Origin: a virus
DNA length: 43,636 nucleotides
Virus record (IMG/VR): IMGVR_UViG_3300027396_000050
Location: 1-43,636 of that record
Strand: one strand, 5' to 3'
The position numbers and the translations under genes are program-made. The notes below the pieces were generated by a model that did no database searches, was not told where the DNA came from, and was given only the letters and a program-made list of their open reading frames with translations. Below, one piece after another: positions 1 through 43,636 of this stretch (position 1 is its first letter; every line of letters starts with the position of its first letter).

Positions 1-78
1 ACTGCGCGGCAGTGTTATACAGTTCGGGCGGTTGATGCTGAAGACGTAGCCCAACATATTGAAAAAACTTTACTGTAA
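1..78 (+). CDS. C-terminal end of an unidentified protein (cut by window edge)
   Basis: An open frame runs from base 1 to a TAA at 76-78 and encodes 25 residues ending in HIEKTLL. No start codon is in the window, so this is the tail of a gene that begins upstream. The next gene begins 17 bases later on the same strand. The fragment is too short to recognise. It is called because the frame is open from the first base, its codons look ordinary, and it leaves normal spacing to the next start. Confidence 0.5.
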   Translation, partial: TARQCYTVRAVDAEDVAQHIEKTLL

Positions 79-95
79 TTTTAAAGAGACTAACA

Positions 96-317
96 ATGAA
101 TTATCTCATAAAAGAAATGATCAAAGCTGCAAAGCAGACTTCTAAGTCAACAGATTGGTATGAACCGGTGTATGTCATGACCCCAGAGCAAATGGAAAAA
201 TTCACGCAATTGATCACTGAACAGTGTGCTGAACTATGTGATAGATTTGGAAAAAGGGACATGCATCCAACCGAATGTGCAGGCGCAATGCGCCAAATGT
301 TTAAAGATAACAGTTGA
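96..317 (+). CDS. Small early protein, divergent FAELI-family member
   Basis: A 73-aa protein with the family layout: an N-terminal helix starting MNYLIKEMIKAA, then a centre reading EKFTQLITEQCAELC that aligns with the family core EKFAELIV-x-x-C. The family's C-terminal HFGVE is replaced by MFKDNS, so this is an outlying member. A weak GAGA ribosome-binding site lies just upstream. Function is unknown. It is the first of about 15 related small genes scattered and arrayed up to base 8322. Confidence 0.8.
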   Translation: MNYLIKEMIKAAKQTSKSTDWYEPVYVMTPEQMEKFTQLITEQCAELCDRFGKRDMHPTECAGAMRQMFKDNS

Positions 318-334
318 GTTAGGAGGCACGCTGT

Positions 335-499
335 ATGGATGGTTATCATGGCTCAAACGATATTGTAGAAAAGTTGGAATTCGCATGCTATGACACTTTC
401 GCCGATTTATATTGGGGAGAGGCAATGCGGTTACTTGAGGAAAGTCTTCAAGAAATCAAAAAACTAAGACAGCAACTTGCAGACAATTCGAGAGATTGA
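335..499 (+). CDS. Small hypothetical protein, 54 aa
   Basis: An ATG at 335 is preceded by a perfect AGGAGG at 321-326 with 8-base spacing, the best ribosome-binding site in this part of the window. The frame runs to TGA at 497-499. The protein starts MDGYHGSND and ends in a charged helix (LLEESLQEIKKLRQQLADN) likely to form a short coiled coil. It follows the previous gene by 17 bases on the same strand. I do not recognise the family. The strong ribosome-binding site is the main support. Confidence 0.75.
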   Translation: MDGYHGSNDIVEKLEFACYDTFADLYWGEAMRLLEESLQEIKKLRQQLADNSRD

Positions 500-590
500 A
501 TTTGTGCCATTCTTCAGCGCCTACAAGGTAAAATCCAAGTAACACCCCAAACCAGATGTTCCTCAGCCTACATTCAGGCGCATAAAATTG

Positions 591-619
591 TTTACATATA
601 AATTAGTATATGATACAAT
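591..619 (+). promoter_or_regulatory. Sigma70-like promoter (TTTACA-17-TACAAT)
   Basis: TTTACA at 591-596 and TACAAT at 614-619 are separated by 17 bases, with an extended -10 TG at 611-612. The pair lies 28 bases upstream of the start at 647 in a 147-base gap. This is an early-type promoter using host RNA polymerase. The rest of the gap (500-590) shows nothing I can name. Confidence 0.65.
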
Positions 620-646
620 TACCATATTGATTGAAAGAGGTGCATC

Positions 647-859
647 ATGAAATACTTCTATAGAGATGTGAAGGGCGTTAACGCCGATGTTGAACGCCAT
701 CGGGCACGAGAACAAGAGTTACTTCAAAAGATCTCTGAGCTCGAAGGCAAAGAAGATGATATGAGCATCGCAGCGACTCGCACCTACCGCCATCTGTTAA
801 ATCAACTGCTGCAGAGTAAAGCGGCTGTTGTTGCAAAAATTGGCAAAAAGAAGAAATAA
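647..859 (+). CDS. Hypothetical charged coiled-coil protein, 70 aa
   Basis: Starts at ATG 647 after a GAAAGAGG ribosome-binding site. Nearly the whole protein is charged and helical. Residues about 12-35 (DVERHRAREQELLQKISELE) look like a coiled coil, and the C-terminus is a basic GKKKK tail. It is transcribed alone: its own promoter is just upstream and a strong terminator is 18 bases downstream. Function is unknown. A small nucleic-acid-binding or partner-binding early protein is possible but unproven. Confidence 0.75.
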   Translation: MKYFYRDVKGVNADVERHRAREQELLQKISELEGKEDDMSIAATRTYRHLLNQLLQSKAAVVAKIGKKKK

Positions 860-876
860 CAACAAAGCAAATTGAC

Positions 877-923
877 ACACGGAATCATCTGTAAATTAAT
901 ATAGATGATTCCGTGTTATTTTA
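877..923 (+). terminator. Strong intrinsic terminator
   Basis: A perfect 14-bp stem (left arm 877-890, right arm 903-916, ACACGGAATCATCT and its complement) with a 12-base AT-rich loop is followed by TATTTTA. It ends the single-gene unit 647-859. Confidence 0.85.
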
Positions 924-942
924 GTTTGAATAAAGGCATGCT

Positions 943-1197
943 ATGATTAAATTAAATTTTTGTATTTCAAATCCATTCAAAGAAATAGGTTTTTCGAATA
1001 TCAAGTGGTGGGCTGGCAAAACATTCATTCCTGATAAAAATTGGGAACTTCAGTTATTGAGATGTAATAACATCATAAAAGCCAGCGTTGAAATAATGTC
1101 ACCTAGATCATTTCATCAACGAGTTATAGAAGTTGAATTCGGACTTTTGACATTCAATTTTATTTTTTTGATTTATGATACACGACATCATAAATGA
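943..1197 (+). CDS. Hypothetical protein, 84 aa
   Basis: An ATG at 943 follows a weak AAGG site. The protein starts MIKLNFCISNPF and has a tryptophan-rich segment (KWWAGKTFIPDKNWELQ) and a hydrophobic phenylalanine-rich C-terminus (about residues 66-78) ending YDTRHHK. The C-terminal stretch could be a buried strand; it is too short for a clear membrane segment. It follows the terminator and precedes another small gene. I have no functional assignment. Confidence 0.7.
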   Translation: MIKLNFCISNPFKEIGFSNIKWWAGKTFIPDKNWELQLLRCNNIIKASVEIMSPRSFHQRVIEVEFGLLTFNFIFLIYDTRHHK

Positions 1198-1257
1198 TAA
1201 TCAATTTTAAAATTATCAAGTTCATTATATGTCAAAAGAACATTTAGGAGTTAAATC

Positions 1258-1482
1258 ATGATCTGGGTACCTGTAATTGCGGGCCCAATCCAGCGCCGCT
1301 ACCCAGCTGCGCCGAAGCTTGTTGAAATTGTTTACCGTTGTGAAAATAAGATGATACTTTTGCAAGATATTCACGAAAGAAAAGCAGAACGAGAAATTGA
1401 ACTACACGGTATGCGCTGGAGTGCGTATAAATGGCGATATACTGATAGCTGGCCCGATGATTGGCAGTATGTAAATGAATGA
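1258..1482 (+). CDS. Hypothetical protein, 74 aa
   Basis: An ATG at 1258 follows an AGGAG site about 9 bases upstream. The N-terminus is IWVPVIAGPIQRRYPAAP, hydrophobic and proline-rich. The rest is charged, with a tryptophan-rich end (RWSAYKWRYTDSWPDDWQYV). No known domain is recognised. It is the last gene before the promoter at 1513-1541. Confidence 0.75.
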   Translation: MIWVPVIAGPIQRRYPAAPKLVEIVYRCENKMILLQDIHERKAEREIELHGMRWSAYKWRYTDSWPDDWQYVNE

Positions 1483-1512
1483 ACGTATTAGACGCGTTTA
1501 CGTAATGGCATG

Positions 1513-1541
1513 TTTACATCTTACATTTTTTAATGTATAAT
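1513..1541 (+). promoter_or_regulatory. Sigma70-like promoter (TTTACA-17-TATAAT)
   Basis: TTTACA at 1513-1518 and a perfect TATAAT at 1536-1541 have optimal 17-base spacing and lie 34 bases before the GTG start at 1576. The -35 region (GTTTACAT) matches that of the promoter at 591. It probably drives the operon 1576-3028. Confidence 0.75.
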
Positions 1542-1575
1542 TGTTAATCTACGGTATGTATTCTGGAGGCTGACT

Positions 1576-1830
1576 GTGAACAGACGAATTCAAAAACTTG
1601 CAATAGAAGCTGGCTTGAGCCATATGCCAAGCAATTGCCCTGATATGGCGGACTTATATAAGGGAGCCGATTTTGAATTAGAGAAATTCGCCGAGCTGCT
1701 TGTTTCTAAGTGTATTTCGGCAGTTTATTGTTCCAACATCAAAGAAAAGAAACAAGAAGCAGTAATTAGAGATATGCTGCATAACGTTTTTGGTGATGCT
1801 TATTATCAGCAAGAGGAAAGTCAAACATGA
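1576..1830 (+). CDS. FAELI-family small early protein (GTG start)
   Basis: An 84-aa protein. The GTG at 1576 is chosen because GGAGG at 1565-1569 lies 6 bases upstream and the encoded MNRRIQKLAIEAG matches the family N-terminus. The core is LEKFAELLVSKC at about residues 34-45. The C-terminal HFGVE is degenerate (NVFGDAYYQQEESQT). The next gene overlaps its stop by 4 bases (ATGA), so the two are probably translationally coupled. Function is unknown. Confidence 0.85.
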   Translation: MNRRIQKLAIEAGLSHMPSNCPDMADLYKGADFELEKFAELLVSKCISAVYCSNIKEKKQEAVIRDMLHNVFGDAYYQQEESQT

Positions 1831-2039
1831 ATTCCTTAAATGAGCAGTTGCAACAGCTAGCAGATGACGCAGAGGACTATGCTGATGACGCGGTTGACAT
1901 TGGAGGAGAATTCCATACAGCGTACACCAAAAAATTATGTGAGTTGATTGTTAAACGGTGTTGCGATGTGCTGTACGACAATGAACTTGGAAATTATCAG
2001 GTTAATTACGTGTTAAAAGAACATTTTGGAATTGAATGA
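1827..2039 (+). CDS. FAELI-family small early protein
   Basis: A 70-aa, very acidic protein (ADDAEDYADDAVDIG in the N-terminal half). The core is diverged to TKKLCELIVKRCC, and the C-terminus KEHFGIE is typical. Its start overlaps the previous stop, with GAGGAAAG upstream as ribosome-binding site. The codons for FGIE supply the GGA ahead of the next start. Function is unknown. Confidence 0.85.
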   Translation: MNSLNEQLQQLADDAEDYADDAVDIGGEFHTAYTKKLCELIVKRCCDVLYDNELGNYQVNYVLKEHFGIE

Positions 2040-2305
2040 TGAACATCGGAAAACAGTTAATTCAAGAACTTTCCGAACAAGCTAAAAAATATGCTCGTTC
2101 ACATGTTGCTGATTGTGAGAGATATGGCTATTATATGGAAGACAATGAATTTCAATTAAGATTTGAAGAAAAATTCGCAGAGCTTATTGTTAACGAATGC
2201 ATCAAATGCGCTGAATGGGAAGTTATTAGAAATGGTGACACTGAACATAATCGTGCGTGTGGTAAAGTGCGCAGTTCTATGATTAAACGTTTTGGAATTG
2301 AATGA
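2036..2305 (+). CDS. FAELI-family small early protein
   Basis: An 89-aa protein with two possible adjacent starts (ATGATG at 2036 and 2039); the second gives the usual MN start. The insert between N-terminal helix and core is longer than usual and tyrosine-rich. The core EEKFAELIVNEC and the C-terminus KRFGIE are standard. The gene before overlaps by 4 bases and the gene after begins within its stop. Function is unknown. Confidence 0.85.
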   Translation: MMNIGKQLIQELSEQAKKYARSHVADCERYGYYMEDNEFQLRFEEKFAELIVNECIKCAEWEVIRNGDTEHNRACGKVRSSMIKRFGIE

Positions 2306-2646
2306 TGATCTCAGTTAATATTCTAGAAGACCTGGACAAAATTGAAAAAGATGATTGGGTTCGACAACTCAACTTAATCTATACGGGCCAAAGTGATTAT
2401 CTGCAAACTAATGCCACATACGGTGGCATGCCTATGAACCGTATGAGGTGGATACCTGCTTGGGCCTTTTGTCCCGCTTGGGTAGGAAAAACAGTAGGAG
2501 AATTTAGACGAGAGATGTTGAAAAGAGACAGGCATGCAACAGAAATGAGCGATTACGAATTTGTCCGCGGTGACGTGCCGAAACGACATAAGGAGTCGTT
2601 GACAGCAGAAGAAATTAAAATTGCTCGAATGATTTGGGAAAAATGA
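2302..2646 (+). CDS. Hypothetical protein, 114 aa
   Basis: Starts at ATG 2302 (or 2305) inside the stop region of the upstream family gene, using the GGA in its FGIE codons as ribosome-binding site. It is not a FAELI member. It has a tryptophan/proline-rich middle (MRWIPAWAFCPAWVGKTVGEF) and a charged C-terminal helix (TAEEIKIARMIWEK). It shows that an unrelated gene can be slotted into the coupled array. Function is not recognised. Confidence 0.75.
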   Translation: MMISVNILEDLDKIEKDDWVRQLNLIYTGQSDYLQTNATYGGMPMNRMRWIPAWAFCPAWVGKTVGEFRREMLKRDRHATEMSDYEFVRGDVPKRHKESLTAEEIKIARMIWEK

Positions 2647-2837
2647 TGAATAAAAATTTACGAAATATGATTGAACGTGCAGAAACCAAGGAACATGGGT
2701 ATTATTTCTTTGATAGAGAAAAATTTGCAGAATTGATTATTGAAAGATGCATTGATATTGTCAGCAATGGTGGAGAATTTGCTAGTCGACCCAAGTTAGT
2801 TGAAAAACTTAAAGAACATTTTGGGGTTAAAGAATGA
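2646..2837 (+). CDS. FAELI-family small early protein
   Basis: The start at 2646 is preferred over the in-frame TTG at 2634 because it gives the family-typical MNKNLRNMIERA and overlaps the preceding TGA. The protein is 63 aa, one of the shortest. The core REKFAELIIERC follows a short FYF-rich linker, and the C-terminus is KEHFGVKE. Its last codons (GGGG then AAAGA) serve as ribosome-binding site for the next gene. Confidence 0.85.
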   Translation: MNKNLRNMIERAETKEHGYYFFDREKFAELIIERCIDIVSNGGEFASRPKLVEKLKEHFGVKE

Positions 2838-3028
2838 AAAAGCAAGAATTTAAAATTACAAACATTAATTCTGGATTCAGTACTTACTTTTTCGAACACG
2901 ACTTACATTCGGCAGCCTATCATGTTGAGCGATATATCGTAAGAAACAAGGGCAAGTTTCGAATGGCTGTTTACCGTGTAAATGAATCATCTTTTGGGCC
3001 TAGGTGGATTTTACTAAGAACAGAATAA
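2834..3028 (+). CDS. Hypothetical protein, 64 aa
   Basis: Overlaps the previous FAELI gene by 4 bases (ATGA) and relies on its 3' end for a ribosome-binding site. The sequence (MKKQEFKITNINSGFSTYFF, later MAVYRVNESSFGPRWILL) suggests a small alpha/beta protein. It is basic overall. It is the last gene of the 1576-3028 unit and faces the convergent minus-strand gene at 3087. The 58-base gap between them has only a weak GCTG/CAGC hairpin. Confidence 0.75.
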   Translation: MKKQEFKITNINSGFSTYFFEHDLHSAAYHVERYIVRNKGKFRMAVYRVNESSFGPRWILLRTE

Positions 3029-3086
3029 TGCAAAACAATATTTATTTTAGCTGAGGCTTTAAGTAGCAGCTTACGTGTGCAGTAAA

Positions 3087-3629
3087 TTAATAATTTTCTA
3101 CCTTAGTAATTTCTAGTATCTCAGGATTAAAACAGATGAAGTGTTTAACGCCAGCACTTGGTAGAATAAACCCATCATATTTAAGATTTGTCGTCAAAAT
3201 ATTCAACCACTCCTTTGGAGTCTCTCTGTAAAAATCGTACCACACCTGTTCAAGCATTTCGCGAAATTTATTAGGACCCCAGCGATCATATATTGCTCTT
3301 GATGCTTTTGCGATAGCAATTTCTGGTTTTTGGTCCCAGTCCTGAAGAATATCTTCTTTATTCGGAGATAGATTAATTAGCTCTTTAATTGTTAATATTG
3401 AAAATGATTTTTTTTCCGGAACAAGTCTTGGCGATCTAATTGTTTTTACGGTGTGTACAATATTACCATAATGCAGCGCATCATCAATTGAGTTCGTTAA
3501 ATAAATGCCTGGACCTTCTTGATCTGTTGCATCAGCTTTGCCAACATTGTCAAGATTAAATCGCTTTATTTCCGCGGTTGAACCGTGATACCATGTCTCA
3601 TTGTTTTCGGTTAGTTCACATAATAACAT
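3087..3629 (-). CDS. ADP-ribosyltransferase-like protein, late-expressed
   Basis: A 180-aa protein with the layout of ADP-ribosyltransferase-fold proteins of phages and polyvalent effectors: WYHGS at residues 13-17 (NAD-binding H15), GPGIYLTNSIDDALHYG at 39-55 (Y43 of the H-Y pair) and a final strand KHFICFNPEIL near 162-172. The third catalytic position, usually Glu or Gln before the last strand, reads K/H here, so chemistry is uncertain. It is the only minus-strand gene in the early region and has its own T4-type late promoter. Late expression would suit packaging into the virion, as with T4 Alt; that part is inference. Confidence 0.7.
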   Translation of the reverse strand: MLLCELTENNETWYHGSTAEIKRFNLDNVGKADATDQEGPGIYLTNSIDDALHYGNIVHTVKTIRSPRLVPEKKSFSILTIKELINLSPNKEDILQDWDQKPEIAIAKASRAIYDRWGPNKFREMLEQVWYDFYRETPKEWLNILTTNLKYDGFILPSAGVKHFICFNPEILEITKVENY

Positions 3630-3665
3630 GTTTAATACTTTCTTCCAAAAATTATAACTTGGTAT

Positions 3666-3673
3666 TATTTATA
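3666..3673 (-). promoter_or_regulatory. T4-type late promoter TATAAATA (minus)
   Basis: The minus strand reads TATAAATA here, a perfect match to the T4 late consensus, 37 bases upstream of the start of the ADP-ribosyltransferase-like gene. Bases 3674-3775 hold a loose AGAGCAT/ATGCTCT inverted repeat and no gene. Confidence 0.7.
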
Positions 3674-3775
3674 TTTTGGAGTACCTTTATACCGCGAATA
3701 GCGATCTACGATATTCTTCTAGATGAAGAGCATGCCAGAGAGAAGGCCATTTATTAGAAAAATGCTCTGTCACAA

Positions 3776-3864
3776 TGTGAACTAGTCAACATTTTTAGTG
3801 TACATTTCTCATGCTTATGGTATAATATGTCTATTGACTAATTCATTCGGAAGATTGAAAATGA
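3776..3864 (+). repeat. 89-bp promoter/leader direct repeat, copy 1
   Basis: Matches 4811-4899 over 89 bases with seven substitutions and no gaps. It contains a promoter: TGTACA at 3799-3804, 16-base spacer, extended -10 TGG-TATAAT with TATAAT at 3821-3826. It then has a leader with the GGAAG ribosome-binding site and ends on the start codon of the next gene. The whole control region has been copied as a unit. Confidence 0.9.
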
Positions 3865-4211
3865 GCATGAATGTTTTTATCGTTGCTGAACGTGAAATCT
3901 TCTTTAAGCTGGCAGATGGTTCAATTGGCCACGATGTTCAGCGACTTAAGTTTGATGCATGGCAAACCAGAACTGAAGAAACAAACCGTATCCTGGCTTC
4001 CGAAAACCCTGCAGCTGCATACATTGCATGGGTTGAAGCCCGCAACAATCCTACAAAAGTTCCAGTCTTTGCTGATGAAGACATCTTTGGTGAAGGCGAA
4101 CCTGTAGGTTTTAAGACAGTGTGTGAAGCCACAGAGCATGTTAAATGTCTTCGAGACTGGATGAGTGCAGCAGAAGCTAAGGGCTACGTCGTCAAATTTG
4201 AAATGATCTGA
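3861..4211 (+). CDS. Hypothetical early protein, 116 aa
   Basis: The start at 3861 is chosen because GGAAG lies 8 bases upstream; the frame is open back to 3798, but that would place coding sequence on top of the promoter. The protein starts MSMNVFIVAEREIFFKLADG and contains VFADEDIFGEGEPVGF in the middle. The C-terminus (LRDWMSAAEAKGYVVKFEMI) looks like a helix plus strand. It is probably a small globular alpha/beta protein. Function is unknown. Confidence 0.8.
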   Translation: MSMNVFIVAEREIFFKLADGSIGHDVQRLKFDAWQTRTEETNRILASENPAAAYIAWVEARNNPTKVPVFADEDIFGEGEPVGFKTVCEATEHVKCLRDWMSAAEAKGYVVKFEMI

Positions 4212-4234
4212 GATTTGGGAGTCTGCTGAAATCA

Positions 4235-4441
4235 ATGAATAAACTAATTCAAAAACTTGCGTATGAAAGTGCACGGGCAGTAGACGTAAACTTGATGACT
4301 CAAGATCCAGCATTTGTAGAAAAATTTGCCGAGTTACTTATTCAAAAATGCGCTCTAGCTCTAGATGAAACAATAGCTCCAACAAGCTGTCCTTTAAATG
4401 GCATTGGTTACAAATTAAAGAATCATTTCGGGATTGAATAA
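4235..4441 (+). CDS. FAELI-family small early protein
   Basis: A 68-aa protein: N-terminal MNKLIQKLAYESA, core VEKFAELLIQKC, then a linker with TSCPLNG and the C-terminal LKNHFGIE. It lies 23 bases after the previous gene with a GGGAG site unusually far (13 bases) upstream. It is a singleton separated from the main array by one unrelated gene and the second promoter copy. Confidence 0.85.
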   Translation: MNKLIQKLAYESARAVDVNLMTQDPAFVEKFAELLIQKCALALDETIAPTSCPLNGIGYKLKNHFGIE

Positions 4442-4452
4442 AGTAAACAAAC

Positions 4453-4788
4453 ATGAGTAACTATACGCCAGACCGATGGGTGGTGATCAAGATTTCTCAC
4501 GGTGAAAATATCGTGTACAAAGTATTTGCATGTTGGTATGGCGGCTACGCCGGAGGAGATTCATGGAAGATGAATTCGGGGATCACCGGTGTAGTAGAAG
4601 AAAACAATTACTACGTTTTTTCCGGCGCCAGCGGGTCTACATACACCTGCCACAAGGAACACTATGGGGTTAACCTGTATGGACAAGGTGTACTCAGCAG
4701 CTTGATCGCGCAGGCAGGAGAACTTGGCGCAACCATTGAAATTATGCATGAGGATACTGTTTTCACTGAGATGATTTTTCCGATTTAG
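4453..4788 (+). CDS. Conserved phage protein of unknown function, 111 aa
   Basis: Starts MSNYTPDRWVVIKI, then WYGGYAGGDSWKMNSGITGV and YYVFSGASGSTYTCHKEHYG. From memory this matches a family of about 100-110 aa that is common in environmental phages and has no assigned role. It looks like a compact beta-rich globular protein with many aromatic residues. No catalytic motif is evident. It follows the FAELI gene at 4235 by 11 bases and precedes the second copy of the repeated promoter. Confidence 0.8.
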   Translation: MSNYTPDRWVVIKISHGENIVYKVFACWYGGYAGGDSWKMNSGITGVVEENNYYVFSGASGSTYTCHKEHYGVNLYGQGVLSSLIAQAGELGATIEIMHEDTVFTEMIFPI

Positions 4789-4810
4789 CAAAGTTCACCA
4801 AATTGATTAG

Positions 4811-4899
4811 TGTGAACTAGTCAACATTTTTAGTGTATATTTCTCATGCTTATGGTATAATAGGCCTATCGATCAATTCATTTGGAAGATTGAAAATGA
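4811..4899 (+). repeat. 89-bp promoter/leader direct repeat, copy 2
   Basis: The second copy of the control region at 3776-3864. The -10 TATAAT (4856-4861), its extended TGG and the GGAAG site are unchanged. The -35 is weaker (TGTATA at 4834-4839). It drives the main FAELI array. Substitutions cluster downstream of the -10, which points to selection on the promoter core. Confidence 0.9.
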
Positions 4900-5126
4900 T
4901 GAACGAACAAATCAAACAACTTGCTAAACAGGCTGGTGGAGAATTTTACGAAGGATTTGCTGGAAGCCCAAACTCCGTCAAGTTTACAGAAGACGAATTT
5001 CAAAAGTTCGTCGAGCGGCTTGTTCGTGTATGTGCTGGCGTTACTGAAGAATATCGTGGCACTGCATGGGGCAAGGCCGCTGAATGTATTGGTGATTCAA
5101 TCAAACAACATTTTGGAGTTGAATAA
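4896..5126 (+). CDS. FAELI-family small early protein, first gene of main array
   Basis: The start is ATGATG at 4896/4899; the second gives MNEQIKQLAKQAG, the typical N-terminus. The frame is open back to 4833 across the promoter, which is rejected as coding. The core is FQKFVERLVRVC and the C-terminus IKQHFGVE. Its FGVE codons place GGAG 7 bases before the ATG of the next gene, which shares the last A of its stop. Unknown function. Confidence 0.88.
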   Translation: MMNEQIKQLAKQAGGEFYEGFAGSPNSVKFTEDEFQKFVERLVRVCAGVTEEYRGTAWGKAAECIGDSIKQHFGVE

Positions 5127-5329
5127 TGAACGAACAAATTAAAGAACTATGGCGTGAATCTGTATTGAAACACACAAAAGATCCCATGAACTGGCAGACT
5201 GTTGCTGACGAATTTGCCGAGTTGATTGTTCGGGCATGTGCTCAGTTTGTTGAAGATAAGTTTGATTTTGTCGGTGAAGAAATCCTCGTCAAAGAAAAGA
5301 TGTTGGAACATTTCGGAGTTGAAGAATGA
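5126..5329 (+). CDS. FAELI-family small early protein
   Basis: A 67-aa protein: MNEQIKELWRESV, core ADEFAELIVRAC and C-terminus LEHFGVEE. Acidic. The first 13 bases are nearly the same as in the preceding gene, consistent with recent tandem duplication. Both gene junctions are overlapping. Unknown function. Confidence 0.9.
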   Translation: MNEQIKELWRESVLKHTKDPMNWQTVADEFAELIVRACAQFVEDKFDFVGEEILVKEKMLEHFGVEE

Positions 5330-5568
5330 ACGAAGAATTACTACAACGATTAGAGAAAGAGGCAGAAAAAATAACTCTTGATATGCCAGCAAGTTTGCAT
5401 GATAGAGAATTCACCCAGGTATTTAATCTGGAGTTTGCTAGGTTAATTGTAGAGGAATGTGTCAACGTATGCGATAAGATTTATTTTGATCGTTACGCCG
5501 ATGCCGAAGATTGGGAACGTAGTGAAGAAGGTGACGCTATCAAAAAACATTTCGGAGTTGAAGAATGA
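5326..5568 (+). CDS. FAELI-family small early protein
   Basis: An 80-aa protein: MNEELLQRLEKEAEK, a slightly changed core NLEFARLIVEECVNVC, then KIYFDRYADAEDWERSEEGD and C-terminus IKKHFGVEE. It overlaps both neighbours by 4 bases. Strongly acidic. Unknown function. Confidence 0.9.
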   Translation: MNEELLQRLEKEAEKITLDMPASLHDREFTQVFNLEFARLIVEECVNVCDKIYFDRYADAEDWERSEEGDAIKKHFGVEE

Positions 5569-5786
5569 ACGAACGAATTCGTGAACTTAAAGAGCAGGCT
5601 ACTAAAGAAATCTGGGGTAATGACCCGTTTAATGGTGCTCCAAGTTTTGAAGGGTATGAATTAGACGAAGAAAAGTTCGCCGAGCTGATCGTGAGAAAAT
5701 GTGCAAAGGTTGCCAATGAAAATGTAGGACTTTTCACTCCAGGTTGTGGTAATTCTGTGTTAGAACATTTTGGAGTTGAAGAATGA
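5565..5786 (+). CDS. FAELI-family small early protein
   Basis: A 73-aa protein: MNERIRELKEQATKEI, variable linker WGNDPFNGAPSFEGYE, core EEKFAELIVRKCAKV and C-terminus LEHFGVEE. The linker before the core and the segment after it are where members differ most. ATGA overlaps lie at both ends. Unknown function. Confidence 0.9.
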   Translation: MNERIRELKEQATKEIWGNDPFNGAPSFEGYELDEEKFAELIVRKCAKVANENVGLFTPGCGNSVLEHFGVEE

Positions 5787-6040
5787 ATAAAAAACTTAAA
5801 GAACTAACAGAAGTGGTAAGATTTAATCTTGATATGGATGGATCAATGGAACCAGATGAACACGGTCGTTGGATCCATTATGATGATTTAGAAAAGTTGA
5901 CCGAGTTGATTGTGAGAAAATGTGCTAAAGTTAGTGAAGATGATATTACTGACGGTGATGCATGTTGCACCAATACTGCATATCGCATTGCCAGACAGAT
6001 TAAGAAACATTTCGGAGTTGAAGATGAGGTTGAAGAATGA
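5783..6040 (+). CDS. FAELI-family small early protein with extended C-terminus
   Basis: An 85-aa protein: MNKKLKELTEVV, core LEKLTELIVRKCAKV and C-terminus KKHFGVEDEVEE. The four extra C-terminal residues come with a second purine-rich GAGG before the next ATG, so the ribosome-binding site is restored at normal distance despite the extension. ATGA overlaps lie on both sides. Unknown function. Confidence 0.9.
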   Translation: MNKKLKELTEVVRFNLDMDGSMEPDEHGRWIHYDDLEKLTELIVRKCAKVSEDDITDGDACCTNTAYRIARQIKKHFGVEDEVEE

Positions 6041-6252
6041 ATGAAAAACTTAAAGAACTTGCGCTAAAGGCTGGTCTAGGCGATCATCTTTGGTTGGATA
6101 TTCCAGGATCAGAAGATGTTCAAGTTACAGAAAAGTTCGCCGAATTGATTGTCAGAGAATGTGCAGATATAGGAAATAAGGCCTATAACGATATTGGCAA
6201 TTACACTTATATCGGCGATAAAATCAAACAGCATTTTGGAGTTGAAGAATGA
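6037..6252 (+). CDS. FAELI-family small early protein
   Basis: A 71-aa protein: MNEKLKELALKAGLG, core TEKFAELIVRECADI and C-terminus IKQHFGVEE. It is close to the family consensus and a good reference member. It overlaps both neighbours by 4 bases. Unknown function. Confidence 0.9.
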   Translation: MNEKLKELALKAGLGDHLWLDIPGSEDVQVTEKFAELIVRECADIGNKAYNDIGNYTYIGDKIKQHFGVEE

Positions 6253-6521
6253 ATAAAAAACTTAAAGAACGTGTTGAACAGATTGATCCAACAATCTATG
6301 ACCAACTTGATGCCAACGTGTTAGATCCATTTCTACACCAGTATGCTGAGGCGCTGGTTGACGAAATTTATTCTAAAGTGAGAGAAGAACTGATTGATGA
6401 TGCAGACATTATGGCTCAACCAGATCCTGAAGATAGGCGTTATTTACAAGGTTGCAACGGCGGAACGGTGGATGCGTTATTTCATATTATGAATGTTTTA
6501 CATGAAGATGAAGACGTTTAA
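6249..6521 (+). CDS. Small early protein, FAELI-like N-terminus with diverged body
   Basis: A 90-aa protein. The start MNKKLKERVEQID and the coupled junction are those of the family, but the core reads LHQYAEALVDEIYSKV with no cysteine at the usual place, and HFGVE is absent (ends LHEDEDV). It is either a diverged paralogue or an unrelated gene that took over a family start. Its lack of the C-terminal motif coincides with the end of the array: the next gene does not overlap and has a poor ribosome-binding site. Confidence 0.8.
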   Translation: MNKKLKERVEQIDPTIYDQLDANVLDPFLHQYAEALVDEIYSKVREELIDDADIMAQPDPEDRRYLQGCNGGTVDALFHIMNVLHEDEDV

Positions 6522-6524
6522 TCA

Positions 6525-6764
6525 ATGAATAAAATTTTTCAAAAATTCTTTAGATCTATCCACTCATCCTGGATATTATATGGTTTTTGGGGATACATAT
6601 TTGTTATAGTGCAATGCGTATACACGCTAATCACAAATGTTGTTGAAAAAGTTTATGAAATCAATAACAAACTTAAGATACAATATCTCATTGTAAAATA
6701 TCCTCACCTCAAAAGATTGCAAAAACTAGCAGGGACTAAAAATGAAAAATCGTCATGGAAATGA
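6525..6764 (+). CDS. Small membrane protein, 79 aa
   Basis: One hydrophobic segment at about residues 16-38 (WILYGFWGYIFVIVQCVYTL is its centre) is preceded by a short basic N-terminus and followed by a basic, helical C-terminal half, suggesting a single-pass inner-membrane protein. It overlaps the next gene by 23 bases in another frame. No holin signature can be claimed: it lies in the early region, away from the lysis genes at 37-39.5 kb. Function unknown. Confidence 0.7.
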   Translation: MNKIFQKFFRSIHSSWILYGFWGYIFVIVQCVYTLITNVVEKVYEINNKLKIQYLIVKYPHLKRLQKLAGTKNEKSSWK

Positions 6765-6987
6765 ATATCATTTTGAAAAGGTTGATGAAAACGTTTATAC
6801 TATCGTCGGCGATCTTGATTATTGGAGATACGGTGGTAGAGAAGGTCAACCTAACATTGACTGGAATGACCTAGGATTTGTGGATCCTAGCGGCGGGCCA
6901 TTTATTGGCCTCGGCAGCCTGATTGATGGCCGCAAAATTACTCGTATTCGCGTAGAGAACGAAAAGATTTTGTTTGAAGTAGAATAA
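6742..6987 (+). CDS. Conserved phage protein of unknown function, 81 aa
   Basis: Starts MKNRHGNEYHFEKVDENV and contains GDLDYWRYGG and LGFVDPSGGPFIGLGSLIDG. From memory these phrases are typical of a small family widespread in large phages and their hosts, with no known role. AGGGA in the upstream coding sequence lies 8 bases before the ATG. The protein appears all-beta and acidic. It is the last gene before a 125-base gap with a candidate promoter. Confidence 0.82.
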   Translation: MKNRHGNEYHFEKVDENVYTIVGDLDYWRYGGREGQPNIDWNDLGFVDPSGGPFIGLGSLIDGRKITRIRVENEKILFEVE

Positions 6988-7049
6988 GAAGTAAGACAAA
7001 TCATAGTTCGCAATTCCAAGACTGAAAATTAGAACTCTGACTAAAAGTA

Positions 7050-7079
7050 TTGTACTTTTTTCATAAAGTATGATAGGAT
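7050..7079 (+). promoter_or_regulatory. Candidate sigma70-like promoter (TTGTAC-18-TAGGAT)
   Basis: TTGTAC at 7050-7055 and TAGGAT at 7074-7079 with 18-base spacing and an extended -10 TG at 7071-7072. The match is weaker than the promoters at 591 and 1513. It sits 33 bases before the start at 7113, in the only gap of this part (6988-7112). Confidence 0.45.
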
Positions 7080-7112
7080 TCTACATATGTGTTTAGATAA
7101 GGAGATAGTGCC

Positions 7113-7412
7113 ATGAGCGGCGGCCATTTTGACTACGATCAATATCGTATTGATAATATTGCTAATGAAGTTGAACAATTGATTATCATGAATGGTGTTG
7201 AACAAAATACAGGCGAAAATTGGTATGATTATACATTTGTGCAGAATTACTCGCCAGAAGTTATTGAAGAATTTAAAAAGGGTTTAAAAATATTGCGTAT
7301 GGCAACAATTTATGCACAGCGAATTGATTGGCTTGTGTCAGGCGATGATGGTGAAGAACAATTTCTTAAGCGTCTAGCGGCAGACCTCGATGAGTTGGAA
7401 AACAAAAAATAA
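7113..7412 (+). CDS. Conserved MSGGHFDY-type protein, 99 aa
   Basis: Starts MSGGHFDYDQYRIDNIANEV and ends with YAQRIDWLVSGDDGEEQF-x-x-RL. From memory this is the signature of a small family common in phages and prophages; its function is not established. The body is helical and acidic. An AAGGAG site about 9 bases upstream supports the start. A candidate promoter precedes it, so it may head the unit 7113-8322. Confidence 0.85.
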   Translation: MSGGHFDYDQYRIDNIANEVEQLIIMNGVEQNTGENWYDYTFVQNYSPEVIEEFKKGLKILRMATIYAQRIDWLVSGDDGEEQFLKRLAADLDELENKK

Positions 7413-7424
7413 TAGGCGCTTATC

Positions 7425-7553
7425 ATGAAACAATGGACAGTAAAAATATTTAATGGATTTTCTACTAGTGAATTCCAAAGGTATGGCACGTATGAATATG
7501 TGCGTAATTCATTGATCATGCTTCCGCCATCGCATATTTGGAGTATTCAATAA
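7425..7553 (+). CDS. Small conserved-looking protein, 42 aa
   Basis: An ATG at 7425 opens a 42-codon frame ending TAA at 7551-7553, with the next gene starting on the last A of that stop (TAATG). The protein reads MKQWTVKIFNGFSTSEFQRY and ends PSHIWSIQ, a beta-hairpin-like basic sequence. There is little ribosome-binding signal, so support is the exact stop-start coupling and plausible protein sequence. Confidence 0.65.
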   Translation: MKQWTVKIFNGFSTSEFQRYGTYEYVRNSLIMLPPSHIWSIQ

Positions 7554-7789
7554 TGAAATCACAACCTGCCCTTGGCCGGCTTGGCATCCTCATGTACTCA
7601 GCGCTCAATAATAGCTATTTTATTAGAGTTTACGATGAAAATAAACTTAGCATGTTTAAGGACTATGACTTAAAGTTATCTGATTTATGTTTTGAAATTG
7701 CAGATGAGGATGCGTATCTCTATGAAGATGGTGATAAACTTTGGATTGATTACAGCCCTGAGACACTTGGGATAAGCACAGATGAATAG
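7553..7789 (+). CDS. Conserved phage protein of unknown function, 78 aa
   Basis: The start at 7553 (MKSQPALGRLGIL) overlaps the previous stop by one base; an upstream in-frame TTG at 7538 is rejected. The motif DAYLYEDGDKLWIDYSPETL near the C-terminus is, from memory, a recurrent phrase in small phage proteins of this size. It is acidic and mixed alpha/beta. It overlaps the next gene by 8 bases. No function is known to me. Confidence 0.8.
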   Translation: MKSQPALGRLGILMYSALNNSYFIRVYDENKLSMFKDYDLKLSDLCFEIADEDAYLYEDGDKLWIDYSPETLGISTDE

Positions 7790-8123
7790 TTTAATTAGGC
7801 AAATTACGGAAGACGTCATTTCTGACATTGACGTCGTTTATGAGAACAATCCGTTAAATGAAGAATTAGAAAAAATGTACATCCCAGATTGCTTCATTCA
7901 AAAATTTACCGAAGCAATCGTGAAAAAGTGCATAGAACAAATTGGGTTAGAATGTGAAGATTTTGAAAATGGGAATGTTTTTGGAACGCCAGCTGGCGAG
8001 AAACTCTTCCAATCAATTACTCGAGAATATGGCCCAAACAAAGAGCGTGGCTTCAATCCGGTAGCCCTCAGCTTGCATTTTGAAAAAATGCTAAAAGCAA
8101 AATTTGGAGTTAACGATGAATAA
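7782..8123 (+). CDS. Long FAELI-family member, 113 aa
   Basis: N-terminus MNSLIRQITEDV, core IQKFTEAIVKKCIEQI and C-terminus LKAKFGVNDE. An insertion of about 40 residues between the core and the C-terminal motif (with GEKLFQSITREYGPNKERG) makes it the longest family member. Its FGV codons provide GGAG before the next gene, which overlaps by 8 bases. Unknown function. Confidence 0.85.
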   Translation: MNSLIRQITEDVISDIDVVYENNPLNEELEKMYIPDCFIQKFTEAIVKKCIEQIGLECEDFENGNVFGTPAGEKLFQSITREYGPNKERGFNPVALSLHFEKMLKAKFGVNDE

Positions 8124-8322
8124 TAAAAAGTTCAAGCAGCTCGCAACAGAAGCCGGATTATTGACTTATAATCCTACCGGCGAACATACAAAATTAGAAA
8201 AATTTGCAGAATTTATTCTTAGAGATGCCATACGTCAAATTGAAAGGACTGGCGTTTTAGAACAAGATTCTCAGGCGCATATGTACGTAGATACGCTAAG
8301 AGACTATTTTGACGTATTTTGA
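8116..8322 (+). CDS. Last FAELI-family member, 68 aa
   Basis: The start at 8116 is chosen over an in-frame TTG at 8104 because it gives MNNKKFKQLATEAG and sits 6 bases after GGAG. The core is LEKFAEFILRDAIRQI, where the usual cysteine is replaced by alanine, and the C-terminus is degenerate (RDYFDVF). As the last gene of its unit it no longer needs to provide a downstream ribosome-binding site, and the motif is indeed lost. Confidence 0.85.
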   Translation: MNNKKFKQLATEAGLLTYNPTGEHTKLEKFAEFILRDAIRQIERTGVLEQDSQAHMYVDTLRDYFDVF

Positions 8323-8374
8323 ATTATAATTAACAGAATATTTAATTTCATAATAGGCATAAAATAAGCAAATC

Positions 8375-10681
8375 ATGACCGAAACGATGACACAACCAAA
8401 TGAGTTGCTTGCAAAGCTGCTTGCGGCAGAAGATATTTCCGTGCGTTTTAATTCAAATATTGAAAGCTTGGCAGCCTTTGACTTAAAATCAAGGGTTCTT
8501 CACGTATCTAAGCTCAACAATGAAATGCAGAAATTCATGCCAGCGCTATTGGTTCATGAAGTTGGTCATGCTTTATACACCAATATGCCCGAAGATGTTA
8601 AGCCAATTGACATTTTTAATAACTGCCGCTTTCTGCAAAATGTCTGGAACGCCATCGAAGATGGATATGTGGATCGCAGAACTGGTAAAAAATATCCAGG
8701 AATTAAGCAGAATAGAACTGAGTTGTTTGATGAAATATTCAAGAATGATGAAAAAGAAACATGCAGAGCAATTGAGCTATTAAATTTATTAATAGCAAAC
8801 TGCAAGGGATTCCCGATCGGGAGATTTTTCGATTGGCCGGAATATCTAACACCAGAGCATCGCGAATTATTTAATCAGGCGATATTTCTCAATGAGCCAG
8901 AGTTAATGGCAAGAATTTCATTTTCGAATTTGGTGAAAGAGGCCATATCAACTTATGGTGATGCCACCGACATCGGAGATGGTGATATCATTCTTTCGCC
9001 AGACGATGATGGTGCTCCAAATGGAAGTCAGCAATCAGACACTGATAAAATGGGGGACGGAAAAGGTCAATCCAAAAAACTGACAGATGAGCAGCTTGAT
9101 GAAATTTTGCAAAATAATAAAAACGATGTTCTGAATGATGACACCATTAATGAAAAATTAAAAGATCAAGATATTAATAATCGAGAAAAATTTTCGGGTA
9201 ATACCTGGATTGAAGAGGATATTGGAAATTTACGTTTTCCATCACAACAAGATATTCTAGAATTAGCAGATATTTTTGACATTTTTGAATCTAGGGATTC
9301 AGATAGGGCCGCCTATTCTGATTATGGTTATCCAAAATTTTTAGATATTCACCCGGTGTTTTCTGAACTCAAACACAATTTCACCAAAGTGAACAAAGAC
9401 GCAAAATCTACTGCGCAGAAATTGTTCTCCGGATTTATTAAGCAAGTAAAGGCATTCAATTTTGCTTCAACCGGTTTTAGAAAAACCGGAACATTAAATC
9501 CAACAAAAGCGAGCCTATATCAAATTCAAGATGACATATTCATCAGTCGGAACATTCAGCCAAATCAACAAAATCATGCATACATTGTTTTGTTAGATTG
9601 GAGCGGCTCAATCAGAAAAGATCTTGGCGCATTAATTCATAGAGCTTTTGAATTAACTCACTTTGCGGCTCTTGCTGATATTGAGCTTGAAATTTGGCTT
9701 TACACTGATACCAGCAGTAATCCTGCTTCATTCGCCAGCCGTCTTAAAGACATGTCTGTTGATCAACAAAATCGTTATAAGGGTTTATTGTTTAGGCAAC
9801 CAAAAATTATTAAGATTCTAAATACTAAGAAAAATAAATATGAATTAAATGACAGACTGTTAAATCTTTTTATTTCTGCGCATCTCGCAATTTCTGAAAT
9901 TTTTAAATTCTGTAACAAATCCACCGCAGCAACAACAATAACAACAAAATGGAAATCCATGATTGCTGGTCATGGAGTGTTTAATCTATTTGATAGTGGA
10001 ATTGGCTCAAGCAGGATTAAGATGAGAGAAAAATATAAGTCGGTTAAAGATCAAATTATGCAAATATTTGAATTGCTGTCCGAAGAACAGCGACTAGATA
10101 TGTTCAAAAGCATTCTGAAAATGACTGACCTGAATGGCACAACAATTTTTGAAGCCATGAGCTTGGCCGGAAAACAATTAGAAAATATGAAAGCTGAAGT
10201 TAAAAATATCATTTTATTGACAGATGGCGATGATTCAATTTTTTATGGGGTGATTGGAAGATTTAAAAGTATTTTAGGAAAAACACAACTTAATTGTGAC
10301 ACTACGTTTGGTATTACCCACGGCCTGCCGTACAATATAATCAAAAAAATTTCAAACGGTGAAGAATCATTATCTTATGATGGCACGCAATTGTCACAAA
10401 AAGACTTTTTATCTCTGTATTCCGAGAGAGTCGCGTGGGGCGAGTCAAATACGAAAAGAGTTGGTTTAAAATTAATTCTTAAAAAATTAAAAAAACAAGG
10501 CATACACGTGAACGCCATAGGTTGGAATTTAATTCCAACGCTTGAAATGCTAAATTCGCATTTATTTGGAAAAAATTCTGTAAACATTATCACGCGTACC
10601 AGAGGAACATTGCATCGTTACACTCAGATGGACAATCCATTTATTAAAAATATCATCAAGTCTCTTCTTAATCAACACTAA
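8375..10681 (+). CDS. Zincin-type HExxH metallopeptidase with C-terminal VWA domain
   Basis: A 768-aa protein. HEVGHALYT at residues 61-69 is a zinc-protease HExxH, followed by IEDGYVDRR at 94-102 as a likely further metal ligand region. Residues 200-300 form an acidic linker. A von Willebrand factor A domain begins near 400 with the metal-site motif D408-W-S-G-S412, GTTIFEAM, and LLTDGDDS further on. The arrangement resembles CobT/VWA-like proteins and the VWA peptidases of large phages. No MoxR-type AAA partner is adjacent. It may process or remodel a protein complex; the target is unknown. The ribosome-binding site is poor. Confidence 0.88.
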   Translation: MTETMTQPNELLAKLLAAEDISVRFNSNIESLAAFDLKSRVLHVSKLNNEMQKFMPALLVHEVGHALYTNMPEDVKPIDIFNNCRFLQNVWNAIEDGYVDRRTGKKYPGIKQNRTELFDEIFKNDEKETCRAIELLNLLIANCKGFPIGRFFDWPEYLTPEHRELFNQAIFLNEPELMARISFSNLVKEAISTYGDATDIGDGDIILSPDDDGAPNGSQQSDTDKMGDGKGQSKKLTDEQLDEILQNNKNDVLNDDTINEKLKDQDINNREKFSGNTWIEEDIGNLRFPSQQDILELADIFDIFESRDSDRAAYSDYGYPKFLDIHPVFSELKHNFTKVNKDAKSTAQKLFSGFIKQVKAFNFASTGFRKTGTLNPTKASLYQIQDDIFISRNIQPNQQNHAYIVLLDWSGSIRKDLGALIHRAFELTHFAALADIELEIWLYTDTSSNPASFASRLKDMSVDQQNRYKGLLFRQPKIIKILNTKKNKYELNDRLLNLFISAHLAISEIFKFCNKSTAATTITTKWKSMIAGHGVFNLFDSGIGSSRIKMREKYKSVKDQIMQIFELLSEEQRLDMFKSILKMTDLNGTTIFEAMSLAGKQLENMKAEVKNIILLTDGDDSIFYGVIGRFKSILGKTQLNCDTTFGITHGLPYNIIKKISNGEESLSYDGTQLSQKDFLSLYSERVAWGESNTKRVGLKLILKKLKKQGIHVNAIGWNLIPTLEMLNSHLFGKNSVNIITRTRGTLHRYTQMDNPFIKNIIKSLLNQH

Positions 10682-10712
10682 AATAACTATTCAGGTTGTG
10701 CAATAAAGATGA

Positions 10713-10718
10713 TACAAT
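10713..10718 (+). promoter_or_regulatory. Candidate -10 element (extended TGA-TACAAT)
   Basis: TGATACAAT (-10 hexamer at 10713-10718) is identical to the extended -10 of the promoter at 591-619. It lies 22 bases before the primase start. No good -35 is visible (TTCAGG at 17 bases), so it may depend on the extended -10 or an activator. Confidence 0.4.
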
Positions 10719-10740
10719 CTAATTTTATCGGAAAGTTAAA

Positions 10741-11745
10741 TTGAACGATTTTTCATCATTCGAACAATTGATTCGCGCAAATGTGTTTTTGAAAACCCCA
10801 AGTGCCACTGGGTTTGAAAGAACAAAGTGCGCCATTTGTAATGATTATAAGGATCGTGGTGGCTTTAAATTTGAATCTGGAAAAATTGGATATTCATGCT
10901 TCAATTGTCAATTTAGAGCAATCCATGATGAGACGGCCAACAAGGTTTCAGGAAATTTTAGAAAGCTGTTGACCTCATTCGGAATCTCAGAAGAACATAT
11001 CAACTCAGTAATAGCCACAAAGTTTCTGACTAAAGAAGAACCAGAAATAACACTCAAAGCTTTAACTAAGCCAAAACAGGGCACCTTCCTAAGAGAGGTA
11101 GCATTACCTACAGAAGCTAAAAAACTAAATCCTCTAGAGCCCCTCGATGACCTGGAGCAGCAAACCGTGGAGTACCTGGAAAAGCGTCGGGCGCTTAGAC
11201 CAGATTTGACGTTCTTCACGATCAAAGAAGGTAAACTTGCAGGCCGGTTGTTGATACCATGTTACTATCGAAATAAGTTAATTTTTTGGACTGCCAGATC
11301 TTTCAACGAGGCAGAAAAGCTTAGATACATCTCATGCTCCGCACCAAGCTCGTCGGTCATGTTTGGGATGGATGAACTGCATCGCCATACACAATTGCCA
11401 TTGTTGGTTTTTGAAGGAATTTTTGATGCGATCCCATTTAATGGCATAGCATTGCTTGGAAGTAAATTGAGCGAAAGCAAAATAGAATTATTAAAAACTA
11501 CTAAAAGGCGATTAATTTTCGTGGTTGACCGAGACAAAAATGGCACGATGCTTGGTGAAGCCGCAATCAACGCCGGCTTTGAAGTAGCTTTTAATCCGCC
11601 AGGTTTCAAAGACACTAATGAAGCATTAATAAAAACCGGAGCTCCATGGGTTGTATATAATATCATGAAAAGTATTCCACCATCTACCACAGAAGCATTA
11701 TTACGATTAAAATTAAATATCATATCGCCAAATGGAACCAAATAA
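10741..11745 (+). CDS. DNA primase, DnaG/T4 gp61 type (TTG start)
   Basis: A 334-aa protein. A zinc-binding domain with C30-x2-C33 and C53-x2-C56 is followed by a catalytic TOPRIM region: FEG with E225 and VVDRD with D263 and D265, the acidic residues that bind the catalytic metals. It makes RNA primers for lagging-strand synthesis together with the helicase encoded next. The TTG at 10741 is preceded by GGAAAG and gives a full zinc domain; no ATG in frame would keep it intact. The gene overlaps the helicase gene by 14 bases, indicating coupled expression of the primosome. Length fits phage primases. Confidence 0.93.
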   Translation: MNDFSSFEQLIRANVFLKTPSATGFERTKCAICNDYKDRGGFKFESGKIGYSCFNCQFRAIHDETANKVSGNFRKLLTSFGISEEHINSVIATKFLTKEEPEITLKALTKPKQGTFLREVALPTEAKKLNPLEPLDDLEQQTVEYLEKRRALRPDLTFFTIKEGKLAGRLLIPCYYRNKLIFWTARSFNEAEKLRYISCSAPSSSVMFGMDELHRHTQLPLLVFEGIFDAIPFNGIALLGSKLSESKIELLKTTKRRLIFVVDRDKNGTMLGEAAINAGFEVAFNPPGFKDTNEALIKTGAPWVVYNIMKSIPPSTTEALLRLKLNIISPNGTK

Positions 11746-13030
11746 ACAACAACATTTAGTAAGCTGTCTTGCAAGTAATCCAGAATTATTTGCCATCTGC
11801 CATTCAATCATAAAGCCTGATTATTTTGATCCAAGCGTGCGTAAAGCCGTTAGGTTCATGCAAGAATTTTTCAGCAAGCACAAAGGATTGCCATCCATCA
11901 AAGCAATCAAGGCTGAAACTTCAGTTGAGCTCGAAAGTCTCCAAGTACAAAAAGCCGAACTTGATTATGTTGCGGCTGAAGTCGAAACTCTATGTCGCAA
12001 CCAAGCTATCACCTCCGCAATCATTAAATCTGTAGAATTACTCGAAAAACAAGATACTGGCGCAATTGAAAAATTGATAAAAGAAGCAGTATCTCTTGGA
12101 TTGACCAAGGATCTTGGCGTAGATTATTTCGCGGATCCTGAAAAGCGGATGGCCGAAGCAGAATCTGCTTTTAAACCTATGTCGACTGGACTGACTGAAC
12201 TTGATGATGTTATTAACGGTGGGTTGATGCGGCAAGAAATTATTCTCTTTATGGCAAACTCTGGCGTTGGCAAGTCAATATTCTTGGCAAATATTGGTGC
12301 TTATCTGGTAGCTCAAGGATTAAATGTTGTGTATATCACGCTTGAGTTGGCAGACAAAATTGTTGCGAAACGTTTTGACTCGATGATCACTGGAATTGAG
12401 CAGTTCAAGTTGCAATCCAATAAACAGATGGTCATTGCTGAAATTGAAAAGCGGCGGGAAAGTTATGGTAAACTCCAAATCAAAAGAATGCCAGAAAGCG
12501 TAACATCCGCAAATCAAATTCGAGCATACGTAAAGCAGTTACAGCTTGAAGCTGGCTGGGATCCGGATGTCATCATCATTGATTATCTTGACATCATGGC
12601 TACCAATAATAAAGTCGCTGCAGATAATCTCTTTATCAAAGACAAGTATTTGACTGAAGAAGCACGGGCGCTTGGTGCCGAATTCAATTGTGCGGTGTTA
12701 TCAGCTTCACAGATGGGCAGAGCTGCTCTTGACGCCGAAGAAATTAATCAAGGTCATATTCAAGGTGGTATTTCGAAGGTTAATACTGCAGACTTTTTAT
12801 TGGCAATCATTCAAGATAATTTAATGAGAGATGCCGGTGAATATGTAATCCAAGTCGCAAAAGCGCGGAATGCGCCAACTGTTGGCAAAACCGTTACGCT
12901 GGGCTGGGATGCAAAAACTTTACGTGTGACTTCACTTTTAAATGGTGGCCTTAAGAAGCTATCCCCAGAACAAGCCAGAGAAGAAAAAATTAAATCATCA
13001 AAAAGTTTATTAGACTTGATGAAAAGTTGA
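11732..13030 (+). CDS. Replicative DNA helicase, DnaB/T4 gp41 type
   Basis: A 432-aa protein. An N-terminal helical primase-interaction domain (about 1-120) is followed by a RecA-like ATPase core: Walker A ANSGVGKS at 175-182, Walker B IIIDYLD at 281-287, and the SASQMGR stretch near residue 330 that matches motif H4 of DnaB. It unwinds DNA 5'-3' at the fork as a hexameric ring. Its start lies inside the primase gene. T4 gp41 is about 475 aa, so this is slightly shorter. A late-promoter-like octamer follows the stop. Confidence 0.95.
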   Translation: MEPNKQQHLVSCLASNPELFAICHSIIKPDYFDPSVRKAVRFMQEFFSKHKGLPSIKAIKAETSVELESLQVQKAELDYVAAEVETLCRNQAITSAIIKSVELLEKQDTGAIEKLIKEAVSLGLTKDLGVDYFADPEKRMAEAESAFKPMSTGLTELDDVINGGLMRQEIILFMANSGVGKSIFLANIGAYLVAQGLNVVYITLELADKIVAKRFDSMITGIEQFKLQSNKQMVIAEIEKRRESYGKLQIKRMPESVTSANQIRAYVKQLQLEAGWDPDVIIIDYLDIMATNNKVAADNLFIKDKYLTEEARALGAEFNCAVLSASQMGRAALDAEEINQGHIQGGISKVNTADFLLAIIQDNLMRDAGEYVIQVAKARNAPTVGKTVTLGWDAKTLRVTSLLNGGLKKLSPEQAREEKIKSSKSLLDLMKS

Positions 13031-13041
13031 AAATTCTATTT

Positions 13042-13049
13042 AATAAATA
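13042..13049 (+). promoter_or_regulatory. Candidate late promoter AATAAATA
   Basis: Matches the NATAAATA late core used in T4-like phages and lies 43 bases before the start at 13092. It is less exact than TATAAATA, so it is a candidate only. Confidence 0.45.
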
Positions 13050-13091
13050 TCTTGTCCCCGTATCCCATATCATAATACATAGGAGAAGTAT

Positions 13092-13322
13092 ATGACACAA
13101 GAACAAAAAGTTCCAACCGTAATGATTGATGGTACCGATTATGAAATTGACAAGCTAACCCCAGCAGCCAGGACGTTGATTTCATTTTATCAAACCTGGA
13201 GCAATGAACTGGCTGTTGCGCGTTTGGAAGTCGCAAAGCTTGAAGCTGCTCTACGTCAACTGTCAACAGAAATTATTTCAACTGTTAAATCAGAAGGCGA
13301 TGCTACTACAGCCGCAGAATAA
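13092..13322 (+). CDS. DUF6447-like small protein, 76 aa
   Basis: Starts MTQEQKVPTVMIDGTDYEID and continues with LTPAARTLISFYQ and a helix rich in Val/Leu/Glu (ELAVARLEVAKLEAALRQL). The pattern P-T-V-x-I-D-G-x-x-Y-x-(I/L)-D-x-L followed by a long coiled-coil helix is typical of DUF6447 proteins, frequent in T4-like cyanophages and relatives; the role is unknown. AGGAG lies about 8 bases upstream. The gene is closed by the terminator at 13354. Confidence 0.8.
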   Translation: MTQEQKVPTVMIDGTDYEIDKLTPAARTLISFYQTWSNELAVARLEVAKLEAALRQLSTEIISTVKSEGDATTAAE

Positions 13323-13353
13323 ATTTCAATAATTACAAAACGTAATTAGCTTA

Positions 13354-13379
13354 AGCTGCCCAATTAGGGCAGCTTTTTA
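13354..13379 (+). terminator. Intrinsic terminator
   Basis: An 8-bp perfect stem (AGCTGCCC 13354-13361 with GGGCAGCT 13367-13374) and a 5-base loop, continuing into TTTTAT. It ends the replication unit and separates it from the late adhesin region. Confidence 0.85.
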
Positions 13380-13467
13380 TTTTCTAAGATGATTTTAATC
13401 AGATTATATTGAGATTTGCTTAATACTGAATTGATATTTTTAGAATTATTATTTGTTCAGCAGAATA

Positions 13468-13475
13468 TATAAATA
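13468..13475 (+). promoter_or_regulatory. T4-type late promoter TATAAATA
   Basis: A perfect consensus octamer 45 bases upstream of the start at 13521, in the 198-base gap after the terminator. It should drive the virion gene set 13521-19703. The remaining gap (13380-13467) is AT-rich with no recognisable element. Confidence 0.75.
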
Positions 13476-13520
13476 GATTACTACAAGCAGGATAATTTCC
13501 TAGAATTTCGGAGATCTAGA

Positions 13521-14042
13521 ATGGCTATTTTGTTCAACGAGTATCTCATAAAAGATGCTTTATATTATAATTTGACGCACAAACATACGCGTGATAGAGA
13601 TAATGATGTAAACAACTCAACATATGCACCTTTTGGTACCGGTAAAACCATATATCTTTATGATAGTTCTGTAGTGCCATACCCAGCAAATGCAATTGAT
13701 AGCACGTTTGAAACCTATAGTCCCGGCGGTAACCCAATACTTGATGATTATCTTTATTCCCAAGCTTTTGATTCCAACATCACCATCGATGATAATGCTA
13801 CACGAGGAGATGTTCGTGATGATAAAATATATTTCAACACTGTGCTTTTTTCAGCTACTAAATCGGGCACACCAAATTGGTTTTTAATAAAAGCTGGCGG
13901 CAATGATCCAACAGATAATAGCGTAGTTACGATTTCTGATTCTGTTGGAATTCCAGGAACAAATAGCCTATTAACTGTTTCAACAAGCACTGTTACCACA
14001 GGCCAAGCGATTATATGCTGGTTTAATTTGTCTATTATATAA
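13521..14042 (+). CDS. Small beta-rich virion protein, 173 aa
   Basis: Dominated by Ser, Thr, Gly and Asn, as in phage appendage proteins. It contains SGTPNWFLIKAGG at about residues 115-127, equivalent to a G-T-A-x-W-(F/C) phrase in three other small proteins of this region (14055, 21363, 21882). The C-terminus alternates hydrophobic and polar residues (LTVSTSTVTTGQAIICWFNL). First gene after a perfect late promoter, followed 12 bases later by a related gene. Likely a tail-fibre accessory or decoration protein; exact role unknown. Confidence 0.75.
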   Translation: MAILFNEYLIKDALYYNLTHKHTRDRDNDVNNSTYAPFGTGKTIYLYDSSVVPYPANAIDSTFETYSPGGNPILDDYLYSQAFDSNITIDDNATRGDVRDDKIYFNTVLFSATKSGTPNWFLIKAGGNDPTDNSVVTISDSVGIPGTNSLLTVSTSTVTTGQAIICWFNLSII

Positions 14043-14054
14043 GAGAGAAAAATT

Positions 14055-14978
14055 ATGGCAACAATTAAATTTTCTAAAAATGCAGCATATTTCATGGGCG
14101 CCGGAAAAGCATGGGATGTCCAGCCAGATCCTCAAAATAATAATCATCGTGGCTATGGTTTATGGGATACAACAGCATCATCTGCCATATTTGGGGGCCC
14201 AGCTGGAACAAGTACGATTCACAGCGTATTAAACATTTATAAAGGAACAGTGCCTGGTGTTGACGAGTTTAAAGATTTGGCTTCAAGAGAAAGTGATTTA
14301 TTAATATCATTTAAATTTTATGGTTATAGTTCGAGCGTCTTATCTTTGGGATTTATTGATGCGACTGATTCCCATAGATACGTTTGCGGAAGGCATTTAA
14401 ATTTTGTTCCAGCCGAAAGATCTGGACAAGCTACATGGTTCGCGGCAGTGAATTATCGTGAACAAACTGCGTTGCATAAACAAACTGTTGCGACTAGCAC
14501 ATGGGTTGTTTCTTCATCTTTATTGACTAACACTAAGTTATTCAATGAACCGATTTTATTTGGTACGCCGGACGCATACACGGCAGTAACTGGCACTGTC
14601 GCAACACTAACAACTTCATCGGTTTCAGGAGATAGCGCAACATTTCAATTTAATGTGGCAGCTACCGGAACTGTCGCAATGTCATATACCGCAACATTCT
14701 TTGGCGGCGGATTTGGTGGACAACCAACAATTAGTCCTCTAGTTGGAACAGTTACATCAGATTCTTTCATTTATGGAAATTTCACAAATGCGATGAACGC
14801 ATATAATTACACTGGGGCTGCGCCATATGCGCATTATCGTAGAGGCGCAATGATAGGAACTGTTGGGCAATTATATACCACCGCGGATATGCAGATTTTA
14901 ACTACTAACATTGTTGCTGGTCAAAGGTATAATTGCGCCGGAATTTTCTTGAATTTTCCACAGGTATGGACAATATAA
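14055..14978 (+). CDS. Beta-rich virion protein, 307 aa
   Basis: Starts MATIKFSKNAAYFMGAG. It has the local motif GQATWFAAVNY at about residues 120-130 and Ser/Thr/Gly-rich strands including ATGTVAMSYTATFFGGGFGG. It shares the G-x-A-T-W-F phrase and general composition with the small proteins at 13521, 21363 and 21882. It lies between that gene and the giant LamG protein, only 3 bases from the latter. Probably part of the same adhesive structure. Confidence 0.72.
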   Translation: MATIKFSKNAAYFMGAGKAWDVQPDPQNNNHRGYGLWDTTASSAIFGGPAGTSTIHSVLNIYKGTVPGVDEFKDLASRESDLLISFKFYGYSSSVLSLGFIDATDSHRYVCGRHLNFVPAERSGQATWFAAVNYREQTALHKQTVATSTWVVSSSLLTNTKLFNEPILFGTPDAYTAVTGTVATLTTSSVSGDSATFQFNVAATGTVAMSYTATFFGGGFGGQPTISPLVGTVTSDSFIYGNFTNAMNAYNYTGAAPYAHYRRGAMIGTVGQLYTTADMQILTTNIVAGQRYNCAGIFLNFPQVWTI

Positions 14979-14981
14979 GAT

Positions 14982-17900
14982 ATGCGCCCGGTCATTCTGA
15001 TTTGGCGGCCCTCAAAGGCTCCACTTTGGGGACCGGAGAATTTTACAACAACTGATGTTTTTCTAGATATTCCGGTAACATTTACGGCATCTGAGATATT
15101 CACATTTTTAGATGTCGATTATTATAACCAAGTACCGTTAAATTTAGATAAAAATGAAATATTAACATTTCTTGCTGAAGATTATCAGAAGCCCGTACCA
15201 GTTTCTTTCCAAAAAAGTGAACTATTAACTTTTCTATCAAATGATTATCTAAAACCAATTCCTACATCTTTCCAAAAAAGTGAACTATTGACTTTTCTAT
15301 CAAATGATTATCTAAAACCAATTCCTACATCTTTTGAGAAAACTGAATTATCAACATTTGTTACTAACGATTATCTAAAACCAATTCCTACATCTTTTGA
15401 GAAAACTGAATTATCAACATTTGTTATTGTAGATGCGCTCAATCCTTTACCTATAAAATTGGAAAAAACTGAATTATTTTGCGCAATAGATATTAATCAA
15501 ACGCGCGTTATTCCAATTTCTACGGTCAAAGAAGAAATTTTTACATTCATTGCCGATAATAATAAAAAATCAATTTCAGAGTTTCAATCATTCGACAAAA
15601 TTGAAATTCCTGTATTTCTGGGATTGGAAAATTTAGTCAATTTGCCGGTAAGCTTTAATATAGAAAGCTCTGACCAATTTGTGAGTTTAAATAATTTCAA
15701 AAATATACCAAATCAGTTTAATATAGAAAGTTCAGATGAATTTTTAAGTTTAGATAATTTAAAAATCTCTCCTATAGTTTTTCTAAAGAATCAAGCAGGT
15801 AATCACTTTATTCCTAATACTACGAATAATATAATTATTCCGCCAGTTTTCTCAGGACAGAACGATCAGTTTTCCACAATCTTTAGCAGCAACGACCCTT
15901 TAATTAGTGCTGATATAGAGTTTGATACTGATAATCAGATGTCAAATTCATTAGTATTGCATCAAAAAAATACTGAAACAGTGCCAGCTTCATTTTCTAT
16001 CCCGTCATTTACTGTTGAAATTCCGCCATTGAGCGGACCAGAGACGATATCTTCTACAGATCCAGATCTTTTCTTATATAAAAATTCTCTGCATTTTAAA
16101 TTTGAGGGTGATGCTGGGCAGACATCAATTACTGAGTTGACAGAAAAAATTGTAACTTCAAACAGCATGCAATTAACTAATGCGACAAGATTTACAAATG
16201 ATCAGAATAATTCACAAACTAAGGCAGCATTAACACGCGCTGAAGGTGCGTATGTTAGTGTTGGTATATCTGCAACCGCTTTTATTGATAGAAGTTCTAA
16301 TACTACATTAACAGCCTACGGTTCACCACCAGTTTATGATTTTGGACCATTTACGTCAAATTTGGGATCATCCGTGTATTTTGATGGAAATGGTGAATAT
16401 TTAATTACAGGCTATTCAGCAATTTCAATAACAAATCAGGATACCGTAACTTATGAGTTTTGGGTACATCCTAAGAAAACAGATTTTGTTTATGAAAATG
16501 TAATATTTCTGAATTATTATAATTCTCAGAATAATAAACATTATTGCTCAATTTCCGCAGCTGGAGATTCTCTAATTTATTCAGAAGATACATCAGTATC
16601 TAGTACGCTTAGATTAACTACGCCAGCGGGGTCTTTGCAAAACAATGCATGGTCACATGTGGCAATTATTAGGAAACCAGCGGCGCCGTATGTCAAGATT
16701 TTTATTAATGGGGTTCTTTCAGCACAAACTTCAACTGGCACACTCTTATCAGCAAATAATCATTATTTCATAATTGGTGGCAATTCACCAACATTATCTT
16801 TGCGTGGCTATCTTTCTAATTTTAGAGTAGTAAATGGCGTAGAAGTTTATACATCAAATTTCGTTGTTCCTAAAAGAAAATTGCCTGTTATAGCTGGCAC
16901 ACAACTATTAGCTCTACAAGATGAAAGTAAAGTATTAGATTTAGCTGATAAAAATTTTACTATAGAGGGCTGGTGGAGTCCATTTAGATTGTCAAGTGGT
17001 GGTGCTTTAGTTGGAATATGGACAGACACCACAGCAACATCGAGCTGGTTAGTTTCTCAAGGCTCTGACCCGTCTCAGTTAGCATTTTCAATTTCTGATG
17101 GTTCTAACGTCACGTCATTTGAAGCAAAAAAAGATAATGCTGAACATTCATCATTTTCAGCATTAGGTTGGTATCACTGGGCAATCGTCAGGCGTAATGA
17201 CATGATTCAGGGATTCGTGAATGGTAAAAAAATTAGCTCATTTACCGGGTTTTTTGATGGCCTAATTAATCCTCCGTCAACTTCTTTGCGAGTTGCAACA
17301 ATTTCTAATAATAATAAGCCAAGCCTTGGAGTCTTTGACGATATTAGAATAACACGTGGAATAGCCAGATATTATGATGATTTTACTCCATTTCGGCAAA
17401 CATCAGTTGAACCGCCAATATTGCCTCTGCATTTATTGCATTTTGATGATACATCATCAATGCAATTCATTGATGAAATGCAATCAAATTGGACATATCA
17501 TAGTGTAGGTTCTCCGGCGAGTTCTGCTACTATAGTGTCAAATGCCGCGGCATTTGGTTCCGGAGGTCTATCTGTAGCAGGTGGCTCCGGAATTAAAACC
17601 ACGCCTAATCAAAATGTCTTAAATTCAGATTTCACCATTGAAGCATGGATATATCCAAGATCATTTAATACTGGCTCTGTTAACACGATAATTTCCCAAG
17701 ATTTGACGTCTGTCACGGGATTCACAATATCAATAACATCAAGTTCAGCTACGCTTTCTTATCATTCTGATGGAAATTATACAACTGCTACAAACTTTTC
17801 AGCTAATTCATGGTACCATCTTGCAATTCAGAGGAAAAACTCTTCTCATTCATTTTTTATCAATGGTAAAAAATATATCCCAACAGGGTCTGGTAATAGA

Positions 17901-19703
17901 TTTTCAAGTGCGACATCTACTCTGTATGTTGGGGCATATACTGCGAGTAATGTTTCATTCAATGGTTATATCGATGAATTGAGAATTTCAAATTTTGCAA
18001 AATACACTGAAGATTTTAATTTGCCGGCACTAGCATTTTCAGAAAATATTAATCAGGAAGATATTATTCCTAGAAATTTACTTCTGTATTATGACCCGTC
18101 AAATTCATTCTCATACGATAGAAATGAGCCAGGCGTAGCATTAAATATTGTTAATGACCAGACAGAAATGTCCATCGGCGGCGGTCATAATTTTGTTCAC
18201 GCCACTTCAAATGCATTTTCATTTTCATGTTCTGAATCAGATGGCACATCAACATACGTAATTGCTGAAAATATTGATATCGAGACAACTGGCGATTTTA
18301 CTATAGAAATGTGGTTAAAATCTGATGAAAACTCAAATTGTATATATTCATATTCTTCAACTAATCTGATGCTACCTGCTACGATTTCTTCAAATGCACC
18401 AACTGGTCTACCAAATGTTTGGGATCATATTGTTCTTTCAAGAAATAGCGGCGTCGTTTCAGGATATAAAAATGCGACGTTGTGGGGTACTGGAAATGAT
18501 TTCTCCGATATTTCAAATATTCAATTTGGCTCAAGAACTATTAATTCTATTTTAGATGTTGGCCTAATGCGCGTGTATAACAGATCACTTGCGCTAGCTG
18601 AAATCACACAAAATTATAATGCACAAAAAGATAGATTTTATAAACCAGAGCTGATAATTAGATTAGAGTACGAAGAATTTCCTAATATTTTTGACACTTC
18701 TGCTTATAATTATCCTGTTAATTTAATTGGCTCAGCGACCATAACAACAACCGATTATAAAAAGGGTTTATCATCTTTTTATAATCCAGATTCATCATCT
18801 GGAATTTATTTTGAAAAAGGAATAGTTAAACCATTAGAAATCGCAGATTTCACATTTGAAACTTGGTTTAAACATGCTGGTTCCGTTGGCACACAGACAC
18901 AGTATATTTTTTGCATGACTTCAGATCCAACCAGCGCTTTAGCTGATGCTAGTGACATGTCAGTGAGCTTAGAAACTGTTAGTGGAAGTCTTAGGCCAAA
19001 ATTTTCAGTTAGAAATAATGGCGCGTTAACGTCAGTATTAAGCAGTAACTCAGCTCCACCGAACATTTGGAATAATCTTGCTGTTACACGAAGCGGAAAT
19101 ATTTTTAGGGCATTCCTAAATGGAACTGTTTTTGCAACAATTTTAGATGTTACTACGAATTTTTTAAATTCGTCATGGCACTTTGGAAATTTTTATAAGC
19201 AGGTTGGTGGTAATAGATTGGGATTAAACGGTAGACTAGATTCTACAAAATTGCTAAAAAATTCTTGTTTATATACAGGTGATTATAATGTTCCTGATTC
19301 CGAAGTTGAGCCTTTGGAGCCTTTAACTTTAGAAGGAAACTCCATAAATGATCTAGATATATTTATGTTTGACCAAGTTGGCGAAAATTCATTTTTCGCG
19401 AAATTTACTTCACCTTTAGATGTTAAGATGATAGCTTCATGGTCAGATACAACGAGCTCAAATACACCATTAACATTAATTATGCCAGACGAAATAGTGA
19501 ATAATTTAGACATCACTATGACGTCTATCCCAGCTAGTGGTGAAAATGCAGTATTGACTTTATTTTCTCCAGATAGTGTTATAACAAGCTCAATAGATGT
19601 TATGGCGTCATCTCTTCCTGCTGATGGCCAATCAGCAGTACTGACACTATTTTCACCAGAATCATCGTCGCCAAGTGAATTGCCAGTTTTCTTAACAAGA
19701 TAA
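14982..19703 (+). CDS. Giant adhesin with 21-residue repeats and about five LamG-like domains
   Basis: A 1573-aa protein. Residues 34-180 are seven tandem 21-residue repeats with the pattern F-x-K-(S/T)-E-L-x-T-F then D-Y-x-K-P-(I/V)-P; two looser copies follow near 225-265. From about 460 onward come LamG/concanavalin-like domains, each recognised by (D/N)-F-T-(I/F)-E-x-W and W-x-H-x-A-(I/V)-x-R-x-x-x-x-x-x-F-x-N-G, centred near residues 490, 660, 885, 1105 and 1290. The C-terminal 130 residues carry repeats with A-V-L-T-L-F-S-P. LamG domains bind glycans or proteins, so this is most likely a host-surface-binding tail appendage. Confidence 0.85.
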   Translation: MRPVILIWRPSKAPLWGPENFTTTDVFLDIPVTFTASEIFTFLDVDYYNQVPLNLDKNEILTFLAEDYQKPVPVSFQKSELLTFLSNDYLKPIPTSFQKSELLTFLSNDYLKPIPTSFEKTELSTFVTNDYLKPIPTSFEKTELSTFVIVDALNPLPIKLEKTELFCAIDINQTRVIPISTVKEEIFTFIADNNKKSISEFQSFDKIEIPVFLGLENLVNLPVSFNIESSDQFVSLNNFKNIPNQFNIESSDEFLSLDNLKISPIVFLKNQAGNHFIPNTTNNIIIPPVFSGQNDQFSTIFSSNDPLISADIEFDTDNQMSNSLVLHQKNTETVPASFSIPSFTVEIPPLSGPETISSTDPDLFLYKNSLHFKFEGDAGQTSITELTEKIVTSNSMQLTNATRFTNDQNNSQTKAALTRAEGAYVSVGISATAFIDRSSNTTLTAYGSPPVYDFGPFTSNLGSSVYFDGNGEYLITGYSAISITNQDTVTYEFWVHPKKTDFVYENVIFLNYYNSQNNKHYCSISAAGDSLIYSEDTSVSSTLRLTTPAGSLQNNAWSHVAIIRKPAAPYVKIFINGVLSAQTSTGTLLSANNHYFIIGGNSPTLSLRGYLSNFRVVNGVEVYTSNFVVPKRKLPVIAGTQLLALQDESKVLDLADKNFTIEGWWSPFRLSSGGALVGIWTDTTATSSWLVSQGSDPSQLAFSISDGSNVTSFEAKKDNAEHSSFSALGWYHWAIVRRNDMIQGFVNGKKISSFTGFFDGLINPPSTSLRVATISNNNKPSLGVFDDIRITRGIARYYDDFTPFRQTSVEPPILPLHLLHFDDTSSMQFIDEMQSNWTYHSVGSPASSATIVSNAAAFGSGGLSVAGGSGIKTTPNQNVLNSDFTIEAWIYPRSFNTGSVNTIISQDLTSVTGFTISITSSSATLSYHSDGNYTTATNFSANSWYHLAIQRKNSSHSFFINGKKYIPTGSGNRFSSATSTLYVGAYTASNVSFNGYIDELRISNFAKYTEDFNLPALAFSENINQEDIIPRNLLLYYDPSNSFSYDRNEPGVALNIVNDQTEMSIGGGHNFVHATSNAFSFSCSESDGTSTYVIAENIDIETTGDFTIEMWLKSDENSNCIYSYSSTNLMLPATISSNAPTGLPNVWDHIVLSRNSGVVSGYKNATLWGTGNDFSDISNIQFGSRTINSILDVGLMRVYNRSLALAEITQNYNAQKDRFYKPELIIRLEYEEFPNIFDTSAYNYPVNLIGSATITTTDYKKGLSSFYNPDSSSGIYFEKGIVKPLEIADFTFETWFKHAGSVGTQTQYIFCMTSDPTSALADASDMSVSLETVSGSLRPKFSVRNNGALTSVLSSNSAPPNIWNNLAVTRSGNIFRAFLNGTVFATILDVTTNFLNSSWHFGNFYKQVGGNRLGLNGRLDSTKLLKNSCLYTGDYNVPDSEVEPLEPLTLEGNSINDLDIFMFDQVGENSFFAKFTSPLDVKMIASWSDTTSSNTPLTLIMPDEIVNNLDITMTSIPASGENAVLTLFSPDSVITSSIDVMASSLPADGQSAVLTLFSPESSSPSELPVFLTR
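15081..15521 (+). repeat. Tandem 63-bp coding repeats (seven units)
   Basis: Seven in-frame 63-bp units encoding 21 residues each. Units 3 and 4 (15207-15332) are almost identical in DNA, and units 5 and 6 share long identical stretches; outer units are more diverged. The gradient suggests recent expansion from the centre. Confidence 0.88.
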
Positions 19704-19741
19704 TTTTAAATAATATTGCATTTAAGATAAAACTTGACATT

Positions 19742-19767
19742 AAATGCCATTTTCGAAAATGGCATTT
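19742..19767 (+). terminator. Hairpin terminator after the giant adhesin gene
   Basis: A 12-bp perfect inverted repeat (AAATGCCATTTT 19742-19753, complement 19756-19767) with a 2-base centre, followed by AATTTGTATTATTTTGTTG. It precedes a late promoter by 24 bases. Confidence 0.75.
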
Positions 19768-19790
19768 AATTTGTATTATTTTGTTGTTCT

Positions 19791-19798
19791 AATAAATA
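19791..19798 (+). promoter_or_regulatory. Late promoter AATAAATA
   Basis: A NATAAATA octamer 42 bases upstream of the start at 19841 and directly after a terminator hairpin, the same arrangement as at 22491, 24784 and 27041. It should drive 19841-22439. Confidence 0.65.
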
Positions 19799-19840
19799 AC
19801 AGGTACCTTTTACCTAATTTAACCTTAGGGGAATTCAATT

Positions 19841-20938
19841 ATGTTAGTCGACGGCCTTAATCTGGTGGAAGGTTCCACCGCAACAAATTTAGTCCTGGCC
19901 TCAGGAACTGTAAATCCTTCAAATCCTAATGTTGGCGAATTGTTTTACAGGACGGACAATCAAGCAATCGTAGTTTATAATGGTTCAGCATGGGTTGAAG
20001 TTGCTGGTGGAGGAGGTGGATCAGGCTCAGTAACTTCCATTAATGCTACCTCATCAGATATCACAGTTACTGGCGGCCCAATTACTTCATCAGGCACCTT
20101 AACATTATCTCTTAACAATTCTGGCGTGTCTGCTGGAACATATACTAAAGTCACTGTAGACGCAAAAGGCCGAGTAACTTCAGCAACAACATTATCCGCA
20201 AGCGATATTCCATCCCTGTCTGATACTTATCAACCTCTTGATGCCGATCTTACTGCAATTGGTGGATTATCTGGCTCATCAGGTATTTTAAAGAAAACAG
20301 CAGCCAATACTTGGTCTCTTGATACTAACACATATCTGACTGGCAACCAATCAATTACTGTGTCTGGTGATGCCACTGGTTCTGGTGCTACAGCAATTTC
20401 ATTGACATTGGCCAATTCTGGTGTAAACACAGGCACATACACTAAAGTTACAGTGGACGCAAAAGGCCGAGTGACAGCTGGAACCACATTAACAGCCGGA
20501 GATATTCCTACATTATCTCAATATATGTTAAAAGAAGGAGATGTAGCTACTGGCACTATGACAGTCACAAATCTCGTGCTAGGCGGCTCAGCAGAAATTA
20601 AAACTTATACGGAGACATATTTTTCTGTAGGCAGTTCAGCATCAACTACATTAGATCTTTCTTCAGGTACTACTGTTTTATTATCATTGGGCACAAGTAT
20701 TACCAACTTAAGTTTTATTAATGTTCCGCCTGCACCAAAAGTGTCAGCCTTAAATATGTTCATTGAACAAGCTGGTGGCGGAAGTAAGACAATAACTTGG
20801 CCAAATACTGTTAAATGGGGAAATGGCACTGCACCAACGCTATCAACGACTGCGACACGTGTTGATATTATTACGCTAATTACTTATAATAGTGGAACAT
20901 CTTGGTTTGGGTTTATTTCTGGATTGAATTTTTCATAA
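19841..20938 (+). CDS. Tail-fibre-type structural protein, 365 aa
   Basis: The N-terminal region carries GELFYRTDNQAIVVYNGSAW, the N-P-x-x-G-x-(L/I)-(F/Y)-(Y/F)-x-T-x-x-x-x-x-x-x-Y-x-G-x-x-W phrase common in phage fibre proteins. Two repeats of about 60 residues contain NSGV-(S/N)-(A/T)-GTYTKVTVDAKGRV and end in DIP; this GTYxKVTVDxKGRV motif is typical of phage fibre and appendage shafts. The C-terminus (FINVPPAPKVSALNMFIEQA, then NTVKWGNGTAPTLS) looks like a beta-sandwich tip. A virion appendage protein is well supported; which appendage is not. Confidence 0.85.
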   Translation: MLVDGLNLVEGSTATNLVLASGTVNPSNPNVGELFYRTDNQAIVVYNGSAWVEVAGGGGGSGSVTSINATSSDITVTGGPITSSGTLTLSLNNSGVSAGTYTKVTVDAKGRVTSATTLSASDIPSLSDTYQPLDADLTAIGGLSGSSGILKKTAANTWSLDTNTYLTGNQSITVSGDATGSGATAISLTLANSGVNTGTYTKVTVDAKGRVTAGTTLTAGDIPTLSQYMLKEGDVATGTMTVTNLVLGGSAEIKTYTETYFSVGSSASTTLDLSSGTTVLLSLGTSITNLSFINVPPAPKVSALNMFIEQAGGGSKTITWPNTVKWGNGTAPTLSTTATRVDIITLITYNSGTSWFGFISGLNFS

Positions 20939-20958
20939 TCTAATTCAGAGATAAAAAT

Positions 20959-21324
20959 ATGTTAGCGTTAAAATTAACAACTGCCGCTGCCGGGAAAATT
21001 CTGTTGGAATCAGGACTGCCTGACTTGACGCTAGAGGGAAGCGCTATATCTGATTTAGAAGTATTTGTGATTGGACAGATTGACACGAATACATTCTTAT
21101 CTGGACTAATTTCACAATTGGATGTTAGCGCAGATTCTCTACAAGCAACTGGCGTGAGTTCAGTTAAAACGTTATTTTCACCATCTGAGAATGTCGCTGA
21201 TATTATACCGCTGTCATTATCATCAATAGTAGAGTCAGGAAGCTCAGTGGTTGCGTCATTCTTCGCAACCTATGATAGTACACCAAATGAAATACAAATT
21301 TCTCTAAAATCATCATCGGCGTAA
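20959..21324 (+). CDS. Small adhesin-anchor protein, 121 aa
   Basis: The N-terminus MLALKLTTAAAGKILL is nearly identical to those of the LamG proteins at 22537 and 24837. The rest resembles the C-terminal region of the 1573-aa protein: DLTLEGSAISDLEVFVIGQI matches PLTLEGNSINDLDIFMFDQV, and S-V-K-T-L-F-S-P-S-E matches A-V-L-T-L-F-S-P-D-S. It thus joins an attachment leader to the repeat module without LamG domains. It may be a minimal subunit of the same structure or a remnant of a larger adhesin. Confidence 0.8.
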   Translation: MLALKLTTAAAGKILLESGLPDLTLEGSAISDLEVFVIGQIDTNTFLSGLISQLDVSADSLQATGVSSVKTLFSPSENVADIIPLSLSSIVESGSSVVASFFATYDSTPNEIQISLKSSSA

Positions 21325-21362
21325 TACCATGATAATTAACAAGTTATAGGAGTATATTTAAA

Positions 21363-21872
21363 ATGTCTCTTCTTTATCATCCGAATATTAAAAGAGTTTT
21401 TGCTGAAAGGGGTATTAGACTAGGTCTTTGCGGATCTATTACTGTATATTCCGGAACACAACCAACTCCTCAGACTGTAATAAACAATTGGACACAATAT
21501 AACGCGAACTCATCAGCATGCTTGTGGCACGGAACTAATACAATCTGGAGTCTTCAGAACTCTTTAGTGGTATATGCATCTACGTTGCCAAAAGCTTTTA
21601 CTCCTTACAGGGCAGGAACTGCCACATGGTGTATTTTATGGGGTATTAGTACTGTTGCTGGAACAGCTATTTCTGATGTATATTATGGAAATAATAATGG
21701 CGGGCTTCAGGCAGTTACGCCACAAATAGGTTCATCAACTATAGCCACCACAAAATTCATAATAGCGGACGTGTCAAGCAGCGCCGGAACTGGCGTAGTT
21801 CGTTTTTCTTCAGTCAATTTCACTACCGCATCAGCAATACAGCCTGTTGATATCGGTATTACTATAGCGTGA
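21363..21872 (+). CDS. Small beta-rich virion protein, 169 aa
   Basis: A Ser/Thr/Gly-rich protein starting MSLLYHPNIKRVFAERGIRL. It has SITVYSGTQPTPQTVINNW, and GTATWCILWGIS at about residues 82-93. The following gene has the equivalent phrases (ITIHSGVMPTSISTVTSF and GTATWFLLS), so the two are tandem paralogues. AGGAG lies upstream. Likely a late structural protein of the adhesin complex. Confidence 0.75.
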   Translation: MSLLYHPNIKRVFAERGIRLGLCGSITVYSGTQPTPQTVINNWTQYNANSSACLWHGTNTIWSLQNSLVVYASTLPKAFTPYRAGTATWCILWGISTVAGTAISDVYYGNNNGGLQAVTPQIGSSTIATTKFIIADVSSSAGTGVVRFSSVNFTTASAIQPVDIGITIA

Positions 21873-21881
21873 GGTGGATAA

Positions 21882-22439
21882 ATGGGAACAATATATTTAA
21901 GTCCAGCATTTGCGGCCGGCGACATATATTCAAGTGCTAAAAGAATATTTGAATTAACAACTTCAGCAGCTATTACCACAGGCACGTCTCAGGCTATATT
22001 TCAGAGGCAGATAGGTTCCGGCTCAACACTCTATCCAATTGGCAGAATAACTATCCATAGCGGTGTTATGCCAACCTCTATTTCGACCGTTACGTCATTT
22101 GCATCATACACTTCTACAGTTTTATGCACTTTCCGCAATGATAACGGTGGTGTAACCTTTGCTCCTTCAGACATATCATTTTATGGCACGCCATCAGTAA
22201 TAACGTCCGCGTATGTCACAGCAACCATGAGCGGCACTGCCACCTGGTTTTTATTATCATCAGCTGCAGCAAGTTCAAATACCTTTGACAATGGATTATT
22301 ATGGCATCAAATAGTAGGTTCTGTAGGTCCAATCGGCGGCAGTGATGACCTCGTCATTTCAAACGTGAATATAACAGCGGGCCAATTAGTAAGAATCTTT
22401 AACTTGAGATTCTCAATTCCAGCGACATATACGTTCTAA
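21882..22439 (+). CDS. Small beta-rich virion protein, 185 aa
   Basis: Paralogous to the gene just upstream: both carry (Y/I)-(S/H)-S-G-x-x-P and S-G-T-A-T-W-F blocks in the same order. Starts MGTIYLSPAFAAGDIYSSAK, with a GAGGTGG site before the ATG. Ends RFSIPATYTF. The 9-base gap and shared layout indicate an old duplication within the operon 19841-22439, which ends at the hairpin at 22463. Confidence 0.75.
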   Translation: MGTIYLSPAFAAGDIYSSAKRIFELTTSAAITTGTSQAIFQRQIGSGSTLYPIGRITIHSGVMPTSISTVTSFASYTSTVLCTFRNDNGGVTFAPSDISFYGTPSVITSAYVTATMSGTATWFLLSSAAASSNTFDNGLLWHQIVGSVGPIGGSDDLVISNVNITAGQLVRIFNLRFSIPATYTF

Positions 22440-22462
22440 GTTTTTTAATAAAAACGCGAAAT

Positions 22463-22490
22463 AAATCGGGGCATTAAACGCCCCCGATTT
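22463..22490 (+). terminator. Hairpin, probable terminator
   Basis: A 9-bp stem AAATCGGGG (22463-22471) with CCCCGATTT (22482-22490) and a 10-base loop. The stem ends one base before the late promoter GATAAATA, and there is no separate U-run, so termination may be partial. Confidence 0.6.
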
Positions 22491-22498
22491 GATAAATA
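22491..22498 (+). promoter_or_regulatory. Late promoter GATAAATA
   Basis: A NATAAATA octamer immediately after a hairpin and 38 bases before the start at 22537. Confidence 0.6.
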
Positions 22499-22536
22499 TT
22501 ACAACATATACCTATTATGCCCAAAGGATCTATAAA

Positions 22537-24693
22537 ATGCTCGCGTTAAAATTGACTACTGCTTCTTCTGGTAGAATATTACTACTAAGTTCTTACACGC
22601 CTCCAGGACCAATAGAGGTATCAACCGGCAATGAATTAACATCTTTTTCAGTATTCTTTGATGGGGAAGTTGGTACTACTGCTACGCTAAATAACACGTA
22701 TATTGATTCTTCACCAAATAATTTAACAGTAACTGCTTCTAGTAATTTGTGGGGTCAAAGTTCTTTTAGTCCATTTGGCAAACAAGGGTGGTGTGCCTCT
22801 TTTGATGGGTCCAATTCTTTAGTTTCTTTTGGCAACACACCCGTCGGCGTTAGGTATCCGCAATTCAGTTTCATGCATAATTCAACCGCAACATTCACTT
22901 ATGAGTGTTGGATTTTCAGAGAAACTAGCGTTGCTAATACATTAATAGATAATACTGATAATACTATAAACACGAATACAGGAACTCGAATTGGTATATA
23001 TGCAGCTAGCGTAAACACGACAAGTAATAAATTATACATGCAAGTAGTTGGTACTACAAACACTCTCGCGGTTGATGCACGTTCTTCATCAGAAATTGCA
23101 CTAAACACCTGGACACATATTGCAGTCACATATGATCGCTCAATTATAACCGGTACTGCAAAAATTTATATCAACGGAATTTTAGATGGAGTAGCAGACA
23201 GAGGACCGGGTAATCCTAATGATTTAGGTTCCAGGTCTCCATTATACATAGGTCTAAGCAAAGTTAACGGCTCTGGGCAGTTTCAGGGCGCAATGTCTGA
23301 TTTGAGAATTTCAAATACTGTTTTATATAACTCAAATTTCACGCCTCCGACTGCACCAGTAACTGCGTCGTCAGCAACTACTGCACTTTTAACTTTCCAG
23401 CATCAAAATAGTAGAGTTGTAGATAATAGTGTGAATAATTACACTCCTGACAACATGGTTGGTAATAGAGCAGACCAAGGCACTGGTTCTAAGTTTTCTA
23501 TTTCTCCTGGGAGTCCATATAAATTTTCATTATACACGTCTTCCACAGGCGGTTCTATGTGTTTAGCAAATGCAACTTATCTAACAGTTTCGTCTTCAAC
23601 GGCGTTAGTTTTAGGTTCAGATGATTTCACTATTGACTGTTGGGTCTATACATACACGGCCGGCGCAGATTTGCCAGAGTATGATCCACCATTATTATCT
23701 AGATTAGACACTAGAGCAAATCGTAATTTTTATATATCTTATAATAGGCGTTTAGGTTTTGGAACTTCTACAGCGCGTACGTTTGAATCATCGATAGAAG
23801 TTCCGGGTGATCAATGGACGCATGTCGCTGTTGAAAGAAGTAGCAACACCATGAGACTTTATATTAACGGCGTGATCGCCGGCACAACAACAACAAATCT
23901 TCCGGTTTTAACACAGCAAAATAATTTGATAATCGGTCGTGGTGCGGATCTATCTCGTGGAGCGATTGATGGATATATTAGCGATTTTAGAATAACCAAA
24001 GGTGTTGCGATGTTTAATGGAGCATTTACGCCTCCGACGAGCATGGCTACAGCAACTGCACAGACAAGCTTATTATTGAATTTTACAAATGGCGCCGCGA
24101 TTGATGTGACAGGTAAAAATGTGTTTAGTTTCCCTGCTACTCCATTAGGCTCAAATCAAACATTAATTGATTCTTCAGTTAAGAAAAATGGAAACGCGAG
24201 TTTGAGATTTGGCGACGGAGGCTATGCACAAGTCAAGCCGGGAAGGAGTACTATAAACTTTGGAACAGCAAATTTTACTATAGAATTTTGGGTCAACTTC
24301 AGGGCGCCGTGGGCAGCAGGCAAACGCCTAGTATCATATAACCATGCCGGCAGCGCAACAAGAACTAATAATCCACTCTTGATTCAAACGGAAACAAATA
24401 AAATCGGATTATATGCAACTTCCGATGGTTCATCATGGAATATCGCAAACAATCTTACTGTTTTTTCTGGTACGCCAACAACTAGTGTGTGGCACCATTT
24501 AGCTGTAACACGAAATGGCAACACAATAAGAACTTTTGCAAATGGAACGCTGGTGAGCAGCACGTCTACATCATTGGCACTGGTGAGAGTAACAACTCCG
24601 GTGTTAACATTTGGTTCTGCAGAATGTTATATTGATGATTTTAGAATTTATAAAGGCTACGCAAAGTACATTGACAGTTTCACGCCAGAATAA
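22537..24693 (+). CDS. LamG-domain adhesin A, 718 aa
   Basis: The start at 22537 is chosen over an in-frame codon at 22489 because AAAGGA lies 8 bases upstream and MLALKLTTASSGRILL matches two sister proteins; 22489 overlaps the late promoter. After a short leader with ELTSFSVFFDGEVGTT come three LamG-like domains centred near residues 118 (TFTYECWIF), 363 (DFTIDCWVY) and 578 (NFTIEFWVNF), each with the W-x-H-x-A-V-x-R/Y strand and an Asn-Gly turn. Probably binds host glycan or another fibre. The C-terminal domain contains a 214-bp block identical to its neighbour. Confidence 0.87.
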   Translation: MLALKLTTASSGRILLLSSYTPPGPIEVSTGNELTSFSVFFDGEVGTTATLNNTYIDSSPNNLTVTASSNLWGQSSFSPFGKQGWCASFDGSNSLVSFGNTPVGVRYPQFSFMHNSTATFTYECWIFRETSVANTLIDNTDNTINTNTGTRIGIYAASVNTTSNKLYMQVVGTTNTLAVDARSSSEIALNTWTHIAVTYDRSIITGTAKIYINGILDGVADRGPGNPNDLGSRSPLYIGLSKVNGSGQFQGAMSDLRISNTVLYNSNFTPPTAPVTASSATTALLTFQHQNSRVVDNSVNNYTPDNMVGNRADQGTGSKFSISPGSPYKFSLYTSSTGGSMCLANATYLTVSSSTALVLGSDDFTIDCWVYTYTAGADLPEYDPPLLSRLDTRANRNFYISYNRRLGFGTSTARTFESSIEVPGDQWTHVAVERSSNTMRLYINGVIAGTTTTNLPVLTQQNNLIIGRGADLSRGAIDGYISDFRITKGVAMFNGAFTPPTSMATATAQTSLLLNFTNGAAIDVTGKNVFSFPATPLGSNQTLIDSSVKKNGNASLRFGDGGYAQVKPGRSTINFGTANFTIEFWVNFRAPWAAGKRLVSYNHAGSATRTNNPLLIQTETNKIGLYATSDGSSWNIANNLTVFSGTPTTSVWHHLAVTRNGNTIRTFANGTLVSSTSTSLALVRVTTPVLTFGSAECYIDDFRIYKGYAKYIDSFTPE
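24363..24576 (+). repeat. Identical 214-bp block, copy 1
   Basis: Base-for-base identical to 26654-26867 by direct reading, while sequence just outside differs. It encodes the middle of the last LamG domain in both adhesins. Confidence 0.92.
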
Positions 24694-24723
24694 TTCATAA
24701 AATCATTTACGTTTCATAACTCA

Positions 24724-24757
24724 ATAAACGCTTCATGAATATTCATGAAGCGTTTAT
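24724..24757 (+). terminator. Long palindrome, terminator after adhesin A
   Basis: A perfect 17-bp inverted repeat with no spacer (arms 24724-24740 and 24741-24757, core GCTTCATGAAT) followed by ATTTATATT. It stands between adhesin A and the next late promoter. Confidence 0.75.
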
Positions 24758-24783
24758 ATTTATATTAAAGCTTCTCTTTTTAA

Positions 24784-24791
24784 TATAAATA
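24784..24791 (+). promoter_or_regulatory. T4-type late promoter TATAAATA
   Basis: A perfect octamer 45 bases upstream of the start at 24837 and 26 bases after a palindromic terminator. Confidence 0.75.
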
Positions 24792-24836
24792 AAAGTGTCA
24801 ATTAATAATTAACCCGCCTTTTAATAAGGGACTATA

Positions 24837-26987
24837 ATGTTAGCACTAAAATTAACTGTCGCTTCTGCCGGAAGAATACTGCTGTTGAGCGCTTATGCCC
24901 CGCCCGGCCCAATACAAGTTCCAACTGGCGATGAACTAACGTCTTTTTCATTATTCATCGACGGTGAAGTTGGCACCACGGCTACGCTAAATAACAGATT
25001 TATCGATTCTTCACCAAATAATTTAACAGTGACGGCAACTTTTGCTACTGAACAGATATCGCAGAGCGCCTTTAGTCCATTTGGCACTCATGGTTGGTGT
25101 GGACGTTTTGCTTCCGGCGCTAGTTATTTAGAATTTGGTCACGCCGTGAGTTCTAGATATCCGCACTTCGATTTTATGCATAATTCTACTGCAACATTCA
25201 CATTTGAGTGTTGGTTTTATCGGGAAACAGACACTGAGTCTAGATTAATAGAAAATACTATGAATCTGAATACTAATACTGGAACTCGTATTGGCATATA
25301 CGCAACCAGCGCGAATACAACAAGCAACAAACTATTCATGCAAGTAGTTGGTACTACAAGCACTCTTGCTGTCGATGTTCGTTCTTCGTCAGAAATTGCA
25401 CTAAATACATGGACACATGTTGCTGTCACATATGACCGCTCAATTATAACAGGCACTGCAAAAATTTATATCAACGGAATTTTAGATGGAGTAGCAGACA
25501 GAGGAGCCGGTAATGCAAATAACGTGAGCGCGCGATATCCATTGGCTGTTGGTGGTTCTGGCAATATAAGTTCAAATGGCTACACAGGCACGATCGCAGA
25601 TTTGAGAATCTCAAATGCCGTTTTATATAATTCCAATTTTACTTTGCCAACTTCACCAGTAACTGCGTCATCAGCAACTACAAAACTTTTAATTCTACAG
25701 CATCAGAATAGTAGAATCATGGACAACAGTATAAACAATTTTACATGCACGCAAGTCGCTGCCTCGTTCGCGGGTGCTATTGTGCCTGGTAGCCCATACA
25801 AATTTACAATGTACTCATCTTCAACTGGAGGGTCTGCTTACATTGACGGCCAAGCTTTAATAGTTTCATCATCAACGTCATTAGTTATAGGCGAATCCGA
25901 TTTTACGATCGATTGTTGGGTATATATGCGATTGACGAGAACCGGTTCTGGTGTATCTTTTGATCCGGCAATAGTATCAGGTTTACATTCTGGAGTTAAT
26001 CGCAATTTTTATATTTCTGGTGTTTCTGGCAGTTTAGGGTTTGGCACTTCTACAACACGAACGTTCGAAACACCAAATCAGATTCCAATTTATCAATGGA
26101 CGCATGTTGCTGTAGAAAGAAGTGGCGGCACAATGAGGCTTTATGTTAATGGGAAAACCGAAGCTACAACTTCAACAAATCTGCCTAATTTAACGCAACA
26201 GAATAATTTAGTAATTGGTGTAGGTAGAGATTTATCTACGGGAAATCTGCGTGCCCATATTAGTGATTTGCGAATTATTAATGGGCAAGCATTATTTAAT
26301 GGCGACTTTACGCCACCAACAAGCATGTCTACCGCCACTTCAGGAACAAGTCTATTATTGAATTTTACTAATGGCGCGTGGATTGACAAGACGGGTAAAA
26401 GTACGCTGTCTGTTTATGCTGCTGCTGGCGCGGTGACAGGGATTAATTCTTCGGTTTATAAAAATGGAAATGCTAGTTTAAGATTTGCAAACGGCAACTT
26501 CGCGTTCATTAGACAAGGATTAACTACTATAGACCTCAAAAAATCAGATTTTACTATAGAATTTTGGATCAACTTTGTGACGTATCTAACTGGTTCAGCA
26601 TCATCAAATAGGAAATACTTAGTGTGTTATAACAGGAACGGTGGCGCAACAATAACTAATAATCCACTCTTGATTCAAACGGAAACAAATAAAATCGGAT
26701 TATATGCAACTTCCGATGGTTCATCATGGAATATCGCAAACAATCTTACTGTTTTTTCTGGTACGCCAACAACTAGTGTGTGGCACCATTTAGCTGTAAC
26801 ACGAAATGGCAACACAATAAGAACTTTTGCAAATGGAACGCTGGTGAGCAGCACGTCTACATCATTGTCATTGTTAACGCCTGGCGCAGATACAGAAATG
26901 ACAATTGGTTCTGCAGAATGTTATATTGACGATTTTAGAATTTATAAAGGCTACGCAAAGTACACTGATAGCTTCACGCCTGAATAA
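24837..26987 (+). CDS. LamG-domain adhesin B, 716 aa, paralogue of adhesin A
   Basis: Starts MLALKLTVASAGRILLLSAY and follows the layout of adhesin A through its whole length: leader with ELTSFSLFIDGEVGTT, then three LamG-like domains (TFTFECWFY, DFTIDCWVYM, DFTIEFWINF). Both end with CYIDDFRIYKGYAKY and SFTPE. Divergence is uneven: the second domain differs most, and the third carries an identical DNA block. It has its own late promoter and a hairpin on each side. It is likely to be a second receptor-binding variant in the same structure. Confidence 0.87.
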   Translation: MLALKLTVASAGRILLLSAYAPPGPIQVPTGDELTSFSLFIDGEVGTTATLNNRFIDSSPNNLTVTATFATEQISQSAFSPFGTHGWCGRFASGASYLEFGHAVSSRYPHFDFMHNSTATFTFECWFYRETDTESRLIENTMNLNTNTGTRIGIYATSANTTSNKLFMQVVGTTSTLAVDVRSSSEIALNTWTHVAVTYDRSIITGTAKIYINGILDGVADRGAGNANNVSARYPLAVGGSGNISSNGYTGTIADLRISNAVLYNSNFTLPTSPVTASSATTKLLILQHQNSRIMDNSINNFTCTQVAASFAGAIVPGSPYKFTMYSSSTGGSAYIDGQALIVSSSTSLVIGESDFTIDCWVYMRLTRTGSGVSFDPAIVSGLHSGVNRNFYISGVSGSLGFGTSTTRTFETPNQIPIYQWTHVAVERSGGTMRLYVNGKTEATTSTNLPNLTQQNNLVIGVGRDLSTGNLRAHISDLRIINGQALFNGDFTPPTSMSTATSGTSLLLNFTNGAWIDKTGKSTLSVYAAAGAVTGINSSVYKNGNASLRFANGNFAFIRQGLTTIDLKKSDFTIEFWINFVTYLTGSASSNRKYLVCYNRNGGATITNNPLLIQTETNKIGLYATSDGSSWNIANNLTVFSGTPTTSVWHHLAVTRNGNTIRTFANGTLVSSTSTSLSLLTPGADTEMTIGSAECYIDDFRIYKGYAKYTDSFTPE
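26654..26867 (+). repeat. Identical 214-bp block, copy 2
   Basis: The partner of 24363-24576. A shorter identical stretch of about 51 bases is shared by the first LamG domains (within 23150-23210 and 25450-25510). Confidence 0.92.
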
Positions 26988-27004
26988 TATTATCTCGCAA
27001 TAAA

Positions 27005-27040
27005 GCAACCGGGTTATTTTAAATAATCCGGTTGCACTTT
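27005..27040 (+). terminator. Terminator after adhesin B
   Basis: A 14-bp stem with one G-U pair (left 27005-27018, right 27022-27035) followed by ACTTT running straight into TATAAATA. Confidence 0.8.
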
Positions 27041-27048
27041 TATAAATA
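27041..27048 (+). promoter_or_regulatory. T4-type late promoter TATAAATA
   Basis: A perfect octamer 32 bases before the start at 27081, directly abutting the terminator. It heads the long late operon 27081-34392. Confidence 0.8.
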
Positions 27049-27080
27049 GACAATAATTCTGTTTATAAAGGCGCTATTAC

Positions 27081-29456
27081 ATGCCATTAGAAATCTTAAC
27101 TGAAGCTATTGCACATATTGAGGATTTAGCTCCAGAATCTTTTCTTGAGGTCATCCAAAATTTAGAAAAATATATTGCTACTGAAAAACTCGATGGCTTT
27201 AATTTTCGTTTTGGGCTTGATTCTGCTGGCAATTTATACACTTCTCGTGAAAGTAAAGGCCCAAAAGATAGGATTTATGATGCTGATGATTACGGAACTT
27301 CCGCCGCGCAATTAAAATTTGCGGCAGCTCATCGTGCAATCGAAGATCAAGCAAAAGTAATTAAATCAGAATTAAAGCCAGGAGAAGCAGTAGAAATAGA
27401 AGTTTTATTTGGTGAACAGCCAAATGCAATTACTTATGGTATCGACAATAAGAATCATATTTCGCTATTAAGAATGGTTCCTGGCGATATTGAAGAAGTA
27501 GATCAGAACAGACTTAAAGATATTTCAGCCGCTTTACTTGGAAAGACTTCAAAAATCAGAACCCCAATTTTGGATACCGATGATGGTAAACATCTCAAAT
27601 TTATACCAGTAGACATGACTTGGGAATTCGTGCCGGCACAAAAAATAGACAGCGCAGAATTGAAAAGCATTGACGTGTCAGCTGAAATAGAAGAAATGAA
27701 GAATTATCTAGATTCTAAAAATGAATTGATGGACATCCCAAATAGAGAAGTTCTTGGATTAAATTTAAGCTCAGTGCCAAAAGAAGAACGTGAAAAAGCA
27801 AAAGAAGAAAGAGAAAGAGTTAAAAATGAGTTATTAGACAATTTTAAATTGCCTATTAAACAGAAATTTCTATCACAGCTTATTAGTAAAATTGAACCCA
27901 AATTACAGAAAAGTACAGTAGATCCAAAAGAAAAATTTGGTATCGAAGGAATCGTGCTGTTAGATCCACAAACTCAGGATCAAGTTAAGCTGGTTGATAA
28001 AGACACATACGGCGAGATTAATTCTTTTAATTTTGCTGCGAGAAAGAAAATATCCGGGGCGGTGAAAAAGGCAGACGTTGATGCTGAAGATGAACTATCT
28101 GGCGGCATTGAAGGTAGGGCCATGATTAGAATTGCTGAACTTTTTGGCAATCCTTTACTTGCTGTCTCTATGCAGGCGAAAAGACAAATTGAAAAATTAA
28201 ATGTTGACACAGCTGAAGAAGCCGCAGCAAAAATTGCTGAGCAGACTTCAGCAAATTTCATGGATTTAAAAACAAAGATCCTTTCTGTACTAGCAGCTGC
28301 AGAAAAAGATATTAACGAAGAACTCGAAAAGTTCAAACGTGAAGCTAAAGACTATAAATTAATCCTAAAAGATGGGCGAGAAGTGAAATATACACAAGAA
28401 ATAATTAAACGCACGCTAGTTCAAATTGCGGAAACCTTATCAAAAATAAGTCAACTTGAAGGGCTAATTAATAGAGCTAAATCTAAAGAAGGTTTAGTTG
28501 CAGCAATTTATGGTGAAAAGATTAAAAAGGTTTTTGGCAAACAGCTCGAAGAAGCGGTGAAACCTCGTAAAATGAAAGTTCCGTTATTACAATTTTCTGA
28601 TAGATTAGCTGCGCTTTCACGGATTACTCCAGAACAGGCACATAACGCGTATACCGCGAATTTGTTGGCAGCCCTTCTTTTAATTGCAACAAATTCTAGA
28701 ACTGGAATTAAAGAGCTGCATGATCCTGACCATGCGAGTTTGCAAAAATTATCTCCAGAAATGAGCGATTTAAACTTTTGGGGCGCAATTGTTTTTTATC
28801 CAGACAAGAAACACGTAAAGCCATACTTAAGTGAAGAAACAGCTGCGGCGTTGTGGAAATCAGCTAAGCGTATTTTTAAAGACAGAATAAGAACAATTCA
28901 CCGCACTCTCTCAGCTGATATAAGTTATAATACTGTTAATTGGGAAGAACAATCAGATAATATGAGAGTGATCACTCTTAGGTTTGAAAATAGAACAAAG
29001 GCTATAAATATTATTCGAGCTGGAATACCTAATTTTGATTTCCTAGATCAGGCAGCGCAAAATGATGTTATTCAAAAAACATATATGTTGTTGCTAACGC
29101 ATGACCCAGCATCAAGATTATTGTCAGAATTAAGAAAAACACAGAACACAAATTTATTAGGAGCAGCTGGGGTGGAAGCTAAAAACAGTCTCATCAGAAG
29201 CGTAAACAAAATCGCTGAAGAAAACCAGGTTAAAGAAACAGCAGCCGGTGCAACTGCTGCTGGTGCTGTCGGTGGAGCAGCAGGAGCTGGAACTGGCCCA
29301 ATGGTTCATATGGCGCCAGCTGATATTCCAGCTACAACGGCTGCTTCAATCGCGAGCTATCCTAGTAAAATTTTTAATGGTGTAGCTATTATACGAAGAA
29401 AACGTAATTATCAACCTACTTCCAAATTCATGAAACCAGTTAAGGATAAAAAATGA
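27081..29456 (+). CDS. Late protein with ligase/capping-type nucleotidyltransferase domain
   Basis: A 791-aa protein. Residues about 30-320 show the ordered motifs of covalent nucleotidyltransferases: motif I TEKLDGF with K36 as the expected AMP/GMP-accepting lysine, SR-E-S-K-G at 55-60 (motif Ia-like), EIEVLFG at 105-111 (III), GIEGIVLL at 287-294 (IV) and VKLVDK at 302-307 (V). The remaining 470 residues are mostly helical with no ligase accessory domain I recognise, ending in an Ala/Gly-rich hydrophobic stretch and a basic tail (AIIRRKRNYQPTSKFMK). Late promoter and neighbours suggest a virion or late-acting enzyme rather than a replication ligase. The substrate is unknown. Confidence 0.75.
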   Translation: MPLEILTEAIAHIEDLAPESFLEVIQNLEKYIATEKLDGFNFRFGLDSAGNLYTSRESKGPKDRIYDADDYGTSAAQLKFAAAHRAIEDQAKVIKSELKPGEAVEIEVLFGEQPNAITYGIDNKNHISLLRMVPGDIEEVDQNRLKDISAALLGKTSKIRTPILDTDDGKHLKFIPVDMTWEFVPAQKIDSAELKSIDVSAEIEEMKNYLDSKNELMDIPNREVLGLNLSSVPKEEREKAKEERERVKNELLDNFKLPIKQKFLSQLISKIEPKLQKSTVDPKEKFGIEGIVLLDPQTQDQVKLVDKDTYGEINSFNFAARKKISGAVKKADVDAEDELSGGIEGRAMIRIAELFGNPLLAVSMQAKRQIEKLNVDTAEEAAAKIAEQTSANFMDLKTKILSVLAAAEKDINEELEKFKREAKDYKLILKDGREVKYTQEIIKRTLVQIAETLSKISQLEGLINRAKSKEGLVAAIYGEKIKKVFGKQLEEAVKPRKMKVPLLQFSDRLAALSRITPEQAHNAYTANLLAALLLIATNSRTGIKELHDPDHASLQKLSPEMSDLNFWGAIVFYPDKKHVKPYLSEETAAALWKSAKRIFKDRIRTIHRTLSADISYNTVNWEEQSDNMRVITLRFENRTKAINIIRAGIPNFDFLDQAAQNDVIQKTYMLLLTHDPASRLLSELRKTQNTNLLGAAGVEAKNSLIRSVNKIAEENQVKETAAGATAAGAVGGAAGAGTGPMVHMAPADIPATTAASIASYPSKIFNGVAIIRRKRNYQPTSKFMKPVKDKK

Positions 29457-30892
29457 CTCAAAAAAATGATAAGCCATTGAGCGAAACTGCCGCTGCTGGC
29501 ACACAACCAAAATTGAATCTTTCCCTTTTGAGCCAAGTAGATAACGCTCAGGCCGCCAAAAAAGCAGGGCATGAATTGTCAACCAATGACGTTCATGAAA
29601 TTTTATCTGCCGCACATGAAGCTGAGGAAGAAGTTGAAACTGAAGCGTTCGGTCTAGAAACAGACGAAGGCGACATCGTAAAAGTTTATGTGAACATAAA
29701 AGATAGCGACGGTTTTGAAAAAGCTCTTGCTGATATGTTAGGAACTGAAGATGATATTGAAACTGCGCTGGAAAAACTCTCAAAATCATTTGATATCGTA
29801 GACGTGGAATGGCCAGATATGGAAGAAGAGGAAGAAGAGGAAGAAGAGGAAGAAGAATGCGAAGAGTGTGAAGGCGAAGGCTGCGAAAAATGCGAACCAG
29901 AATCAGAAGATGATTCTGAGGCAGAATTAGAATTAAGTCCAGAAGATTTAGAAAAGGCAGCTGAAAAAGAGGAAGAGGAAGAAGAGGAGGAAGAAAAAAT
30001 GAAACAAGAAGAAATAAAAACATCATCATTTGGACAGAAATTTGCTCAGCGTCTAATGGCATCTTTTGGCGATACCATTACTAGTAAGTCATTAACTGAG
30101 GCCGTAGAGAAAAAAGAACTTCTTTTTGATTTATCAGACGAACAAAAAGATCTTGAGCGTAAATTCCAAGTACCTATGCAGCGCAAGATTGTTCAAACAA
30201 TCATGTTAATGGGTTTCCCGGTTTCTCAATTGAAGCTCAAAATTTCAGCATTCCGCGATAGCGTAGAAGCTGCACACGATCTTTTATTAGACAATCCACA
30301 AGCTTTACGCTATTTTAAAGAACTCCATAAAACTTTAGGCCAAATGGTTGGCGCAAAAGAAAGCAAAAATGTTGAAGTGATGGAAGCAGAAAAAGAAGCC
30401 CACTTCTCTTCAATTTATCAACAGAAAATTTATGATCTGTACAAAGTGCTTGGTGTGCCAGAAGAATTATTAGGACAACAAAAGAAGACACGTTTTATCG
30501 AGCAGCTAAAAGATATGGCAATTTTAGTTATGTCTTCACCAGAACTTCGTCGTATAATTAACAACTTAGAAAAAGCACTCGGCAAAGAAGAAAAAGAACT
30601 TAGTCTAAAAATGAAATCAACAGATCGGCCAGTTGGTGAAAAAATAATGGCAGAAGAAATGTTAGCAGTTGATGCTTTAGGAAACTCACCATTTGCTCAA
30701 GCTCTAGTTAATCTCTTCAACGCGTTGGAATTAAGTGATTCAATTAACAAACAAGACGTACTTCAGAAATTGAAAAAACAAATCAGAGACGATAGGATGG
30801 AATTAAAAGGAATGTCAATGATTGTAACTAAGCTTAATTCTGTTGTTGATTTAATTAACAAGGGCAAATCAAAACCTGAAGGCGCCGAATAA
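29453..30892 (+). CDS. Acidic late protein with poly-Glu and CxxC cluster
   Basis: A 479-aa protein overlapping the previous gene by 4 bases. Residues about 1-120 contain DIVKVYVNIKDSDGFEKALA. A Glu-rich stretch follows with a run of about 12 Glu, then C-E-E-C and C-E-K-C pairs close together, and a second Glu run near 175. From about 190 on it is helical and moderately charged (SFGQKFAQRLMASFGD, then LSDEQKDLERKFQVP). The acidic character recalls phage prohead-core or scaffold proteins, but I see no motif to prove it. The CxxC pairs could bind zinc. Confidence 0.75.
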   Translation: MTQKNDKPLSETAAAGTQPKLNLSLLSQVDNAQAAKKAGHELSTNDVHEILSAAHEAEEEVETEAFGLETDEGDIVKVYVNIKDSDGFEKALADMLGTEDDIETALEKLSKSFDIVDVEWPDMEEEEEEEEEEEECEECEGEGCEKCEPESEDDSEAELELSPEDLEKAAEKEEEEEEEEEKMKQEEIKTSSFGQKFAQRLMASFGDTITSKSLTEAVEKKELLFDLSDEQKDLERKFQVPMQRKIVQTIMLMGFPVSQLKLKISAFRDSVEAAHDLLLDNPQALRYFKELHKTLGQMVGAKESKNVEVMEAEKEAHFSSIYQQKIYDLYKVLGVPEELLGQQKKTRFIEQLKDMAILVMSSPELRRIINNLEKALGKEEKELSLKMKSTDRPVGEKIMAEEMLAVDALGNSPFAQALVNLFNALELSDSINKQDVLQKLKKQIRDDRMELKGMSMIVTKLNSVVDLINKGKSKPEGAE

Positions 30893-30917
30893 CTCTAATA
30901 AGGAAAAGTGAATTAAA

Positions 30918-31214
30918 ATGGACAAATCAGTTAAATCACTTTTACAGCAAATTAACGAAGCTGCCCGCGTCTTTAAAAGGCGCGGGCAGGAAATTAAACG
31001 CGCATTTGTCTGTGCAGGTGGACCGCGCAAAGGAAAGTCTGTAAGCAAATTGACTGCCTGTTTTAAAAAGCGTAAACCATTAAAAACCCGTTTAAAATTG
31101 CGCCGGGCTGCTCGGAGAACTAAAGCTCAACGCGCAGTTAAGACAAAATTAGGCTTAAGAAAAGCTACGCATTTTAAATTGGTTCGGCTGAATAAGGCAA
31201 TTAGAAAAAGATGA
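30918..31214 (+). CDS. Small very basic virion-type protein, 98 aa
   Basis: Almost a third of the residues are Lys or Arg. The motif VCAGGPRKGKSVSKLTACF at about 31-49, followed by repeated K/R-rich segments (KTRLKLRRAARRTKAQR) and ending VRLNKAIRKR, resembles from memory small basic proteins with C-x-x-GPRKG-x-x-V in T4-like environmental phages. It likely binds nucleic acid, possibly packaged DNA. It sits right after the acidic protein, which could act as a charge partner. AAGGA precedes the start. Confidence 0.75.
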   Translation: MDKSVKSLLQQINEAARVFKRRGQEIKRAFVCAGGPRKGKSVSKLTACFKKRKPLKTRLKLRRAARRTKAQRAVKTKLGLRKATHFKLVRLNKAIRKR

Positions 31215-31879
31215 CATCCTTTAATTATAAAGACTATAGCACTGTTAATTTAAATAACATGCGTTTTTATGATATTGAAGGGTGTCATTATCCGTCTATA
31301 ACCACTGTTTTAGGTAATACGATGGAGCCAGAAAAGAAAAAGTCTTTAGAGAATTGGCGCAATTCTTTGGGTGCAGCTAAGGCAGATAAATTCTCTAAAG
31401 ATGCGGCCGACCGAGGAACTCAAATTCATTTGATGTGTGAACGCTTTCTAAAAGGCGAAACCGTGGTTCAAAAACCAAATGAATTTAGTCCGCAAATAAT
31501 AGGCATGTTTAATGGCCTAAAATTGAAACTCGGAAAGATAAAACAAATATGGGGTCAAGAAGTTGTTCTTTTCTCTCATGATTTAGAAGTAGCTGGCCGC
31601 TGTGATTTGATTGGCGTTTATAACGATTTCCCTGCAATAATTGATTTTAAAACCAGCACGAGGTTGAAGGATAAATCAAAAATTGGGGATTACGTATTGC
31701 AGATTACCGCATATGCAAAAATGCACAATGAAATGTTTGGCACCGAGATAAACAAAGGTGTTATTTTGATGATCACTGAACAGGGATTTCCGAGCGAATT
31801 TCATTACACCACTTCTGAACATACTTTAGCACTAGAAAAGCGCGTTAAAGAATTTTATACACGCCTTCTTGACGCATAA
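31211..31879 (+). CDS. PD-(D/E)XK nuclease, RecB/Cas4-like exonuclease
   Basis: A 222-aa protein overlapping its upstream neighbour by 4 bases. Motifs in order: RGTQIH at 69-74 (helix with the conserved His), E117 in GQEVVL, AGRCDLIG at 128-135 with D132, IIDFKTS at 143-149 giving the D145/K147 of PD-(D/E)XK, and QITAYA at 164-169, the QxxxY helix of the RecB-nuclease family. The metal-binding set is complete, so activity is expected. In phages such nucleases act in recombination, DNA processing or host DNA degradation; its place in a late operon leaves the role open. Confidence 0.87.
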   Translation: MTSFNYKDYSTVNLNNMRFYDIEGCHYPSITTVLGNTMEPEKKKSLENWRNSLGAAKADKFSKDAADRGTQIHLMCERFLKGETVVQKPNEFSPQIIGMFNGLKLKLGKIKQIWGQEVVLFSHDLEVAGRCDLIGVYNDFPAIIDFKTSTRLKDKSKIGDYVLQITAYAKMHNEMFGTEINKGVILMITEQGFPSEFHYTTSEHTLALEKRVKEFYTRLLDA

Positions 31880-31890
31880 TGGAGATTAAT

Positions 31891-32418
31891 ATGCCTCTCA
31901 ATACACACCTTCAAACATTAGCTTCTACAATGCCACCGCTTGGCGCTGCCCTGGTTAACCCAGCACCAGCAGCTGAGGAACCAAATATGTCAATGGTTGC
32001 CGTTGAACCAAGCAGCGAACCACAATATCTTACTAAAGATGAAGTTATGGCAGCAGCTCAATCTGCGGCAGAAGTAGAAATGACGCCAGAAACTGATTTG
32101 CCGGCAGAAACCCCACCTACCCCTGGGTTCAGCATCCATTTAGCAGACACGATTCAATATAAGGGTGGTTCACAAGATGAACCTCAACTTAAATTCAGCG
32201 TCATCTTTAATGTGTATTTGAGTGATGGCTCAATGGTTCCAGTAAGTAGAACATTTGAGATCGATAGTGCAAATCTATTAGAAGATGCGTTAAAACAGCA
32301 AGATGGAAAAGTAATTCGTGTAGAAAGCGTAGAAAATAAAAATAGTGAATCACAAGCTAAAGTAGCAAAAAGAATGCGTGAATTAGCTGGGATTCCTCAT
32401 CGGGGGAACTTCGTATGA
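31891..32418 (+). CDS. Hypothetical late protein, 175 aa
   Basis: The start at 31891 is preferred because GGAG lies 6 bases upstream; an ATG at 31879 overlapping the previous stop would add MEIN. The N-terminal 80 residues are low complexity, rich in Ala, Pro and Glu (NPAPAAEEP, TPETDLPAETPPTP). The C-terminal half is a small beta domain (FSIHLADTIQYKGG, then VYLSDGSMVPVSRTFEI). It overlaps the next gene by 4 bases. Function not recognised. Confidence 0.75.
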   Translation: MPLNTHLQTLASTMPPLGAALVNPAPAAEEPNMSMVAVEPSSEPQYLTKDEVMAAAQSAAEVEMTPETDLPAETPPTPGFSIHLADTIQYKGGSQDEPQLKFSVIFNVYLSDGSMVPVSRTFEIDSANLLEDALKQQDGKVIRVESVENKNSESQAKVAKRMRELAGIPHRGNFV

Positions 32419-33077
32419 AAACCTTAGTCCTTTCATTATCCATTAAGGATGATTCCTTATACAGCGAAATAGTTAAAATGCTAGGTGAGCATTTAAAAGA
32501 AAAGGGAATTAACGTTCTTCAACAGGCTGGGCCAGGATTAACTATTCTTAGCGGAATACAAATTATGCAGCCAGAAGATGATAAAGAGGAAGAAGAAAAA
32601 GAAGACGAAGAACAAACTCCTGAAGAACCAGAACCATCAGATTCTGATAACGAAATGGCTGAGCCAGCTGAACCAGAAGAAGTTGCTTCAGAAGAACCTG
32701 AAGCCGAAATGACAGAACCAGAAGCCGAGCCTGAGGAAATGACAGTTGCCGCTGATGTTATTGAAAGTGAAGAAGTTCCTCAAAAAGAATTTATCGAAGG
32801 TGTGCGTTCCTTCTACCTAGGAAACAGTGAATTAAAGACAGAAAAAGGTGTAAACGAATCTATTCTTTTTGTTGAAAACATCTCAGTAGATATGCCTTAT
32901 GTGTCATTTAAATTCAAGGATACAACATATAGATATCAGGTTAATGAAAAAAGTGAAGAAGGTACATTTATTGAATTAAGTTGTTATACCGAGGAATTGC
33001 AATTGCAGCGTATTAAGTGTTTGCTTAAAGAAAAACAAGATCAAGAATTAGACCTTGTATTAGGCACGCAATCATGA
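32415..33077 (+). CDS. Hypothetical acidic late protein, 220 aa
   Basis: Two folded ends around a low-complexity middle. Residues 1-55 (MKTLVLSLSIKDDSLYSEIV) look like an alpha/beta start. Residues 55-120 are almost all Glu, Pro, Asp and Ala. The C-terminal 100 residues form a mixed domain (YVSFKFKDTTYRYQV, LSCYTEELQLQRIKCLL). The Glu/Pro linker is similar in style to the two other acidic proteins of this operon. Start and stop overlap neighbours by 4 bases. Function unknown. Confidence 0.75.
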   Translation: MKTLVLSLSIKDDSLYSEIVKMLGEHLKEKGINVLQQAGPGLTILSGIQIMQPEDDKEEEEKEDEEQTPEEPEPSDSDNEMAEPAEPEEVASEEPEAEMTEPEAEPEEMTVAADVIESEEVPQKEFIEGVRSFYLGNSELKTEKGVNESILFVENISVDMPYVSFKFKDTTYRYQVNEKSEEGTFIELSCYTEELQLQRIKCLLKEKQDQELDLVLGTQS

Positions 33078-33853
33078 AAAATAAAATAATTTTTCCAGAG
33101 TACGCGCAAAATAATATAAATTTTAGAATAGTATCTTCACATACTATTTCTAAATTTAAAGAAGCACAAGCATTTGACTTTAATGAAATAAACACAGCTG
33201 AATATAAAGATAAATTTTCAAAATCAACTCGTGAGATTGTTTTAATCGAATATGATTATTGGTTTAATTTTCTTTTAGAAGTTGAAAGATATTTTTTGCA
33301 GTGCGGAGAAGAAAAAAAATTACAAAGCTGTTGCGTGCCGCATGTTAAACCAATTTTAGATCAAGTGTTTAATTATATAGAAGACATTTTAGTTTCGCAT
33401 GATGAATTATTCAGTAGTTCTTTAATTGAATATGTTATGAGGATTCATCGTATTGCAAGAGAACCACTCACTGACATGTTAAATGAGTTGGAAGGTCAGA
33501 CAATTTTTATAGCGTTTCCGCTGGTTGCAAAAATCGTTTCTGCATATCTGCAAATGATCATGTTCAGCATGTTTGAATTTAACCATAATGTTATAAATAG
33601 CAAAATGGAAAAAGAAAAGATTTTATGTTTTACAGATTTATTAGATTTTGATGCAAAATATGAGAAGATATATGCAATAACAGAACGCGCGTGTTTGATG
33701 AAAGAGCTGTTTGATGTTAAAGAATTCGCAATAAAAAATTATAAGCATGTCGATGCGCCTCATATTGAGGCAGTGTTTAAGCAACTCGCAGAAAAGGGAA
33801 TAAAGATAACAAATTTATCTGATATACAGGCATACCATTTAATGGCCGCGTAA
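33074..33853 (+). CDS. Hypothetical late protein, 259 aa
   Basis: A predominantly helical protein starting MKNKIIFPEYAQNNINF. It has a hydrophobic helix near residues 148-172 (IFIAFPLVAKIVSAYLQMIM) that may be membrane-associated or buried, and two adjacent cysteines (SCCVPH). It overlaps the previous gene by 4 bases. The DNA is among the most AT-rich in the window. I cannot assign a family; position suggests a late, possibly morphogenetic role. Confidence 0.7.
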   Translation: MKNKIIFPEYAQNNINFRIVSSHTISKFKEAQAFDFNEINTAEYKDKFSKSTREIVLIEYDYWFNFLLEVERYFLQCGEEKKLQSCCVPHVKPILDQVFNYIEDILVSHDELFSSSLIEYVMRIHRIAREPLTDMLNELEGQTIFIAFPLVAKIVSAYLQMIMFSMFEFNHNVINSKMEKEKILCFTDLLDFDAKYEKIYAITERACLMKELFDVKEFAIKNYKHVDAPHIEAVFKQLAEKGIKITNLSDIQAYHLMAA

Positions 33854-33882
33854 TTTAACTAACCCTTTTTGAGTTTAATATC

Positions 33883-34392
33883 ATGGAACTTATTTTAAAA
33901 CTCTTTACCAGCATCGCAAATGTGATGACACTTGAGATGTTCATCTATTTGGTTGCAATAATAATAGCTGTAAGCATTTTAGTCGTAAAATTGACATTAA
34001 AATTTTCAGACGCATTTAGAGAAGTTTTTAAATCCAAAAGAGCTGCGCAAGAAGAAATAAAATCATTTCTTGGTGAAGAACTTCAAAAAATTCAAGACAA
34101 TTTATCACAGCAGATAGGTGATTCTGATCAACAGATTAAATTTGATGATGAAAGAATTAAAGAGATACTTCAGCAGAGTGTTCAAGATATCGAATTAGTT
34201 AAAGAGAAAATTGAAAGTTTGGAAAAAACGTTATTTGTTTTGAATAAAATGGTTGAAGACATTTCAGAAGATCAGAAGCATGTACATGCTGAATTAACTA
34301 GAAATATTAATGATATTGGAAAAACTTTAGCAACTTTACAAGGAATATTGTTAGTTAGCAATATGACAGTTCAGCGCTCAAATTTTGGTTGA
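33883..34392 (+). CDS. Membrane-anchored coiled-coil protein, 169 aa
   Basis: A hydrophobic segment at about residues 17-40 (MFIYLVAIIIAVSILVV) makes a single N-terminal transmembrane anchor. It is followed by a long, charged heptad-like helix (EEIKSFLGEELQKIQDNL, later DIELVKEKIESLEKTLFVL). The layout resembles membrane-tethered tape, spanin-like or signalling scaffold proteins, but a better spanin pair exists at 38.8-39.5 kb. The remaining role is unknown. Last gene of the operon begun at 27041. Confidence 0.72.
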   Translation: MELILKLFTSIANVMTLEMFIYLVAIIIAVSILVVKLTLKFSDAFREVFKSKRAAQEEIKSFLGEELQKIQDNLSQQIGDSDQQIKFDDERIKEILQQSVQDIELVKEKIESLEKTLFVLNKMVEDISEDQKHVHAELTRNINDIGKTLATLQGILLVSNMTVQRSNFG

Positions 34393-34400
34393 GCAAAAAT

Positions 34401-34408
34401 TATAAATA
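34401..34408 (+). promoter_or_regulatory. T4-type late promoter TATAAATA
   Basis: A perfect octamer 29 bases upstream of the start at 34438 and 9 bases after the preceding stop, with no terminator between. Confidence 0.75.
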
Positions 34409-34437
34409 ATAGAAAATAGTAATTTAACGAGGATGTG

Positions 34438-35076
34438 ATGGTTAAAAGTCCGTTTATTGTCATTGAGGAATTTATATCCCCAAAACTATGTGAAGACATA
34501 GTTGAAAAGATCTGGGTTGAACAGCCAGACGTTGACAAAGATGGCGATCCAATTAAGATGGAGCGCTTCAATGAGGCGCTCCAATCTTCTCTTTACAATA
34601 AAATATCTCAGTTAGTTCCCACAATCGAAGAGACATATGATGTAAAATATCGCGGGAGCGATAAGCTGGTTTTTCAATATTACCCAGAATTTAGCAAACG
34701 TGCAGCCGAGGCTCCAGGTTGTGAAAATTCAAAATATATTCGAAAAAAGTGGGTTAAAGTAAAAGATGTTGATTTAACTGCTATTATCTGGTTAAAGTCT
34801 TATAACAATCAAATTCCATTGGATCCTGCTACTGAAGTATATGGCGGTAAATTAGAATTCCCGGCATACAATTTTTCTTTATTGCCGCAAAGAGGCACAC
34901 TGGTCTTATATCCTGCAGGCCCTCATTTTATTACAGCTATTTCTCCAGTTTTGGTTGGTGATCTATATCAGATAAAACTTAATATAGCAGTTCAGCCTAA
35001 ACAGGGTGGAATTTGGTTGTATAATCCGGCTGAGTTTCCTGGCACCTGGAATCAATGGTTTGAAAATTTCTTTTAA
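34438..35076 (+). CDS. 2OG-Fe(II) oxygenase-like late protein, HxD not evident
   Basis: A 212-aa protein. ATG 34438 is preferred over GTG 34435 and lies after AACGAGG. The C-terminal half looks like the double-stranded beta-helix of prolyl-hydroxylase-type proteins: LTAIIWLKSYN, YGGKLEFPAYNF, RGTLVLYPAGPHFITAI with the distal metal-type His, then GDLYQIKLNI. The proximal H-x-D is not seen where it should precede TAIIWL; the region reads APGCENSKYIRKKW instead. Either another residue set binds metal or the enzyme is non-catalytic. Such genes are frequent in T4-like phages and usually annotated as hydroxylases. It shares its TAA with the convergent gene. Confidence 0.72.
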   Translation: MVKSPFIVIEEFISPKLCEDIVEKIWVEQPDVDKDGDPIKMERFNEALQSSLYNKISQLVPTIEETYDVKYRGSDKLVFQYYPEFSKRAAEAPGCENSKYIRKKWVKVKDVDLTAIIWLKSYNNQIPLDPATEVYGGKLEFPAYNFSLLPQRGTLVLYPAGPHFITAISPVLVGDLYQIKLNIAVQPKQGGIWLYNPAEFPGTWNQWFENFF

Positions 35077-35948
35077 TTTGTTTTCTTCCAAGATCCATCA
35101 GTAGTGGAAGCTCCCTTCCATTCTAAAAGTTGTTCTACGTTCCGCATACTTCCATTTTCATTTTCAACACTCATAAGTAAAAGAATTGTCCTTGAAGGAC
35201 CAGTCTTAATTCCATTTGGCGATGATCCTGGGCCATCTGCTCCGGTTAATTTAGTTTTATTAAATTCCGGAAATTTAAAATCTGGATAGAACACGTCAGC
35301 TGCTGTTCTTGTGTCTCGAACATCTGTTAACTCGCCAGGCGGATCAATTAAAGTAACTAATTGACTTTTACTGTTAACATCCTGCGAAATGGCCTGAATA
35401 TCCAAATGTGCCAGACTTCCTAGTGAAGGCGCAGGATATTGATATGTTTCGTATGGATAGCCAGCTAAAAAAGTAATTGTGTCAGTTCCTGTATTTGTTA
35501 ATGAAAAATCTTTCAAACCAAAACACACTGAAGATGATCTAAAATAGCCGCCAATATTAAAAGTGCCAAGCGTTCCAAGAAGTTCATCTTTCACGACAGC
35601 AGTTGACGTAGTATAAAAACCAACTGTAATCAATCTTGCTGGCTGTCTGCCGGCTATTGCACCGATCAAACTGCCTGAAGCGCCAGAAAATTTTATTTTA
35701 TCAATTGTTGCGATTTCAAGAGTAGCAGTAAATGAAAGAGTTTGTGTAGTGGATAATGATGACTCTACGGTTAAAAAATTGCCATGGCGACCAGGATATT
35801 TTGCCCTAATAAAAACCGGACCATCGAGCGTAGTTCCAGTAATTGCGGCAGTGCCAGTAGTTCCAATTAAAACTGTACTACGTTTCTCAGAAACTACTTC
35901 TAAATTAGGTAGATCTCTTTTTGGATCAAACTGTGGAATATAAGCCAT
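35073..35948 (-). CDS. Virion-type protein of unknown role, 291 aa
   Basis: Starts MAYIPQFDPKRDLPNLEVV. It is Ser/Thr/Gly-rich with many short strands in the N-terminal 150 residues (TVLIGTTGTAAITGTTLDG). The C-terminal third is more charged (ADVFYPDFKFPEFNKTKL). It directly follows the PAAR gene (2-base gap) and should be co-transcribed from the late promoter at 36290. The pairing suggests a baseplate or spike-associated part. Its stop overlaps the stop of the plus-strand gene at 34438. Confidence 0.7.
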   Translation of the reverse strand: MAYIPQFDPKRDLPNLEVVSEKRSTVLIGTTGTAAITGTTLDGPVFIRAKYPGRHGNFLTVESSLSTTQTLSFTATLEIATIDKIKFSGASGSLIGAIAGRQPARLITVGFYTTSTAVVKDELLGTLGTFNIGGYFRSSSVCFGLKDFSLTNTGTDTITFLAGYPYETYQYPAPSLGSLAHLDIQAISQDVNSKSQLVTLIDPPGELTDVRDTRTAADVFYPDFKFPEFNKTKLTGADGPGSSPNGIKTGPSRTILLLMSVENENGSMRNVEQLLEWKGASTTDGSWKKTN

Positions 35949-35950
35949 TA

Positions 35951-36244
35951 TTAATTTATAAAAACTGTAGGTGAACCCTTTTGCACTTTACCAACATGGC
36001 ATGATCTGGAACAATGTTGTTCAGCTGCGTCGCCGACCCTCGTGGCTGCTCGATTGTTTATAAAAACATTAGATGAACCTTCGACCAATTTAACACTTCT
36101 CCAAAAATCGCGGCCGCTCGAATGACTGGTAGTAATATCATTTTCTCGAGCGAGTGGAAGCCCATCAGCATAAACGTCTGCTGAACCAGTTTTTATAAAA
36201 TCGCCACAAGATAATCTATCTGATATTCTACCGGCTGCTGGCAT
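35951..36244 (-). CDS. PAAR-domain spike-tip protein
   Basis: A 97-aa protein with the PAAR pattern: GSADVYADGLPLARENDIT, then GSSNVFINNRAATRVGDAAE, H-C and C-H near residues 81-87 as likely zinc ligands, and GSPTVFIN at the end. Starts MPAAGRISD, as PAAR proteins often do. It caps the central spike of contractile tails and sharpens it for puncturing the host outer membrane, so it supports a myovirus. The ATG follows a GAGAA-type weak site. First gene of a minus-strand late unit with 35073-35948. Confidence 0.9.
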   Translation of the reverse strand: MPAAGRISDRLSCGDFIKTGSADVYADGLPLARENDITTSHSSGRDFWRSVKLVEGSSNVFINNRAATRVGDAAEQHCSRSCHVGKVQKGSPTVFIN

Positions 36245-36258
36245 ACGTTAGTATTCTC

Positions 36259-36288
36259 TTACAAGTTAGTTATAAAAAGGTATATAAT
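36259..36288 (+). promoter_or_regulatory. Candidate sigma70-like promoter (TTACAA-18-TATAAT)
   Basis: A perfect TATAAT at 36283-36288 with a weak -35 TTACAA at 36259-36264, 18 bases apart, 29 bases before the plus-strand gene at 36318. Confidence 0.5.
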
Positions 36289-36289
36289 A

Positions 36290-36297
36290 TATTTATT
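36290..36297 (-). promoter_or_regulatory. Late promoter AATAAATA (minus)
   Basis: The minus strand reads AATAAATA 46 bases upstream of the PAAR start. It lies one base beyond the plus-strand -10 element, so early and late transcription diverge from the same 40 bases. Confidence 0.6.
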
Positions 36298-36317
36298 AAA
36301 TTTGGCGGAGCATTTTT

Positions 36318-37076
36318 ATGACAAAATTATTTGAATTTGGTAAACAAGAATATGATTTGGGGATTGTTTTAGATTCTGGAAATCAAGAACACCCATGCAC
36401 GCTTTCGTTATACGCATTTAAATATTTTGTTACAATCAAATTGCCAAGGTTGATTTGGCCTGCCAAAGCACGTCGTGATTACACTTCAATAGATGGAAAA
36501 CGAACAACATATTTTGATTTTCACAACCGGGTATTTGGCTTTGTAGTTTATGAAGAAAATGTTCACGCATATTATGGTAAAAGATCATTTGATTCATGGC
36601 TTGATTCAAAAGTTAAACTGTTTGGGATTCCATGGAGGCAAACGCGAAGAGTCAGATATGATTTTTATACGCCAAATCAAGAACATTTTTGTTCCATTAA
36701 TAGTGAATTAAAGTTTGACGATGAATATTCTGCAATCAAAGAAGCCGAGAAAAAAGTTCCAAAGTTAGTAATATCATTTGATGATTTTGATGGTGAGAAA
36801 ATCATAGCGTGTTGTTATATTGAAGAGATGGAATGGCGAAAAGGCACGGGTCTTTTTAAATGGGTGAACTATATCACTAAACCAATAATTGCGCGATCAC
36901 TCGTGTACGTATTTAATAAAGAAGTTGGAAGAACAAAGAATAGTTGGAAAGGTGGGATTGTTTCTAGTTCAATTAGAATAAAAGAAGGTGATAACATTCT
37001 TGAAGTTTTTGAAAATCATCTCAAAAATGGTAAAGTATTTAAAATTGAGTCACCAAACTGCAAAATACTAGGTTAA
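36318..37076 (+). CDS. Hypothetical protein, 252 aa
   Basis: The only plus-strand gene between two minus-strand late units. It starts MTKLFEFGKQEYDLGIVLD after GGCGGAG and contains a tryptophan/tyrosine-rich middle (DFHNRVFGFVVYEENVHAYYG, given as two parts FGFVVYEENV and HAYYGKRSF), then SWLDSKVKLFGIPWRQTRRV. No catalytic motif is recognised. Its sigma70-like promoter suggests early or middle expression, unlike its neighbours. Its TAA overlaps the stop of the opposing lysin gene by 4 bases. Confidence 0.78.
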   Translation: MTKLFEFGKQEYDLGIVLDSGNQEHPCTLSLYAFKYFVTIKLPRLIWPAKARRDYTSIDGKRTTYFDFHNRVFGFVVYEENVHAYYGKRSFDSWLDSKVKLFGIPWRQTRRVRYDFYTPNQEHFCSINSELKFDDEYSAIKEAEKKVPKLVISFDDFDGEKIIACCYIEEMEWRKGTGLFKWVNYITKPIIARSLVYVFNKEVGRTKNSWKGGIVSSSIRIKEGDNILEVFENHLKNGKVFKIESPNCKILG

Positions 37077-38767
37077 GCGAAATCGGTTTTTCTCTTTTGA
37101 ATGTATTGCGCCCCCTGTGTATCAGTACCTGCAATCATTGCCGGTAAACCAGCATGGTGGAATGCATAACACCATTCCGCTTTAGTATAATTTGCATATC
37201 TGATTATTGCATTTTCAGATTGGATAGGCTTATTAAAAATACGTTTTTTTGCACTTTTTATATCTATATAGCTATTCCATGCTGGCCTAATTTCTTTTCT
37301 GTACCACGCAACCATGGCGTGAGTAGCGTAAGTCGGATTACAGCGATTTTCACAAGTGGGCGGAATTCCAGCTAATGCCGGCGATTGAAATTTTCCGCCA
37401 CCATAAAAAGCCCGTGCTAATTGATCTAAAAACTGATAAAGGCCAGTAGCTGAAGATGTTCTATTTTTAGCATAAGGATCATAATTGCTTTCTATTTGTG
37501 CAGTAATATGTATAAACAGCCTATCACTTGCGTCTAATCCAGCATCATCAATCGCTTGCGTTGGATCATATGGATATAAATCCAAGACTGCGTCAATTTG
37601 TGCTTTTATTTCAGCAGCAGATGGAGTAATTGCAGGAGCGCAAGGTGCTCTAGAAGCATATATTTGCTGCGATGGCACAAAATTCACAGAATCATCTTCT
37701 AAAATTGGAGTCACTGCTGTAGCAGAAAATACCGGACATGGTTGAGCATTTCCTCTTTCTGCCGTAATTTGTACATTGGTGTTCGTAAAAACAGTAGGCG
37801 TTCCAGCAAAAACGCCAGGATTTGCTTCACCGGATGGATCAACGCCAGCGACATCTAATGTTATTTTTCCATCTAAATATGGCAAAGGATCAGTACATCC
37901 TTTTCCAGGCAATCCTGGTAGACGTACTTCATAATGAAGATGCACTCCGGTTCCTATGCCTGTCCAGCCGTATGGTCCTCCTAAATACCCAACCGGCGTT
38001 CCTGCAGCAATTTTTTGCCCCTGACCAACAAGAACTTTACCTAAGTGAGCATATGCAGTTCTGCAAACGAGTTGACCTTTAGCATTTTGGTGTTTAACAA
38101 TAACTATATTTCCATATCCTGATTGAACACCATTAAATTCTACTGTGCCATCTGCTGAGCATAATACTGGTTTTCCAGAACCGTAATTACCTTGTCCATA
38201 TGAAAAATCTAATCCTCCATGCACGCTGGAACAACCAGAACAGGGTGATTTTCTTGGCCCAAAGCGTGATGTATTTCTTGAACCTGGCATTGGATGTAAC
38301 AATTTAATATCTTCACCTTCTACACATCTTTTTGGTACAACAGTATAAGAACGTGTATCTATCGTTGCGGTGCCACTGTACGCGGTAATATAAAATGTGA
38401 ATGTTTTCTTTTCGGCCGAATCCGCAAATGTTCCAGATAACGTTCCGCTTGCCGTATTAAATGATAAACCTGGCGGAGGCGGAGTTGTAGCAAATGAACC
38501 ATCATGAAGTTTCCATGAAGTTACGGATGAAGTAGATGCGGCGAATGTTACGTTAACTGCCATTTCACAATTAACCGCAACTGAATTTGTAGTTATTTTT
38601 CCAGGCTCATCTTCAGGGGCGCCGCGATAATCTCCAGATGGGTTTCCTGCTCGATTCACATAACAATCTGCAGATTCACCAGGCAGCATGAATGTTGGCT
38701 GTCTAAAGTCAGGAATTGGCGTCCACGCCGTTGCTGCTGAAGCAGTACCTTTATCGCAGCAACTCAC
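37073..38767 (-). CDS. Bifunctional peptidoglycan hydrolase: M23 endopeptidase plus SLT-type transglycosylase
   Basis: A 564-aa protein with a GTG start overlapping the upstream stop (GTGA). Residues about 60-145 form an Ig-like domain (PPPGLSFNTASGTLSGTF). Residues 150-290 are an M23/LytM peptidase with H183-x3-D187, H241 (YAHLG) and H276-L-H278, the complete zinc and catalytic set. Residues 410-510 contain ITAQIESNYDPYAKN with E426 and ATGLYQFL at 440-447, the goose-lysozyme/SLT pattern. It can cut both peptide cross-links and glycan strands. The spanin genes just upstream suggest an endolysin; a tail-borne hub lysozyme is the alternative. Confidence 0.87.
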   Translation of the reverse strand: MSCCDKGTASAATAWTPIPDFRQPTFMLPGESADCYVNRAGNPSGDYRGAPEDEPGKITTNSVAVNCEMAVNVTFAASTSSVTSWKLHDGSFATTPPPPGLSFNTASGTLSGTFADSAEKKTFTFYITAYSGTATIDTRSYTVVPKRCVEGEDIKLLHPMPGSRNTSRFGPRKSPCSGCSSVHGGLDFSYGQGNYGSGKPVLCSADGTVEFNGVQSGYGNIVIVKHQNAKGQLVCRTAYAHLGKVLVGQGQKIAAGTPVGYLGGPYGWTGIGTGVHLHYEVRLPGLPGKGCTDPLPYLDGKITLDVAGVDPSGEANPGVFAGTPTVFTNTNVQITAERGNAQPCPVFSATAVTPILEDDSVNFVPSQQIYASRAPCAPAITPSAAEIKAQIDAVLDLYPYDPTQAIDDAGLDASDRLFIHITAQIESNYDPYAKNRTSSATGLYQFLDQLARAFYGGGKFQSPALAGIPPTCENRCNPTYATHAMVAWYRKEIRPAWNSYIDIKSAKKRIFNKPIQSENAIIRYANYTKAEWCYAFHHAGLPAMIAGTDTQGAQYIQKRKTDFA

Positions 38768-39090
38768 TTAGCATTTCCCTCAAGTTGTTCGATCGTGACA
38801 TCATTAAATTCCTTAATAGCCTCAAGCTTTCTTTCTAATTCATACATTCTTCTTTCGGATTCAGCGATAAACTTTGATACATCGGCTTGAGTCGCTGATT
38901 CAACATCAATCCCTTTTGGATAAGGAGGAATTTCCATTAAAGATTGTGGAATTTTCAATTTAATAACTTCAGTTTTAATAACTATTTCTGGCTTTTGTCC
39001 AAGTGAAGCACAGCCAGTTAATAGTGCTGCCAAAATAAGGATACCTATGAGTTTCATTTTGCCCGAAATAAGGTTACCTATGAGTTTCAT
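38764..39090 (-). CDS. Putative o-spanin lipoprotein (Rz1-like)
   Basis: A 108-aa protein with a lipoprotein signal: hydrophobic ILILAALL then LTGC, with C27 as the lipidated residue. The mature part has a Pro-containing linker (IPPYPKGID) and a C-terminal coiled coil (SERRMYELERKLEAIKEF). The first 11 residues repeat at positions 12-16 (MKLIG twice), so M12 at 39057 is an alternative start giving a more usual signal peptide. It follows the membrane-anchored coiled-coil gene by a 4-base overlap, the classic layout of a two-component spanin that fuses inner and outer membranes at lysis. Confidence 0.8.
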   Translation of the reverse strand: MKLIGNLISGKMKLIGILILAALLTGCASLGQKPEIVIKTEVIKLKIPQSLMEIPPYPKGIDVESATQADVSKFIAESERRMYELERKLEAIKEFNDVTIEQLEGNAK

Positions 39091-39095
39091 TTTGC
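39033..39095 (-). repeat. Tandem 33-bp duplication at the o-spanin start
   Basis: A 30-bp segment at 39033-39062 recurs at 39066-39095 with one substitution, a period of 33 bp and therefore in frame. It duplicates the start codon and first five residues (MKLIG). Confidence 0.9.
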
Positions 39096-39524
39096 GGCCT
39101 CCTTGGTACGTACATCACGTTCTTTTTGAATAGTGTCGACAGTATCTTTTAAAACGTTTGCAACTGGGCCGTCATCTTCTGGTTTAACCTTTGAAATTTT
39201 ATCCATTAAAGAATCAATCTTTTGCTGATCCTTTTTCATTTTATCTTTAAGATTACGTTCTGATTGTTCTTTCAGCTTATTTGCATTTTCTAAACGTTTA
39301 ATAGTCTGTTGATTTTCTACATTAACGTCAATAGCTCGTTGAAGATCGATGGCCAGCGCAGTATTCTTTTCAATTAATTCTGCTTTTTCTTTTTGGAGGG
39401 AGTGAATTTTATGTTTTACGAATAATACGCCGCCAAGTACAACGAATACAGTTACTGCGAGCACTATTAATTTAATTCGTAGTGAAGAAAACGTTGAAAG
39501 TGATATCATATTATCATATTCCAT
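39087..39524 (-). CDS. Putative i-spanin (Rz-like), membrane-anchored coiled coil
   Basis: A 145-aa protein: a single N-terminal transmembrane helix at about residues 16-36 (IKLIVLAVTVFVVLGGVLFV), then a long charged coiled coil to the C-terminus (KEKAELIEKNTALAIDLQRA, KLKEQSERNLKDKMKKDQQK). Overlaps the lipoprotein gene by 4 bases. The second in-frame ATG at 39509 (MISLSTF) has a better-placed GGA and may be the true start. A perfect late promoter lies 30 bases upstream, giving a late lysis unit of i-spanin, o-spanin and hydrolase. Confidence 0.8.
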   Translation of the reverse strand: MEYDNMISLSTFSSLRIKLIVLAVTVFVVLGGVLFVKHKIHSLQKEKAELIEKNTALAIDLQRAIDVNVENQQTIKRLENANKLKEQSERNLKDKMKKDQQKIDSLMDKISKVKPEDDGPVANVLKDTVDTIQKERDVRTKEAAK

Positions 39525-39528
39525 ATAA

Positions 39529-39558
39529 AAATAAGGCCAGTATATACTGGCCTTATTT
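39529..39558 (-). terminator. Perfect 30-bp palindrome, terminator overlapping a late promoter
   Basis: Bases 39529-39558 form an uninterrupted palindrome (core AGGCCAGTATATACTGGCCT). On the minus strand it ends TTATTTTTAT, a good terminator tail for the gene at 39578. Its right arm overlaps the TATAAATA of the lysis unit. Confidence 0.8.
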
Positions 39559-39561
39559 ATA
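39554..39561 (-). promoter_or_regulatory. T4-type late promoter TATAAATA (minus)
   Basis: A perfect octamer on the minus strand upstream of the i-spanin gene. With the usual spacing the transcript would begin inside the palindrome. Confidence 0.75.
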
Positions 39562-39577
39562 ATAAATTAAAGTTAAT

Positions 39578-39784
39578 TTACGCAACTAAACGAGCAGTAC
39601 CTGAAGTCGCAACTGAAAATGTGATAACAACAGATGATGTTGTTGGATGAGTCACATTTTTAGGTAATACTTTACGCCCGTCATGAAGAAAAACATCACA
39701 AATTGGATATGAACGTAGGGAATGATTAATTGTCCATGTAGTTGATGCAGTACTTGTTGAAAAAATATATGTAGTGTCAGCCAT
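39578..39784 (-). CDS. Single-module fibre protein, 68 aa
   Basis: Consists of one copy of a beta module shared by five proteins here: (T/S)-x-x-x-x-W-x-(I/V)-x-H-x-L near the start, a central D-V-(F/Y)-(L/I)-x-D/N-G, then P-x-x-(I/V)-T and a final T-(I/V)-T-F-S-x-x-x-(S/T)-G-x-A. Here it reads TASTTWTINHSL, then VVITFSVATSGTARL. No other domain is present. Last gene of the minus-strand fibre operon, ending at the palindrome 39529-39558. Confidence 0.8.
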   Translation of the reverse strand: MADTTYIFSTSTASTTWTINHSLRSYPICDVFLHDGRKVLPKNVTHPTTSSVVITFSVATSGTARLVA

Positions 39785-39795
39785 ATTTATTTCCC

Positions 39796-40017
39796 CTAAA
39801 TCACACGAGCTACGCCGGTGCGTGGACTCGTAAATGTAATAGTTACAGTGCCAGTTGATGTTCTAACAACTGATGCTGGCATAATTTTAGTTTTAACACC
39901 ATCAACATCAATAAGCACGTCGACAACAGGATAACCATCAAATCCATAATTAATAACCCAGGCGTTTGACGCTGTTGTTTGGGTGTGTAATACTGAGTGA
40001 CCAGGTTTATAGGACAT
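39796..40017 (-). CDS. Single-module fibre protein, 73 aa
   Basis: The start at 40017 (MSYKPGHSVLHTQ) follows AAGGAG with good spacing; the frame is open to 40047, but that would overlap the end of the upstream gene. One beta module: HTQTTASNAWVINYGFDGYP, then VTITFTSPRTGVARVI. The usual His of W-x-I-x-H is Tyr here. Eleven bases separate it from the next gene. Likely a small virion protein built on the same fold as its neighbours. Confidence 0.8.
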   Translation of the reverse strand: MSYKPGHSVLHTQTTASNAWVINYGFDGYPVVDVLIDVDGVKTKIMPASVVRTSTGTVTITFTSPRTGVARVI

Positions 40018-40027
40018 TTTTATCTCC

Positions 40028-40630
40028 TTAGATAAACTTAGCAACACCAGTTTGCTGTGATGAGAAAGTTATTGTTGTTCTGTTCACAGTATTATGCGTA
40101 ATTGAAGCTGGCTGAACTTCCTGATCATTAATAAACACGCGAACATCTGGTTCATATCCTAATCCGTGATCAATAACCCAGGTTGTTAATGCGTATGACT
40201 GTGTGTGCTCATATGAATAAACTGGTTTTTGATTACCTTCTGTACTACCAGAAACCACAAATACTGTGCCTGTTGCAGCAGAAGCTAAAGTTACTTGCAC
40301 CGTATTCTGATCGATAATCTCAATTTCATCAGGAATGATAGCTTTCTTAAGACTGTCAAAGACTTGCACTGAAACAGTACCGGCACGTAAATTATGAGTT
40401 ACGGTCCACGTGCTCGATGATTGTGTCTGTGTATGTGCATAAGATGTTATTTCGCGCGTTAATGGCACCCAAACAGGTAAATTATTTGAGAATCCAACCA
40501 CAATGTAAACTATGCTATCCTTGAAAACAACTTGTCCCAGTACTGGGTTAGCTGGAAATGTATCTATGACTTCCAATGCTGGATTCTGTAACTGATTTTT
40601 CTGTAGGTCGGCGTGGCCATAAAATTTCAT
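40028..40630 (-). CDS. Two-module fibre/virion protein, 200 aa
   Basis: N-terminal MKFYGHADLQKNQLQNPALE with FPANPVLGQVVF and PVWVPLTREI is the phage structural leader of the x-D-L-x-x-N-x-(L/I)-x-N type. Two beta modules follow: AHTQTQSSSTWTVTHNL near residue 90 and EHTQSYALTTWVIDHGL near 146, the second ending TTITFSSQQTGVAKFI. Its leader is closely similar to that of the gene at 40675, so the two arose by duplication, with one gaining a module. Confidence 0.85.
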   Translation of the reverse strand: MKFYGHADLQKNQLQNPALEVIDTFPANPVLGQVVFKDSIVYIVVGFSNNLPVWVPLTREITSYAHTQTQSSSTWTVTHNLRAGTVSVQVFDSLKKAIIPDEIEIIDQNTVQVTLASAATGTVFVVSGSTEGNQKPVYSYEHTQSYALTTWVIDHGLGYEPDVRVFINDQEVQPASITHNTVNRTTITFSSQQTGVAKFI

Positions 40631-40674
40631 GATTCAATTCCTTAGTTAAAAAGTTAATGACTTTTTATCATATG

Positions 40675-41088
40675 TTATTCTGTTGGTGCTCTCATGCCAT
40701 CAGTATCGCCAGCTGAAATAATTGCTCTACCTGTCATAGCAGCTGATAACGTAACGGTTGCAGTTGTTTTGCTTGTAAGTTGAATCTCGCTAGGGATTAT
40801 CATTTTGCTATTTTCATCATAAACGGTGACACTCACAATATCACAATTCAAATCATGAGTAATTGTCCAAGTAGCGGTTGATTCAGCTTGATTGTGTATA
40901 TATGATTCAATATCGCGTGTCAATGGAACCCAAACTGGGTAGTCTTGAACATTAACACAGATATAAACAGTATTACCTTTGAAAATAAGTGATCCAACCA
41001 CAGGATTCGCTGGAAAAGATGAAACAACTTCCAGAGATGGATTTTGTAATTGGTTCTTTTGCAAATTTGCGTTTCCATAAAATTTCAT
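40675..41088 (-). CDS. One-module fibre/virion protein, 137 aa
   Basis: Leader MKFYGNANLQKNQLQNPSLE, then FPANPVVGSLIFKG and PVWVPLTRDIESY, followed by one beta module (IHNQAESTATWTITHDLNCD, later TATVTLSAAMTGRAII). First gene of the minus-strand fibre operon, 42 bases downstream of a candidate late promoter. A weak AAAAAGT/ACTTTTT hairpin (40648-40666) lies between it and the next gene. Confidence 0.85.
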   Translation of the reverse strand: MKFYGNANLQKNQLQNPSLEVVSSFPANPVVGSLIFKGNTVYICVNVQDYPVWVPLTRDIESYIHNQAESTATWTITHDLNCDIVSVTVYDENSKMIIPSEIQLTSKTTATVTLSAAMTGRAIISAGDTDGMRAPTE

Positions 41089-41129
41089 AGCAAAGATCCT
41101 ATTTTAGGCGTAAGATGTTTCTTCAAAGC

Positions 41130-41137
41130 TATTTATT
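41130..41137 (-). promoter_or_regulatory. Late promoter AATAAATA (minus)
   Basis: The minus strand reads AATAAATA 42 bases upstream of the start at 41088, and after the strong terminator of the preceding unit. Confidence 0.6.
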
Positions 41138-41204
41138 ATATTTTTACTAATTTTATGTTTTATGGAACAGTTTTCAATTTATTAGAAATTTTAAGACCGA
41201 AACT

Positions 41205-41236
41205 TAAAAAGGAGAAGGACTAAGTCCTTCTCCTTT
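41205..41236 (-). terminator. Strong intrinsic terminator (minus)
   Basis: A 13-bp perfect stem (41208-41220 with 41224-41236, AAAGGAGAAGGAC) and a TAA loop; on the minus strand the stem runs into TTTTTAAG. It ends the large fibre gene. Confidence 0.88.
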
Positions 41237-41256
41237 CCTTACTACATTAAAACAGC

Positions 41257-43636
41257 TTAGGCTGTAGCGATACCCATTACAACAATCTTACATGCAATAG
41301 CGGAGTTGAACACAACTGTGAGCTGTGTTGAGCTATTAAATGTGATTGATTGTGGGATCACAACTTCGTCGCCAGCATCAACAACTGTTACGTTGCAATA
41401 CTTCTGGCCAAGGCCGTGTGTAACAACGTGTGTTGTAGCTGAAGCGCCATCATAGAGATGGAACATCTTGGTTGTACCGAAGGTGTTGTCACCCTTAACT
41501 GCGAGGACTTCACCAACTGTAGCTGTTGAGGCTGTACCAACATCACCAAGGTCGCCAAGCTTAACTTGACCCATGAGTGTTGAAGGAGCAACAACTGTCC
41601 ATGTGCTGCCATCTTTCTGGAGGAGTGACTTATCAGCACCGGCATCAGCACCGTCGACATTGGTAAGATCGTCGAGGGAAGCTGCGAGGCTGACTGCACC
41701 GCTTGACACTGAGAAGAAGTCGCTGCTGAAGCTTGCAACACCTTTGACTGAATCGGTAGCAACTGCAACTGAAACAGTAGCGGTTGAACCAACAACAGCT
41801 GTGGAGATAGCGCCTGAACCCTTAACATCAAATGAACCACCAAGTGATGTAGCGGCTGAGCCAGTGTCACCACCGAAGGTCATTGAAGAGTTAGCAAGTT
41901 GAGCATTATCGATACCAGAAGCTTTCACAGTGACTGTACCGTCAACTGCAACGGCGAAGTCATCGCTTGAGAACTTAGCAACACCGAGTGCGGATGTTGT
42001 AGCTGTTGCGACTGTGATTACAGCTGTTGAACCTGTTACGGCAACGTCAACACCTTGAGCAGCTACGCCGTCAAATGTGATTGTGCCACCGAGAGCTACT
42101 GAACCAACTGTACCCTGGTCACCAGCGAGGCTCATTGAGCTGTTAACAAGCTTGCCATTCTCGATTGAGCCGGCCAACATAGCGTTGGTGACACCGAGAG
42201 GAGCGATTGCGAGTTGTGCAGCTGATGATGTTGAAGCAGCTGAACCGTCTGTTGTAAGTAAGAGACCGCCAGCAGAGTAGAGATCAAGACCGACTTCATC
42301 AGTTGGGAGCTCTTTGACACCAGCACCGAGGTTAATGTCAAGAACGTTACCAGTTTTGGACATACCGACACCGGCAGTGATCTGACCAGCACCAGTAAAC
42401 TGAACCCAGGCGCTGCCTGAATATACATAACCAGTTTCAGTTGCACGATCAAATAATGCCCAGCCGTCAGCTGGAGAAACACCTGCATCCCATGTGTTTG
42501 TGGCTGTTGCTGTATAAACTTTGCCGTCGGCAGTGTTTAAGAAGCGATCACCAGTTGTAGCTGTACCTGGTAATGATGTACCAACGCTCTGCACTGGCTC
42601 TTTCCATGACAGACCTGAGGCTACTGAATCAACATATGACTTGTTGGTAGCATCGCCAGGGTTTGATGGAGCGCCAAGGCCAGTGATTAAGTTGCTGCCC
42701 ATTGCGAGGTTGCCAGACATTGAATCACCAGATGCGTTGACGTATGTTGCATCAACGAGAGCTGTGATATCGCTTGTTACTACTGCGGTTGAAGTTGTTA
42801 CGCGGCCATAGGAGTCAACGGCAAATTTGCTGAATGCAGCTGTACCAGAGAATGGAACAACAGCGAGGTCAACAAGAATGTCGCCAGCGTCTGTGCCTGA
42901 ACCGTTTGTAACAACAACACGGTTAGCTGTACCAGCAACATCTTTACCAACCATGGTGCCATCAGCCTTACGGATCATGATGCCATCGTCAGTTGTGTTG
43001 GCTAAGCTAACAAGTGTTGCGTCAAGTGAGAGAGTGATGTTTGCAGAAACACCTGTGCCGGAGCTGACAGCAATACCGTCAGAACCAACAACTTCACGGG
43101 TTACAGCTGAACCGTCACCTGTACGGACGATAATACCTGTTGTTGAAAGACCTTCAAGAGCTGCGAGGTCATTTGCGAGAGCGATTGTTGGGTTACCAGC
43201 GACGCCATCAGCATTTGTGATTGACATACCAGTTGGCACAACGATTTCACGTGAAGCAAATGTATCAGCGCCTGTTTGAACAAGAATACCTGTTGATGTC
43301 TTGTCAGCAAGGGCGTCAAGACCGGCGTCATACTTCTGAACACCTGAATCTGAACCGATTGTGACGTCTGTCCAGGTTGAACCAACTAACTTGATTAATG
43401 AGCCAGCAGCTGCACCTGTAAGATCTACGTCGCCGAGTTGGTCGAGTGATACTTGACCAGCGAGGCCAGCAACAGTAACATCTTCCCACTTGCCTGAACC
43501 GCTGTTGTACTGGAGTAAACCTTTATCAGCAAGACCAGCAACATCAACGTCGTCAAGCTCAGAGAGTTGGTTGTTTGAGTTTGAATAGATAGCAAGCTTG
43601 TTGATAGCATCGGTAAAGCTTGTTGGAGCGCCGCCA
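41257..43636 (-). CDS. Large repeat-rich fibre/virion protein, N-terminus beyond window
   Basis: The frame is open from the stop at 41257 to the right edge: about 793 codons, with no need for the internal GTG at 43239. It contains repeats of the phage-fibre type T-G-I-(I/L)-V-(R/Q)-T-G followed by R-E-(V/I)-V and G-V-A-G-N-P-T-I-A-L-A, plus two copies of a block ending G-V-A-(K/S)-F-S-S-D-(D/F)-F. SWKEPVQSVGTSLPGTATTG and YSGSAWVQFTGAG are typical of shaft-to-shaft links. The C-terminus is the shared beta module (VVTHGLGQKYCNVTVVDAGD). DNA is much more GC-rich than its neighbours, suggesting strong codon selection. Confidence 0.87.
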   Translation of the reverse strand, partial: GGAPTSFTDAINKLAIYSNSNNQLSELDDVDVAGLADKGLLQYNSGSGKWEDVTVAGLAGQVSLDQLGDVDLTGAAAGSLIKLVGSTWTDVTIGSDSGVQKYDAGLDALADKTSTGILVQTGADTFASREIVVPTGMSITNADGVAGNPTIALANDLAALEGLSTTGIIVRTGDGSAVTREVVGSDGIAVSSGTGVSANITLSLDATLVSLANTTDDGIMIRKADGTMVGKDVAGTANRVVVTNGSGTDAGDILVDLAVVPFSGTAAFSKFAVDSYGRVTTSTAVVTSDITALVDATYVNASGDSMSGNLAMGSNLITGLGAPSNPGDATNKSYVDSVASGLSWKEPVQSVGTSLPGTATTGDRFLNTADGKVYTATATNTWDAGVSPADGWALFDRATETGYVYSGSAWVQFTGAGQITAGVGMSKTGNVLDINLGAGVKELPTDEVGLDLYSAGGLLLTTDGSAASTSSAAQLAIAPLGVTNAMLAGSIENGKLVNSSMSLAGDQGTVGSVALGGTITFDGVAAQGVDVAVTGSTAVITVATATTSALGVAKFSSDDFAVAVDGTVTVKASGIDNAQLANSSMTFGGDTGSAATSLGGSFDVKGSGAISTAVVGSTATVSVAVATDSVKGVASFSSDFFSVSSGAVSLAASLDDLTNVDGADAGADKSLLQKDGSTWTVVAPSTLMGQVKLGDLGDVGTASTATVGEVLAVKGDNTFGTTKMFHLYDGASATTHVVTHGLGQKYCNVTVVDAGDEVVIPQSITFNSSTQLTVVFNSAIACKIVVMGIATA

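What the first reader, a model, noticed from the sequence alone, without database searches (positions are those of the whole stretch)
27081..29456. Late 791-aa protein with a complete set of ligase/capping nucleotidyltransferase motifs
Seen: TEKLDGF (K36), SR-x-x-K-G, EIEVLFG, GIEGIVLL and VKLVDK occur in the canonical order and plausible spacing. Known: these are motifs I, Ia, III, IV and V of DNA ligases, RNA ligases and mRNA capping enzymes. Unusual: it is the first gene after a perfect late promoter, amid virion-type genes, with a 470-residue helical extension that is no known ligase accessory domain. Inference: a ligase-fold enzyme may be packaged or act during packaging, or modify RNA or protein rather than seal replication nicks.
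Basis: partly seen in the sequence, partly recalled or inferred. Interest (0 to 1): 0.75.

Follow-up and report, generated by a model that had tools for sequence, protein, structure and literature searches.

The report
Phage RNA-ligase-like enzyme tagged for packaging
A giant-phage gene encodes an enzyme shaped like an RNA ligase that carries, at both ends, cut-off tags like those that phage T4 uses to load proteins into its head, so the virus probably packs a nucleic-acid-joining enzyme inside its own particle; this is a prediction from sequence and has not been tested in virions.

Summary
The 791-aa ORF is real, starts a transcription unit, and has the covalent nucleotidyltransferase (ligase) fold. 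K36, R56 and E107 are identical in 49/49 relatives, E289 and K303 in every row that covers them (48). AlphaFold2 (pLDDT 91) and Foldseek point to tRNA/RNA ligases. No OB domain follows motif V, so it resembles RNA ligases more than DNA ligases or capping enzymes. It is a diverged family beside Pfam RNA_ligase and DUF6267 of T4-like cyanophages. A near-identical contig carries a second, ordinary Rnl2-like ligase.

New here: 22 of 22 relatives with a recognisable N-terminal leader end it in [L/I/M]-x-E|[G/A/S], the T4 prohead-protease motif, directly before the ligase domain. Relatives without a leader start at that same point. A second such site precedes a disordered, basic C-terminal tail. T4 Alt, a packaged and injected enzyme, is cut at both ends in this way. 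Seven larger relative genomes encode a gp21-type protease and a gp23-type capsid protein. The next two window genes also begin with such sites.

Best reading: an inner-head, RNA-ligase-like enzyme. Packaging is strongly suggested but unproven: no proteome of a leader-bearing phage was available, and the leaderless PA5oct orthologue carries no mass-spectrometry note.

The parts
27005..27035 (+). terminator-like hairpin (GCAACCGG...CCGGTTGC, then ACTTTT) closing the preceding unit
   Evidence: sequence read directly
27041..27048 (+). T4-type late promoter -10 box TATAAATA
   Evidence: 9 in window vs 4.0 expected
27067..27071 (+). ribosome-binding site AAAGG, 9 nt before the ATG
27081..27104 (+). 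N-terminal leader MPLEILTE, predicted capsid-targeting propeptide cut after E8 (L-T-E|A)
   Evidence: 22/22 recognisable leaders end [LIM]xE|[GAS]; leaderless relatives start at the same point; residues 1-8 disordered in the models
27105..28058 (+). ligase-fold nucleotidyltransferase domain (residues 9-326) with K36, R56, E107, E289, K303
   Evidence: Pfam RNA_ligase, AF2 pLDDT 91.4, Foldseek, invariance
28059..28541 (+). first helical region (about residues 327-487), shared with most relatives
28587..29168 (+). second helical domain (residues 503-696), long members only; weakly similar to a separate downstream gene of Phosso and Atu_ph07
   Evidence: hhalign E 0.0014, probability 17.5
29220..29453 (+). 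C-terminal tail after I-A-E-713, Gly/Ala/Thr-rich then basic; predicted second propeptide
   Evidence: site present in the long relatives; disordered in the model; T4 Alt precedent
29453..30892 (+). next gene, 479 aa, acidic, N-terminus MTQKNDKPLSE|T; fused in frame to the ligase in 9 relative loci; candidate head-core protein
30918..31214 (+). 98-aa very basic protein, N-terminus MDKSVKSLLQQINE|A; candidate inner-head DNA-binding protein

Best explanation
The gene encodes a diverged, probably catalytically active RNA-ligase-fold nucleotidyltransferase (lysyl-AMP chemistry at K36 expected) made late in infection. A short N-terminal capsid-targeting leader, and a similar C-terminal signal, recruit it into the prohead core; the T4-gp21-type protease then removes both ends (after E8 and E713), leaving about 705 residues inside the head. 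Inferred beyond this: it is ejected with the DNA, like T4 Alt, and seals RNA (most likely cleaved tRNA) or DNA ends before phage genes are expressed. Shown here: fold, invariant catalytic residues, conserved cleavage-type sites, gp21/gp23 in larger relatives. Inferred: cleavage, packaging, ejection, substrate.
For: Fold: AF2 pLDDT 91.4, pTM 0.86; best Foldseek matches are Trl1 tRNA ligase (1.6e-4) and ASFV ligase (4.0e-4), with capping enzymes, RNA-editing ligase and DNA ligases below. 34 of 39 members match Pfam RNA_ligase, best 1.2e-6; an orthologue passes its cut-off (28.1 vs 27 bits, G002). Catalytic residues invariant. Leaders: P3 L16/I5/M1, P1 always E, P1' G20/A1/S1, P2 twelve different residues; this motif occurs at 0.0013 per position elsewhere in the family; leaderless relatives start M-[SG]-I-x-H, the same N-terminus cleavage would give. 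The C-terminal [hydrophobic]-x-E|[D/E] site parallels T4 Alt, cut at ITE-6 and LTE-619 with 63 residues lost (PMC5694885); T4 motif L/I-x-E (PMC9026906). gp21 and gp23 in seven larger relatives. Nine loci fuse the ligase in frame to the acidic gene, with a similar LLKxI[NS]E site at the junction. Separate ligases elsewhere. Six leaderless relatives have a Pol-beta-type nucleotidyltransferase next door with conserved Asp residues, as expected for RNA repair (RlaP, PMC7824862).
Against: No virion proteome of a leader-bearing phage is available. PA5oct gp256 carries no MS note although several neighbours do, but it lacks the leader. Eight members inside the leader clade have lost the leader, so it is not essential everywhere. 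The motif alone is weakly specific: strict N-terminal rate in G003 is 38/383 vs 16/383 in a control stretch, and in G001 it is 5 vs 8. No gp21 gene is on the window fragment or its 101-kb twin. The Pol-beta gene is not adjacent in long-form genomes. Substrate is inferred only; Foldseek TM-scores are low.
Confidence: 0.6

Rival explanations
1. It is an ordinary cytoplasmic RNA ligase of a jumbo phage, expressed late and never packaged; the end motifs have some other cause.
For: RNA ligases are common in jumbo phages; no MS note for PA5oct gp256; some relatives lack the leader.
Against: Leader site conserved with an otherwise variable sequence, disordered ends, in-frame fusion to an acidic core-like protein, late promoter; an ordinary Rnl2-like ligase exists elsewhere in the twin contig.
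Confidence: 0.2
2. The ligase fold has been recruited as a structural or scaffold component of the prohead core and no longer ligates.
For: Fusion to the acidic neighbour; long helical and disordered additions.
Against: All ligase catalytic residues are invariant across very diverged relatives, unexpected for a purely structural role.
Confidence: 0.12
3. It is a tail-fibre attachment factor like T4 gp63 (Rnl1), since tail-fibre-like genes lie upstream.
For: Fibre-like genes at 19841-26987; T4 gp63 is both RNA ligase 1 and a tail-fibre attachment factor (cited in PMC3400036).
Against: Fibre adjacency is not conserved; helicase or small genes lie upstream in other relatives, and such a catalyst needs no head-protease sites.
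Confidence: 0.03
4. It adds AMP or GMP to RNA ends or proteins (capping- or AMPylation-like) rather than ligating.
For: Shared covalent nucleotidyltransferase core; capping enzymes among Foldseek matches.
Against: No OB domain after motif V; Pfam similarity is to RNA ligases.
Confidence: 0.08

Closest known systems
T4 Alt (packaged, injected ADP-ribosyltransferase)
   Same: Late enzyme with L/I-x-E sites near both ends; short N-terminal leader and a C-terminal propeptide (PMC5694885)
   Different: Different chemistry and fold; Alt is shown to be packaged and cut, this is not
T4 RNA ligase 2 / Pfam RNA_ligase PF09414
   Same: Fold, motifs I to V, no OB domain seen
   Different: Weak sequence match (E 0.004 full length, 0.0005 for the domain), large insert before motif IV, head-targeting-like ends, large helical C-terminus
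DUF6267 (PF19782) of T4-like cyanophages
   Same: Collinear over about 250-263 columns (hhalign E 1e-8 to 2e-6), H-x-E-x-x-E/D start, KxDG, EG[YF]V, K-L-V-[DN]-R...N end
   Different: Short; the P-SSM2 and S-SKS1 members start directly at the domain; motif III differs (QGD instead of E)
PA5oct gp256, Sinorhizobium phage Phosso 446, Agrobacterium phage Atu_ph07 gp066
   Same: Orthologues next to the primase/helicase genes
   Different: 340-446 aa, no leader site, no disordered tail
T4 gp63 (Rnl1, tail-fibre attachment)
   Same: A ligase with a morphogenesis role
   Different: Not conserved next to fibre genes; different family

Membership tests
RNA_ligase PF09414 / Rnl2-like | profile match above the gathering score | tested here: not met
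   window protein 17.7 bits (20.6 for the domain) vs 27; orthologue in G002 28.1 bits passes
RNA_ligase PF09414 / Rnl2-like | motifs I KxDG, Ia R, III E, IV EG, V K | tested here: met
   invariant
RNA_ligase PF09414 / Rnl2-like | ligase fold without OB domain | tested here: met
   AF2 models and Foldseek
RNA_ligase PF09414 / Rnl2-like | RNA ligation activity | not testable with these tools
   needs biochemistry
ATP-dependent DNA ligase PF01068 | profile match and OB domain with motif VI | tested here: not met
   no hit at E<=1; helices only after motif V
mRNA capping enzyme | OB domain with motif VI | tested here: not met
   not in the models
DUF6267 PF19782 | profile match above cut-off | tested here: not met
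   none for the window protein; 9 of 39 relatives match weakly, best 0.0012
T4-type internal head proteins | short N-terminal leader ending L/I-x-E | tested here: met
   ILTE-8; conserved in 22/22 recognisable leaders
T4-type internal head proteins | gp21-type protease in the same phage | tested here: inconclusive
   in seven larger relatives; window and its 101-kb twin are fragments
T4-type internal head proteins | presence in virion, cut form | not testable with these tools
   no proteome of a leader-bearing phage; leaderless PA5oct orthologue has no MS note

The most novel reading that the evidence does not exclude
A widespread group of T4-like jumbo phages carries a nucleic-acid ligase inside the head and injects it, so that RNA (or genome-end) repair can act from the first moment of infection; the ligase is matured by the prohead protease, in some phages out of a polyprotein with an acidic core protein.
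Probability: 0.4. Interest if true: 0.8.

Novelty: new variant of a known kind. Interest (0 to 1): 0.6.

Why it matters
T4 packages and injects proteins such as Alt and IPI; I found no report of a packaged nucleic-acid ligase in my limited search of the open papers. If true, phages would bring repair capacity into the cell before gene expression, when host RNases and nucleases attack first. The paired end sites also give a simple, testable rule for finding other packaged enzymes among the many unknown jumbo-phage proteins.

Tried and rejected
Direct sequence searches against solved structures gave only chance hits. An HMM of the C-terminal tail found no unrelated proteins with the same tail in G001-G003, so it is not a general tag there. 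PHROGs: no significant family for the window protein; RNA ligase phrog_548 is weak, best 7e-4 in relatives. DNA-ligase and capping membership rejected for lack of an OB domain. Tail-fibre attachment rejected because fibre adjacency is not conserved. Homology of the second helical domain to Phosso 448 / Atu_ph07 gp064 is only suggestive. The leader motif is not proof by itself: its N-terminal enrichment in G003 is 2.5-fold (p 0.001), it is absent in G001, and some hits are fibre proteins with LVEGS. L180/L181 were left out of the leader count because their start codon is uncertain; L206-L209, L211, L017 and PA5oct have N-terminal extensions without the site.

Full report
Observation. ORF 27081-29456 encodes 791 aa. 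It follows a terminator-like hairpin and a T4-type late promoter, with a good ribosome-binding site. The window is a 43.6-kb virus fragment. A near-identical 101-kb IMG/VR contig (L001 = G001) and an 83%-identical one (L002) carry the same gene.

Family. tblastn against phages gives PA5oct-group gp256 and Phosso 446, and from the latter Atu_ph07 gp066; the annotated members lie next to primase and DnaB helicase genes. Profile-guided scans added 16 and then 53 viral loci. Across 49 aligned rows K36, D38, G39, R56, E107, P114 and N115 never vary, and E289, G290 and K303 never vary where covered. Pfam RNA_ligase is matched by 34 of 39 members. The ligase domain model has pLDDT 91.4 and pTM 0.86; Foldseek ranks tRNA ligase Trl1, ASFV DNA ligase, capping enzymes, RNA-editing ligase and DNA ligases. 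TM-scores are low, so this is a diverged member of the superfamily. After motif V the models are helical, with no OB fold. Profile comparison links it to DUF6267 of cyanophages: E 1.1e-8 over 263 columns with the 15-sequence set, 1.7e-6 over 250 with the 39-sequence set; an unrelated profile gave 0.089. DUF6267 is very common in marine phages (533 loci before the cap).

Not the general ligase. G001 carries a separate Rnl2-like ligase (PF09414 E 1e-26); G003 carries a DNA ligase and two RNA ligases; G002 and G004 carry DNA and RNA ligases.

Ends. Of the relatives with an N-terminal extension and a clear start, 22 end it in [LIM]-x-E followed by G, A or S and then I-x-H; a few others (L206-L209, L211, L017, PA5oct) have an extension without the site. 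P2 is almost free. Leaderless relatives begin M-S-I-x-H or M-G-I-x-H, so cutting would give the same mature start. The motif rate elsewhere in these proteins is 0.0013 per position. The tree fits one gain and three losses of the leader. At the other end the long members have [hydrophobic]-x-E|[D/E] followed by a Gly/Ala/Ser/Thr-rich stretch and a basic end. Residues 1-8 and 697-791 are disordered in the model. T4 gp21 cuts after L/I-x-E (PMC9026906), and T4 Alt is cut at ITE-6 and LTE-619 (PMC5694885). Seven larger relative genomes encode gp21-type (Peptidase_S77) and gp23-type proteins.

Neighbours. In nine loci the ligase is fused in frame to the protein that is the next gene in the window, with a similar LLKxI[NS]E site at the junction. 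In the window the next two genes begin MTQKNDKPLSE|T and MDKSVKSLLQQINE|A; the second is very basic. In leaderless relatives (Phosso, Atu_ph07, L017, L018, L019, L021) a Pol-beta-type nucleotidyltransferase follows directly. Pol-beta enzymes of the RlaP kind work with RNA ligases in RNA repair (PMC7824862). That this one is RlaP was not tested.

Mechanism, with confidence in each step: ligase fold 0.97; active nucleotidyltransferase 0.85; targeted to and cut in the prohead 0.75; RNA substrate 0.6; ejected and acting early 0.4. Steps after the fold and the conserved sites are inference.

Limits. No virion data exist here for a leader-bearing phage. PA5oct gp256, which lacks the leader site, has no MS note while several neighbours do; that fits the model but is also what an unpackaged enzyme would show. 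The 131-protein Atu_ph07 virion list could not be read.

Noticed in passing
L006:17594-28702 (Atu_ph07 gp063-gp053): Tandem paralogues whose sequences look like R-S-E ADP-ribosyltransferases (LYRG, NSIFCTG, EIMITG read by eye), most starting M[KR]W-x-QL[TN]E|x, a T4-like capsid-targeting leader; the last is fused to a P-loop kinase-like domain. Candidate cluster of Alt-like packaged enzymes.
   Followed up: partly
L005:11199-12059, L006:16013-16846, L017:11522-12373, L018:11309-12190, L019:11145-12050, L021:11175-12080: Pol-beta-type nucleotidyltransferase (GSxGKx4SGDxD ... VQxD) directly downstream of leaderless ligase homologues; no Pfam or PDB sequence match.
   Followed up: partly
G003:37449-37571, G005:451487-451666, G006:278788-278985, W02:182280-182546, G004:370118-370252: Short ORFs away from the capsid gene match only the N-terminal part of the Gp23 profile; purpose unknown.
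   Followed up: no
L062:5026-6805 (S-PM2 p141/p142): A DUF6267 ligase-like protein is split over two frames, the second also carrying a cytidylyltransferase-like (NPPTTGH) domain.
   Followed up: no
window 14982-19703, 22489-24693, 24837-26987: Large virion-type proteins with repeated concanavalin/laminin-G domains.
   Followed up: no
window 35951-36244 and 37073-38767 (-): PAAR-like protein beside an M23 peptidase plus SLT-like protein, probably tail tip and cell-wall-cutting parts.
   Followed up: no
G001:83019-83543 (-): Second, ordinary Rnl2-like RNA ligase in the near-identical contig.
   Followed up: partly
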